Part shown: piece by piece, positions 1 through 45,840 of the stretch
Layout: each line of letters begins with the position of its first letter
Numbering within the stretch: the stretch's first letter is position 1
Source: an uncultured Lachnospiraceae bacterium
GTDB lineage: Bacteria; Bacillota; Clostridia; Lachnospirales; Lachnospiraceae
DNA: 45,840 bases
Direction of reading: 5' to 3'
Assembly: GCA_947174495.1 (NCBI GenBank)
Contig: CAMWJC010000019.1
Span: 1 to 45,840 of the forward strand
The notes under the pieces: generated by a model
The model's input: the letters and a program-made list of their open reading frames with translations, nothing else
The model's database searches: none
Told to the model about the DNA's origin: nothing
Translations under genes and position numbers: made by a program

Positions 1-309
1 GGAGGAGAGGGACAGAAAATTGCTTTGGCGCGTGCTTTATATAAAGACGCACCTATCGTGCTATTAGACGAACCCACCGCAGCTATGGACCCAAAAGCTG
101 AATACGAGCTTTATCAAAGATTTAATGAAATGGTTCAAGGAAAAACAGTAGTATATATATCGCATAGACTATCAAGTGCCAAATTCTGTGATGTAATAGC
201 GGTATTTAGTAATGGACAAATAATTGAGTATGGATCACATGATGAATTGTATAGTAAAGGCGGATTATATACGGAGTTATTTTCAATGCAATCTCAGTTT
301 TATTGTTAG
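1..309 (+). CDS. ABC transporter ATP-binding protein, C-terminal fragment
   Basis: Only the last ~102 residues are in the window; the gene begins upstream. The frame opens inside the ABC signature region (GGEGQKIALARAL), followed by Walker B (IVLLDEP), a D-loop (TAAMDP) and the H-loop (YISHRLSS). The ending (GQIIEYGSHDELYSKGGLYTELF) is typical of fused or half-size exporter ATPases such as peptide, bacteriocin or multidrug exporters (MsbA/LahT type). It would power export at the cytoplasmic membrane. The substrate cannot be told from this piece, and whether a transmembrane domain is fused at the N-terminus lies outside the window. Confidence 0.9.
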   Translation, partial: GGEGQKIALARALYKDAPIVLLDEPTAAMDPKAEYELYQRFNEMVQGKTVVYISHRLSSAKFCDVIAVFSNGQIIEYGSHDELYSKGGLYTELFSMQSQFYC

Positions 310-383
310 TGATTTGTGTGGAGATTTGTTTGTTAATATGAGATAGTCTTAACACAAGATATCAAAATACGTATAGACCTGAT

Positions 384-432
384 CGGAGCCGTCGCATTAA
401 TGATTAAGCAAATCATGGATGCGACAGCTCCG
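384..432. repeat. 49-nt near-perfect hairpin in intergenic space
   Basis: Nested arms CGGAGC, GTCGCAT and ATGATT pair with AATCAT, ATGCGAC and GCTCCG, interrupted only by symmetric mismatches. No T-run follows on either strand, so it is not a standard terminator. The rest of the 189-base gap between the flanking genes shows nothing else convincing. It may be an RNA structure at the 3' end of the ABC transporter transcript or a small palindromic repeat. Confidence 0.6.
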
Positions 433-498
433 TATAAGCTAATATCGAACGAAGTGAGGATGGGCTTCTGTTTTTATTCTACAATCCAATAGATAATT

Positions 499-1359
499 TT
501 ACTTTGTTCTTTCTTTGCTATATTGCAAAAATTCTTTTATCAGTCCGCAAAAGGCTTCCCCTTTCTTCTTTACTTGCCATGCGTCAATATATTCACTGCA
601 GCAATCTATTGAATAAAAGTATCTATAAGTGTCTCCGCAACCTGCAACTATAAGTGGGTGGTTTACCTGAATCACTTCCGCTTTTCGCCATAAATCCTTT
701 AATCCCTTTGCTGAAAGTGTCTCATCAAATAATTCTTCCAACGGCTTCATTGAAAAATAAATTCTCAGATAACTCATATGATTAAAGCCGTCTGCCATCA
801 TAAGCTGTTTTAGTTCTTCGGCATCAAAACGTTTCATGGCCCATTTTTTTTCGGGCGTTTTGTATTGGCTATAAATCAACAGCCTCTGCGACAGAAAAGA
901 TATTAAATCATAGAAAGCATCTTCTTTCCAATATCCATTTATCGATTGCAATTTATATTTAACTTTGGGTTGTTTGCAATAAGTAATCGGATAGTTAAAT
1001 AATTGTACGGTTGGCGAATAGTCAATATTAATCTCTCCAAATTTCCTCTGCCGTCTACATTCCGTACAGCAGGATACAAGCTCAACGGCTTTATAATCAT
1101 CAGTCCCGATTCTGGGAATATAGTTAAAACATAGTTTGAAATAATCATTTTTACAACGGCATTTCTGCTTTGCGGGGTATTTATCCTGAATCAAATCATA
1201 CCAGTAATCTATGCTGTCAAGAATTAAGTAAGATTTTCCTGAGCGCGTTGTAATTAGTCCTACATTTTCATAACGGATATATCGAATCTGAAATTCATCT
1301 TCATAATCCTGCGTGACAATTTCCTTACTTATCAAATCTTCTGTTTGAAACATATGCAA
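499..1359 (-). CDS. hypothetical protein, Cys-containing
   Basis: A 286-residue soluble protein that I do not recognise. A ribosome binding site (GGAGG, about 10 nt before the ATG) supports the start. The first ~60 residues look like a beta-rich module (QIRYIRYENVGLITTRSGKSYLIL). Cysteines occur as CRC and CCTEC around residues 69-105 and might bind metal, although spacing is irregular. The C-terminal half is rich in Trp, Lys and Tyr, with another Cys pair (DCCSEY). No signal peptide or membrane segment is seen. The neighbouring NTF2-like gene is divergently transcribed. Function unknown. Confidence 0.75.
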   Translation of the reverse strand: MHMFQTEDLISKEIVTQDYEDEFQIRYIRYENVGLITTRSGKSYLILDSIDYWYDLIQDKYPAKQKCRCKNDYFKLCFNYIPRIGTDDYKAVELVSCCTECRRQRKFGEINIDYSPTVQLFNYPITYCKQPKVKYKLQSINGYWKEDAFYDLISFLSQRLLIYSQYKTPEKKWAMKRFDAEELKQLMMADGFNHMSYLRIYFSMKPLEELFDETLSAKGLKDLWRKAEVIQVNHPLIVAGCGDTYRYFYSIDCCSEYIDAWQVKKKGEAFCGLIKEFLQYSKERTK

Positions 1360-1464
1360 TTAATTCCTCCACAGTTCAAATTTACTGGTTTTATTATACC
1401 ATAGCTTCATGCTTATATATAGTTTTTCTCATTTTCCAATGCCTAAGAGGTTTTCAGTTTATGA

Positions 1465-1493
1465 TTGTTTAGTGTAAGATTAAAGGGTATAAT
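1465..1493 (+). promoter_or_regulatory. promoter for the NTF2-like gene
   Basis: TTGTTT (1465-1470) and a consensus TATAAT (1488-1493) are separated by 17 nt, about 30 nt upstream of the start codon. Confidence 0.6.
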
Positions 1494-1526
1494 GTAATAA
1501 ATTAAATCGTAAATAAGGTGATAAAA

Positions 1527-2057
1527 ATGAATATAGAAAGTGAAACGGTAATTAAGCCACTTGTTGAAACCTGCGATACTTTGGAACAATATTGTGATTT
1601 GAAAGAGAAAATCATTATAGAACTCTTTAATTTTTTAAAAGAGATTGTTGACTTAGAGAGAGAGATGTCTTTGCGTCTTAGAAACTATGAGAAATTAGCG
1701 GTAGATGGTTCATTAACGAGGGAACAAATGGATCATATGTGTTCCGATATTTTTGCCGAACATGAAGAACGTCGTCAAAAAATTACTGAGAAAAAATGCA
1801 CCAATGAATTTTTGGAAAAATATCGGGAATTTGGCATATCTTCACCGTCAAAATATGATTATGTTGTTTCCGGATGCGAAAAATGTATTTTTACAATGAG
1901 TAAACCAAAACAAGCACTTGTTGTAGTTGAATTTAGAAAAGGCACTGTTTGTTGTAAACATCGCTTTCGGCTGAAAAAAGAGAAAGATGAGTGGAGAATT
2001 TGTGCATTTAGTGTTTGGACCACTTATGATTCCAAATGGCACAGAGGAGGTGTCTGA
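1527..2057 (+). CDS. NTF2-like protein, possible immunity protein
   Basis: 176 residues from ATG 1527, which has AAGGTGAT just upstream; an in-frame GTG at 1518 is less likely because it overlaps that site. The first ~90 residues form a helical region (EKIIIELFNFLKEIVDLERE, ELRRKITEKK type). The second part ends with alternating beta strands (ALVVVEFRKGT, HRFRLKKEKDEWRICAFSV) like the last strands of the NTF2 fold in polymorphic-toxin immunity families. A CxxC-like pair (GCEKCIF) lies near residue 120. No toxin gene is adjacent, so the immunity role is inference from fold-like pattern only. Confidence 0.7.
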   Translation: MNIESETVIKPLVETCDTLEQYCDLKEKIIIELFNFLKEIVDLEREMSLRLRNYEKLAVDGSLTREQMDHMCSDIFAEHEERRQKITEKKCTNEFLEKYREFGISSPSKYDYVVSGCEKCIFTMSKPKQALVVVEFRKGTVCCKHRFRLKKEKDEWRICAFSVWTTYDSKWHRGGV

Positions 2058-2098
2058 TAAGTGTTTTTTATTCGGAAGATGGGATTGAAGAAAAATTA

Positions 2099-2317
2099 CT
2101 ACCTCGCAAACGCTTCATGATAGCCCTTGCCTGCTAAATATGTGTCTCTGCTAAGTGGAAACTGTAAAGGATTTTCTTCCAAACGTTCATACACATTTTC
2201 GATTCCATCCAACAAATGCCGGGCGGCTTGTTCATTTTTTAACCTTTCCAATAAATGCCGTACAAGATTATCAAGCAATTCATCAGCATGCTCTGTAACA
2301 ATCAGTTTATAAGCCAT
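2099..2317 (-). pseudogene. RelE/ParE-type toxin, C-terminally truncated
   Basis: The 72 readable residues match the N-terminal three quarters of a ParE/RelE toxin: the opening strand YKLIVTEHADELLDNLV, helices with AARHLLDGIENVYERLEENP, then FPLSRDTYLAGKGYHEA. Family members normally run to ~95-105 residues and end with a strand pair resembling NYIVIFRV...VYI. Here two stops (TAG TAA) occur after YHEAFAR; beyond them the same frame reads FFFNPIFRIKNTY, which resembles the missing strand. The gene therefore looks decayed at its 3' end. It overlaps the antitoxin stop by 11 nt, the usual coupled arrangement. Confidence 0.6.
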
Positions 2318-2567
2318 ATTTTGTCCTCATCCCAGCCAAAGCAGTTCTTGCATCTTTTATCTGACCGTTTTCTATCTGTTTCTCGGATAATTCTATATCT
2401 CGATACATAGAAAGCTGTCGCATGGTATTCTCAAATATTTCCATACTCATGATTACCATATCACCATATCCGTTTTTGGTAATATAAATAGGTTCATCTA
2501 TCTTATGGCACATTACAGATATCTCCGAAGTATTTTTCAAGTCCTTAATGGGTATAATGTGTGGCAT
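2307..2567 (-). CDS. Phd/YefM family antitoxin
   Basis: 86 residues starting at MPHIIPIKDL, preceded by GGAGGGA about 7 nt upstream; an upstream in-frame ATG at 2621 lacks a comparable site. The sequence IKDLKNTSEISVMCHKIDEPIYITKNGYGDMVIMSMEIFE is the hallmark of Phd/YefM antitoxins (N-terminal DNA-binding fold, C-terminal toxin-binding helix). It would repress its own promoter and neutralise the overlapping RelE/ParE toxin. As the toxin appears truncated, the antitoxin may now be an orphan. Confidence 0.9.
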   Translation of the reverse strand: MPHIIPIKDLKNTSEISVMCHKIDEPIYITKNGYGDMVIMSMEIFENTMRQLSMYRDIELSEKQIENGQIKDARTALAGMRTKYGL

Positions 2568-2687
2568 TTTATGTCCCTCCTTTTGTGGGTTAATTATACC
2601 ATAATTATCCCCTTTTCTCAATGGGATTATTATATAAATAAAATTCTAAAAAAACTTGGATTTGAGACTTGATTAACAACTGCTGTA

Positions 2688-3158
2688 CTATTCGTGTTCT
2701 TTACAACTCATTTTTTTAACCACTAACTTAAATACCGTAACCGCATTAATCATTTTTTCATCAAAATGCCAATTCTGTTTCTTGGTATTATGTTCCATGA
2801 GCAATGAAAGCCCCAATTTCTTTTCATTGATTTCTGTTACTATGCTAACGACACCATTCCCAATAATGCTCTGAAAGCGTGCAGAATAACCGCAGGCAAG
2901 GTCTGCTTCATTAAGCGTATAATTTGTATCCATTTCAAATCCGACAATGGGATTTTTCTTAATTAATTCAATCTTTCGTCCTTCTTTTGCTCCATGGAAA
3001 TAGAAAATATAAGTACCATCCTTTGCCTCATATCCAAAGTTAAGTGGGACAATATATACTTCTTCATCATCATGAAAACCAATTCTACAACAGGTACATT
3101 GACTTATGATGTTTTCAATTTTCATTAAATCTGTTATTTCTCTATCTTTTCTTCTCAT
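2688..3158 (-). CDS. pyridoxamine 5'-phosphate oxidase-like (NimA-type) flavoprotein
   Basis: 156 residues of the split-barrel flavin-binding family found in NimA nitroimidazole-resistance-like proteins. Recognisable pieces are MRRKDREITD at the start, CTCCRIGFHDDEEVYIVPLNFGYE, the FYFHGAKEGRKIELI segment and the VGFEMD strand followed by a Cys-containing segment. Such proteins bind FMN or heme and reduce small molecules in the cytoplasm; the physiological substrate is generally unknown. The gene starts 4 nt after the stop of the methyltransferase, so the two are probably co-transcribed. Confidence 0.88.
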   Translation of the reverse strand: MRRKDREITDLMKIENIISQCTCCRIGFHDDEEVYIVPLNFGYEAKDGTYIFYFHGAKEGRKIELIKKNPIVGFEMDTNYTLNEADLACGYSARFQSIIGNGVVSIVTEINEKKLGLSLLMEHNTKKQNWHFDEKMINAVTVFKLVVKKMSCKEHE

Positions 3159-3162
3159 ATCA

Positions 3163-4017
3163 CTATTTCTTATTGATTCCGCGAATAATCATTGTTATTG
3201 ATGTGATTGTATCCCACTGCTTATTCCCTTTTCTATACAATTCTATTCGAGAGTCATATTTTTCATTTATTACATCGACAATTCTATTTGTTTCTGCTGA
3301 TTTTACAGACTGAACCGCTTCAAGCTCTGAAGCCCGCTCTGAATTTATTATATCCTCTGCCATTTGAGATGAATATTTAGGATTATCCGGTGTTAGATCA
3401 ATTACTGCGTATCCTGTGGAAACATTTGCAAATCCATTATTCTCCATTGCCATTGGCAGTTCTTGTTCAGTCATACTGTATTTTCCAACAGCATATTTTT
3501 CAAGGATGTTTTCTTCGTCTGTAATACTATCCCAAAATTCTTTTTCAGCCTTTGTCATTTTAAGACATTCGGCAAGGTGCTTAATGCCTTTTCTTGCTGA
3601 TAACACAAGGCATACACCGTTATCTCTTAATACTCTTTTCTGCTCTGCATAAAATATCGTAGGTTCGATATGCTCGCAAACAGTATGCGAAATAGTTACA
3701 TCAAAAGTATCTGCCTCAAATGGCAAGACTGTAGCATCGCCTTCGATAAATTTCACTCCTGATATATTTTCTTTGGCATATTCGATAAAATTGCTGTCCC
3801 GGTCAATTGCAACAATTTCTGCATTTGGATACCACCTATGTAATGCGCTGGCTAAAGCACCGGGGCCGCAGCCAATTTCTAATATTTTGAGATTTTGGCT
3901 CTTGTCTAATGAGAATAACTTCTCATACTGTCCATAGAAAAAATCGTCAAATCTAAGTTTTCTGCTCAAATAAAGAGTCTTTATTCCCTGAATGTTTTCA
4001 GACCAAATGTTATTCAT
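3163..4017 (-). CDS. class I SAM-dependent methyltransferase
   Basis: 284 residues from ATG 4017, chosen because GGAG lies 9 nt upstream (an in-frame ATG at 4032 contains that GGAG). The Rossmann motif I reads LKILEIGCGPGALASAL (near residues 45-60), motif II IVAIDRDSNFIEYA, the acidic motif FIEGDATVLPF and motif IV FDVTISHTVCEHI. This is the UbiE/Coq5-like small-molecule methyltransferase fold (Methyltransf_11/25). The substrate is not evident. Upstream, TATAAT on this strand near 4055 could be its -10 box. Likely one operon with the NimA-like gene. Confidence 0.88.
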   Translation of the reverse strand: MNNIWSENIQGIKTLYLSRKLRFDDFFYGQYEKLFSLDKSQNLKILEIGCGPGALASALHRWYPNAEIVAIDRDSNFIEYAKENISGVKFIEGDATVLPFEADTFDVTISHTVCEHIEPTIFYAEQKRVLRDNGVCLVLSARKGIKHLAECLKMTKAEKEFWDSITDEENILEKYAVGKYSMTEQELPMAMENNGFANVSTGYAVIDLTPDNPKYSSQMAEDIINSERASELEAVQSVKSAETNRIVDVINEKYDSRIELYRKGNKQWDTITSITMIIRGINKK

Positions 4018-4090
4018 TTTACACATCTCCATAATTCTAAATTGTCGATTTGATTATATCATACTCTATAAAGCTTTTACTATTAGCGGA

Positions 4091-4119
4091 TTGATTTTTA
4101 ATGTAATAATAAATAAAAT
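4091..4119 (+). promoter_or_regulatory. promoter for the GH43 gene
   Basis: TTGATT (4091-4096) and TAAAAT (4114-4119) with a 17-nt spacer, leaving a ~90-nt 5' leader before the GH43 start. Assigned by consensus only. Confidence 0.45.
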
Positions 4120-4214
4120 ATAGGAAGGGCAGTGGCGGCGGATATTAGTCTTTTCTGTCTGAGAAAGGCCCTTTAAGTCAGGCACAGTACCATGATGATA
4201 TAGGAGGCAGGGGA

Positions 4215-5912
4215 ATGAAAAGAAATAACGGATATATAAAAGTATATACAAGACTGGTGGACAAAGACAGCTATCCGGAAGGGCTGGCTTACAGCATCCA
4301 TATGGCCGGCAGTCAGGATGGAGAGATATATTTACCTTTAAATAAAAATTATGGCATTCTTTTTGCGAAGGCAGAAATCAGACAGGATGATACCATCTGT
4401 CCAAAGGGGGTTAAGGAGCCTCGGGTTTTTCGCTTAAAAGAAGGGGGATATGGCATCGCAGCAGTAAGAGTCAATGAAAATGGTGAGAGGGAGGAGAGCG
4501 GACAAGGCAAGCTTCTTTTATGGAAAACATGGGATTTTATTTCTTTTGAAAATGCCGGATTGATTGCAGCAAGTGAAGTGGAGCGAATGAGAGCGGATGA
4601 AGAGGCTTTCGGTCAAGCAGGTATTTGTGAAGACAAAGAACAAGAATTTTTAAATCTGGTATCCGACTGTCTGGAAATTGATGCTGACATTCTTGCACGG
4701 GCAGAGGAATACTGGAATCCTGTTTATAATACAGAAATAGTTGTTCCGGAATGTGCTGAAATCTGTTCGGCGGAAGAATTGGAGAGTATAACGGCAACAG
4801 CTATATACTCAGATGGCTCATCTGTTTCCAAAAGAGTGGTATGGGAGGATGAGAAAATTGATTTTTCTGTTTCAGGGATTTATGAGGTGTCGGGTAAAGT
4901 GATGGATAAAAGCTATCCATTTCCGCTGGCTAAGGGGTATGGAGATCCGGTAGTTTTTCGCTGGGAAGAAAAGTGGTATTATATCTCAACTAACGATAAC
5001 GTGGATGATATTGGCATTTATGTCCGGGAGGCAGAAACGGTCAGGGAACTTTTTGGAAATGATGTGACGGAGCACTTAATTCTGGAACAGGATGAGGAGC
5101 GGGAGCTGATTCAGACCTTCTGGGCACCGGAGTTTCATGTGATAGGAGGCGAACTTTATATTCTGTTTGCAGTCAGCAGCAGAGTATGGGGACCTCAATG
5201 TCATTTTATGAAGCTGAAAAAGGGGCAGCCTATTATAAAAGCAGAGAGCTGGGAAGATCCTGTCAGAGTTAGAAAGATGGATGGCAGCTGGCTTTCAGAG
5301 GATGGAATCACATTGGATATGACCTATCTGAAAACAATCCGAGGGTCTTATCTTGTATGGTCTTATAGAAGACACATAGGAACACCGGAAGATACAGGGT
5401 CCATGCTGTATATTGCTGCAGCTGACGAAAGCGAACCATGGAAGCTGGTCAGTGATCCGGTACTGTTGTCCCGTCCGCTTTTTGGGTGGGAAAATGTTGC
5501 AGGAACCATTAACAATGAAGGCCCCTATTCCTTTGTGAAGAATGGAATCGTGTATTTAACATATTCCGGAGGTTCTGCCAACAGTTATACATATGCGTTA
5601 GGACTTCTTACCGCTCAGGAAACAGATGATTTGCTGGATGTTTCATCCTGGAGCAAGCGGTGTACGCCTGTGCTTTCATTTTATTCTGTGGAGGGGGAAT
5701 ATGGACCGGGGCATAACTCCTTTTTTGAAGATGAGGATGGGGATTTGATGATTGCCTACCATGGAGAGACGGGACTAGATCAACATCTGCGTTGTGACGG
5801 TATCCGGCGGGTACATTTCCGCAAAGATGGTTCTCCGGAATTTGGAATGTCAGCAAAGAACGATCTTGATGAGAAATTGACAGCAGTAAAAATGAAAATA
5901 GTGGTAAAGTGA
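4215..5912 (+). CDS. glycoside hydrolase family 43 protein
   Basis: 565 residues, cytoplasmic (no signal peptide), started by ATG after GGAGGCAGGGG. The first ~230 residues contain an accessory beta-rich region. The five-bladed propeller follows: YGDPVVFRW (Asp244, candidate general base), TFWAPEFH (the WAPE motif common in GH43), EDGITLDM, NNEGPYSF (Glu435, candidate general acid) and GPGHNSFF near the end (metal-coordinating His in this family). GH43 enzymes cleave beta-xylosides and alpha-L-arabinofuranosides; the lack of a secretion signal suggests it acts on imported oligosaccharides. No transporter or sugar regulator sits beside it, so it appears monocistronic with its own terminator. 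Confidence 0.88.
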   Translation: MKRNNGYIKVYTRLVDKDSYPEGLAYSIHMAGSQDGEIYLPLNKNYGILFAKAEIRQDDTICPKGVKEPRVFRLKEGGYGIAAVRVNENGEREESGQGKLLLWKTWDFISFENAGLIAASEVERMRADEEAFGQAGICEDKEQEFLNLVSDCLEIDADILARAEEYWNPVYNTEIVVPECAEICSAEELESITATAIYSDGSSVSKRVVWEDEKIDFSVSGIYEVSGKVMDKSYPFPLAKGYGDPVVFRWEEKWYYISTNDNVDDIGIYVREAETVRELFGNDVTEHLILEQDEERELIQTFWAPEFHVIGGELYILFAVSSRVWGPQCHFMKLKKGQPIIKAESWEDPVRVRKMDGSWLSEDGITLDMTYLKTIRGSYLVWSYRRHIGTPEDTGSMLYIAAADESEPWKLVSDPVLLSRPLFGWENVAGTINNEGPYSFVKNGIVYLTYSGGSANSYTYALGLLTAQETDDLLDVSSWSKRCTPVLSFYSVEGEYGPGHNSFFEDEDGDLMIAYHGETGLDQHLRCDGIRRVHFRKDGSPEFGMSAKNDLDEKLTAVKMKIVVK

Positions 5913-5962
5913 CAAGCTGTTTGAATATAAATAATAAGGAAACCTGCTAAAGATAGGTTTTG

Positions 5963-5998
5963 AGGGACGTGCATATTTTTATGACACGTCTCTTTTTT
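5963..5998 (+). terminator. Rho-independent terminator after GH43
   Basis: Stem AGGGACGTG (5963-5971) pairs with CACGTCTCT (5985-5993), followed by a T-run. Confidence 0.8.
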
Positions 5999-6099
5999 GC
6001 GTGAAATGCCATAGTCTTATTTACCATATTAAATGCAAAAGCAACAAAATAACGTACGAAAAATAGCGTCAAAAAAGCCGATACTTTATTTCTCTCCTT

Positions 6100-6131
6100 C
6101 TTATTGACAAAAAGTCAATAAGAGATATACT
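6100..6131 (+). promoter_or_regulatory. TetR operator overlapping promoter
   Basis: A perfect inverted repeat, CTTATTGAC and GTCAATAAG separated by AAAAA (6100-6122), contains the -35 hexamer TTGACA (6104-6109). The -10 TATACT lies 16 nt downstream (6126-6131). This is a typical autoregulatory TetR site and would control the regulator and the two surface-protein genes behind it. Confidence 0.75.
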
Positions 6132-6169
6132 ATAATCAGCAGTAAAAGGCTTTGAAAGAAGGATTTATT

Positions 6170-6760
6170 ATGTCGAAAAGAATCAATGACACGCAATTGC
6201 GCAGGCAGCAGATTTTGAAATCTGCAAGAAAGGTCTTTTTGGAAAAAGGTTTTCAGGGAGCAACTATTGATGACATAGCGAAAGAAGAGGGGGTTGTCCG
6301 GGGAACGATCCTGTACCATTACAAGACCAAAGAACTATTAATGGAGGCGGTGCTTGAGGAGGGCAGCAGGGAGTGGAATCCCTTGCTTACTGACTTAGTA
6401 GCAAAGCGTGAGATACCCGTTATGGAACGGATAGACAGGATTTTTACGCTTTGTGAAGCGTATTTTACTGATGAAAAGCTGGAAATGGATCAATATACGC
6501 GAGAACCGGAGGAAATGCGGTTCCTGTTAGACCAAATGAGGCTGAAAAATTTTTATCGGCAGACAGAAGGGCTGGCGGTACTTCTGGAAGAAGGGATTGA
6601 AACAGGTGAGCTGTCATTAGATAATCCCAAAGCCCAGGCAGCTTCCGCTATGTTTGCGGTTTTTGGGATTATGGGAACGGATATCTCACCGGAGGAACTA
6701 AAGGTACAATTGCAGGTGATCAAGGAACAGTTATTATCGTCTTGCGGAAATGTTATATAA
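6170..6760 (+). CDS. TetR/AcrR family transcriptional regulator
   Basis: 196 residues from ATG 6170 (AAGAAGGA upstream). The N-terminal HTH is canonical: RRQQILKSARKVFLEKGFQGATIDDIAKEEGVVRGTILYHYKTKELLMEAVL. The C-terminal ligand domain (about residues 60-196) contains LLEEGIETGELSLDNPKAQAASAMFAVFGIMG. It probably represses its own promoter through the perfect 9-bp palindrome that covers the -35 box. The M60 peptidase gene begins 31 nt after its stop with no terminator between, so regulator, peptidase and cohesin-like protein probably form one transcript. The inducer is unknown. Confidence 0.9.
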   Translation: MSKRINDTQLRRQQILKSARKVFLEKGFQGATIDDIAKEEGVVRGTILYHYKTKELLMEAVLEEGSREWNPLLTDLVAKREIPVMERIDRIFTLCEAYFTDEKLEMDQYTREPEEMRFLLDQMRLKNFYRQTEGLAVLLEEGIETGELSLDNPKAQAASAMFAVFGIMGTDISPEELKVQLQVIKEQLLSSCGNVI

Positions 6761-6791
6761 ACAAAAGCGGCTAAAGAAAAGGAGAAGATGT

Positions 6792-9700
6792 ATGAAACGA
6801 ATGATGGCATGGCTATTGGCGCTTTGTCTGACCGCAACGTGCATCCTTCCGGTTCGGGCAGCAGACACGGGCGGAATGGATTTACTCAAAACAGCGCAGG
6901 AAGATGCGGATTCAGACAGTCAGCAGACCAAAGAAAGAGCGGAAGAGGAAACAGAAGAAGAGAAGGTTGATTCTGAATCAGAAAGCGGTGATGAGACAGA
7001 AGAAGATTCTTGGATGGAAGATGAGACAAAGAATGGGACAGGGGATGAAATTGCGGATGAACCTGAAGAAGGATTCCAGGCGGAAGACATGCCGGATACT
7101 AAGACAGAAGATGAAGCCGGAGATGGGATTCAGATCATGCAGGACTCCCCGGCAGATGATGAAAGCTGGAATGACCGGCAAGTTTTATCAACTGTCACCG
7201 GCGGCGTTGAGGTAATCTTGATGAATGCGCTCCCAATTAGCGGAGACAAAAAGATCAAACTGAAAGTGACGCTGGAAAATGAGGGCAGCAAAGAGGTAAT
7301 CATTGGAAGCGATTCGCAGAAACATGTTACATTGTTTGATAAATTGGAGGCAGGAAATTATCATTTGACGATATCAGAGGCGGAAACGGGTAATTCCGGG
7401 TTTGGCTTTCTTGCCTATGAGCAGGATATCGAAGTTTCCGGCGATATTAAGACGGCGGAGATCTATACCGGTTTTGTGGAATTGGCTGGTATTGAGTATA
7501 CGGAAAATGCACCGCATCCGGGCGCTATGCTGATTGGAGATGTAAACAGGGATGGCATTCTGGATGATATGGACAAGGATGCGATCATGCAGGCAATCAG
7601 CCAGGGGACGGATGGTGCGCTGAAAGGGAACCCGGATCATAATCCTACGGATTTAAATAAGGATGGACAGACTGACCTTGTGGATCTGCAATATTATGTC
7701 AATAGCAAGGCAAGGCTGAATGATAATGCAGATACTACAGCGTCCCTATATAGCAGGGTTTCACCTGATGCAGTGCAGGTAAATATCAATACGAGTACTA
7801 CAGATATTGAGGGAAATCCGGAGAATTTATTGAAAGATAATAATGAAAAGGTAACATTAAAGAGCAAAGGCGGGAATATTTCAGAGGATTTCCCGGTGGA
7901 GATCGGTTTTAACTTGGAAAGTGGCGGCCAGGCGGCACATGAGATGGAGCAGATCACGATTTCCATGGGGGAAAATGGCATTGAAAGCGGAACCCTGACT
8001 GTGATAACGGAAGAGGGGGGGAAGCTGCCTGATTATGTGATTGAAGATGGAAAAGTAGTGTCGGTAAGCCGTATGTCGTCTGTAGGAGAGGAAGGGCAAA
8101 GCGGTTCGTTGACCATTGATCTTGGAGGGCAGACTGCTGTAAAAAAGATCACACTGACAATTACCGGAATGAAATTTGGCGGAAATCTGGCAGAGATTTC
8201 CAAGGTGGAATTTTTAAATGACACGGAAAACAGGATTCCTGCACCTGACATGAATGTACCTGACGGGCTGGGCACAACAGGAGGGAACAAGTCCTTCCGT
8301 GTGACATGGAATAAGCAGGTAAACGTGACCGGATATGAGGTGGAAATCAGCCATAATGGGCAGACGGAAACCAGGCGTGTGGCCTCTAACCAGCTGGAAG
8401 TGAAATCCTTTATGGGAGGAAGGCTGAAAAACGGTGATGTTTATGAAGTCAGAGTACAGTCTGTAAACGGCACATGGACCAGCGGCTACTCAGGCAGTGT
8501 ATCGGCAAGCCCGGTTATTTCAGGTAAGCCTGATGCACCGGATAATCTGAAAGCAGTGGGAGGCTATTGCCGTATTAAACTGACATGGAAGAACATGGAG
8601 GACACGGATTCCTACAATATTTATTATAAGGCGGAGGGAGAAAGCACTTATAGCAAAATCACCGGCGTAGATCAAAACAGGCATACAATTTCAAGTCTGA
8701 AAGATGAAACCAGGTATGAGATTTATGTGACAGGTGTGAATGAGCTGGGAGAAAGCAATCCTTCCATCCATTCGGAAGCACGGACGATTACACTCAAACC
8801 GGCGGAAATGCCTAACTACAAGCTGATCAATGAGTCCAATGGGAAAGGGAAGGTAAGCGCTCATATCGCAAGTGTGACTCACGGAAGAGGTTCTATGGTA
8901 TCCAGTTCTTTGGATACGGATAAAAAAAGCGCCCTTGGGACGGTGGATAAGGATGCGGCATCCCATTATCAGATTTTAGACTGGGATGATGGAGCAAGCT
9001 ATCCTTCGCCGGATAAAGGTTTGCTGTTTACGTTGGACGATTATTATGAAATGAATTATATTGCTTTTGCGGAAGCTGAGGATATCGGCTGGTACAGTGG
9101 TGCATATGTTTACTATTATGACCAGGGACACCCAAATGGAACTGCGGCTCAGAATGTATCTTTATTACAGCGGACCGATGTAAACGGACGGAAGTATTAT
9201 ATGATCAAGCTGGCACAGCCAATTAAGGCAAACAAGGTTAGACTGGGATTTACAAGAGGGAATAACCAGCGTGAGATTATTATTTCCGAAGTGAATTTTT
9301 ACTATTATGACAGTTTGGAAAATGATATTCTTGCCTTATATGCCGATGACCTTCACACAGTACTGAAGGGGGATGTAACGGAGGCGGTCATCGAAGAACT
9401 GCAAAAGCGTCTGGACACCAAAGATGCCAAAAGCGGGGAATATCATCCGGAAAGGGCAATGCTTCAAAGAGAGCTGGACAATGCCAGAGGGCTTTTGTCA
9501 TCAGATTTCCAGGAAGTGGTAGAAATTAATGCAAGTATCACTGCTGCAAAAGACGGGCATCTGGGATTTAGTGGATTGAACGCATGGCAGCCCCTTGGTG
9601 TTACGGCATATGAAGGGGAGCAGATCGTAGTATATGTAGGGCATAATCAGCTAAAAACCGGTTCAGATTCGGCGTTAAAGTTAATTGCAACTCAGTATCA

Positions 9701-12221
9701 CGCGGAAGCAGGCGCATTTGCATCGGAGATTGCCACACTGAAGGTGGGGCGTAATGAGATCACCATCCCTTCCATTCAAAGCCTTGCCTGTGAGGGCGGT
9801 GGAGCCCTTTATGTCCAGTATACCGGGAAGAATGAGAATGACAGATATGCAGTGCGGGTAAGCGGCGGCGCTAAAGAACCTGTACTGAACCTTTATGGCA
9901 TTACGGACCCCGTGCAAAGGATGGGGCGCATTACATCTTATGTAAAAGAATTGGAAGAGCATGTGGCATCTCAGGAGGATCAGCATAAAAAGCTGCATGA
10001 AAGTACGGGGGAAGGAAATAAAGTAAACCGCAGTTATGAGAAAGAAAACTGTATCCTTGGTGCTACGGATATTATGCTGGATCAGATGATGCTGTCCGTA
10101 TCGGCACAGCAGATTCTTGTAGGTCTTGGAAAGGGCAGCACACAGGAGCGTGCAGACAGGCTGGAACAGTCCTTACAGGCTATGGAGGATATGATGAAGC
10201 TGTTTTATCAGCACAAAGGGCTTGGCAGCGATGTGTCAACACCGGCAACAGACCGGCTTCCCGCACAGCACTTGAACATCCGTTATATGAGGATGTTTGC
10301 GGGCGCATTTATGTATGCGGCAGGAAACCATATTGGAATTGAATGGGGATCTGTACCGGGGTTGGCTTCAGCGGTACCGGTACAGGCTGACGCCAATGGA
10401 AAATATATAAGCGGAAGTTATTTTGGCTGGGGAATCAGCCATGAGATTGGACATAACATTAATCAGGGAAGCTACGCCATAGCGGAAGTTACCAACAACT
10501 ATTTTGCACAATTGACTAAGTCTGAGGACAGCAACAGCACAGTGCGCTTTAGTTATGATAAGGTTTATCAAAAAGTTACCTCGAATACGTTGGGAAGACC
10601 TTCTGATGTGTTTATCCATCTTGCTATGTATTGGCAGCTTCACCTTGCCTATGACAGGGATTACAATTATAAGACTTATGATACTTATGAACAGCAGCAG
10701 GCAAATCTGTTTTACGCACGGGTGGATTCTTACAGCAGGAATCCTGCCCAGGCAAAAGGAAATCTAAAATTAAACGGCGGGAGTGACCAGAATATCATGC
10801 GTCTTGCCTGTGCAGCAGCAGAAAAAGATCTGACAGAGTTTTTCATGCGCTGGGGGCTTGTGCCGGATGCGGAAACGCTCAGTTATGCAAAGCAGTTCGA
10901 TAAAGAAGAGAGGGCGCTGTATTACCTGACAGATGACGCGAGAGTCTATGAAATGGAGCATGGCACGGCCGGCTCCATAAAGGGTAGGGATGTGATCAGC
11001 TCAGGAAGTACGGCACAGGTAAGCAGCAGAGTTCCTAACGAAGTGACGATTACCATCCAGGACACAGCAAATCCGGATGTGGTTTTAGGGTATGAGATTG
11101 CCAGATATCAGTATGAAAACGGAGTGCCGGTACGCCAGGTTATTGGGTTTTCTACGGAAACCACTTATGTGGATCATGTGGTAACGGTCAATAACAGGGT
11201 GATGACCTACGAGGTCACAGCAGTGGATCAGTTCGGCTATCGATCCAATAGCCGGAAGATAGGGGATGTCAGGATATCCCATGACGGCAGCCAGGATAAA
11301 TCCATGTGGACAGTGTCTACAAATATGCTTTCTATCAAGGATGAGGCCGGGGAAGCAATAGAAGAAGACCCTTGTGCCCCTGAAAAGGTTTCGGCCGTTT
11401 ACAAGGTAATTGACAATGATTACAAGGGGGATTATGAAGGGATGACAGCAGGCGGTGATGCAGAGATCCTGATTGAAATGAATCAGGTGCTGGAAGTATG
11501 CGGTTTGAAATACACAGTGAAATCAGGTTCGCCTGTTGGCGCGTATGCCATTGAAGTTAGTGTGGATGGCAGTAGCTGGACGACGGTAAAGATAGGAAAT
11601 TTTGAAGAGAAAACAGGAAGCCAGACTGTGTATTTTGAAAATGCGGATAAGGCTCCATGGGTATGTACCTATGATGCTGCTTATGTAAGGTTAAAGGCAA
11701 AAGGACAGACGAGAATGTGCATTGCGGAAGTGGATCTGCTTGGACCTTCCGGGGACAGTATTTCTTTTGGTGTAAGGGAAAACGATACTCAAGGGGCAGT
11801 AGGAATCTTAAGCGAGGATTATACCTATGAGAGTGGGAAGACTATTCCTAAGGATTCGATTGTCTTTACCGGAAGCTATAAGGGAAATCCTGCCTACAAT
11901 GTGGTGGTTCTCTATGATGAAGAGGGAAATATTGTAGGGGGCGTGGATGAAGAAAATGTATTAAAATCAGAGCAGATCATTCTGGCAAATGTGCCTGAAA
12001 ATGGAATGCTTGGCGAGGTAAGTGACGGTATTTGGATCTATTGGATCGAGCCTGACCGGATACCCGGCGACCTGAAAGGAAAAACCGTGCGCGCACAGCT
12101 TTACCGTGTGGACAATGCATTGACGAATGAAGGACAAAGGCTTGTAAGTGATACCATGCCTATGCGAATACCGGATACGCTGGAACGGATTACTTTGAAA
12201 AGTATAGCAAACGACAAATAA
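6792..12221 (+). CDS. secreted M60 (enhancin/mucinase-type) metallopeptidase with dockerin-like module
   Basis: 1809 residues. The start is ATG 6792 with GGAGAAG upstream, giving a clear signal peptide (MKRMMAWLLALCLTATC..VRAADT). In order: a strongly acidic linker (~25-125); a dockerin-like module at ~249-306 with two calcium-loop repeats (GDVNRDGILDD and DLNKDGQTDLVDL); two fibronectin III-like domains (~485-576, ~581-667); a discoidin-like region (~715-836); the M60 catalytic domain with HEIGH (His1217-Glu1218, His1221) and a further Glu1232 matching HExxH-x(8,28)-E; and a second discoidin/F5-8C-like region (~1550-1651). M60 peptidases cleave mucin-type O-glycoproteins. There is no sortase motif or C-terminal membrane segment, so retention at the cell may rely on the dockerin and the next gene product. 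Confidence 0.9.
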   Translation: MKRMMAWLLALCLTATCILPVRAADTGGMDLLKTAQEDADSDSQQTKERAEEETEEEKVDSESESGDETEEDSWMEDETKNGTGDEIADEPEEGFQAEDMPDTKTEDEAGDGIQIMQDSPADDESWNDRQVLSTVTGGVEVILMNALPISGDKKIKLKVTLENEGSKEVIIGSDSQKHVTLFDKLEAGNYHLTISEAETGNSGFGFLAYEQDIEVSGDIKTAEIYTGFVELAGIEYTENAPHPGAMLIGDVNRDGILDDMDKDAIMQAISQGTDGALKGNPDHNPTDLNKDGQTDLVDLQYYVNSKARLNDNADTTASLYSRVSPDAVQVNINTSTTDIEGNPENLLKDNNEKVTLKSKGGNISEDFPVEIGFNLESGGQAAHEMEQITISMGENGIESGTLTVITEEGGKLPDYVIEDGKVVSVSRMSSVGEEGQSGSLTIDLGGQTAVKKITLTITGMKFGGNLAEISKVEFLNDTENRIPAPDMNVPDGLGTTGGNKSFRVTWNKQVNVTGYEVEISHNGQTETRRVASNQLEVKSFMGGRLKNGDVYEVRVQSVNGTWTSGYSGSVSASPVISGKPDAPDNLKAVGGYCRIKLTWKNMEDTDSYNIYYKAEGESTYSKITGVDQNRHTISSLKDETRYEIYVTGVNELGESNPSIHSEARTITLKPAEMPNYKLINESNGKGKVSAHIASVTHGRGSMVSSSLDTDKKSALGTVDKDAASHYQILDWDDGASYPSPDKGLLFTLDDYYEMNYIAFAEAEDIGWYSGAYVYYYDQGHPNGTAAQNVSLLQRTDVNGRKYYMIKLAQPIKANKVRLGFTRGNNQREIIISEVNFYYYDSLENDILALYADDLHTVLKGDVTEAVIEELQKRLDTKDAKSGEYHPERAMLQRELDNARGLLSSDFQEVVEINASITAAKDGHLGFSGLNAWQPLGVTAYEGEQIVVYVGHNQLKTGSDSALKLIATQYHAEAGAFASEIATLKVGRNEITIPSIQSLACEGGGALYVQYTGKNENDRYAVRVSGGAKEPVLNLYGITDPVQRMGRITSYVKELEEHVASQEDQHKKLHESTGEGNKVNRSYEKENCILGATDIMLDQMMLSVSAQQILVGLGKGSTQERADRLEQSLQAMEDMMKLFYQHKGLGSDVSTPATDRLPAQHLNIRYMRMFAGAFMYAAGNHIGIEWGSVPGLASAVPVQADANGKYISGSYFGWGISHEIGHNINQGSYAIAEVTNNYFAQLTKSEDSNSTVRFSYDKVYQKVTSNTLGRPSDVFIHLAMYWQLHLAYDRDYNYKTYDTYEQQQANLFYARVDSYSRNPAQAKGNLKLNGGSDQNIMRLACAAAEKDLTEFFMRWGLVPDAETLSYAKQFDKEERALYYLTDDARVYEMEHGTAGSIKGRDVISSGSTAQVSSRVPNEVTITIQDTANPDVVLGYEIARYQYENGVPVRQVIGFSTETTYVDHVVTVNNRVMTYEVTAVDQFGYRSNSRKIGDVRISHDGSQDKSMWTVSTNMLSIKDEAGEAIEEDPCAPEKVSAVYKVIDNDYKGDYEGMTAGGDAEILIEMNQVLEVCGLKYTVKSGSPVGAYAIEVSVDGSSWTTVKIGNFEEKTGSQTVYFENADKAPWVCTYDAAYVRLKAKGQTRMCIAEVDLLGPSGDSISFGVRENDTQGAVGILSEDYTYESGKTIPKDSIVFTGSYKGNPAYNVVVLYDEEGNIVGGVDEENVLKSEQIILANVPENGMLGEVSDGIWIYWIEPDRIPGDLKGKTVRAQLYRVDNALTNEGQRLVSDTMPMRIPDTLERITLKSIANDK

Positions 12222-12282
12222 ATGTGCCGTTTACTATATTATGAAACAGAGTAGACAAGCATATAATGGCAGGTGATAGATA

Positions 12283-13518
12283 GTGAAACGGATTCAGAGT
12301 AAGATATATCTGGGGTTAGTGATAATAGGTCTGTCCGCTCCGCTGCGGGTACATGCAGCGGGGCAGGATTTGGTAGTGCTTGGGCAGGACGGAAATCAGG
12401 TAGCTGTATCACTGGAGATGAGCAATGCAACGGAAGAAAAGATTACCACAGTGTCCATATCTTTGGAGGTCAAGACCGATGATCCGAGTCAGGTAACGGT
12501 GGGGTTTCAGTTTGCCCCGGAGCTTAGCGGAACGGAGCATGGCTTTGTATATAACGAGGATACCGGCAGGCTGGATATCTATGTGGCTTCTTCCAAAAGC
12601 CTGTTCAGTGAGGAAAGACTGAACCTTGGGAATGTTCAGGTGCAGCCGACAGACCCGGAACGGAGCATGGCGGCGGATATCAGTTATTGCAAAAATTCTT
12701 TTCAGACTGCTAACGGTTCTTACGGAGATAAGACACCGGTAGTAGAGGGAGAAGTTGCGCCTGTGAGCATACAGGTTGGCAATGGCACATTAGTTCCTGA
12801 TGCGGGTTCGTCAGGAGTAGGAAACGCAGGCACAAGTTCAGGAAACAGCAACAAAGGAAATTCAGTAACCGGCAGTCTGGAGGGCGGTAACCGGGATCAG
12901 GGACTATATGATGAGACGACACGTTTTACCAATGACCCGGCCAGCGCCCAGAAGATTGATTCTTCAATCATTAAGCGAGACATAGCGGAAACTCTTCAGC
13001 ACAATTTAAGTGCCGGGGCAGCGTCAACAATTGCTGGGAATCATGGAGCAGGCGCGGGCAGTACCGGACTGGCTAAGGCGAGAGGGAAGGTATCTGTGAT
13101 TTCTCCGGAAAATGGTCCGGCAAGCATTCTCGTATCGAAGGGGAACACTGGGACTTCAGACGGAGATCAGCTTGGCAGCTTTTTGAGTGGATTATCAGGT
13201 GAAAATTTTGATGGAAATACAGGCAATATCCTAGGAGAAGGAACTTCTTTGGAAGATGGCCAGGAAGAAATTATGTTGGATCAGAAAAACGGTGGTGCAA
13301 TAGATAATAGAAAGGGTGAAAGAAGAAAACAGATTATTATCATTAGTACAATTTTGGCAGGTTTGATCATTATAGCAGGGGGCGTGCTCCTGTTGCTTGT
13401 GAAAAGGACGGGCTATCCAATTGCAGGCGCTAAGAAGAAAAAGAAGAAGAAAAGACGCCGGAGAAAGAAGAAGCCTGCAAGGAGGAGGCGTGTGCGGAAG
13501 AAGTTATATAGACAATGA
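12283..13518 (+). CDS. membrane-anchored protein with cohesin-like ectodomain and poly-basic tail
   Basis: 411 residues with a GTG start (weak ribosome site), signal peptide (MKRIQSKIYLGLVIIGLSAP..VHAAG), an N-terminal beta-sandwich (~25-150) whose pattern VAVSLEMSNATEEKITTVSI, GFVYNEDTGRLDIYVASS and LNLGNVQVQP resembles cohesin domains, a long Gly/Ser/Asn-rich spacer (~150-345), one transmembrane helix (~352-375, IIIISTILAGLIIIAGGVLL) and a cytoplasmic tail in which 24 of the last 38 residues are Lys or Arg. It lies 61 nt behind the dockerin-bearing M60 gene and is followed by a terminator. Role inferred: a membrane scaffold that captures the peptidase. The cohesin assignment is by pattern only. 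Confidence 0.75.
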   Translation: MKRIQSKIYLGLVIIGLSAPLRVHAAGQDLVVLGQDGNQVAVSLEMSNATEEKITTVSISLEVKTDDPSQVTVGFQFAPELSGTEHGFVYNEDTGRLDIYVASSKSLFSEERLNLGNVQVQPTDPERSMAADISYCKNSFQTANGSYGDKTPVVEGEVAPVSIQVGNGTLVPDAGSSGVGNAGTSSGNSNKGNSVTGSLEGGNRDQGLYDETTRFTNDPASAQKIDSSIIKRDIAETLQHNLSAGAASTIAGNHGAGAGSTGLAKARGKVSVISPENGPASILVSKGNTGTSDGDQLGSFLSGLSGENFDGNTGNILGEGTSLEDGQEEIMLDQKNGGAIDNRKGERRKQIIIISTILAGLIIIAGGVLLLLVKRTGYPIAGAKKKKKKKRRRRKKKPARRRRVRKKLYRQ

Positions 13519-13600
13519 GACTGCCAGGGAAATTAAGTACGCGTAAGCAGAGAATAACAAAACTATTGTATAAAACATCGTAATATTGGTTTATACAGCA

Positions 13601-13639
13601 AAACACCCCAAAATTCATCATTTGAATTCTGGGGTGTTT
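13601..13639. terminator. bidirectional terminator between M60 operon and tRNA-Leu
   Basis: AAACACCCCAAAATTC (13601-13616) pairs almost perfectly with GAATTCTGGGGTGTTT (13624-13639); the A/T-rich ends let it act on both convergent transcripts. Confidence 0.85.
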
Positions 13640-13649
13640 AAAACTTTAC

Positions 13650-13734
13650 TGCGGAAGATGGGACTTGAACCCACACGAGCGCATTGCTCACAAGATCCTT
13701 AGTCTTGCTCGTCTGCCAGTTCCGACACTTCCGC
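13650..13734 (-). tRNA. tRNA-Leu (anticodon AAG)
   Basis: On the minus strand the acceptor arms GCGGAAG and CTTCCGC pair. The anticodon stem CAAGA/TCTTG encloses loop CTAAGGA (anticodon AAG). A long variable arm (class II) and the T-loop GGTTCAAGTCC are present. The 3' CCA is not encoded. The discriminator base is A. Confidence 0.95.
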
Positions 13735-13748
13735 ATGTCACGAATGAT

Positions 13749-13777
13749 ATATTACCACCAGATACCTTATTCGTCAA
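13749..13777 (-). promoter_or_regulatory. promoter of tRNA-Leu
   Basis: On the minus strand TTGACG and TAATAT are separated by exactly 17 nt, ending ~15 nt before the tRNA 5' end. Confidence 0.75.
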
Positions 13778-13850
13778 GACTTATTTTTAATTTCTTTCTT
13801 AGGTGTTACCTGTGTTTTTATTTGCGAAGCCAGCGGCAGATTTAAAAATC

Positions 13851-13879
13851 TTGACAATCAAATAAGAGTGTGATAGCTT
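13851..13879 (+). promoter_or_regulatory. promoter of the attenuator leader
   Basis: TTGACA (13851-13856), a 17-nt spacer and an extended -10 (TG at 13871-13872 before TAGCTT). It drives the leader peptide and attenuator that follow. Confidence 0.6.
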
Positions 13880-13907
13880 AATAAAAATATCTGAGGAGAG
13901 CCTGAGA

Positions 13908-13970
13908 ATGCAGAACTTACAGCATGTAATGAACTATATGTACATGTATTACGGACGTATTTATCTGTAA
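13908..13970 (+). CDS. 20-residue leader peptide rich in Tyr and Met
   Basis: ATG 13908 is preceded by GAGGAGAG with 8-nt spacing, an excellent ribosome site for such a short frame. The peptide's second half (NYMYMYYGRIYL) is dominated by Tyr and Met. Its stop lies 15 nt before the first arm of the alternative hairpins, the geometry expected if a ribosome stalled near the end masks that arm. I infer a regulatory leader peptide of the kind found before ribosome-protection, Erm or ABC-F genes, or an amino-acid attenuator. Confidence 0.7.
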   Translation: MQNLQHVMNYMYMYYGRIYL

Positions 13971-13985
13971 TTGATATCCGGCAGG

Positions 13986-14121
13986 ATGCACAGTTACAGA
14001 TGGTAGGTCTGATATGTCTGTGCATATAAGTCGGCAAAGGTAGGTTTGAGTCATTCTTGTTTTGAGAAATCCGTATTGTAGACAGATGCACTGGACATAT
14101 CATATGTTTAGTGCATTTTTT
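13986..14121 (+). promoter_or_regulatory. transcription attenuator with mutually exclusive hairpins
   Basis: Segment A ATGCACAG (13986-13993) pairs with segment B CTGTGCAT (14018-14025). B extended to the left (ATATGT, CT, GTGCAT; 14012-14025) can instead pair with segment C (ATGCAC, TGG, ACATAT; 14086-14100). C also forms the terminator stem with ATATGT..AGTGCAT (14102-14116) followed by six Ts. A:B therefore permits termination while B:C prevents it. This is the classical design of ribosome-stalling attenuation. Confidence 0.75.
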
Positions 14122-14179
14122 GTGGTACAGGAAAGTGCTCGGATGTAGCGGAGGTCAAAAAGAATGCGAAGCATTCTTT

Positions 14180-14207
14180 GGAGTTGGCCGCTGGGCCAAC
14201 TCCTTTT
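14180..14207 (+). terminator. second Rho-independent terminator before the GNAT remnant
   Basis: GGAGTTGGCC (14180-14189) and GGCCAACTCC (14194-14203) with a GCTG loop and a TTTT tail. A smaller hairpin AAAGAATGC/GCATTCTTT (14159-14179) abuts it. It would stop read-through from the attenuator before the downstream frame. Confidence 0.8.
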
Positions 14208-14256
14208 GTGCGTCTTTACAGAACGAATAAATTCAGAAAGGTACGGTAATATAACT

Positions 14257-14718
14257 ATGGAAGTAAAATTATTACGAGCAAGCAGAGAAGATGCTGCGCA
14301 GATTCATGAAATGCAGAAAGAGGCATTTAGAGAATTACTTGACAAATATCAGGACTTTGATACGAGTCCGGGAAACGAGACCGTTGAGAAATTATTGGGA
14401 TGATTGATGCAGGAATTTACCTATTATTATTTTATCTGCCTGGGAGAACGGAAAGTAGGAGCAATCCGCATTGTTGACGAAAAGGGAAAGAATAAACGAA
14501 TCTCTCCGCTTTTTGTTTTACCTGCTTTTTGGGGACAGGGCATTGCGCAAGAGGCAATCCGATTATGTGAGGATATTCATGGCAGTGAGCATTGGGAGCT
14601 GGCTACTATTTTACAGGAGGAAAAGAATTGCTATCTATATGAAAAAATGGGTTACAGAAAAACCGGAAATTCAAAAGCTATAAATGAGAAGCTGACTTTA
14701 GTCTTTTATCAAAAATAG
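14257..14718 (+). pseudogene. GNAT N-acetyltransferase interrupted by an in-frame stop
   Basis: ATG 14257 opens a GNAT domain (MEVKLLRASREDAAQIHEMQKEAFRELLDKYQDFDTSP) that stops at TGA 14401-14403. The same frame resumes directly (QEFTYYYFICLGERKVGAIRIV, then the acetyl-CoA loop LPAFWGQGIAQEAIRL and the C-terminal NCYLYEKMGYRKTGNSKAINEKLTLVFYQ). The full length of ~153 residues is normal for the family, so one nonsense change explains the break. Re-initiation at ATG 14410 could make a C-terminal piece. It may once have been the gene governed by the attenuator, although another terminator intervenes. Confidence 0.8.
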
Positions 14719-14742
14719 AATTATAGCATTTATCTTTGATGG

Positions 14743-14771
14743 TTGTATGTGGCATTCATCATATGTATAAT
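14743..14771 (+). promoter_or_regulatory. promoter for the HPr-like gene
   Basis: TTGTAT (14743-14748), 17-nt spacer, consensus TATAAT (14766-14771). The leader to the HPr start is ~130 nt, with AGGAGG before the ATG. Confidence 0.6.
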
Positions 14772-14909
14772 ATAATTGTAGCAGGTATGTTGTCCGCAGA
14801 AGAAGGAGTGGATATTTCAGGGTGTTAAAAACGGAGAAACAGAGAGCATGGAAAACAGTTCACGGTTGAAAAAATATAAAAATTATTATAAATTAAGGAG
14901 GAAAAGAAA

Positions 14910-15167
14910 ATGCAGAAATTTAGTTATGTAATTAAGGATGAAGTAGGGATTCATGCGAGACCGGCGGGGCTTTTGGTAAAGGAAGCCAAAAAGTATGAAA
15001 GTACCATTCAAATCATGAAGGATTCCAAATCCGCAGCGGCAACAAAGCTGATGGCAGTCATGGGACTTGGCGTAAAATGCGGTGATACGGTGGAAGTAGT
15101 AGTGGAAGGCGCTGACGAGGCTGCTGCTTTTGAAGGAATCAAGGCTTTTTTTGAAAGTAATCTGTAA
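14910..15167 (+). CDS. HPr family phosphocarrier protein lacking Ser46
   Basis: 85 residues with the PTS active-site motif GIHARPAG (His15), preceded by a strong site (TAAGGAGG). In low-GC Gram-positives HPr is phosphorylated at His15 by EI and at Ser46 by HPr kinase for catabolite repression. Aligned by LMAVMGLGVK against the usual SIMGVMSLG, position 46 is Lys here, preceded by Thr45. Either this is a paralogue that cannot be seryl-phosphorylated or the lineage has a variant HPr. It directly precedes an amylosucrase-family gene, suggesting a carbohydrate-linked unit. Acts in the cytoplasm. Confidence 0.92.
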   Translation: MQKFSYVIKDEVGIHARPAGLLVKEAKKYESTIQIMKDSKSAAATKLMAVMGLGVKCGDTVEVVVEGADEAAAFEGIKAFFESNL

Positions 15168-15179
15168 AGAATAGGATCA

Positions 15180-15223
15180 GGATGCCGCCGCTATTTTCGA
15201 ATGAGAAATATCCGGCGGCATCC
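15180..15223. repeat. strong hairpin between HPr and GH13 genes
   Basis: An 11-bp perfect stem, GGATGCCGCCG (15180-15190) with CGGCGGCATCC (15213-15223), has a partly paired 22-nt loop. No T-run follows, so it may be an mRNA processing or stability element that sets different levels of the two products. Confidence 0.65.
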
Positions 15224-15252
15224 GTAGTGTTTGGGGACGGAGAGGAGAAGCT

Positions 15253-17088
15253 ATGGGAAAGGTTTCCATTTTTCAAACGAGACTGGAGCGGCATCATGAT
15301 GAGCTGCGCTGGCTTTATATGGAATTGTATGATAATGGTTCCATGTTTGCGGAGCTGTGTGAGCGCATGAAGCAGTTTTATCAGAAACGGGATAAAACAT
15401 TGAAAAGTCGGGACTTGGAACGTGAAACGGATCAGAGCTGGTATAAGCAAAATGATATGCTGGGGATGATGTTTTACATTGATAATTTTGCCGGAAATAT
15501 GAAAGGTGTGGAGTCGAAACTGGATTATATAGAGCAGTGCAATGTGAACTACATTCATTTAATGCCTTTCCTTGATACACCTAAAGGCCGTTCCGATGGG
15601 GGCTATGCGGTGTCGGATTTTCGAAAGGTTCAGCCCAAACTGGGATCTATGGAGGATCTTGATAGTCTGACAGCAGCCTGTCATAAAAAGGGAATTAATG
15701 TTTGTATGGACTTTGTTATGAATCATACCTCAGAAGATCATGAATGGGCTAAGAAAGCCCGGCAGGGAATCGGAGAGTATATGAGCCGTTACTTTTTCTA
15801 TGAGAATTGGGATGAACCGGCTTTATACGAAAAAACAGTGCCCCAGGTATTTCCCACCACTGCTCCGGGAAATTTCACATGGCTTGAGGATGCAGAGCGT
15901 TATGTAATGACCTCCTTTTATCCGTACCAGTGGGACTTGAATTACAGAAACCCCAGAGTGTTCAATGAAATGATGTACAATTTTCTTTATCTGGCTAACA
16001 GGGGAATTGATATTATTCGTATTGATGCGGTGCCCTATATCTGGAAGGAACTGAATACTTCCTGCCGGAATCTTCAGCAGGTACATACTATTGTGCGAAT
16101 GATGCGGATTATCAGTGAGATTGTATGTCCCGGTATTTTGCTGCTTGGTGAGGTGGTTATGGAGCCTGAAAAGGTGACTCCGTATTTCGGAACCGTTGAG
16201 AAGCCGGAGTGCCACATGCTTTATAATGTTACCACGATGGCAACCACATGGCATACGGTTGCAACAAGGGATGTGAGATTGCTGAAAAAGCAGCTTGATA
16301 TCGTCAATTCTCTGCCGAAGGATTATGTATTCCTGAATTATCTGCGGTGCCATGATGATATCGGCTGGGGCCTTGATTACGGTACTTTGAAGGCGGAGGG
16401 CATTGGAGAGAGGAGTCATAAGCAATATTTAAATGATTATTTTCAAGGATATGCTGGAGAAAGCAACAGCCGCGGCGAACTGTATAATGCGGATCCGGTT
16501 ACCGGAGATGCCAGATTCTGTGGGACAACAGCTTCCATGTGCGGTGTGGAGAAGGCCGGTTTTGAACAGGATGAGCAGGCAATGGAGCGGGCAATCAAAA
16601 TGGATCTGATGCTTCATGCTTACATGTTTATGCAGTCCGGAATTCCGGTGTTATACAGCGGAGATGAGATTGGACAGATCAATGACTACACCTACAAGGA
16701 GGATCCGGATAAGGCAGCGGATTCCCGATACATTCACCGTGGAGCAATGGATTGGAAGCTGGCGGATAAAATTGGAGATAAGGATACCGTACAGGGCAAA
16801 ATCTTTACAGGGTTGAAGCATTTGGAGCAGATCCGGAAAACGGAAAAAGTATTTGTGTCTGGTGCAGATACATGGACCATTGAAACCTGGGATACTGCTG
16901 TTTTGTGTATTGGAAGACACTATGAAGGTGAGAAGCTGATCGGCCTTTTTAACTTCAGCGAGCATGACAAGACGGCATGGATCAATGAGACGGATGGAGA
17001 TTACGTGGAATTGATTTCAGGAAAAGAGATGAAACCGGTGGGCGTTAATATACCTGCTTACGGTTTTTATTATCTGAAAAAGAGATAG
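15253..17088 (+). CDS. amylosucrase-family GH13 enzyme
   Basis: 611 residues, no signal peptide. The N-terminal helical module (residues 1-~90) and the start of the barrel (MLGMMFYIDNFAGNMKGVESKLDYIEQCNVNYIHLMP) match GH13 subfamily 4 (amylosucrase and relatives). Catalytic positions are visible: the nucleophile in IRIDAVPYIW (Asp258), the acid/base in LLLGEVV (Glu300) and the transition-state Asp in LRCHDDIGWG (HDD 367-369). Amylosucrases use sucrose to build alpha-1,4-glucan or hydrolyse it. Sub-specificity cannot be assigned by eye. It follows an HPr-like gene and precedes a sugar acetyltransferase, consistent with intracellular sugar or glycogen handling. Confidence 0.87.
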   Translation: MGKVSIFQTRLERHHDELRWLYMELYDNGSMFAELCERMKQFYQKRDKTLKSRDLERETDQSWYKQNDMLGMMFYIDNFAGNMKGVESKLDYIEQCNVNYIHLMPFLDTPKGRSDGGYAVSDFRKVQPKLGSMEDLDSLTAACHKKGINVCMDFVMNHTSEDHEWAKKARQGIGEYMSRYFFYENWDEPALYEKTVPQVFPTTAPGNFTWLEDAERYVMTSFYPYQWDLNYRNPRVFNEMMYNFLYLANRGIDIIRIDAVPYIWKELNTSCRNLQQVHTIVRMMRIISEIVCPGILLLGEVVMEPEKVTPYFGTVEKPECHMLYNVTTMATTWHTVATRDVRLLKKQLDIVNSLPKDYVFLNYLRCHDDIGWGLDYGTLKAEGIGERSHKQYLNDYFQGYAGESNSRGELYNADPVTGDARFCGTTASMCGVEKAGFEQDEQAMERAIKMDLMLHAYMFMQSGIPVLYSGDEIGQINDYTYKEDPDKAADSRYIHRGAMDWKLADKIGDKDTVQGKIFTGLKHLEQIRKTEKVFVSGADTWTIETWDTAVLCIGRHYEGEKLIGLFNFSEHDKTAWINETDGDYVELISGKEMKPVGVNIPAYGFYYLKKR

Positions 17089-17119
17089 CCCTTATCAGTG
17101 CGAGAGCGGAGAGAGAACA

Positions 17120-17749
17120 ATGACGAACAAAGAACGAAGAGACGCCGGTCTGGCGTATATTTCTGATGATAGTATTTTTGAAGAACAGATGATATGTAGA
17201 AAGATCCTGCAGAAGCTGAATTTTATGTATCGTTCGGATTTTGCGGGAATCAGTGAGGTGGTAAAAGAACTTTTGGGAAAATCGGAAGGCGCTTTTATTA
17301 ATCCGCCGTTTTACTGTGATTATGGAAAACATATTGAAGTAGGGAAAAATTTCTTTGCCAACTACAACTGTACGCTATTGGATGTAGCCAAAATTAAAAT
17401 CGGTGATAATTGCCAGATGGCTCCCAATGTAGCAATTTACACTGCCGGACATCCGGTTCATCCGGTAAGCCGCAATTCGGCTTATGAGTATGGAAAAGAG
17501 GTGACCATAGGGGATAATGTATGGCTTGGAGGCAATACAGTAGTCTGCCCGGGAGTGCATATCGGGAATAACGTGGTCATCGGCGCGGGCAGTGTGGTGA
17601 CAAAGGATATTCCGGACTGGAGTATTGCGGCAGGAAATCCCTGCAAGGTGATTCGTTTTATTACGGATGAGGATAAAAAGAAGCTTTTTAAAGATGAAGA
17701 AATTGACGAGGAAGCGTGGAAGGATATTGTAGAGCGGATGGACTTTTAA
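17120..17749 (+). CDS. maltose/galactoside O-acetyltransferase family protein
   Basis: 209 residues of the left-handed beta-helix (LbH) acyltransferase superfamily, close to Maa/LacA. It has the N-terminal Mac domain (RRDAGLAYISDDSIFEEQM), then hexapeptide turns and the catalytic loop YTAGHPVHPVSRN containing the active His, ending GAGSVVTKDIPDWSIAAGNPCKVIR. It transfers acetyl from acetyl-CoA to a sugar hydroxyl. AGAGAACA precedes the start. The gene lies 31 nt behind the GH13 gene and is probably co-transcribed. Confidence 0.92.
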   Translation: MTNKERRDAGLAYISDDSIFEEQMICRKILQKLNFMYRSDFAGISEVVKELLGKSEGAFINPPFYCDYGKHIEVGKNFFANYNCTLLDVAKIKIGDNCQMAPNVAIYTAGHPVHPVSRNSAYEYGKEVTIGDNVWLGGNTVVCPGVHIGNNVVIGAGSVVTKDIPDWSIAAGNPCKVIRFITDEDKKKLFKDEEIDEEAWKDIVERMDF

Positions 17750-17765
17750 ATTTGGAGAAAATAAT

Positions 17766-17798
17766 ATGTTTGCAGATTATCATGTGCATACTTTATAA
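17766..17798 (+). pseudogene. N-terminal remnant of a PHP-domain (HisJ-like) phosphatase gene
   Basis: Ten codons, MFADYHVHTL, then a stop. This is the standard opening of PHP-domain histidinol phosphatases, with the metal-binding HxH (HVHT). A ribosome site (GGAGAAAATAAT) is still present. The remaining ~250 codons are missing, so a deletion has removed the gene body. The ~70 bases up to the next gene show no recognisable remainder. Confidence 0.65.
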
Positions 17799-17869
17799 AG
17801 GGTTAAGAAAAATGAAGGTGTTGCTTTGGAAAGAGGATATCAGAATAGTATGATGGAGGAACCGGCGGG

Positions 17870-18574
17870 ATGAACTCATTTGTGGAATTCAAGAATGTAG
17901 GTAAGACATATCATATGGGTGAAGTTGACATTGAAGCGTTAAAGGATGTGAACTTTGCAATTGAAAAAGGGGAATTCTGCGTTATCGTGGGAGCTTCCGG
18001 TGCGGGGAAAACAACTATTTTAAATATTTTAGGCGGAATGGACAGTCTCTCCGAAGGGCAGGTATTTTTAGATGGAGAAGAGATTTCAGCGTACAACAAG
18101 AAAAAACTCACAACTTATCGAAGGCATGACATCGGTTTTGTATTTCAATTCTATAACCTGGTGCAGAATCTGACGGCGCTTGAAAATGTGGAATTGGCAG
18201 CGCAGATCTGTAAAGACCCGTTGGATGCGGGAACAGTTCTGGAAATGGTAGGACTAAAAGATCGGGCAGGGAATTTCCCTGCACAGCTGTCAGGAGGGGA
18301 GCAGCAGAGAGTTGCCATTGCAAGAGCGCTTGCCAAGAATCCAAAGCTTTTGCTTTGTGATGAGCCTACGGGGGCACTGGATTACAATACCGGAAAGGCA
18401 GTTTTAAAATTATTGCAGGATGCTTGCCGGAAGAACGGGATGACAGTGGTGGTCATCACACATAATCAGGCATTGACAGCAATGGCGGACCGGATTATCA
18501 CGGTAAAGAGCGGAACCGTATGGAGCATGGAGATGAATGAGAAGATCGTGCCGGTGGAACAGATTGAGTGGTAG
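17870..18574 (+). CDS. ABC transporter ATP-binding protein (MacB/LolD type)
   Basis: 234 residues with Walker A GASGAGKT (41-48), Q-loop [21 protein letters not shown], signature [16 protein letters not shown], Walker [13 protein letters not shown] and the H-loop ITHN. The [17 protein letters not shown] context is typical of the MacB/LolD/BceA group, whose partners are FtsX-like permeases. GGAGG 10 nt upstream supports the start. The permease gene begins 12 nt after the stop; together they would form a type VII ABC machine that transmits mechanical force or moves lipophilic molecules rather than transporting solutes. Confidence 0.95.
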
Positions 18575-18586
18575 GGAGTCAGATAC

Positions 18587-21500
18587 ATGAGTAAGGGTAT
18601 GATCAAAACGACAATCAGGGAAATCAAAGGAAGCCTTGGCCGGTATATGGCGATTCTGGCAATCGTAATGCTGGGAGTAGGCCTTTTTTCCGGACTGAAG
18701 GCAACGACTCCGGCAATGATCGCCACAGAAAATGATTATCTGGCACAGCAGAATTTTTTTGATTTTCGCCTGTTATCGACAGTTGGGTTTGATGAGGAGG
18801 ATGTGGAAGAACTGATAGAGCTTGACGAGGTAGCCGATGCGGAAGGAGTCGTTTCGGTTGATGCACTGTGCACATTGGGAGAAGGGAACGAGTCTGCTTA
18901 TATAATCCATATGTTACCGGAAAGCATTAATCGTGTTGTCTTAACTGACGGCAGAATGCCGGAAAGTGCAGATGAATGTCTGCTGGATTCCGCTTTGTAT
19001 GGTGAAGCGGCGATCGGCATGCAGATTACCGTAACAGACAATAATGATGAGGATACACTGGAAATGTTTGAGGAACGTACTTTCACTGCAGTGGGAATAG
19101 TGCGTTCTCCTTACTATATTAATTTTGAGCGGGGAACCACTTCCATTGGGGATGGAAAGATCACCGCATTTTTTTATGTACCCCGGGAAGCCTTTGCATG
19201 CGATTATCTGACGGAAATTTATGTAGCGGCCAGGCAGAAATATGATGTTTATTCGGATGAGTATGAGGATTATATTGATGCCATTCAGCCTGAAATCGAA
19301 GAAAAGAACGAACAGCTTGTGACGGAACGGTATGAGGAGCTTATTGCCGAGGCACAGGAAAAGATTGACGACGCCCAGACAGAGCTTGATGACAAAAAAG
19401 CAGAAGCCGAGGAGGAATTAGCGGATGCGTGGCAGAAAATTCTGGATGCAGAGCAGGAGATTTCAGACGGCGAGCAGGAACTTATAGATGGTGAGCAGGA
19501 GATTGAGGACGGAAAAAAGGAAATAGCCGATGCGGAGCAGGAGATTAAAGACAACGAGCAGAAGCTTATAGACGGTGAACAGGAAATTCAGGATAAAGAG
19601 ATCGAGATTCAGGATGCAGAGAAGGAGGTCAGTTATCACGAATGGGAAATTTTTGACAGTGAATTGACCCTCGCTGCTGCATGGGAAGAGCTGGAACAGG
19701 GCAAGCAGGAGTTAAAAGACAAGGAAGAGAAGCTGCATGAAAAAGAAGTGGAACTGAATGAAAAAGAAGCGGAGCTTTCCGGGCAGAAGACGGCGTTGGA
19801 AGAACAGAGCGCAGCGCTGGAAGCGCAAGGAGCCGAGCTGGAAGCTGGGGAAACACAGCTTAATGAACAGGAAAAATTGTTAGAGTACTTACCGGAGGAA
19901 GAAAAACAGGAGGCTCTCGAAAAGCTACAGGAAGAAAGGGCAAAGCTTCAAGCCGGAAAGGAACAATACCAATCAGGAAAAGAGCAGATTCAGTCAGGGC
20001 TTTCCCAGATTCAGGGCGGTTTAGACCAGATTCAGGCAGGAAAAGGAGAGATTGAAGGAGGAAAAGAGCAGATCGAAGAGGCCAAAAGGAAGATTGCTCA
20101 TCAGGAGCTGGTGCTTTTGGAGGCGGAAGCAGAGCTTCAGGAAGCAAAAGATGAAGTGTCAAATGCGAGAACGGAGCTGGAGGACGGCAAGGCGGAGCTG
20201 GAAAAAGCAAAACAGGAATTAGAGGACGGTAAGACAGAGCTGGAAGACGGGAAAGCAGAGCTTGCAAAAGCCAAAACAGATTTGGCAGATGCCCAGACGG
20301 AGCTGGAAGACGGGAAAACCGATTTGGAAGAGGGCAGGATAGAGCTTGCGGATGCCAAGACGGAATACGAAGAGGCGGAAGCGGAATTTGAGCAAGAAGT
20401 GGAAGATGCTCAGCAGAAGATTGATGATGCGCGGGCTGAGCTTGCAGATATTGAGGACCCGGATGACTATGTGCTGAACAGAAATACGAACATCGGCTAT
20501 GCCTGCTATGAAAGCGATTCCAACATTGTAGCGGCCATTGCTAATGTGTTTCCGGTATTCTTTTTTCTGGTTGCGGCACTGATCTGTATGACAACCATGA
20601 ATCGGATGATCGAAGAGCAGAGAACACAGATCGGTGTGCTGAAGGCACTTGGATATGGCAATGCTGCCATTATGGGAAAATATCTGTTTTATGCCGGCTC
20701 AGCGGCGGTCGTTGGCGCGGTCATTGGATGTGTTGGAGGGACGTGGCTGTTTCCGAGGGTAATCTGGACGGGATACAGTATTATGTACAGTATGGGGAAA
20801 ATTGAATATTACTTTGATATCCGGGTGGCGGTTCTTTCTCTTTTGGCGGCACTTTTGTGTTCGGTGGGGGCTGCATACCTTTCCTGCCGGCATGAGCTTC
20901 AAAGCGTACCTGCCAATTTGATTCGTCCAAAGGCGCCAAAGAGCGGAAAACGGATCTTTTTAGAAAAGATTACGTTTTTGTGGAGCCGATTGAAATTCCT
21001 GCATAAGGTTTCTCTGAGAAACATTGTAAGGTATAAAAAGCGGTTCTTTATGATGGTGCTGGGTATCAGCGGCTGTACTGCGCTTCTGGTGACGGGATTT
21101 GGCATCAAAGATTCGGTGACCAATATTGCGGATATGCAGTACGATGAGGTGCAGATCTATGATATCGGTATTACCTTTAAAGACGGTGTACAGGCTGAGG
21201 ATATGGATAGGCTGACAGCGGAGGCAGCAGGAATGTTAGAACAAATCTCTTGTCGGTATGAGGAGAGTGTGGATATTGACTTTGGCGGGAAAACAAAGTC
21301 CATTTATATGGAAATTCCAGAGGATGCGGATGAAATCGGTACTTTTTTGAATTTGCATACACAGGAAGGGGACGCCATTCCGTATCCAGGGGAAGGCGAA
21401 GCGGTTCTGACAGCGAAGCTGGCTGAAAATATGGGAATTGAACCGGGAGATCAGGTGGTTCTCCGGGATAACGACATGAACAGTATTACCGTGTCCGTAT

Positions 21501-22123
21501 CGGCATTATGTGAAAATTATGTCTACAATTATATTTACCTGAACAAGGAAACTTATGTAAACCAGATTGGCGCAGAGCCGGAGTATAAGAGCGCATATGC
21601 GCTTGTTAACGACGGTGCGGATGTCCATGAGGTGGCAGCAGTATTCTCTGATATGGACAATGTGCTTTCTGTTTCCGTTATTGAAGATATGCGTCAGAGA
21701 ATTGCGACAATGATGAAGAGCATGAACTATATTGTGGCGTTGATTATTGTATGCGCGGGAAGTCTTGCTTTTATCGTGCTTTATAATCTGACCAATATCA
21801 ACATCACAGAACGAATTCGGGAAATTGCAACGATCAAGGTTCTTGGCTTTTACGCAAAAGAGACAGCGGACTATGTTTTCAGAGAAAATCTGGCGCTGAC
21901 GGCAATCGGAGCCGTAGTTGGGCTTTTGCTTGGAAAGTGGCTGCATTGGTTTGTTATGTATAACATTAACATTGATATGATTTCTTTCAAGACTCTGATT
22001 ACACCGTTAAGTTACCTGCTGAGTTTGGTGTTTACGTTTGGGTTTGCGCTTTTGGTGAATGGACTGATGTATTTCAAGTTGGAAAAGATCAATATGGCGG
22101 AATCTTTGAAATCTATAGAGTAG
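18587..22123 (+). CDS. FtsX-like ABC permease with ~390-residue coiled-coil insertion
   Basis: 1178 residues. An N-terminal membrane helix (YMAILAIVMLGVGLFSGLKA, ~20-39) is followed by an extracytoplasmic domain (~40-230), then a highly charged coiled coil (~235-625) built from recurring ELEDGKAEL/EQEIEDG units. A first FtsX domain follows (VFPVFFFLVAALICMTTMNRMIEEQR and further helices, ~640-790), a second extracytoplasmic domain (~830-1020) and the second FtsX domain (~1045-1178). It pairs with the ATPase immediately upstream. Large FtsX permeases with such insertions are common in Lachnospiraceae; the coiled coil would protrude from the membrane, perhaps to contact the wall or a partner. 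Substrate unknown. Confidence 0.92.
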   Translation: MSKGMIKTTIREIKGSLGRYMAILAIVMLGVGLFSGLKATTPAMIATENDYLAQQNFFDFRLLSTVGFDEEDVEELIELDEVADAEGVVSVDALCTLGEGNESAYIIHMLPESINRVVLTDGRMPESADECLLDSALYGEAAIGMQITVTDNNDEDTLEMFEERTFTAVGIVRSPYYINFERGTTSIGDGKITAFFYVPREAFACDYLTEIYVAARQKYDVYSDEYEDYIDAIQPEIEEKNEQLVTERYEELIAEAQEKIDDAQTELDDKKAEAEEELADAWQKILDAEQEISDGEQELIDGEQEIEDGKKEIADAEQEIKDNEQKLIDGEQEIQDKEIEIQDAEKEVSYHEWEIFDSELTLAAAWEELEQGKQELKDKEEKLHEKEVELNEKEAELSGQKTALEEQSAALEAQGAELEAGETQLNEQEKLLEYLPEEEKQEALEKLQEERAKLQAGKEQYQSGKEQIQSGLSQIQGGLDQIQAGKGEIEGGKEQIEEAKRKIAHQELVLLEAEAELQEAKDEVSNARTELEDGKAELEKAKQELEDGKTELEDGKAELAKAKTDLADAQTELEDGKTDLEEGRIELADAKTEYEEAEAEFEQEVEDAQQKIDDARAELADIEDPDDYVLNRNTNIGYACYESDSNIVAAIANVFPVFFFLVAALICMTTMNRMIEEQRTQIGVLKALGYGNAAIMGKYLFYAGSAAVVGAVIGCVGGTWLFPRVIWTGYSIMYSMGKIEYYFDIRVAVLSLLAALLCSVGAAYLSCRHELQSVPANLIRPKAPKSGKRIFLEKITFLWSRLKFLHKVSLRNIVRYKKRFFMMVLGISGCTALLVTGFGIKDSVTNIADMQYDEVQIYDIGITFKDGVQAEDMDRLTAEAAGMLEQISCRYEESVDIDFGGKTKSIYMEIPEDADEIGTFLNLHTQEGDAIPYPGEGEAVLTAKLAENMGIEPGDQVVLRDNDMNSITVSVSALCENYVYNYIYLNKETYVNQIGAEPEYKSAYALVNDGADVHEVAAVFSDMDNVLSVSVIEDMRQRIATMMKSMNYIVALIIVCAGSLAFIVLYNLTNINITERIREIATIKVLGFYAKETADYVFRENLALTAIGAVVGLLLGKWLHWFVMYNINIDMISFKTLITPLSYLLSLVFTFGFALLVNGLMYFKLEKINMAESLKSIE

Positions 22124-22166
22124 CATAAATTGACGTTTAGTGTGGGTATGCGTATGCAAGACGGCC

Positions 22167-22502
22167 GCGCAGATAAAATAACTCCTTTCGTCAGCACGCT
22201 CGATAAAGCGTTCGCGAATGGCTTCCTTAAGGAGTTATTTTATTCTGCGCTGGGTTGTCGAATGACGCAAATCCCAATTGGGAACTTCACTAAGGTTGAA
22301 TGTTCCACTCTTTGGCAAATAGCCAGACGGTGGATAAGACGACTATAGTGGAGTCATTAGCTGGTTTTTCCGTTAGCCAAAAAACTAACTCGGATAAGAA
22401 ACAAATTCTTAAGGAAGCAATTCGCGAACGCTTTATCGAGCGTGCTGACGTAGAATTTGTTTCCTATCCGAGTGGTCGTTTAGGTTCTATGGGTAACCCA
22501 GC
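22167..22502. repeat. mosaic of two long hairpins with inverted 43-bp cores
   Basis: Hairpin 1 (22167-22250) has arms starting GCGCAGA and TAAAATAACTCCTT. Hairpin 2 (22388-22473) has unrelated arms starting ACTCGGATA. Their loops share a 43-bp sequence in opposite orientation with one mismatch (22189-22231 versus 22408-22450), including TTCGCGAA. An 8-bp inverted pair GCTGGGTT/AACCCAGC (22249-22256, 22495-22502) spans hairpin 2. The 390-base gap between the permease and thioesterase genes is essentially this element. It resembles BIME/REP or MITE-like elements; frames crossing it look non-coding. Confidence 0.75.
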
Positions 22503-22513
22503 TAAACGATAAT

Positions 22514-23002
22514 TTAGAATCCCTCCTGCCTGCGCATTTTCCTTAGTTCTATTCTCTTCAGTGCGCAGTCCCATTCATATTTTTGGGATTCTGTTTCGAT
22601 GGTAATACCGTATGGAATCGGGCAGGGGCGGTCATCGCTGCCTAAAGCAACAACTGTCAGATAGGCACGATTGATAGGGCGGCGTGTGCCATTGGTGGAT
22701 TCTGCATAGGTGTCTACGCGCACCTCCATGGAAGTGTTTCCCACATAGGTAATGTAACCAACAACGATGACCAGCTCATCTAAGAAAGCAGGGTTTTTAA
22801 ATTGCAGATTGTCGATGGAGGCAGTGGTTACACGGATACCGGTATGACGTCTGGCAACGGCTCCGGCAACCTCATCAATCCAAAATACCAGCTTGCCGCC
22901 AAAAAGACGGCTTTCTCCGTTAATATCTTCATAACGGAGCAGGTGAACCTGTTCCGTGCGTGATTCCTCAATGGATTTTTCGGGTCTTTTTAAATCTGAC
23001 AT
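22514..23002 (-). CDS. acyl-CoA thioesterase (hotdog fold)
   Basis: 162 residues of the YciA/BFIT-type acyl-CoA hydrolase family. Seen are the motif LFGGKLVFWIDEVAGAVARRHTG (catalytic Asp in the hotdog helix), the strand VTTASIDNLQFKNPAFLDELV and VRVDTYAES. It hydrolyses acyl-CoA thioesters in the cytoplasm; chain-length preference is not deducible. It is convergent with the ABC permease and ends just beyond the palindromic element. The start at ATG 23002 is preceded by GGGAGG. Confidence 0.9.
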   Translation of the reverse strand: MSDLKRPEKSIEESRTEQVHLLRYEDINGESRLFGGKLVFWIDEVAGAVARRHTGIRVTTASIDNLQFKNPAFLDELVIVVGYITYVGNTSMEVRVDTYAESTNGTRRPINRAYLTVVALGSDDRPCPIPYGITIETESQKYEWDCALKRIELRKMRRQEGF

Positions 23003-23202
23003 GAAATGAAACCTCCCAGTCTGATGAATTTTATTACAAATGATAAGTTATAGATTTTTAGTACAAACAAATTGTAGCAGGAAATTTGTGTGGTTGCAAC
23101 TGTCAGGAAGCAGGGAAAGAGTATCCGCAGATTATTTACAATATAAATAATAATTATAATATATATAATTAATATTGATTTTACTTATGATTGTCTCGGG
23201 GG

Positions 23203-23263
23203 TATAATCAGAAAGTAAGAAGCTGATAATAAAAGCAGGTTTTTACAACCTGCTTTTGTTTTT
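23203..23263 (+). promoter_or_regulatory. purA promoter (-10) and leader terminator/attenuator
   Basis: TATAAT (23203-23208) with no strong -35, downstream of a very A/T-rich stretch (about 23135-23180). Then a perfect stem AAAAGCAGGTT (23231-23241) with AACCTGCTTTT (23247-23257) and a T-run. Because the stem lies between promoter and purA, it would abort transcription after ~50 nt unless overcome. The rest of the 281-base gap shows nothing else clear. Confidence 0.6.
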
Positions 23264-23283
23264 ACAGAAAGGGAGCAAGAGAA

Positions 23284-24570
23284 ATGGTTAAAGCAGTAGT
23301 AGGAGCCAATTGGGGCGACGAAGGAAAAGGTAAGATTACAGATATGCTGGCTCAGCAGGCGGATATTGTTATTCGTTTTCAGGGCGGAGCTAATGCAGGG
23401 CATACCATCGTGAACAATTACGGGAAATTTGCACTGCATACACTGCCATCCGGTGTGTTCTACGGACATACCACCAGCATTATCGGAAACGGCGTGGCAT
23501 TAAACATTCCGGTTTTGATGAATGAAATCAAATCGATTACAGACAGGGGAGTTCCCATGCCTAAGATTTTGGTATCTGACCGGGCGCAGATGGTTATGCC
23601 TTATCATGTATTGCTGGATCAGTACGAGGAGGAGAGGCTTGGCGGGAAATCCTTTGGGTCTACCAAATCGGGAATTGCGCCTTTTTATTCCGATAAATAC
23701 GCGAAGATCGGTTTTCAGGTGAGCGAGTTGTTTGATGATGATCTGCTGAAGGAAAAAGTGGAGCGGGTATGTGAACAGAAGAACATTATGCTGGAGCATA
23801 TGTATCATAAACCGCTGATCGATCCGGAGGAGTTGCTTGCAACGCTGCATGAATATAAGGATATGATTGAACCATTTGTCTGTGATGTGTCCGCATATTT
23901 GTATACGGCGATGAAAGAAGGCAAGACGATTCTTTTGGAAGGACAGCTGGGAACGCTTAAAGATACGGATCACGGCATTTATCCAATGGTTACATCTTCT
24001 TCTACCTTGGCAGCTTATGGAGCTATCGGAGCAGGTATACCACCTTATGAGATTAAAGAAATCGTGACGGTCTGCAAGGCATATTCATCAGCCGTGGGAG
24101 CAGGTGCGTTTGTGTCGGAAATTTTCGGAGAGGAAGCCGATGAACTGCGCCGCAGAGGTGGTGACGGCGGTGAGTTTGGCGCTACCACGGGACGTCCCAG
24201 ACGTATGGGTTGGTTCGACTGTGTGGCTTCCAAATACGGATGCCGTCTGCAGGGAACAACAGATGTAGCGTTCACGGTGCTGGATGTGCTGGGATATTTG
24301 GATGAGATTCCTGTCTGTGTGGGCTATGAAATCGATGGTGAGGTGACCACGGATTTCCCTGTTACCTGTAAGCTTGAAAAGGCAAAACCGGTACTTAAGA
24401 CATTACCGGGATGGAAATGTGAAATCCGCGGTATTAAAAAATATGAAGAACTGCCGGAAAACTGTAGAGGCTACATTGAGTTTATTGAAGAGCAGATTGG
24501 CTATCCCATCACTATGGTGTCCAACGGACCGGGAAGAGATGATATCATTTACCGGAAAAGTGCTCTTTAA
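23284..24570 (+). CDS. purA: adenylosuccinate synthetase
   Basis: 428 residues, normal family length. The GTP-binding loop GDEGKGKITD lies near the start, with catalytic Asp at GANWGDEGKG and His in NAGHTI. Further matches are LLEGQLGTLKDTDHGIYPMVTSSST and TTGRPRRMGWFD. PurA joins IMP and aspartate with GTP to form adenylosuccinate, the first dedicated step to AMP. AAAGGGAGC precedes the start. Transcription passes through a leader terminator, and a strong terminator follows, so the gene is monocistronic and probably attenuated. Confidence 0.97.
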   Translation: MVKAVVGANWGDEGKGKITDMLAQQADIVIRFQGGANAGHTIVNNYGKFALHTLPSGVFYGHTTSIIGNGVALNIPVLMNEIKSITDRGVPMPKILVSDRAQMVMPYHVLLDQYEEERLGGKSFGSTKSGIAPFYSDKYAKIGFQVSELFDDDLLKEKVERVCEQKNIMLEHMYHKPLIDPEELLATLHEYKDMIEPFVCDVSAYLYTAMKEGKTILLEGQLGTLKDTDHGIYPMVTSSSTLAAYGAIGAGIPPYEIKEIVTVCKAYSSAVGAGAFVSEIFGEEADELRRRGGDGGEFGATTGRPRRMGWFDCVASKYGCRLQGTTDVAFTVLDVLGYLDEIPVCVGYEIDGEVTTDFPVTCKLEKAKPVLKTLPGWKCEIRGIKKYEELPENCRGYIEFIEEQIGYPITMVSNGPGRDDIIYRKSAL

Positions 24571-24596
24571 TCATTCTGATAAATAGAAATGGAATC

Positions 24597-24648
24597 AATA
24601 CCTGATGACATCAATGCAAGTGGGGGAGTTGTCATCAGGTATTTTTTG
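24597..24648 (+). terminator. Rho-independent terminator after purA
   Basis: AATACCTGATGACA (24597-24610) pairs with TGTCATCAGGTATT (24630-24643), followed by T residues. Confidence 0.85.
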
Positions 24649-24696
24649 TGGTAAGGTGAATAGTGATAGTCAGAGGTGAAAAGGCGGTGTGGGAGC

Positions 24697-25311
24697 GTGA
24701 ACCGGAATTATTCAAGGGAACTGGAAGAGATTTTATGTAAACCAGATAATAAAGGGAAAAAGCTGTTTCTGCATAGCTGCTGCGCACCCTGCAGCAGTTA
24801 TGTATTGGAGTATCTGCGCTCCTTTTTTTCTATTACGGTATTTTATTATAATCCCAATATTACAGAGGAACCGGAGTACCGCCATCGGGTCGAAGAGCAG
24901 AAACGGTTGATTCACGAGTTTAACAGAGAGTTGGGAACAGCATATCCCATTCAGGTTATCGAGGGGGATTATCAGAGAGAGCTTTTCTTTGAACGCATAA
25001 AGGGATTGGAAGAGTGTCCCGAAGGAGGAGAACGCTGTTTTGTGTGTTATGAGATGCGGCTGCGGGAAACAGCACTTCGGGCAAAGGAATATGGAGCCGA
25101 TTATTTTACCACAACACTGACCATCAGCCCGCTGAAAAACGCAGCAAAAATCAACGAGATTGGGGAACGGATCGCCGGAGAGACGGGAGTGGATTTTTTG
25201 CCTTCCGATTTTAAGAAGAAGAACGGATATAAGAGATCCGTGGAGTTGTCGAAAGAGTATGATCTGTATCGGCAGGACTATTGTGGTTGTATTTATTCTC
25301 GTAAGCAATGA
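24697..25311 (+). CDS. queH: epoxyqueuosine reductase QueH
   Basis: About 204 residues. Start uncertain: GTG 24697 has an AAAGGCGG-like site ~9 nt upstream, whereas GTG 24676 has none visible. Signature pieces are LFLHSCCAPCSSYVLEYL (vicinal CC plus CxxC), YYNPNITEEPEYRHR, ERCFVCYEMRLRETA and DYCGCIYS, the conserved Cys set of QueH (DUF208), a [4Fe-4S] enzyme that completes queuosine in tRNA wobble positions where QueG is absent. It lies just before argS, whose start overlaps the region immediately after its stop. Confidence 0.92.
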   Translation: MNRNYSRELEEILCKPDNKGKKLFLHSCCAPCSSYVLEYLRSFFSITVFYYNPNITEEPEYRHRVEEQKRLIHEFNRELGTAYPIQVIEGDYQRELFFERIKGLEECPEGGERCFVCYEMRLRETALRAKEYGADYFTTTLTISPLKNAAKINEIGERIAGETGVDFLPSDFKKKNGYKRSVELSKEYDLYRQDYCGCIYSRKQ

Positions 25312-25349
25312 GTGTTTTCAGAGGAAAACGTATTGGAATGGAGGAAGAT

Positions 25350-27116
25350 ATGAAAAGATTTCTGGATTTAATCTCAGAGGAGATGAAGAATGCATTTGAA
25401 GCGGCAGGTTATGACAGAGAGCTTGGAAAGGTAACACTCTCCAACCGCCCGGATTTGTGTGAATATCAGTGTAATGGTGCTATGGCAGGAGCAAAGCTTT
25501 ACAAAAAAGCTCCCATCATGATTGCGCAGGCAGTTGTGGATCAATGTGCGGACAGCAAAGTGTTTTCGGAAGTGACGGCGGTGATGCCGGGATTTTTAAA
25601 TTTGAAGTTAAGGGAAGAGTTTGCGGCGGATTATCTGAACCAAATGGTACAGGAGCCTAAATTCGGACTTGTCATGCCCTCAAAGCCCTGTAAGATTATC
25701 GTGGATTACGGCGGAGCTAATGTGGCAAAGGCACTGCATGTAGGACATTTGCGTCCGGCAATCATTGGAGAAAGCATTAAGCGTATTGCAAGGTATGCAG
25801 GCCATGAGGTGATCGGTGACATTCATATGGGTGACTGGGGACTCCAAATTGGTCTTGTGATCACGGAGCTTAAAGAGAGACATCCTGAGCTTGTTTATTT
25901 TGATGAAAGCTACGAAGGGGAATACCCTTCGGAGGCACCTTTTACTATTTCTGATCTGGGGGAAATTTATCCTGTTGCCAGTAGCAAATCTAAGGAGGAT
26001 GCTGCCTATAAGGAGCGTGCCATGGAGGCAACCTTTAAGCTTCAAAGCGGAGTGCGGGGACATCGGGCACTGTGGCGCCATATTATGAATGTTTCTGTAC
26101 CAAATTTGAAACAAAACTATGATAATCTGAATGTGGAGTTTGATCTTTGGAAGGGAGAATCTGATGTTCAGGACCTGATACCGGGCATGGTAGATTACAT
26201 GAAGAAAGAAGGCTATGCTTATATCAGTGAAGGCGCTCTTGTGGTGGATGTCAAGGAGGAGACGGATACCAAAGAAGTTCCGCCCTGTATGATCTTAAAG
26301 TCAGACGGAGCCTCTCTTTATAATACAACAGATCTGGCTACAATCATGGAGAGAACGGAAAAGTATCATCCGGATCGGATGATTTATGTGACAGATAAGC
26401 GGCAGGAGCTTTATTTTGAGCAGGTATTTCGCTGCGCAAGAAAAACGAAACTTATAGATCCGGAAACGGAGCTTTTGCATATTGGTTTCGGAACCATGAA
26501 CGGAAAGGATGGCAAGCCTTTTAAAACCAGAGACGGCGGTGTGATGAGTCTGGAACTCTTGGTTGGAGAAATCAACGACGAGATGTACCGGAAGATCAGC
26601 GAGAGCCGCAAAGAGATGGATAAGGAGGCTGAGGAAACGGCAAAGATCGTTGCTCTTTCTGCGATTAAGTATGGGGACTTATCAAATCAGGCATCGAAAG
26701 ATTATATATTTGACATTGATAAATTTACCTCCTTTGAGGGAGATACGGGTCCGTATATTTTATATACCATTGTGCGTATCAAGTCGATCTTAAACAAAGT
26801 AAAAGAGCAGGGAGGCATACCGGAGAATCCGGTGATCCGCGGTGCGGGAAGCGAAGCAGAAAAAGCGTTGATGCTGCAAATTGCAGGGTTCAATGCCATG
26901 ATGGAAACGGCATACAGCGAGACAGCGCCTCATAAGGTTTGTGCCTACATTTACGATCTTGCCAATGCGTTTAATCGTTTTTATCACGAGACAAAGATTG
27001 TTACGGAAGAAGATCAGGAGAAAAAGGCAGGTTGGATAGCGCTTCTTATGCTTGTCAGGGATATTTTGGAAACTTGTATTGATGTGCTGGGATTTACAGC
27101 ACCGGAAAGAATGTAG
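25350..27116 (+). CDS. argS: arginyl-tRNA synthetase
   Basis: 588 residues from ATG 25350, chosen for GGAGGAAG ~5 nt upstream rather than earlier in-frame starts. Shown by the N-terminal Add1 domain, the class I HIGH motif (GANVAKALHVGHLRPAIIGE), DIHMGDWGLQIGLV, and the C-terminal anticodon-binding helix bundle (KVCAYIYDLANAFNRFYHETKI). The region GFGTMNGKDGKPFKTRDGGVMSL stands where KMSK-type motifs lie; many ArgRS lack canonical KMSK. It charges tRNA-Arg in the cytoplasm. The ABC-class ATPase gene follows after 4 nt. Confidence 0.97.
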   Translation: MKRFLDLISEEMKNAFEAAGYDRELGKVTLSNRPDLCEYQCNGAMAGAKLYKKAPIMIAQAVVDQCADSKVFSEVTAVMPGFLNLKLREEFAADYLNQMVQEPKFGLVMPSKPCKIIVDYGGANVAKALHVGHLRPAIIGESIKRIARYAGHEVIGDIHMGDWGLQIGLVITELKERHPELVYFDESYEGEYPSEAPFTISDLGEIYPVASSKSKEDAAYKERAMEATFKLQSGVRGHRALWRHIMNVSVPNLKQNYDNLNVEFDLWKGESDVQDLIPGMVDYMKKEGYAYISEGALVVDVKEETDTKEVPPCMILKSDGASLYNTTDLATIMERTEKYHPDRMIYVTDKRQELYFEQVFRCARKTKLIDPETELLHIGFGTMNGKDGKPFKTRDGGVMSLELLVGEINDEMYRKISESRKEMDKEAEETAKIVALSAIKYGDLSNQASKDYIFDIDKFTSFEGDTGPYILYTIVRIKSILNKVKEQGGIPENPVIRGAGSEAEKALMLQIAGFNAMMETAYSETAPHKVCAYIYDLANAFNRFYHETKIVTEEDQEKKAGWIALLMLVRDILETCIDVLGFTAPERM

Positions 27117-27120
27117 GGAT

Positions 27121-28815
27121 ATGCAGACACCAACAGAGTTAAGAAACAAATTAAGAAGTATTGATCATCGGAGTTATCCGGCTTATAAGGAGCTTAAGGG
27201 GCAGTATGATTTCGGAGATTACATGCTCTCCATCGATCATGTGCAGGGAGATCCGTTTGCGTCTCCTTCAAGGCTGTCCGTCTGGGTAAAAAATGAAAAG
27301 GCAGGATTTCCAAAAGAATTTTATGATACCACGGTCAAAAGGATCACTCTTCAGGATCATCTTACCAGGCTGTTTGGAAGATGGGCAGCAGGAGGAAGCT
27401 TTCAGGCAAAGGGATCGGGGAAGAGCGGACTTTTGTCCATCTCCAGGTGCGGACAACAAGTGTTAGAGCGCACAGCTTTGCGTATCAGGGAGGGCGAGGT
27501 GATCCTGCGGCTTGAAGCGGGATTCCCGGCGAACGGACGTACCATCAATGCCAGAGAGCTGGAAAAGATGTTGTTTGATATCCTTCCGGACTGTGTAAGA
27601 AAAAGTCTGTATTATGCAAGAATTGATCAGAATAAATTAAAGCAGGCAATTTGTCTGTGCGAGGATCAGCAATATATCCGCCAGAATCTGTCCAGGCTGG
27701 GATTGTGCGCCTTTATTGCGGATGGTTCCATACTTCCCAGAGAAAGCGGTGTGTCACAAAAGCCGATGAAGGGGGCAGTGGCATTTAAATCTCCGGATTC
27801 TCTAAAGGTGACATTATCCCTTCCGAATAAAGGTGAGGTGACGGGAATGGGAATTCCCAAGGGCATCACTTTGTTTGTGGGCGGAGGTTACCACGGTAAA
27901 TCTACCATTTTGCAGGCACTCCAGAACGGTGTATATAATCACATTGGCGGAGACGGGAGAGAGTTGGTTATTACAGATCATTCGGCATTCAAGCTTCGTG
28001 CAGAGGATGGACGGAGCATTACCGGAGTGGATATTTCTCCGTTTATCAAAAATCTTCCGAATAAAAAGGATACAGTGCGCTTTTCAACAGAAGATGCCAG
28101 CGGAAGCACTTCTCAGGCAGCGAATCTGATGGAGGCATTAGAGAGTGGAAGTACCTTGATTTTGATTGATGAGGATACCTCTGCTACGAATTTTATGGTC
28201 CGCGATCAGTTGATGGCCCAGGTGATCACACAGGGGGAAGAACCGATTACCCCCTTTATCAGCCGGGTACGGGGAATGTATGAGGATTTGGGAGTCTCTT
28301 CCATTATTGTTGCTGGAAGCTCCGGAGCTTATTTCCATGTGGCGGACACCATTATCCAAATGAAGGAATATGTGCCGGTTGATATTACGAAGAAGGCAAA
28401 GCAGGCAGCAGCGGATTATTCTGATGGCGCAAAGCAAGAAGGCTTCCCGGATTTCTGCGCAAAGCGGATACCGAAACCGGATATGGCGCTTAAGAGGGAA
28501 GAACGGATCAAGATTAAGATAATGGGAACCAGTGAACTGTCTCTTTCCAAAGAAAGGGTAGAACTGCGCTATCTAGAACAGTTAGAGGATCAGGAGCAGA
28601 CAATGGCACTGGCATACCTTTTGAAATATGCTCAGCTTAAGCTGATGGATGGCAGAAAGGATTTAAAGCAGATTGGAGATCTTCTGGAGAATCAGCTTGA
28701 TCAGAAGGGGCTGGAAAGCCTTTTTGAGCGGGGAGAGGTTTCGTCGCAGCTGGCGAGGCCCAGAAAGCAGGAGATCATGGCCTGCATAAATCGATATCGC
28801 AGGTTGGAAATGTAG
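27121..28815 (+). CDS. ABC-class P-loop ATPase (PF09818-type)
   Basis: 564 residues, no membrane segments. Matches the 'predicted ATPase of the ABC class' family: N-terminal YDFGDYMLSIDHVQGDPFASPSRLSV, then a Walker A-like GGGYHGKST (~254-262), QLDITDHS-type strand (LVITDHSAFKLRAEDGR), FSTEDASGSTSQAANLMEALE and Walker B LILIDEDTSATNFM. The cellular role of this family is not established; I infer nucleotide-driven remodelling of nucleic acid or RNP. Start ATG 27121 lies 4 nt after argS and both are probably co-transcribed. Confidence 0.9.
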   Translation: MQTPTELRNKLRSIDHRSYPAYKELKGQYDFGDYMLSIDHVQGDPFASPSRLSVWVKNEKAGFPKEFYDTTVKRITLQDHLTRLFGRWAAGGSFQAKGSGKSGLLSISRCGQQVLERTALRIREGEVILRLEAGFPANGRTINARELEKMLFDILPDCVRKSLYYARIDQNKLKQAICLCEDQQYIRQNLSRLGLCAFIADGSILPRESGVSQKPMKGAVAFKSPDSLKVTLSLPNKGEVTGMGIPKGITLFVGGGYHGKSTILQALQNGVYNHIGGDGRELVITDHSAFKLRAEDGRSITGVDISPFIKNLPNKKDTVRFSTEDASGSTSQAANLMEALESGSTLILIDEDTSATNFMVRDQLMAQVITQGEEPITPFISRVRGMYEDLGVSSIIVAGSSGAYFHVADTIIQMKEYVPVDITKKAKQAAADYSDGAKQEGFPDFCAKRIPKPDMALKREERIKIKIMGTSELSLSKERVELRYLEQLEDQEQTMALAYLLKYAQLKLMDGRKDLKQIGDLLENQLDQKGLESLFERGEVSSQLARPRKQEIMACINRYRRLEM

Positions 28816-28872
28816 ATATTTTAGACAGCAGATATTTGGAGAAATGAAATGTAAACCAAGAAGCATATTTGG

Positions 28873-28901
28873 TTGACATTAAGGGCGCAGGATGATATGA
28901 T
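28873..28901 (+). promoter_or_regulatory. bioY promoter
   Basis: Consensus TTGACA (28873-28878), 17-nt spacer, TATGAT (28896-28901). I looked for a BirA-type inverted repeat around it and found none with proper spacing. Confidence 0.75.
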
Positions 28902-28941
28902 GTCTTCAGTCAAAAATGTTTAACAGGATTGGAGACAAATT

Positions 28942-29508
28942 ATGAGTACACAAACGATAACGGCAGGAAGAAGCAAAACCTATGATGTGGTATATGTGGG
29001 AGTTTTTGCGGTATTGATAACAATTTGTTCCTGGATATCCATTCCCACGCTGGTTCCTTTTACGCTTCAGACCTTTGCGGTATTTCTTACGGTAGGTTTA
29101 CTGGGGGGAAAAAGAGGCACTATGGCGGTTCTGGTCTATGTACTGTTAGGAGCAATAGGGATTCCGGTGTTTGCCGAATTCACTGGAGGAATCGGTATTA
29201 TTTTAAACAATACGGGAGGATATATCATTGGATTTATTTTTTCCGCACTGGTTATGTGGTTGATGGAGAGCCTTCTTGGCAGAAAACTTTGGGTGCAGGG
29301 ACTTTCCATGATTTTGGGCATTATTGTTTGTTATGCCTTCGGAACCGCATGGTTTATGTTCGTTTATACCAGAGATGCCGGAGCGGTGGGACTTGCAACG
29401 GTTCTTAGCTGGTGCGTCATCCCTTTTATTATTCCCGATATTGTTAAAATTGCGCTGGCGCTGTTTTTGAGCAGCAGACTTTCCAGAGTGATCAGAATTA
29501 ATAATTGA
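28942..29508 (+). CDS. bioY: biotin transporter BioY (ECF S component)
   Basis: 188 residues, six hydrophobic helices. BioY features are the N-terminal FAVLITICSWISIPTLVPFTLQTFAVFLTVGLLGGKRG segment, VLVYVLLGAIGIPVFAEFTGGIGIILNNTGGYIIGFI with the conserved G-rich stretch, and FIIPDIVKIALAL near the end. It binds biotin at the membrane and works with the ECF energy-coupling module (EcfT/EcfA), encoded elsewhere. GGAG 7 nt before the ATG. DUF1284 follows 14 nt downstream. Confidence 0.95.
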   Translation: MSTQTITAGRSKTYDVVYVGVFAVLITICSWISIPTLVPFTLQTFAVFLTVGLLGGKRGTMAVLVYVLLGAIGIPVFAEFTGGIGIILNNTGGYIIGFIFSALVMWLMESLLGRKLWVQGLSMILGIIVCYAFGTAWFMFVYTRDAGAVGLATVLSWCVIPFIIPDIVKIALALFLSSRLSRVIRINN

Positions 29509-29522
29509 AAGGAATCAGGGAC

Positions 29523-29921
29523 ATGATTTACAGAATCAGAGCACATCACGGGATGTGCTTCTCCTTTTTTGAGGGGAAGGGATATAGCGGCGAGTTTATA
29601 GAAAACATGCAGAAAATAAAGGAGCAGCTGGATAGAAATCCTGAGATTTGCCTGCTTGATGAGGTGGATGATGTCTGTGTGGGCTGTCCCAATAATCTGA
29701 AGGGAACATGTACTTCGGCAGGGAAAGTACAGGACTATGACAGACAAGTTCTGGAATATTGTCAGCTTGTGCCCAAAATGCAGATCCGGTGGAAGGATTT
29801 TGAGGCAAAGGTGCGAGAGAATATATTGGATAAGGGGCGAAGAGAGAAAATATGCGGAAATTGTGAGTGGAATGAAATCTGTAAAAACTTTTCTTTACAA
29901 CCGACCGAAAGGATATTATAA
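29523..29921 (+). CDS. DUF1284 family protein
   Basis: 132 residues from ATG 29523. The conserved pattern IRAHHGMCFSFFEGKGYSGEFIENM, followed by Cys groups VCVGCPNNLKGTCTSAGKV and, near the C-terminus, CGNCEWNEIC, fits DUF1284, a small Cys-rich family suspected to bind an iron-sulfur cluster or metal. Function is not known. Co-transcription with bioY is likely, given the 14-nt gap. Confidence 0.88.
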   Translation: MIYRIRAHHGMCFSFFEGKGYSGEFIENMQKIKEQLDRNPEICLLDEVDDVCVGCPNNLKGTCTSAGKVQDYDRQVLEYCQLVPKMQIRWKDFEAKVRENILDKGRREKICGNCEWNEICKNFSLQPTERIL

Positions 29922-29944
29922 TGAATGTGTTGCAGATACATCAT

Positions 29945-30015
<71 letters not shown>

Positions 30016-30018
30016 TAC

Positions 30019-30052
30019 AAAGAGCCTTGATTTATCAGGGTTCTTTCTTTTT
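30019..30052 (+). terminator. terminator after tRNA-Gly
   Basis: AAAGAGCCTTGAT (30019-30031) pairs with ATCAGGGTTCTTT (30034-30046), allowing two G-U pairs, followed by CTTTTTT. It overlaps the last codons of the convergent integrase. Confidence 0.75.
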
Positions 30053-31084
30053 GTGTTGCATTTCGTGTTGCATGTTTTCGAAATGCTTAAAGGTAATATC
30101 TTGAAATTGTTTATTGTAAGTGTCAATTGTTCCTCTGTATATGTCTTTTAAGGTTTTGTCAGATGTCCAGCCTCCACGTTGCATGATATACTGATCAGGA
30201 ACACCCAAAGCGTGCATAATACTGGCGGCATAGTGCCTGAGATCATGAAATCTAAAATGCGTTATCCCGAGTTTAGTGAGAGTTCTTCCATGCCTTATAC
30301 TGATTCGGTCAGGATTTATTGATACAACATATCCTTCTTTCGGAAGCATGTCAATAATAAATTGTGGCATATTAATGTCCCGTGCACTGGACGAATTCTT
30401 GACAAACGGTTTTAATACAAATTGATTATTGCTGTCTTTTACTTTTGCTTGCCTTATATGCAGGGTATTTCCGGTTATATGGTTTGCGTCAAGTCCGCAG
30501 ATTTCAGAACGACGCAGCGTGCCGAAAGCTGACAAACAGCTTGCAATCAGCATATCATTATCATTTTCAGAATAATATCTGATAAGTTCCTGAATCTCTT
30601 CATCATTCGGGACATATCCGTCATATCTGATTTTTGACGGAAGAGTAACATTCACAGAAAAAGTTTCCAGATTGTCTTTAATAACCGCATTTAGAAATCC
30701 ATAGGCATTCCGGACAGATTTCGGAGAATGATTCTCAGAGTAACGATTAATCCACCTTTGAAGGGTAATTTTGTTTAATTCAGACAATTTTTTGTCTTCA
30801 ATATCACTGAATGCGCTATTACGAAGCTGCTCATATCCCCGTATAGTAGAAGGGGAAAGTACTGATTTTTTAAGATTGCAGTATTCTTTCATGGCTTCAC
30901 ACAATTTTATGTCTTTTGAGAATTCATTTTCTTCTTTTTGATTGCAGACATATTGTGTTGCCAGCAATTCCGCTTCTTTTTTCGTGTTAGCGGTAAAAGA
31001 CTTATACTTCCGCTTTCCTTTTTCCGTGCCTACATAAATAAGGCATCTGTATTTTCCTGATGGTAGTTTTTTTGCTGTGGCCAT
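30035..31084 (-). CDS. int: prophage tyrosine-recombinase integrase
   Basis: 349 residues from ATG 31084, preceded by AAGGAGGAGGAGG. N-terminal arm-binding domain (LPSGKYRCLIYVGTEKGKRKYKSF), SAM-like core-binding domain, then the catalytic domain with Arg in GTLRRSEICGL, HFRFHDLRHYAA (HxxR), the GGWTS region and the nucleophile Tyr near TLKDIYRGT. It would insert the prophage in the adjacent tRNA-Gly. It is transcribed toward the tRNA and lies downstream of a minus-strand terminator that isolates it from the NYN gene. Confidence 0.95.
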   Translation of the reverse strand: MATAKKLPSGKYRCLIYVGTEKGKRKYKSFTANTKKEAELLATQYVCNQKEENEFSKDIKLCEAMKEYCNLKKSVLSPSTIRGYEQLRNSAFSDIEDKKLSELNKITLQRWINRYSENHSPKSVRNAYGFLNAVIKDNLETFSVNVTLPSKIRYDGYVPNDEEIQELIRYYSENDNDMLIASCLSAFGTLRRSEICGLDANHITGNTLHIRQAKVKDSNNQFVLKPFVKNSSSARDINMPQFIIDMLPKEGYVVSINPDRISIRHGRTLTKLGITHFRFHDLRHYAASIMHALGVPDQYIMQRGGWTSDKTLKDIYRGTIDTYNKQFQDITFKHFENMQHEMQHKKKEP

Positions 31085-31111
31085 AGCCTCCTCCTCCTTA
31101 AAATTGGACAT

Positions 31112-31143
31112 AAAAATGCCCGGTGACTTGATTTTGCACCGGG
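31112..31143 (-). terminator. terminator after the NYN gene
   Basis: On the minus strand CCCGGTG...CACCGGG (31119-31125 with 31137-31143) is followed by CATTTTTA. It separates the NYN transcript from the integrase. Confidence 0.65.
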
Positions 31144-31224
31144 AAAATGATACAATTTATTCTGTCATGAACAAGTTGTATCGGAATTCCCGGTATACCT
31201 AACGCCTTGGTGTGCTGCATCAGG

Positions 31225-31266
31225 GCGGTTTTTCTGTTTGACAGGTTTTTGTATATTGCTTATATT
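31225..31266 (+). repeat. direct repeat copy A of the antisense-RNA promoter region
   Basis: About 41 bases starting GCGGTTTTTCTGTTTGACAG and ending TGTATATTGCTTATA, nearly identical to 32187-32229. Copy A keeps TTGACA but its -10 (TATATT) is poorer. It points into the 3' end of the NYN gene, antisense. Confidence 0.75.
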
Positions 31267-31958
31267 TCTTTATGTGTGGCATTCATAGACGGTGTTCTTA
31301 TTCCATCGATATGTTCAAATAAATCATCTTTTATAGTTGAACGCATTGGATCAAGAATAAAATCGGTTCCTTCACGGCGCGCTTGTTTAGCAGCAGGAAC
31401 AAAATCGCTATCACCAGATATCAAAATAATCTGATTAACTTGTCTCTTAAAAACCAAAGATGATATATCAACGCCTATGCACATATCAACGCCCTTTTGC
31501 TCCAAATTTAATTCCAAGTCATTGATCGTTATATCACTGACATTAATATCGCCGCGAAGAAGTTTTTTGGTAGGTTCATGTTTGAGTGAATAGTGTACTT
31601 GCGTATCGCTAATTCGCCCCATGCGAAGTGCAAACTTCCGATGATGCTTTAATTCCTTTAAAAATTCGGTCATCCAGGAAAATTCTGCTGTACGTTCAAG
31701 GGAAACGGTCTTTTGTGTAACGGGATTATAAATATTTTTGGCAATTGGTGGACAATCATAATAAAATACACGGTATAGATATCGATTTTCATAGTTGTCT
31801 TTTAGATGCCTATAACAATAGTCATTAAGCTCGTTGGCTCGTTCTGCTGGAGATTTATTTCCCCAAAGGGCTTTCGCTCGTTTGCGATAAAATCCGCCAT
31901 CTACTAAAATGGCTGTTTTGACAGGATGTTTGTCAAAATTTTTTCTTTTGTTATTCAT
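31260..31958 (-). CDS. NYN-domain (LabA/DUF88-like) protein
   Basis: 232 residues from ATG 31958, after GGAGG. The PIN-like NYN nuclease fold shows AILVDGGFYRKR with the first catalytic Asp, GVDMCIGVDISSL with acidic residues, and QIILISGDSDFVPAAKQARREGTDFIL with the SGDSDF motif. Members are often metal-dependent RNases; some act in phage or abortive-infection contexts. It sits in the prophage's accessory block between integrase and type I toxin. A minus-strand promoter (32061-32089) gives it a ~90-nt structured leader. Confidence 0.88.
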   Translation of the reverse strand: MNNKRKNFDKHPVKTAILVDGGFYRKRAKALWGNKSPAERANELNDYCYRHLKDNYENRYLYRVFYYDCPPIAKNIYNPVTQKTVSLERTAEFSWMTEFLKELKHHRKFALRMGRISDTQVHYSLKHEPTKKLLRGDINVSDITINDLELNLEQKGVDMCIGVDISSLVFKRQVNQIILISGDSDFVPAAKQARREGTDFILDPMRSTIKDDLFEHIDGIRTPSMNATHKEI

Positions 31959-32060
31959 ATTTCCTCCACAAAAATACCCCAAGCTTTGTCAACTTCCCTT
32001 ATAGTGGGAGGACTACCGCTAGGGGTATGTTCATACAACGTAACTTTTTGTTACACAACT

Positions 32061-32089
32061 ATAATATGCCCTTTACGGTAAAAAATCAA
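32061..32089 (-). promoter_or_regulatory. promoter of the NYN gene
   Basis: On the minus strand TTGATT and TATTAT are 17 nt apart. The leader contains nested stems ATACCCC/GGGGTAT and CTTCCC/GGGAG (about 31974-32033). Confidence 0.6.
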
Positions 32090-32104
32090 CACTTTTGATT
32101 AAAA

Positions 32105-32124
32105 TTTTTACATATATGTAAAAA
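32105..32124. repeat. 20-bp perfect palindrome
   Basis: TTTTTACATATATGTAAAAA, just upstream of the NYN promoter; possible operator. Nothing else recognisable in 32125-32164. Confidence 0.5.
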
Positions 32125-32164
32125 ACTATTTTTTGTCAAAACGCCGTAATGGATTAATCATTAA

Positions 32165-32182
32165 TTACATTAGTTCCAGTAC
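32165..32182. repeat. 18-bp direct repeat, copy 1
   Basis: TTACATTAGTTCCAGTAC recurs exactly at 33088-33105, each time near a GCGGTTT segment, suggesting duplication during assembly of the accessory block. Confidence 0.7.
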
Positions 32183-32186
32183 GGTA

Positions 32187-32229
32187 GCGGTTTTTCTGTT
32201 TGACAGAGTTTTGTATATTGCTTATAATA
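32187..32229 (+). promoter_or_regulatory. strong promoter of the antisense RNA (repeat copy B)
   Basis: TTGACA (32200-32205), 17-nt spacer, TATAAT (32223-32228): full consensus. Nearly the same ~41 bases occur at 31225-31266. Confidence 0.85.
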
Positions 32230-32234
32230 TACTT

Positions 32235-32350
32235 AACAAGACAGCCGGAAGGTGAGTGCGATTCACCCGACCCGGCGAAGATCTATAACGAAACTATTAA
32301 GAAATAGCCGTCAGTTCTGGCCAGAGAACAGGACGGCTATTTCTTATTTT
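32235..32350 (+). ncRNA. antisense RNA antitoxin of a type I toxin-antitoxin locus
   Basis: Transcription from the consensus promoter would start near 32235 and end at a strong terminator: AAGAAATAGCCGTC (32299-32312) with GACGGCTATTTCTT (32332-32345), an inner stem GTTCT/AGAAC and a T-run. No open frame lies in it. A 5' hairpin GGTGA...TCACC is present. It overlaps the 3' end of the opposing toxin gene (32337-32420), the TxpA/RatA-like arrangement. Confidence 0.8.
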
Positions 32351-32420
32351 TTATATTCAGAATCGCTACAATCAGTAAAGCAATGCTCACTACTAAACTC
32401 AATTCCTCATATGTACTCAT
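32337..32420 (-). CDS. 27-residue hydrophobic type I toxin (Hol-Tox-like)
   Basis: MSTYEELSLVVSIALLIVAI plus a short NIKNKK tail: a single membrane helix with a polar start and basic end, very like the putative holin-like toxin family of Firmicutes (MSTYEA...KK). GGAAGGTGGTGA gives a strong ribosome site just upstream. Its 3' end is covered by the antisense RNA on the plus strand. Expected role: membrane-damaging peptide kept silent by the RNA, stabilising the prophage. Confidence 0.85.
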   Translation of the reverse strand: MSTYEELSLVVSIALLIVAILNIKNKK

Positions 32421-32537
32421 AATAATCACCACCTTCCACAAGACTCGGAACGGGTGAGAGCACGTCCCCCGGCTGCCCAGTGAAGCATATTATGTTATCA
32501 AGGTGTGGTGGAGCATGGGTGGTTTTCCTCAGAATGG

Positions 32538-33029
32538 CTATTGAATTTTTTCTATTTCTCCTGTGTCAATACTAACATGATATTCACTAAGTAACATACC
32601 AGAACAAGCTAATGCTGCATCATGTTCTTCTTTGTTAACATATTCCATAGTGGTCACATCTAAAAGATTTCCCATAACAGTTATGCTTGTAGTAGTATTT
32701 AGAGTGAAATTAATAATGATATGAATTTCACTGTCTGATTTGAAATAATAATTATAGTAATCTACAGCATATTCTTCTATATTGATATTTTCAGCAATTC
32801 TTGCTAATCTCCAATTTCCAGTTACATCGTTTCGATATGTATCACTAAACACTACATTGAACCCGAGGGGATCTTTTTTATCCGTTACGGATTCGACAGA
32901 AGAATCAGGTGTGGTTTCAGATAAAGAATCATCTCCACAGGCTGAACCAATGACACCGAGGATAACTAATACTCCGAAAGCAATAAGAACTGTTTTTAGA
33001 CAGCTTCCTTTTTTCTTTTCTTTTTTCAT
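32538..33029 (-). CDS. putative lipoprotein
   Basis: 163 residues: Lys-rich start (MKKEKKKGS), a hydrophobic helix (TVLIAFGVLVILGVIGSAC) whose end fits a lipobox (IGSAC), a Ser/Thr/Asp linker, then an ~100-residue extracellular domain with DTYRNDVTGNWRLARIAEN and IHIIINFTLNTTTSI. I do not recognise the domain. GAGGGA upstream of ATG. Located in the prophage lysogeny block beside the Ltp-like protein, so expression from the lysogen is plausible. Confidence 0.75.
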   Translation of the reverse strand: MKKEKKKGSCLKTVLIAFGVLVILGVIGSACGDDSLSETTPDSSVESVTDKKDPLGFNVVFSDTYRNDVTGNWRLARIAENINIEEYAVDYYNYYFKSDSEIHIIINFTLNTTTSITVMGNLLDVTTMEYVNKEEHDAALACSGMLLSEYHVSIDTGEIEKIQ

Positions 33030-33087
33030 TTAGATAAATCCCTCTTTTCTTTAGCTTACTAAAACACCGTAGCGGTTTATCAATTTT

Positions 33088-33105
33088 TTACATTAGTTCC
33101 AGTAC
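33088..33105. repeat. 18-bp direct repeat, copy 2
   Basis: Exact copy of TTACATTAGTTCCAGTAC at 32165-32182, lying between the lipoprotein and Ltp-like genes. Confidence 0.7.
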
Positions 33106-33119
33106 TGGGCGTTTTTCAG

Positions 33120-34187
33120 TTAAAAACATTTCTCGCATTTTCCATATCCGGCATTAATCGCATATTCAAGAGAAACCTGACGAGCTTTATTAGGGTTCAT
33201 TTGTCCGCAATGATCAATACTGTGATATTTTTCCCCTGTTTCAGATAGCCATACAGTATCAGTAACCGATGCAGTTGCTGGGGTTTCAGGATAGTTATAT
33301 GAATTAAAATTGTTTTCGTTTGAATTATAAATACTTTCAGATTGAATCGGGACATCAGCGATAAAGCCGGTGCTGGAAGTTCCTTGCTCAACGGGCATTG
33401 CATATAAAGCAGAGCTGGAAGCATTGCTGATTCCCATATTGCTAACAGCATAATCAGCTTCTGATGGAGTAAATTTTTCTCCGTATTCAGAAATAAGCTG
33501 TTCATATATTTCATCAGGTAGCATATTCATAGTGTTTTGGTAATTTTTTGCAGTTTGTAGAGCATTAAAATTCCAGTCAGCCGTAAGATTATCTATAGCA
33601 TATTGCGCTTCTGATGGTGTAAATTTTTCGCCATAGTCTGAAATGAGCTGGTCATAAATCGCTGCTTTAGACATATACATTGTATCACTGTAATTTTTGG
33701 CTTTTTGTAATGCATTTAAGTTCCAATCAGTGTCTAAATTATCAATTGCATATTGTGCAGCATCGGCAGGGAGATTTTCCCCATACGCTGATATAAGTTG
33801 ATCATAGATAGCTGCTTTTGACATGTACATCATATCACTGTAATTCATGGCTTTAGACAGAGCTGATGCATATTCTTGAGGAACATCATTGTTTTTATCT
33901 GGCTCCGGAGCTGGTGTTAATGACATTGGTTCTGCGCTGCTATTGTTACTTAATGCATCAGTATCAGATACAAAATTATTATTCTGATCTGTACTGAAAG
34001 AGAAAGTTCCTATAATGTTATTATCTGCTTGAGCAACGACTGTATTATTATCAGTTGTGCGCTTAGGAGAAAAACCACCATATATTTGAGTGTAAGCTAC
34101 TATAAAACAGACCAGAGAAGCAGCGCAAACCCCTATTACCGCAAGGAATGCTGTCAATAAATTTAATAGTTTAGTTGTGTTTTTCAT
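33120..34187 (-). CDS. Ltp-family superinfection-exclusion protein candidate
   Basis: 355 residues from ATG 34187 (GGGAG upstream). One N-terminal membrane helix (LLTAFLAVIGVCAASLVCFIVAY) is followed by a disordered linker and three tandem ~47-residue Ltp helix-turn-helix repeats (AL.KA.NYS..M.MSK.AIYDQLIS.YGE.....AQYAIDNL..DWN). The C-terminus is a ~45-residue module VWLSETGEKYHSIDHCGQMN..YGKCEKCF with His/Cys residues suited to metal binding. The Ltp domain of phage TP-J34 blocks DNA injection by superinfecting phages. Here it is anchored by a helix rather than an obvious lipobox, and the extra C-terminal module is unusual. Confidence 0.85.
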   Translation of the reverse strand: MKNTTKLLNLLTAFLAVIGVCAASLVCFIVAYTQIYGGFSPKRTTDNNTVVAQADNNIIGTFSFSTDQNNNFVSDTDALSNNSSAEPMSLTPAPEPDKNNDVPQEYASALSKAMNYSDMMYMSKAAIYDQLISAYGENLPADAAQYAIDNLDTDWNLNALQKAKNYSDTMYMSKAAIYDQLISDYGEKFTPSEAQYAIDNLTADWNFNALQTAKNYQNTMNMLPDEIYEQLISEYGEKFTPSEADYAVSNMGISNASSSALYAMPVEQGTSSTGFIADVPIQSESIYNSNENNFNSYNYPETPATASVTDTVWLSETGEKYHSIDHCGQMNPNKARQVSLEYAINAGYGKCEKCF

Positions 34188-34227
34188 AAATGGTTCTCCC
34201 AGCAAATTAGAACTTTTTCTTTAGTTT

Positions 34228-34767
34228 TTATAAATTGAGTATCTGCTTTTTCTTGAGTTCAAATTCTCTTTGGGTAATTATTCCTTTATCTAATAATTTT
34301 TTTAAGTCTTCAAGTTCTTTATAGTCACCAGAAGTAGACGTAGATTTTGTATTTTTTAATTTGAAGATCAGCTCATGGATTAAGGAATATAGCTTATCTG
34401 AGTTGGTGTTTTCTAAGGCTACATTAAAGCGTTCTTTCATACTATCAACTGTAATGACACCAAAGGCAATTCCTTTTTTGTAGGTAATATCATTAACATT
34501 ATCCAATAATATTGTCTGTGTCACTTCTCCGACCATATGTTTTTGTGCCATAATAATTCGCCTGTCAGTTATTGCATAAGCAAAATTGTTGTCATGCTTG
34601 GTCAGAGATACATAATTGTGTAAGCCCATAAAACATAAAATAACATTTTCACCAGGGGAAAGTTGTTTTTCCACTACACCAAAATGTTTAAGAGTCCAAG
34701 AATCTGTATTGCTCTTTCCAAATTTATTTTTTTTACAAAAATCATACATTTCTTTTGCGGTCTTCAT
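34228..34767 (-). CDS. PH-domain protein with C-terminal SHOCT motif
   Basis: 179 residues. The middle (~40-130) has the bacterial PH-like signature ENVILCFMGLHN..., FAYAITDRRIIMAQKHMVGE, ILLDNVNDITYKKGIAFGVITVDS. The tail ELEDLKKLLDKGIITQREFELKKKQIL is a SHOCT motif, often an oligomerisation or targeting helix pair. Such proteins are frequent in Firmicutes prophages near the repressor; their role is unclear. Same leftward transcription unit as neighbours. Confidence 0.85.
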   Translation of the reverse strand: MKTAKEMYDFCKKNKFGKSNTDSWTLKHFGVVEKQLSPGENVILCFMGLHNYVSLTKHDNNFAYAITDRRIIMAQKHMVGEVTQTILLDNVNDITYKKGIAFGVITVDSMKERFNVALENTNSDKLYSLIHELIFKLKNTKSTSTSGDYKELEDLKKLLDKGIITQREFELKKKQILNL

Positions 34768-34799
34768 TAGTCATGCCTTTCTTTAGATGCTTGGTTTCT

Positions 34800-35048
34800 T
34801 TATGCAATACCTATTTCAGCCGATAATTCGATGTTATGAGCTTGCCTTTCAATTTCGCTTATATCTGATTTCTCAAAATCATTTCCTAAAATATGTTTCA
34901 TAGCGTGCATAAAGGCTTTTTGTTGTGCTTCCTTAGATAATGAAGTTTCAATAAATATTGTGTAGCTGCCATCATTATTTTCACTGACAGCTTCCTTTGT
35001 TTTTGTATCTGGAAAAGTAGTAAGTTGTACTTGATAATCAATCATCAT
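34800..35048 (-). CDS. degenerate ImmA-like protein
   Basis: 82 residues from ATG 35048 (GGAACA upstream), overlapping the repressor stop by 11 nt. SLSKEAQQKAFMHAMKHILGNDFEKSDISEIERQAHNIE resembles the core helix of ImmA/IrrE peptidases, where FLHELGHxLxxDF carries HExxH. Here the motif reads HAMKH: both His remain but the catalytic Glu is absent. Possibly an inactive partner that binds the repressor, or a relative with another chemistry. Confidence 0.65.
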   Translation of the reverse strand: MMIDYQVQLTTFPDTKTKEAVSENNDGSYTIFIETSLSKEAQQKAFMHAMKHILGNDFEKSDISEIERQAHNIELSAEIGIA

Positions 35049-35424
35049 AACGCTGTTCCTTTCTCTTAAGAGCAAGAAGCATATTATGCACAGCCATTAA
35101 ATCTTCTGGTTCCGCATTACGGGCTGTATCAAAAAGAAGTCGCAATTCTTTATTTTCAAAAATATCTTGTGCGATTTTGGTGGTTTCTTCATTGAGATAG
35201 TAGGTCTCCCCACCTTCTTTTTCTTCACCAGTTTTTAGGTATTCCATGGATACACCTAAAAATGATGCTATCTTTTGCATTTTTTCATCTTTTGGTTGAT
35301 AACGTCCGGCTTTCCAGTCGGAGAACGTTGATTTGGTTATACCTGCACCAATAGCAACAGTGCTATCTTTGTAGCCAAATTTATCCCTCACCTTGCAGTA
35401 AATTTTATAAGAATCTGTACTCAT
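35038..35424 (-). CDS. CI-type phage repressor (XRE family HTH)
   Basis: 128 residues with an N-terminal Cro/CI HTH (GAGITKSTFSDWKAGRYQPKDEKMQKIASFLGVSMEYL, about residues 27-65) and a short C-terminal region, without an S24 autoprotease domain. It is the first gene of the leftward lysogeny block, transcribed from the minus-strand promoter 35553-35581. It probably binds the repeated TTCAGAAATCAG operators in the 35.47-35.60 kb switch. Induction may go through the adjacent ImmA-like protein if that still functions. Confidence 0.92.
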   Translation of the reverse strand: MSTDSYKIYCKVRDKFGYKDSTVAIGAGITKSTFSDWKAGRYQPKDEKMQKIASFLGVSMEYLKTGEEKEGGETYYLNEETTKIAQDIFENKELRLLFDTARNAEPEDLMAVHNMLLALKRKEQRYDD

Positions 35425-35466
35425 ATCTTTTCCTCCCTAAAAAATTTAAATTAAGAATAAAAGATA

Positions 35467-35601
35467 TTGACAATTACAGATTTCTGTACTATGATAATTT
35501 TACAAAGTTCAGAAATCAGTACTCAATATATTTTATACTTGTCCACAAACTTAGTATAACTGATTTCTGAACTTGTTTCAATACAAAGTTCGGAAAGGAG
35601 G
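35467..35601. promoter_or_regulatory. lysis-lysogeny switch: two face-to-face promoters and repeated operators
   Basis: Plus promoter: TTGACA (35467-35472), 17 nt, TATGAT (35490-35495). Minus promoter: TTGAAA (35576-35581), 17 nt, TATACT (35553-35558). Operators: ACAGATTTCTGT (palindrome inside the plus spacer), AGTTCAGAAATCAGTACT (about 35516-35523 and preceding bases) and ACTGATTTCTGAACTT inside the minus spacer, plus a half site AGTTCGGAA (35587-35595). The promoters converge, so the initial ~45 nt of both transcripts overlap. Confidence 0.75.
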
Positions 35602-35608
35602 ACGTATA

Positions 35609-35815
35609 TTGTATAAAAAATATGAAGAACTTCGTGATAAGCAAGGAGTAACAGACTATAGGGTATCAAAGGACACAGGTATACCTAAGTCAACTTTTTC
35701 AGAATGGAAGTCTGGGAGAAGCAATCCCAAAGTTGGCAAACTTAAAATCCTTGCTGACTATTTCGGAGTATCTATTGACTATTTCTTAGATGAACCCACA
35801 AAGGACACCCAATAG
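35609..35815 (+). CDS. Cro-like XRE regulator
   Basis: 68 residues from a TTG start, chosen because AAAGGAGG sits 7 nt upstream. HTH: YEELRDKQGVTDYRVSKDTGIPKSTFSEWKSGRSNPKVGKLKILADYFGVSIDYFLDE. First gene of the rightward early block, opposite the CI-type repressor; its recognition helix (IPKSTFSEWKSG) resembles that of CI (ITKSTFSDWKAG), so both likely read the same operators. Confidence 0.92.
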   Translation: MYKKYEELRDKQGVTDYRVSKDTGIPKSTFSEWKSGRSNPKVGKLKILADYFGVSIDYFLDEPTKDTQ

Positions 35816-35902
35816 GTTGGATACAACCTTTAATAAAAGAATAAATGGGTAGTGCGAAGATAGCAATAGAACAATAAGTAGTTAATCGTGGAGCAGTGGT
35901 GG

Positions 35903-35959
35903 TTATTCTGGGTATCTATTGATTATGTCTTAGATGATATCAAAGGAAGTGTCCAATAA
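35903..35959 (+). pseudogene. 3' remnant of a second Cro-like HTH gene
   Basis: The frame LFWVSIDYVLDDIKGSVQ-stop parallels the end of the preceding gene (YFGVSIDYFLDEPTKDTQ-stop), while the preceding ~85 bases have no intact frame. It looks like the tail of a duplicated or recombined HTH gene. Confidence 0.55.
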
Positions 35960-35985
35960 ACAGGACGTAGAGGGAGGTGATAAGA

Positions 35986-36237
35986 ATGCCAAGAGTAACA
36001 TTAGGGCAGTGGACGCAGAAAGATGAACAGTTTGTGCGGAATCTTAAAGCAGAACTTGGGAGAAAGGGGAAAAATTGCAAAAACCTTATGCGGAGGACAG
36101 GCAGGTCACAGGGGGCGATATACAAAAGATATCATCAGCCTGGGACTACAACAGTTGATGAATTACGTATATTCATACAGGAAGCCGGGTTATCTGAAGA
36201 TGATGTGCTGGATTTTCTCTTTAAGGACAGGGGGTGA
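35986..36237 (+). CDS. small HTH-like phage protein
   Basis: 83 residues from ATG 35986 with GGGAGGTGA upstream; an in-frame GTG at 35977 is inside that site. Sequence LGRKGKNCKNLMRRTGRSQGAIYKRYHQPGTTTVDELRIFIQEAGLSEDDVLDFLF is compatible with a divergent helix-turn-helix, basic in the first half. Likely an early regulatory protein. It sits 3 nt from the next gene. Confidence 0.75.
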   Translation: MPRVTLGQWTQKDEQFVRNLKAELGRKGKNCKNLMRRTGRSQGAIYKRYHQPGTTTVDELRIFIQEAGLSEDDVLDFLFKDRG

Positions 36238-36240
36238 AAA

Positions 36241-36489
36241 ATGATAATTCTAAAAATAGCAGCTTTCTGGTTGCCGGTGATTGGTATAGGCAGTATCGTA
36301 GGCGCCATTGAAACAGGGACAAGCCCGGTGAAAGCGATTGTAGTCTTCCTGATTGGGTGTCTGGTAATGGTAGTTTATGCCAGACTTGACAGCGTGAGAT
36401 ACAGGCGGGATAAGGAAATCGACCGCTTTATCAAGAAAGAAAATAGGTTCTGCCACCGACCAAAGTTACAGAACCTAAAGGACAACTAA
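36241..36489 (+). CDS. small membrane protein
   Basis: 82 residues with two predicted helices (IILKIAAFWLPVIGIGSIVGAI; VKAIVVFLIGCLVMVVYA) and a basic C-terminal tail (RYRRDKEIDRFIKKENRF). GGGGTGA lies before the start. No family recognised; early prophage region. Confidence 0.7.
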   Translation: MIILKIAAFWLPVIGIGSIVGAIETGTSPVKAIVVFLIGCLVMVVYARLDSVRYRRDKEIDRFIKKENRFCHRPKLQNLKDN

Positions 36490-36540
36490 TTATGTTTATT
36501 GCCTATGTCCTCATTATGGCATAGGGGAAAGGAAAAGTCA

Positions 36541-36726
36541 ATGTTAGGAAAAGTGGAAAATTACAATCCTAAAAAGGGATATGGATTTATCCGGGGAGAT
36601 GATGGAAAAAAGTATTTTGTCCCTTACTGTAATGTAAACACAGCATCGGGAAGCCTGTCAGCGGGATATACGGTTGAGTTTAATACCGGTGAAGGAAACA
36701 GAGCATTCAATGTGAGATATTTATAG
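36541..36726 (+). CDS. cold-shock-domain protein
   Basis: 61 residues from ATG 36541 (AAAGGAAAAG upstream). MLGKVENYNPKKGYGFIRGDDGKKYFVPYCNVN has RNP1-like KGYGFIRG and RNP2-like KYFVPY, the Csp OB-fold. It would bind single-stranded nucleic acid. Phage-borne Csp-like proteins usually lie in early blocks as here. Confidence 0.85.
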   Translation: MLGKVENYNPKKGYGFIRGDDGKKYFVPYCNVNTASGSLSAGYTVEFNTGEGNRAFNVRYL

Positions 36727-36732
36727 GAGAAA

Positions 36733-36972
36733 ATGAAGAGTATGGGAAAGAATCAGATAGTTCAAGAAGAATCAAAGGAATTGACTCAGGAAGAATTTAA
36801 GGAATTGGCAAATGATTTGAAGCCGGTCTTAAAAAGCATGGAAGCGGTACTTAAGAAAAACAACATAGAATGTCTTACTTCAATAAGCATGAGTACAGAC
36901 GGATACTTTAATTTCAGTCTGCATGATTCCGACTGGGAATTTAAGCGGTTAAGCAGTGATGCAAAATGCTGA
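36733..36972 (+). CDS. hypothetical phage protein
   Basis: 79 residues (or 76 from ATG 36742). Acidic helical start (EESKELTQEEFKELANDLKPVLKSMEAVLKK) and a short beta part (TSISMSTDGYFNFSLHDSDWEFKRL). TAGGAGAAA precedes it. No family recognised. Confidence 0.7.
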   Translation: MKSMGKNQIVQEESKELTQEEFKELANDLKPVLKSMEAVLKKNNIECLTSISMSTDGYFNFSLHDSDWEFKRLSSDAKC

Positions 36973-37002
36973 TATGCAAGAGCATAACGGAGGAAGTGTG
37001 AG

Positions 37003-37140
37003 ATGCCTGAGCATATTAAAAACAGCATGGTAGTTGATGGTTACTGGAATGAAGTTGAGTATGGCGTTCCTTCCAGTAACCGTCTGAGAAGGGAAAGAGA
37101 AGCCTATGAGCAGGCAGAAAGAGAGGAACAATATGAATGA
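37003..37140 (+). CDS. 45-residue phage protein
   Basis: Short frame from ATG 37003 with GGAGG 9 nt upstream; MPEHIKNSMVVDGYWNEVEYGVP then a charged helix of Arg and Glu (RLRRERE..QAEREEQYE). Its stop overlaps the DUF1351 start (ATGAATGA), which supports translation coupling. Function unknown. Confidence 0.65.
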   Translation: MPEHIKNSMVVDGYWNEVEYGVPSSNRLRREREAYEQAEREEQYE

Positions 37141-38032
37141 AATACAGACAGTTATAACACAAGAGAGTGCGAAGATCTCTTGCAACTATGAACAGGTGGA
37201 AGCAGCAATACAAAATGTACTCTCTGAGTACAAAGGTGCCGTATTTACGGAGGACAGTAAGACATATGCAAAGAAAGTGGTTGCCAGCTTACGGGCACAG
37301 AAAAAGACCTTTCAAGACAACCTGCGGGAGGAAAAGAAAAAGTATATGATCCCGTGGGAAGAATTTGAAGCCCAGGCAAAGAGACTGATTGGCATGTATG
37401 ATGAACCTATTGATCTAATCAACGGACAGGTGCAGGCCTTCGAAGAAAAGCGGATTGCTGAAAAGAAGGAGCTGATAAACAGGCTGTATGCTGAAACCAT
37501 TCCGGCAGATCTGGAAGAATACATTCCCCTTGAGCGTATTTATAATTCCAAATGGGAAAATGCAACCATGAAGGAAAAGGATATCCGCAGGGAAATGTCG
37601 GAAACGGCAGAAAAGACAAAGCGTGATATTGATACTATAAGCAGTATGGGATCAGATTCCACAGACAAGGCATTATCCATGTACAGGGCAAATCTCGACC
37701 TGACAGAAGCAATCTCTTACATAAATAATTATGAGCGCCAGAAACTGGAAATCCTTGCAAAAGAGCAGGAACGGAAACGCAGTGAGGAAGAGGAACGCAT
37801 ACGACGTGAGGAACGTGAAAAGCTCCTTGCAGAGCAGCAGGCAGAAATGGAGAAAAACGCTGCTGTTGAACAGGCGAAAGCGGAAGCAGCACAGGAAGTT
37901 ATTGACAGCCTTATTCCGGAGGAAAGCGGGGAGGCAGAACTTTATGAGTACCGCATTTCTCTTTCCGGAGATGCAAAGATGAAACTGGAAATGTATATGG
38001 ACAGTGTAGGGATTGAATGGGAGCTGATTTGA
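37133..38032 (+). CDS. DUF1351 family phage protein
   Basis: 299 residues from ATG 37133. The conserved core (SLRAQKKTFQDNLREEKKKYMIPWEEFEAQAKRLIGMYDEPIDLINGQVQAFEEK) identifies DUF1351, commonly beside ERF/RecT recombinases in Gram-positive phages. The second half is a charged coiled coil (EILAKEQERKRSEEEERIRREEREKLLAEQQAEMEKN). It probably helps the recombination module; the ERF gene starts in an ATGA overlap. Confidence 0.87.
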   Translation: MNEIQTVITQESAKISCNYEQVEAAIQNVLSEYKGAVFTEDSKTYAKKVVASLRAQKKTFQDNLREEKKKYMIPWEEFEAQAKRLIGMYDEPIDLINGQVQAFEEKRIAEKKELINRLYAETIPADLEEYIPLERIYNSKWENATMKEKDIRREMSETAEKTKRDIDTISSMGSDSTDKALSMYRANLDLTEAISYINNYERQKLEILAKEQERKRSEEEERIRREEREKLLAEQQAEMEKNAAVEQAKAEAAQEVIDSLIPEESGEAELYEYRISLSGDAKMKLEMYMDSVGIEWELI

Positions 38033-38703
38033 TGAGTGAAGAAAAAGTGCCTATGATCTATTCCGCTATCTGCGGTGTAATGGAAGATATTGGTGTGGTC
38101 GGAAAGGGTGATTACAACAAAATGCAGGGATTTAAGTACCGTAGTATTGATGCGGTTATGAATGCCCTTAACCCGGTCATGATCAAGCATAAGGTGTTTT
38201 GTACACCGGAAGTCCTTGAACAGAGCCGTGAAGAGCGTACCTCTTCAAAAGGTGGCTCATTGATCTACTCTGTATGTCGAATGCGCTACCGTTTTTATAC
38301 AACGGACGGTTCTTTTGTAGATGCGGTTGTTGTCGGGGAAGGCATGGACAGCGGAGACAAGGCAACAAATAAAGCTATGTCGGTAGCTTTTAAATATGCC
38401 TGCTTCCAGACTTTCTGTATTCCAACGGAAAACCTTATGGAAGATCCGGACAGTGAGACGCCGGATGAAAGCACAAAAAAGTCAAGTACAGGAAATAAGG
38501 AAGATAAGAAATCCGGAGATCCGGAAATGGAAAAGCTGTTTAAGCAGCTTAAAGAGGAACTTATCCGCACGGGATATGGAGAAAGTGCAATCATAAAGAC
38601 CTATAAGGTAGAAAAAATGCAGGAATTGTCAAAACTGCAGATTAAGGATGCCATAGGAAGATTGAAAAAGTGTAGTGACAAGCAGACGCAGAATGGGAAA
38701 TAG
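38032..38703 (+). CDS. ERF-family single-strand annealing protein
   Basis: 223 residues from ATG 38032, overlapping the previous stop. Core ERF pattern: IYSAICGVMEDIGVVGKGDYNKMQGFKYRSIDAVMNALNPVMIKHKVF and MSVAFKYACFQTFCIPTEN. ERF proteins anneal single strands during phage recombination and genome circularisation. The C-terminal third (~150-223) is Ser/Lys-rich and likely flexible. Confidence 0.92.
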   Translation: MSEEKVPMIYSAICGVMEDIGVVGKGDYNKMQGFKYRSIDAVMNALNPVMIKHKVFCTPEVLEQSREERTSSKGGSLIYSVCRMRYRFYTTDGSFVDAVVVGEGMDSGDKATNKAMSVAFKYACFQTFCIPTENLMEDPDSETPDESTKKSSTGNKEDKKSGDPEMEKLFKQLKEELIRTGYGESAIIKTYKVEKMQELSKLQIKDAIGRLKKCSDKQTQNGK

Positions 38704-38705
38704 GT

Positions 38706-39290
38706 ATGGAATGTAGAGGAAAGATAACTGCCATAGCACAGGATTTTGAGACAAAAGGTATTCTTGTAACTTTGTCACTGGCCAATGTGTCAGTACAGGA
38801 GTTACAGTTCCTTAAAGCAATGGAAAAATTGTCAGTTTCATTGAAAAGATACCATGAAAGGAGATCACTTGATGCCAATGCTTATTTTCATCTTTTAGTC
38901 GGGAAATTGGCGGACAAGCTGAGCATCTCGAAGATTCGTTGCAAGAATCTCATGATAGGAAGATACGGGCAGATGGATTTTATAGACGGTCAGCCTGTCA
39001 TGATCAAGACTCAGATCCCAGTATCGGACATGCTGGAGCAGGAGAACCTTCACTGTGTATCATGCGGTGGGAAAACAGAAGAGAATGGGTTGCAAACCTA
39101 TTTTTACCGGGTATACCGGGGCTCTCATACCTACAACACGGAAGAAATGTCTATTTTAATTGACGGTGTGGTGCAGGAAGCCAAGGAGCAGGGAATTGAG
39201 ACAGCAACACCAGACGAAATTGAGCGGTTGAAAAGCTTATGGAAAGGTGGAAAGAATGGTCAGAAAACTAAAGAGTGTAATTCAGAATAG
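38706..39290 (+). CDS. conserved phage replication/recombination-module protein
   Basis: 194 residues. Pattern: an N-terminal beta region with KLSVSLKRYHERRSLDANAYFHLLVGKLADKLSISK, a central ICxxC-like segment (HCVSCGGK), and GSHTYNTEEMSILIDGVVQEAKEQGIETATPDEIERLKSLW, which is common in Firmicutes prophages between recombinase and replication genes. I recognise the family by its context but cannot name a function. Start ATG follows the ERF stop by 2 nt. Confidence 0.8.
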   Translation: MECRGKITAIAQDFETKGILVTLSLANVSVQELQFLKAMEKLSVSLKRYHERRSLDANAYFHLLVGKLADKLSISKIRCKNLMIGRYGQMDFIDGQPVMIKTQIPVSDMLEQENLHCVSCGGKTEENGLQTYFYRVYRGSHTYNTEEMSILIDGVVQEAKEQGIETATPDEIERLKSLWKGGKNGQKTKECNSE

Positions 39291-39555
39291 TTTGGAAACC
39301 TGCTTTGTAACAGGATCTCCTAACGTAGCGGTTCATCATATCTTCCCGGGGAAAGGACGCCGGAAGCTGTGTGAGAAATACGGGTTTCTTGTAGCGCTGG
39401 AGCCAAGATACCATAACATGAGCAGTTACAGTGTCCATGCGGTCCCGAATGCTGGTCTTGACCTGCAGTTTAAGCAGACAGCCCAGAAGTATTTTGAAGA
39501 GCATTATGGGTCAAGACAGGATTTCATAAAAGAGTTTGGAAAAAGTTATTTATAA
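39256..39555 (+). CDS. HNH-like small phage protein
   Basis: 99 residues from ATG 39256 (GGAAAGGTGG upstream). CFVTGSPNVAVHHIFPGKGRRKLCEKYGFLVALEPRYHN and later HAVPNAGLDLQFKQTAQKYFEEHYG carry His-His, Cys and YHN elements of an HNH/His-Me fold but with few zinc ligands. It overlaps the previous gene by 35 nt. Possibly a recombination nuclease like other phage NinG/HNH proteins. Confidence 0.75.
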   Translation: MVRKLKSVIQNSLETCFVTGSPNVAVHHIFPGKGRRKLCEKYGFLVALEPRYHNMSSYSVHAVPNAGLDLQFKQTAQKYFEEHYGSRQDFIKEFGKSYL

Positions 39556-39613
39556 ATGGTTGAAACACCGCATTCCCGGAATATCTGGGAAAGAAAAGAA
39601 ACCCATAAACTAA

Positions 39614-39701
39614 CGCATAGTTCATGCAACATATCACGGGAGCCATGAATTGCGTCTATCAGATCATGGAACTATGTCTTCCCCCGGATATAGTTCCATG
39701 A
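39614..39701. repeat. two adjacent hairpins upstream of the replisome organizer
   Basis: First: CGCA..TTCATG with CATGAA..TGCG (39614-39654). Second: TCATGGAACTAT (39664-39675) with ATAGTTCCATGA (39690-39701). Both contain a related CATAGTTC/GAACTATG motif. No T-run. Could be an RNA control element, or replication origin-like repeats recognised by the next protein. Confidence 0.55.
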
Positions 39702-39743
39702 CAGCCATGGCAGGGTATAAAGTCAAAGAAAGGAAAACAACTT

Positions 39744-40631
39744 ATGTCACGTCCCAAAAGGGATGGATTACTCTATTTTTCTTTTGATACAGATTTCTTC
39801 TATGCAGATAAAAGGATAAAAAGGCTTCATTCCCGGTATGGAAGTGATGGAATGATACTTTATATATATCTGCTAACAGAAATCTACAGGAATGGATATT
39901 ACATAAGGTGGGATGAAGAAAGCGTTGAAGACGCCATGGACGATCTTCGTCTCACGGAAGGGTTTATAGAGCAGGTAATGACATTCTTAGTCGGCCGGTC
40001 ACTACTCACAAGGAGCATACTTGCTGATTCGGACACTATCATTACTTCACCGGGAATACAAAAACGATACCAGGAAGCAGTAAAAAGTCTTAGAAGGGAC
40101 ATATTTGTTGATCCGGATATATGGCTTTTGAGCAAAGAAGATACTGCTGACTATATTAAGTTTACCACTAACGAGAATAAATCCTGTAAAAATCCAGATA
40201 AAACCGGTATTAATGAGAGTAAATCCTGTAAAAACGATAGAAATAAAAACAAAACAAAAGAAAACAAAATAAATAAAAATAATATGTGCAAAGCTAACGC
40301 TTTAGCACTGTTTGAAGAACTTTGGGCGCTCTATCCCTGTAAAAAAGGTAAAGGACAGGTTTCTGATGCAAGGAAACTGAAACTGCTTGAAATAGGATTT
40401 GATGAAATGAGCAGGGCAGTTAATAGGTATTTGAGCGAACTGAAAAAGGACGATTGGAGACGTCCACAGAATGGCAGTACATTTTTCAACAGCGGATATG
40501 TGGACTACCTAGATGCAAATTATGTGCCAGACAAAAAGCCGGAAAAACAGCAGGGGCAGTTTAATCAATTTCCTCAGCGGAATTATGATTTTCAAGCACT
40601 TGAAAACGAGTTACTTAAGGAGCAGATATGA
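39744..40631 (+). CDS. replisome organizer (Lin1244/Lin1753 N-terminal domain)
   Basis: 295 residues. N-terminal domain RDGLLYFSFDTDFFYADKRIKRLHSRYGSDGMILYIYLLTEIYRNGYYI is the Lin1244/Lin1753 (DUF4373) module found in phage DnaD-like replication initiators; a charged linker rich in Asn and Lys (~140-180); C-terminal region ALFEELWALYPCKKGKGQVSDARKL with SGYVDYL. It probably recruits host helicase to the phage origin. AAAGGAAAAC precedes the start. Confidence 0.85.
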   Translation: MSRPKRDGLLYFSFDTDFFYADKRIKRLHSRYGSDGMILYIYLLTEIYRNGYYIRWDEESVEDAMDDLRLTEGFIEQVMTFLVGRSLLTRSILADSDTIITSPGIQKRYQEAVKSLRRDIFVDPDIWLLSKEDTADYIKFTTNENKSCKNPDKTGINESKSCKNDRNKNKTKENKINKNNMCKANALALFEELWALYPCKKGKGQVSDARKLKLLEIGFDEMSRAVNRYLSELKKDDWRRPQNGSTFFNSGYVDYLDANYVPDKKPEKQQGQFNQFPQRNYDFQALENELLKEQI

Positions 40632-40729
40632 AAATAATAAAAGTTTTGGCGTATATAATGGTCTGCCTACTGCTGTGTATAGTATGGTTTATAATCTTTG
40701 CACTAGGGTACATGCTGCAGTGCACATGA
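40628..40729 (+). CDS. 33-residue membrane peptide
   Basis: ATG 40628 overlaps the previous stop (ATGA), with AAGGAG upstream. A single long hydrophobic helix (VLAYIMVCLLLCIVWFIIFALGY) with three Cys. Function unknown; could be a lysis-, exclusion- or toxin-like peptide. Confidence 0.6.
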   Translation: MKIIKVLAYIMVCLLLCIVWFIIFALGYMLQCT

Positions 40730-40871
40730 GAATGTGTTCCTTGCATTGCAGTTAATTTTGCAATCAGTGTGATTCTATCAAAACTGATCTGTAACGAGGA
40801 CACGGGTAACAAATAGACTTAGGAGATCAGGAGCGGATTTATCAATCCCACTGGTAAAAAGATGATTATAG

Positions 40872-40918
40872 AAAGGAGCCGAACCTCCGGCCGGGGTAAC
40901 GCTATAGCAGGTTCCTTT
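40872..40918 (+). promoter_or_regulatory. hairpin leader upstream of the PAPS-reductase-like gene
   Basis: AAAGGA and GAACCT in the 5' arm pair with AGGTTCCTTT in the 3' arm, with CCGGCCGG in between. The base ends 5 nt before ATG 40924. The only Shine-Dalgarno-like AAAGGAG lies inside the 5' arm. A similar element occurs at 42008-42050. The stretch 40730-40871 shows no gene. Confidence 0.6.
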
Positions 40919-40923
40919 TGAAA

Positions 40924-42003
40924 ATGAATACAGATAAGGATTACATAAAAAGATTTGTAGCAATGCAGAAACTGCCTTACGAGGTAAAAGTAAAAAGGGC
41001 AGAGCAGAGGGTGCATGAATTTTATCATGAAATTGTAGATACCCGGGAAAAGAATGTGCATATATCAGTAGGCGGACTTGACAGCCTTACACTGCTTTAT
41101 TTTATCCGAAGCCTTGGCTATTCGGAAAAAGAGATTCCAGCAATCGGTGCTACGGTGCTTGAACATAAAAGTATACGGAAGATCCATAAACAGGCAGGTG
41201 TTATCCCGATTTACCCCAATATATCGAAGCATGAGATCATACAGGAATTTGGATTTCCTGTGATCAGCAAGGCAAAAGCAAAAAAGATCAGTCTGCTTCA
41301 GGATCCTAATGCTGACAAAATAACCTTCATTCATGCGATCATGACAGGAGATATGGGAAAGCAGGGAAACTATCAGCATTCAGAAAAAATAAAACTTCCA
41401 GATAAATGGCTTAAAAAATTCGGAGGTCATTATCAGAGTCACAGACCGGATCTGTGCTGCCAATGTGCAAACTTCAAAGTATCAGCTGAATGCTGCAAAT
41501 ACATGAAGGAGGACCCCTGTGATAATTGGGCGAAAGAGCATAGCAGTTATCCATACTTAGGGCTTATGGCTTCGGAACATGGACAGCGTGAATTTGCCCT
41601 CATGAAAAATGGCTGCAACTATTACGGGAAAGATACTATAAGAAGTGCACCATTTGCTCCTTTTATGAGGCAGGATATTTTACAGCTTGCACTTGATCTA
41701 GAAGTGCCTATTCCGGGAGCATATGGAGAAATCAAAAGAAAATCGAGCGGAGAGCTTTACACGACAAAAGCCCAACGAACAGGTTGTGATATTTGTGGTT
41801 TTGGAATCCATATTGAAAAACGTCCGCATAGGTTTGACAGACTGAGAGAAGAGGAACCCAAAGCATGGCATTACTGGATGTATGAGGTATGCATAGATGA
41901 GATTACAGGAGAGCATTACGGCTGGGGGCGGGTGCTTGACTATATCGGCGTAGGCTGGGAGGATATACCAGCGGTACAAATGAATTTATTTGATTTTATT
42001 TAA
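40924..42003 (+). CDS. PAPS reductase/DndC-like phage enzyme
   Basis: 359 residues from ATG 40924. PP-loop-type motif NVHISVGGLDSLTLLYFIRSLGY (nucleotide-binding SGGxDS type, here with Gly-Gly-Leu-Asp-Ser), Cys clusters CCQCANFKVSAECCKYMKEDPC and TGCDICGFGIHIEKRPHRFDRL (possible iron-sulfur or zinc site). Family: 3'-phosphoadenylylsulfate reductase-like, as in DndC. In phages such genes accompany methyltransferases and are suspected in DNA or tRNA modification or sulfur chemistry. Substrate unknown. Confidence 0.85.
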   Translation: MNTDKDYIKRFVAMQKLPYEVKVKRAEQRVHEFYHEIVDTREKNVHISVGGLDSLTLLYFIRSLGYSEKEIPAIGATVLEHKSIRKIHKQAGVIPIYPNISKHEIIQEFGFPVISKAKAKKISLLQDPNADKITFIHAIMTGDMGKQGNYQHSEKIKLPDKWLKKFGGHYQSHRPDLCCQCANFKVSAECCKYMKEDPCDNWAKEHSSYPYLGLMASEHGQREFALMKNGCNYYGKDTIRSAPFAPFMRQDILQLALDLEVPIPGAYGEIKRKSSGELYTTKAQRTGCDICGFGIHIEKRPHRFDRLREEEPKAWHYWMYEVCIDEITGEHYGWGRVLDYIGVGWEDIPAVQMNLFDFI

Positions 42004-42007
42004 AAAG

Positions 42008-42050
42008 AAAGGAGCAAAAGCCCGGCCGGCGAAAGTGTATACAGCTCCTT
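42008..42050 (+). promoter_or_regulatory. hairpin leader upstream of the helicase-methyltransferase gene
   Basis: AAGGAGC (42009-42015) pairs with GCTCCTT (42044-42050), with CCGGCCGG in the upper part; its base ends 6 nt before ATG 42057. Same layout as the hairpin at 40872-40918. Confidence 0.6.
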
Positions 42051-42056
42051 GGAAAT

Positions 42057-44570
42057 ATGAATTATCAGGAATTTTTACAAAGCAAGATAGAGCTTGCAAC
42101 GGAAAGCGGATTTGAGATTGAACCTTGCAAATTGAATAAAGCGTTACTGCCTCATCAGCGAGATGCAGTTGCCTGGGCGCTCCGTGGAGGAAGAAGGGCG
42201 TTGTTTGAATCATTCGGGCTTGGTAAGACCGTACAGGAAATTGAGTTCTGCCATCAGGCAGCAAAGTATGAAGACGGTAAAGCACTTATTGTTCTGCCTC
42301 TTGGAGTAAAGCAGGAATTTTCAAGAGATGCAGTAGAGCTTATGGGATATGAGAAGCCTCAGTATGTACGGACCATGCAGGAAGCAAAAGAGGCAGGAGG
42401 AAGACTCCTTTTGACCAATTATGAAAGGGTGCGAGATGGAGATATTGATCCGTCATATTTTGTGGCAGTTTCATTGGACGAAGCCAGTGTGCTAAGAAGT
42501 TTTGGAAGCAAAACATATCAGACATTTCTTGATAAGTTCAAGGGAGTTAAGTACAAGCTGGTTGCAACGGCTACACCATCACCGAACAAGTATAAAGAGC
42601 TGATCCATTATGCTGGTTATTTGGAAGTGATGGATACCGGACAGGCTTTAACACGATTCTTTCAGCGTGATTCATCGAAAGCCAATAACCTAACACTCTA
42701 TCCGAACATGGAAGATGAGTTCTGGCTATGGGTGTCAAGCTGGGCGCTTTTTATAACCAGACCTTCCGACCTGAATCCGGCATATTCCGATGAAGGATAT
42801 GAACTGCCACCGCTGGAAGTAAGATGGCATGAAATACCGATAGGGTATGGAAATGCACAGGACAAAGACGGACAGATTTCTTTATTTTCTGAGGCGGCAG
42901 CAGGATTAAAGGAAGCAGCGGACGTGAAGCGGGAAAGCATAGAGCAGAGGGTTCAGAAAATGAAAGAGATCGTGGAAGCGTCACCGGAAGATCATTTCCT
43001 TTTGTGGCATGATCTGGAAGCTGAGCGCCATATGATCAGGAAGGAACTGCCGGATACCATAGACATTTACGGTTCCATGGATTATGACGTCAGGGAAAAA
43101 CGTGTTATAGATTTTTCAGAAGGAAGAACAAGGCTGTTTGCCACAAAAAAATCATTATCCGGATCTGGCTGCAATTTTCAACGGTTCTGCCATCATGAGA
43201 TCTTTGTAGGAATTGATTTTGAGTTTAATGATTTTATACAAGCCATACATAGATGTTACCGATTCCTTCAGAAGGATTCTGTGATTATTGACATTATCTA
43301 TATGGAGAATGAACGCCGGATCAGGGAAGTTCTGCTGGAAAAGTGGAAGAATCATGATCATATGGTCAAAAAGATGATTGAGATCGTAAAAAAGTATGGA
43401 TTAACCAGTGCGGATAAAACGGAAAGATTAAAGCGGAAGATGGGAGTGGACAGAGTGAAAGTAGAAGGAAAACACTATACGGCGGTGCATGATGACTGTG
43501 TGGAAGAAACAAAAAGAATGGAAAGTGACAGCGTGGGGCTGATCCATACCTCAATTCCTTTCGGGAATCATTATGAATATTCTGCAAATTATAATGACTT
43601 TGGTCATAACAAAGACACGGAGAAATTCTTTGAACAGATGGATTTCCTTACACCAGAGCTTTTCAGGGTGCTGCAGCCGGGAAGAGTAGCAGCAATCCAT
43701 GTGAAGGACCGGGTTTTGTTTGGAAATGCAACCGGAACTGGAATGCCTACGGTTGAGCCATTCCATGCATTATGCATTGAACATTATATGAAGCACGGCT
43801 TTCAGTATTTTGGAATGATTACAATAGTGACCGATGTAGTCCGAGAAAACAATCAGACATACCGCCTGGGGTGGACGGAGCAATGCAAAGACGGATCTAA
43901 GATGGGGGTAGGGTGTCCGGAATATATTCTTTTGTTCCGTAAGCTTCCCACAGACCGGTCAACAGCGTATGCAGATGTTCCGGTGGCAAAATCCAAGGAA
44001 GAATACACGAGGGCGCAGTGGCAGATAGATGCGCATGGTTATTGGAGAAGCTCCGGTGACAGGCTGGTAAGTAAAAAAGAGCTGGAAAGCATTTCTATTG
44101 ACAACCTACAGGCTGCCTATAGGAAATACAGCAGGGAGCATGTATATGATTACCGTGAACATGTGGAACTTGCTAAAAGACTGGACGAAAAAGGGAAACT
44201 GCCGGCTGTCTTTATGGTAGTGGCCCCGGGGAGCTGGAATAATCTTGAAGTTTGGGACGATATCAACCGAATGAAGACGCTCAACACAAATCAGAGCAGG
44301 CGCCGCCAGCAGATGCATGTCTGCCCGCTTCAGATTGACATTGTAGAGCGTATCATAAACCGGTACAGCAATGAAGATGATGTGGTTTATGATCCTTTCG
44401 GAGGCCTTATGACCGTACCAATGACAGCAGTAAAAATGGGAAGATATGGGAAAGGGTGTGAATTAAATCCGGATTATTACAGAGATGGAGTCGGATACCT
44501 GCAAGTGGCAGACGATGAAAAGGATGCCCCGACATTGTTTGATTTTTTGGGAGAAAAGGCAGGCAATTAA
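42057..44570 (+). CDS. SNF2-like helicase fused to DNA methyltransferase
   Basis: 837 residues. N-terminal superfamily 2 helicase: Walker A ESFGLGKT (~50-57), Walker B-like SLDEAS (~139-144), ATATPSPN motif III, and a C-terminal helicase lobe with KSLSGSGCNFQRF and motif VI QAIHRCYRF. Then a DNA MTase with motif IV TSIPF (~497, a TSPPF/DPPY-like position) and, further on, motif I-like VYDPFGGLMTVPMTA (~777-792), i.e. a permuted beta-class N4-cytosine/N6-adenine order. It may be a phage DNA-modifying enzyme that also tracks along DNA. Adjacent to the PAPS-reductase-like gene. Confidence 0.85.
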   Translation: MNYQEFLQSKIELATESGFEIEPCKLNKALLPHQRDAVAWALRGGRRALFESFGLGKTVQEIEFCHQAAKYEDGKALIVLPLGVKQEFSRDAVELMGYEKPQYVRTMQEAKEAGGRLLLTNYERVRDGDIDPSYFVAVSLDEASVLRSFGSKTYQTFLDKFKGVKYKLVATATPSPNKYKELIHYAGYLEVMDTGQALTRFFQRDSSKANNLTLYPNMEDEFWLWVSSWALFITRPSDLNPAYSDEGYELPPLEVRWHEIPIGYGNAQDKDGQISLFSEAAAGLKEAADVKRESIEQRVQKMKEIVEASPEDHFLLWHDLEAERHMIRKELPDTIDIYGSMDYDVREKRVIDFSEGRTRLFATKKSLSGSGCNFQRFCHHEIFVGIDFEFNDFIQAIHRCYRFLQKDSVIIDIIYMENERRIREVLLEKWKNHDHMVKKMIEIVKKYGLTSADKTERLKRKMGVDRVKVEGKHYTAVHDDCVEETKRMESDSVGLIHTSIPFGNHYEYSANYNDFGHNKDTEKFFEQMDFLTPELFRVLQPGRVAAIHVKDRVLFGNATGTGMPTVEPFHALCIEHYMKHGFQYFGMITIVTDVVRENNQTYRLGWTEQCKDGSKMGVGCPEYILLFRKLPTDRSTAYADVPVAKSKEEYTRAQWQIDAHGYWRSSGDRLVSKKELESISIDNLQAAYRKYSREHVYDYREHVELAKRLDEKGKLPAVFMVVAPGSWNNLEVWDDINRMKTLNTNQSRRRQQMHVCPLQIDIVERIINRYSNEDDVVYDPFGGLMTVPMTAVKMGRYGKGCELNPDYYRDGVGYLQVADDEKDAPTLFDFLGEKAGN

Positions 44571-44596
44571 GGTTTGAATAGAAAGGAGAACGAATT

Positions 44597-44674
44597 GTGA
44601 ACAGAGTATTACCAATATTATTCAATACAGATATGGCAACGGGCATATATAGAAAGGGAAAAGTATATGATTGA
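44597..44674 (+). pseudogene. N-terminal remnant of a conserved phage gene (ASCH/morphogenesis-type)
   Basis: GTG start with GAAAGGAG 8 nt upstream; reads MNRVLPILFNTDMATGIYRKGKVYD. The opening MNRVLPILFNTDM is the typical start of a family in Firmicutes phages (usually followed by a long protein with VRAI..GRKTVTRR). Here it ends after 25 residues, likely by deletion, and its end overlaps the ArpU-like start. Confidence 0.5.
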
Positions 44675-45083
44675 ACGAGAAGCATGGAAAATAGTTGAGC
44701 TGATTATACGAAGATATCCGGATAAAAAGAAAGAATATGAGCAGTACATAGCAGAGATCATGGCATCATCACTGGCAACAGGTATGAGTATAAAAGAATC
44801 TGAAGATTACACTAAGCCACAGTCTATAACAGAAGCAAAGGCGTTAAAAATGACTTCGGCGTATGCGGAAAGACTGAAAAAACAGATAGAAGCTGTAGAA
44901 TTTGTATATAATAATCTAAAACCGGAAGAACAGAAGGTAATGCGGATAAGGTTCTGGACAGATCGGCGCCGTAATATTCCATATTTGAAGATGAAAGGCG
45001 TAAGTTATTCAGAAATGCAGATGCGGCGAATAGTATACAAGATTATCGTACAGACCGGCAGATATCTTGGAGAAATAGCGTAA
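44667..45083 (+). CDS. ArpU/RinA-like phage late transcription regulator
   Basis: 138 residues. Pattern EREAWKIVELIIRRYPDKKKEYEQYIAEI, then a sigma-4-like HTH toward the C-terminus (LKPEEQKVMRIRFWTDRRRNIPYLKMKGVSYSEMQMRRIVYKIIVQTGRYLGEI). Such proteins sit at the end of the early block and activate late (packaging and structural) genes. GGGAAAAG precedes the start. Confidence 0.85.
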   Translation: MIEREAWKIVELIIRRYPDKKKEYEQYIAEIMASSLATGMSIKESEDYTKPQSITEAKALKMTSAYAERLKKQIEAVEFVYNNLKPEEQKVMRIRFWTDRRRNIPYLKMKGVSYSEMQMRRIVYKIIVQTGRYLGEIA

Positions 45084-45094
45084 AGAGTTTTTTA

Positions 45095-45133
45095 GGCAGA
45101 AAGCATAGAAATATAATCTCCATACTTTCTGCC
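45095..45133. repeat. inverted repeat after the ArpU-like gene
   Basis: GGCAGAAAG (45095-45103) and CTTTCTGCC (45125-45133); no T-run on either strand, so terminator activity is doubtful. Confidence 0.5.
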
Positions 45134-45161
45134 ATGTAGTAATAATCAAGCATACAGCGTC

Positions 45162-45341
45162 CTAATCACGACATATTTCATCTATGGAAACATCAAGTAT
45201 CTTGGCCAGTTTCATAAGAGTAGAGACCATACAGTCACCACGTTTTTCAATATCTTGAATAGTACGTCTGGGTACGCCGCTTAATTCGGCCAGTTTGGGA
45301 ACGGAAAGGCCTTTTTCAATCCGTATCTCTTTTAATTTCAT
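45162..45341 (-). CDS. small XRE-family HTH protein
   Basis: 59 residues, almost entirely a Cro/CI helix-turn-helix: MKLKEIRIEKGLSVPKLAELSG..RRTIQDIEKRGDCMVSTLMKLAKILDVSIDEI. Its start overlaps the end of the upstream membrane-protein gene by 26 nt. Candidate controller of the palindromic operator at 45711-45728. Confidence 0.85.
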   Translation of the reverse strand: MKLKEIRIEKGLSVPKLAELSGVPRRTIQDIEKRGDCMVSTLMKLAKILDVSIDEICRD

Positions 45342-45492
45342 GAAGTGTACTCCTTATTTCTTTGATGACAATGCTAAGGGTAATGACTGCAATAACAAAT
45401 ACTGCAACTGCAGCAGGACGAATCCAGTTAAAGCAGAAAGCAATAATAATTGTAAAAACTAAGCTTGCGGCACATAAAAAAGTTTTTTTCAT
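45316..45492 (-). CDS. small two-helix membrane protein
   Basis: 58 residues from ATG 45492 (a TTG at 45510 is also possible; neither has a good ribosome site). MKKTFLCAASLVFTIIIAFCF...AAVAVFVIAVITLSIVIKEI indicates two membrane helices and a charged C-terminal tail. Same direction as the HTH protein. Confidence 0.55.
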   Translation of the reverse strand: MKKTFLCAASLVFTIIIAFCFNWIRPAAVAVFVIAVITLSIVIKEIRSTLHEIKRDTD

Positions 45493-45532
45493 TTTACATT
45501 TACCAACCAATGTGATAAGATTTTTAAGAAGT

Positions 45533-45552
45533 AGGGGAAGTTTCCTTCCCCT
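45533..45552 (-). terminator. short GNRA-loop hairpin after the 37-residue peptide
   Basis: On the minus strand AGGGGAAG, GAAA loop, CTTCCCCT, followed by ACTTCTT; T-run is weak. Confidence 0.5.
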
Positions 45553-45560
45553 GTTCTTAG

Positions 45561-45674
45561 TTATTTGAGGGCGAGTATCAAAGCTGCTATTGAAGATATT
45601 ACACTTGCTATTGCGACTAGCAGTTGTATTATTAGCTTTGCGATTCGCTCTCTTCGCTTTTTCTTATGTGACAT
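45561..45674 (-). CDS. 37-residue basic/hydrophobic membrane peptide
   Basis: MSHKKKRRERIAKLIIQLLV followed by AIASVISSIAALILALK: basic head and a single helix, like small Firmicutes toxin peptides. GGAAAGGAG 9 nt before ATG gives an excellent ribosome site. Short hairpin behind, palindromic operator in front. A type I toxin-like or phage membrane role is inferred; no overlapping RNA is evident. Confidence 0.65.
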   Translation of the reverse strand: MSHKKKRRERIAKLIIQLLVAIASVISSIAALILALK

Positions 45675-45704
45675 TGGCTTTTCTCCTTTCCTTTATTGTA
45701 ATTA

Positions 45705-45728
45705 CATTATAGCACGTTATAACGTGCT
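45705..45728 (-). promoter_or_regulatory. palindromic operator with minus-strand -10 box
   Basis: AGCACGTTATAACGTGCT (45711-45728) is a perfect 18-bp palindrome that abuts TATAAT on the minus strand (45707-45712). No clear -35. Likely an operator for a small HTH protein. Confidence 0.65.
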
Positions 45729-45781
45729 GATTAAGAGGAAAAAGATAAAAAGGTTGTAAAATCTGAAAAAGATGAACGGAT

Positions 45782-45840
45782 TTTTCATGTGCAAGTGTGA
45801 TATTATACTAGCATGATATAATAAATCAAAAGGAAACAGG
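45782..45840 (+). promoter_or_regulatory. rightward promoter and ribosome site of a gene beyond the window
   Basis: TATACT (45804-45809) and TATAAT (45817-45822) are candidate -10 boxes; AAAGGAAACAGG ends the window and looks like a ribosome binding site. The gene itself is outside. Confidence 0.4.

Follow-up and report, generated by a model that had tools for sequence, protein, structure and literature searches.

Gene content of the locus

The window, meaning the whole 45,840-nucleotide stretch of DNA analysed, is contig C19 of a draft genome of 2.89 Mb (112 contigs, 78% complete), and records close to its M60 locus in the named collection include Parablautia muri and P. intestinalis, so that the host probably belongs to Parablautia or to a closely related group of Lachnospiraceae. 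A plasmid search gave no match. Between positions 6100 and 13518, three genes running in the same direction encode a TetR-type regulator, an M60 metallopeptidase, and an anchor protein, with a terminator-like hairpin behind them:

6170 to 6760, forward strand: tetR, local regulator of 196 aa from the ATG at 6170 (Pfam TetR_N, E 8.1e-13)
6792 to 12221, forward strand: M60 metallopeptidase, in a frame open from 6750, with its likely start at 6792 and a signal peptide
12283 to 13518, forward strand: surface anchor protein of 411 aa, GTG start
13601 to 13639, forward strand: terminator-like hairpin 3' of the operon (-21.8 kcal/mol, z -7.2)

The starts of tetR at 6170 and of the M60 gene at 6792 are likely ones, judged by eye, each having a Shine-Dalgarno-like stretch ahead of it. 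The three genes are presumably co-transcribed. Directly upstream of them, positions 4215-5912 encode a GH43-like enzyme with a Big_4 match. Elsewhere in the window, a tRNA-Gly is followed by an integrase gene, a drop in GC, DUF1351, and an SNF2/DNA-methylase protein (29945-45083), which looks like an integrated element.

The M60 metallopeptidase and its dockerin

The M60 protein, whose residues are numbered here from the ORF start at 6750, consists of a signal peptide, an acidic low-complexity stretch, an X-like module, a dockerin, F5/8-type-C and fn3 modules, the M60 domain, and a second F5/8-type-C module. Three of these parts are located as follows:

7191 to 7511, forward strand: PEGA / carboxypeptidase-regulatory-like (X-like) module, immediately 5' of the dockerin
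7536 to 7709, forward strand: dockerin, with calcium loops DVNRDGILDDMD and DLNKDGQTDLVD
10401 to 11159, forward strand: catalytic part, with HEIGH at 10440-10454 and the third Glu at 10485-10487, matching PF13402 and, over aa 1218-1470, M60-type chains of the PDB

Peptidases of family M60 (PF13402) cleave O-glycoproteins and possess an M60 domain with an HExxH motif and a downstream Glu; the domain, the motif, and the Glu are present in the window protein. Pfam places PF13402 at aa 1226-1369 (E 2.5e-12) and also recognizes the F5/8-type-C and fn3 modules, and among the PDB chains that match aa 1218-1493 are some named ZmpC and ZmpA glycopeptidase and O-glycopeptidase BcM60C. The residues H1231, E1232, H1235, and E1246 are invariant across 17 aligned M60 orthologues, and the substrate is probably O-glycosylated mucin. 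A C-terminal transmembrane helix was found neither in the window protein (best 19-residue hydropathy 0.15) nor in 78 relatives from the best 80 of 541 confirmed loci (19-residue hydropathy at most 1.22). The signal peptide, the HEIGH motif with its third Glu, and the missing cell anchor, all proposed in a preceding sequence-only reading, are thus borne out.

Dockerins of type I bind cohesins and consist of a pair of calcium loops of 12 residues (D-x-N-x-D-G...D), both with a helix behind them. Both loops can be read directly from the window M60 sequence. Its Pfam dockerin match is weak and below the Pfam cut-off (E 0.27 at full length, 0.024 for the segment); among the 17 orthologues, Dockerin_1 (PF00404) matches 16 at E up to 1 (best 1e-8) and the loop residues D264, D275, D301, and D312 are invariant, which upholds the dockerin that the earlier reading had noticed. 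Solved dockerins also rank first in the PDB for a 17-row dockerin profile (8ajy, E 1.6e-4). A dockerin HMM built from the 17 orthologues, several of which come from the same genomes as the proteins scored, matches all 78 M60 ORFs of at least 1400 aa among the best 80 of 541 confirmed loci, with a worst E value of 1.2e-7. The dockerin is more conserved than the preceding X-like module (mean distance 0.50 vs 0.66), which PEGA recognizes in 7 of the 17 orthologues (E at most 1, lowest 6e-7), the window protein itself being unmatched.

The anchor protein and its modes of attachment

The second protein starts with a signal peptide, read from the translation, and continues with an all-beta N-domain, a long spacer rich in Ser, Gly, and Asn, a transmembrane (TM) helix, and a K/R-rich tail:

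12355 to 12780, forward strand: cohesin-like beta-sandwich domain (eleven strand segments by AlphaFold2; HMM and profile tests)
13330 to 13401, forward strand: transmembrane helix, aa ~350-373, hydropathy 2.8
13432 to 13515, forward strand: polybasic cytoplasmic tail, 28 mostly basic residues read from the translation

With signal peptide, helix, and basic tail all present, the anatomy agrees with the membrane anchor originally suggested. The spacer (12900-13300, aa ~205-340) is supposedly disordered; the stretches GLYDETTRF, KVSVVSPENGP, and, before the TM helix, EEI.LDQKNGG are conserved in the genus.

The mode of attachment is exchanged among the 78 partners found in the best 80 of 541 confirmed loci. 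A TM helix was scored in 68 of them, comprising 26 with a polybasic tail (10 or more K/R residues), 23 with a short tail, and 19 with TG[DEN] before the helix, a loose rule for sortase-like partners given that the motif occurs in 6.7% of random 30-residue spacer windows. Of the ten partners in which no TM helix scored, five are cut by contig ends and five are whole ORFs, with one lying at the threshold. Two further partners carry choline-binding repeats, and in three genomes (L233, L234, and L235) the partner domain is fused C-terminal of M60. The L233 and L235 fusions contain two Dockerin_1 stretches each, and the retention of the N-terminal dockerin beside a second, C-terminal one makes self-docking or chain formation conceivable. 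The L234 fusion lacks its N-terminus, which is cut off, and by eye its C-terminal end resembles a dockerin repeat. A constant N-domain with varying attachment is the pattern expected of an anchor.

Assignment of the partner domain

Cohesins are nine-stranded beta-sandwiches of the jelly-roll type. AlphaFold2, run on aa 25-174 with 18 sequences, returned an all-beta model (mean pLDDT 86.1, pTM 0.82) whose eleven strand segments can be paired, going by their linear succession, with the nine strands of a cohesin. Pfam, NCBIfam, and PDB sequence searches of the partner gave no usable cohesin match. The Pfam cohesin model matches neither the window anchor nor anything in its own genome (none at E 10) and recognizes 1 of 40 domain members, at E 0.014; a PDB profile search with the partner domain likewise found no cohesins. 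Of the earlier claim of a cohesin-like beta-sandwich, then, the all-beta fold stands on a confident model, while the cohesin part goes unmatched by Pfam and reaches 40% at best in profile comparisons.

These comparisons were made with hhalign, and deeper profiles strengthened the signal only partially. A 40-row partner profile gave 1.9% against all 30 cohesins and 0.3-12% against subsets of them, where a control segment gave 25%. A 109-row profile was collinear with two cohesin sets at 40.2% (104 columns) and 32.3% (74 columns) and gave 0.4-1.8% against four smaller subsets, with nine M60-segment controls at 0.1-10.2%. Against 84 non-redundant cohesins, the 109-row profile reached 20.1%, or 40.0% with query and target swapped (nine controls 0.3-2.1%), the 40-row profile 7.3%, and an 18-row profile 33.7%; comparisons of cohesins with cohesins span 12.4 to 99.8%. 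When partner domains were scored against their own shuffles, three cohesin HMMs yielded AUC values of 0.92, 0.93, and 0.79 and five other domain models 0.50-0.74, the sample being 74 mutually related and hence non-independent domains. Two divergent partners, L239 and L240, are unmatched by partner HMMs or Pfam and have N-domains that look cohesin-like by eye.

Cohesins thus give the strongest family-level signal among the models compared, and the partner domain is likely a cohesin. It seems fairly probable that such domains form a separate cohesin branch dedicated to M60 O-glycopeptidases and missed by current family models, in which the socket would be kept and its attachment exchanged between membrane, sortase-like, choline-binding repeats, and fusion with a second dockerin, in records labelled Lachnospiraceae, Oscillospiraceae, Erysipelotrichaceae, and Eggerthella.

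Other cohesins and dockerins in pair-bearing genomes

Cellulosomes and mucinolysomes combine a scaffoldin that bears several cohesins with many dockerin enzymes. In the window's own genome, where parts may be missing at 78% completeness, one cohesin-like domain, one dockerin, and no Pfam cohesin were found. A Dockerin_1 search at E 0.05 over 17 pair-bearing genomes returned matches in 15, inside M60 in 14; G006 alone has its match solely outside M60, G004 adds a weak second match, and G021 and G032 have none at this threshold. A Pfam cohesin above cut-off occurs in one of the 17 (G006), and four others show sub-threshold matches (best E 9.3e-4). G006, which also contains the M60-anchor pair, has a single open frame of 1363 aa in which a dockerin and a cohesin, both of the standard kind, are combined (C23:24089-24604).

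This distribution bears on the idea that the two proteins belong to a larger assembly for mucin degradation, similar to a cellulosome. Limousia is described as having mucinolysomes that include dockerin peptidases (PMC12997984), and the second C-terminal dockerins of the L233 and L235 fusions (by HMM or Pfam) and of L234 (by eye), as well as the G006 frame, would suit such a complex. However, in 14 of the 17 genomes Dockerin_1 matches nothing outside M60 apart from the weak second match in G004, and the partner carries a single cohesin-like domain, of which each of two sampled genus members has one copy, which makes membership of a larger assembly highly unlikely.

Linkage of the two genes

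Of 37 same-genus genomes, 16 contain the M60 gene; these are also the 16 that contain the anchor gene, and the two are adjacent in all of them. In a wider set of 194 relatives, the anchor protein matches 20, namely the 16 of the genus strongly, G035 weakly, and three in other genera. The G035 match covers the anchor tail only, and no anchor gene was found there; two of the other-genus matches, G049 and G078, sit beside M60, in G078 as a partner domain next to an M60 fragment. Among 299 family genomes, the partner domain is present in 28, M60 in 33, and both in 27. In 26 of these 27, the two lie no more than ~2 kb apart on one strand of a single contig, and three of the 26 have them in one reading frame; the other genome is G078 with its M60 fragment. 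G391 has an additional partner domain, which adjoins a second M60. The 28th genome with a partner-domain match, G107 (E 6.5e-4), was set aside as looking like chance, as the match falls in a cysteine-motif frame of 75 aa that has no M60 in its vicinity. Of the six family genomes with M60 and no partner profile match, four have M60 proteins without a dockerin motif and without a partner domain beside them, one of these proteins having a TM helix of its own; in the other two (G353 and G290), M60 carries a dockerin and its secreted neighbour is unrecognized by the HMMs.

Of 541 confirmed loci in the named collection, the best 80 were examined, and the partner domain adjoins M60 in 78 of them, which is beyond chance. 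The two exceptions end at contig edges, L088 inside M60 and L093 ~250 bases after it. In these loci the median distance from one ORF to the other is 21.5 bases (from -175 to 247), and adjacency holds down to M60 identities near 41-45%. A survey of co-occurrence had been put forward as a check on the pair, and its outcome, both in the genus and in the wider collection, is that the genes do not separate freely.

Linkage is compatible with more than one kind of contact. The partner could be an adhesin or another beta-sandwich anchor that holds M60 in another way, for example through the X-like module or a CBM, with the dockerin binding nothing here or something else. The weak cohesin homology of the partner would fit this view, as would a mirror-tree analysis of 73 pairs, in which the dockerin (partial correlation 0.21) is not singled out over a neighbouring M60 segment (0.24). 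On the other hand, a dockerin is present in every one of the 78 M60 ORFs scored from the best 80 of 541 loci and is better conserved than the X-like module; 16 of the 17 pair genomes, four of them with sub-threshold matches, offer no Pfam cohesin above cut-off as an alternative dockerin target; and of the families with which the partner was compared, cohesins give the best signal. Such other contact is accordingly improbable, and docking of the dockerin on the partner domain is preferred.

The tetR gene and its putative operator

The product of tetR contains the TetR_N helix-turn-helix recognized by Pfam. Two elements lie upstream of the gene:

6099 to 6123, unstranded: probable TetR operator, palindrome TCTTATTGAC-AAAAA-GTCAATAAGA, which overlaps the -35 box
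6104 to 6131, forward strand: promoter-like TTGACA-16-TATACT, 11 of 12 consensus positions

The promoter was called by consensus match only, with 18 such sites in the region vs 13.9 expected. In all nine tetR-bearing loci, the tetR promoter has the pattern CTTATTGACAAAAAGTCA[AG]TAA across its -35 box, with diverging flanks; these loci are not independent, since L050 and L051 are nearly identical. Its symmetry is perfect, with no mismatch, in four of the nine. The pattern has exactly one exact match in the window's own genome and in each of eight tetR-bearing relatives, its reversed control has none in 37 genomes, and when the 136 bp upstream were shuffled by mononucleotides 1000 times, a perfect palindrome with 9-bp arms arose in 4 of the shuffles. 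A match with two mismatches lies on another contig in G026. In L052 (G030), a pair without tetR, a two-mismatch copy is retained upstream of M60.

Of the 17 M60-anchor pairs examined, 9 have a tetR gene upstream of M60, so that control by TetR is a feature of a single subclade, and TetR as a general part of the pair was dropped. The single operator proposed at the outset holds up as a conserved palindrome over the -35 box in the window subclade; its extension to the pair at large does not.

The tetR operon of this subclade is also what would be expected if the two products were merely secreted proteins of one pathway, without mutual binding, and their neighbourhood reflected shared regulation only. 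Nevertheless, adjacency persists in the 8 of 17 pairs without tetR, at the low M60 identities noted above for the best 80 of 541 loci, and as a fusion in three genomes, and M60 would then be left without visible means of attachment. Shared regulation alone therefore has only a very slim chance of being the correct explanation.

Proposed mechanism and relation to known systems

Taken together, the best reading, to which we assign a probability of roughly three in four, is a private one-enzyme cohesin-dockerin pair that is predicted to tether an M60 O-glycopeptidase. Briefly, the M60 enzyme and the anchor would both be exported, the latter being retained in the membrane through the helix and basic tail at its C-terminus and presenting the cohesin-like domain on a long flexible spacer. 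The anchorless M60 would be caught via its own dockerin, preceded by the X-like module, and would work at the cell surface, where its CBM-like modules may hold a glycoprotein, probably O-glycosylated mucin, for cleavage at the zinc site. In the window subclade, the tetR-M60-anchor operon would be repressed by the local TetR at a single palindromic operator over the -35 box.

In cellulosomes, secreted enzymes with a two-loop calcium dockerin are combined with a separate cohesin surface protein that is attached to membrane or wall. The window pair resembles cellulosomal cohesin-dockerin pairs and anchoring scaffoldins in having a secreted dockerin enzyme and a separate surface protein with a predicted cohesin-like beta-sandwich. 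It differs in comprising one enzyme and one socket encoded by adjacent genes, in its substrate, which is probably a host glycoprotein, in a putative cohesin below Pfam detection, and in an internal dockerin placed between X-like and CBM-like modules. Single cohesin modules of non-cellulosomal, glycoprotein-degrading proteins are found in Clostridium perfringens (X82). According to PMC12997984, a GH domain is present as well in each of the five cohesin proteins of that species, whereas the cohesin-like domain of the window sits on a non-catalytic membrane anchor.

The Limousia mucinolysome, as presented in the same paper (PMC12997984), is similar in that a gut bacterium possesses dockerin-bearing peptidases and a cohesin protein with a wall-anchoring motif. 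With its 3-6 scaffoldins and up to 22 dockerin CAZymes, this multi-scaffoldin system contrasts with the private pair of the window, and the terms 'M60' and 'Lachnospiraceae' are absent from the main text of that paper. The M60-like/PF13402 peptidases surveyed in PMC3267712 share with the window protein an HExxH zinc peptidase, CBM32 and fn3 modules, and an occurrence in host-associated microbes; that survey reports a dockerin in 2 of 415 M60-like proteins, and its main text does not contain the word 'cohesin'. A search of open-licence papers found no account of the M60-anchor gene pair.

If this reading is true, Gram-positive gut commensals would gain a defined way to keep a mucin-cutting enzyme on the cell outside cellulosomes. 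The pair would also provide a small docking system with dozens of natural variants, open to test-tube study, and the cohesin family would be wider than present models detect.
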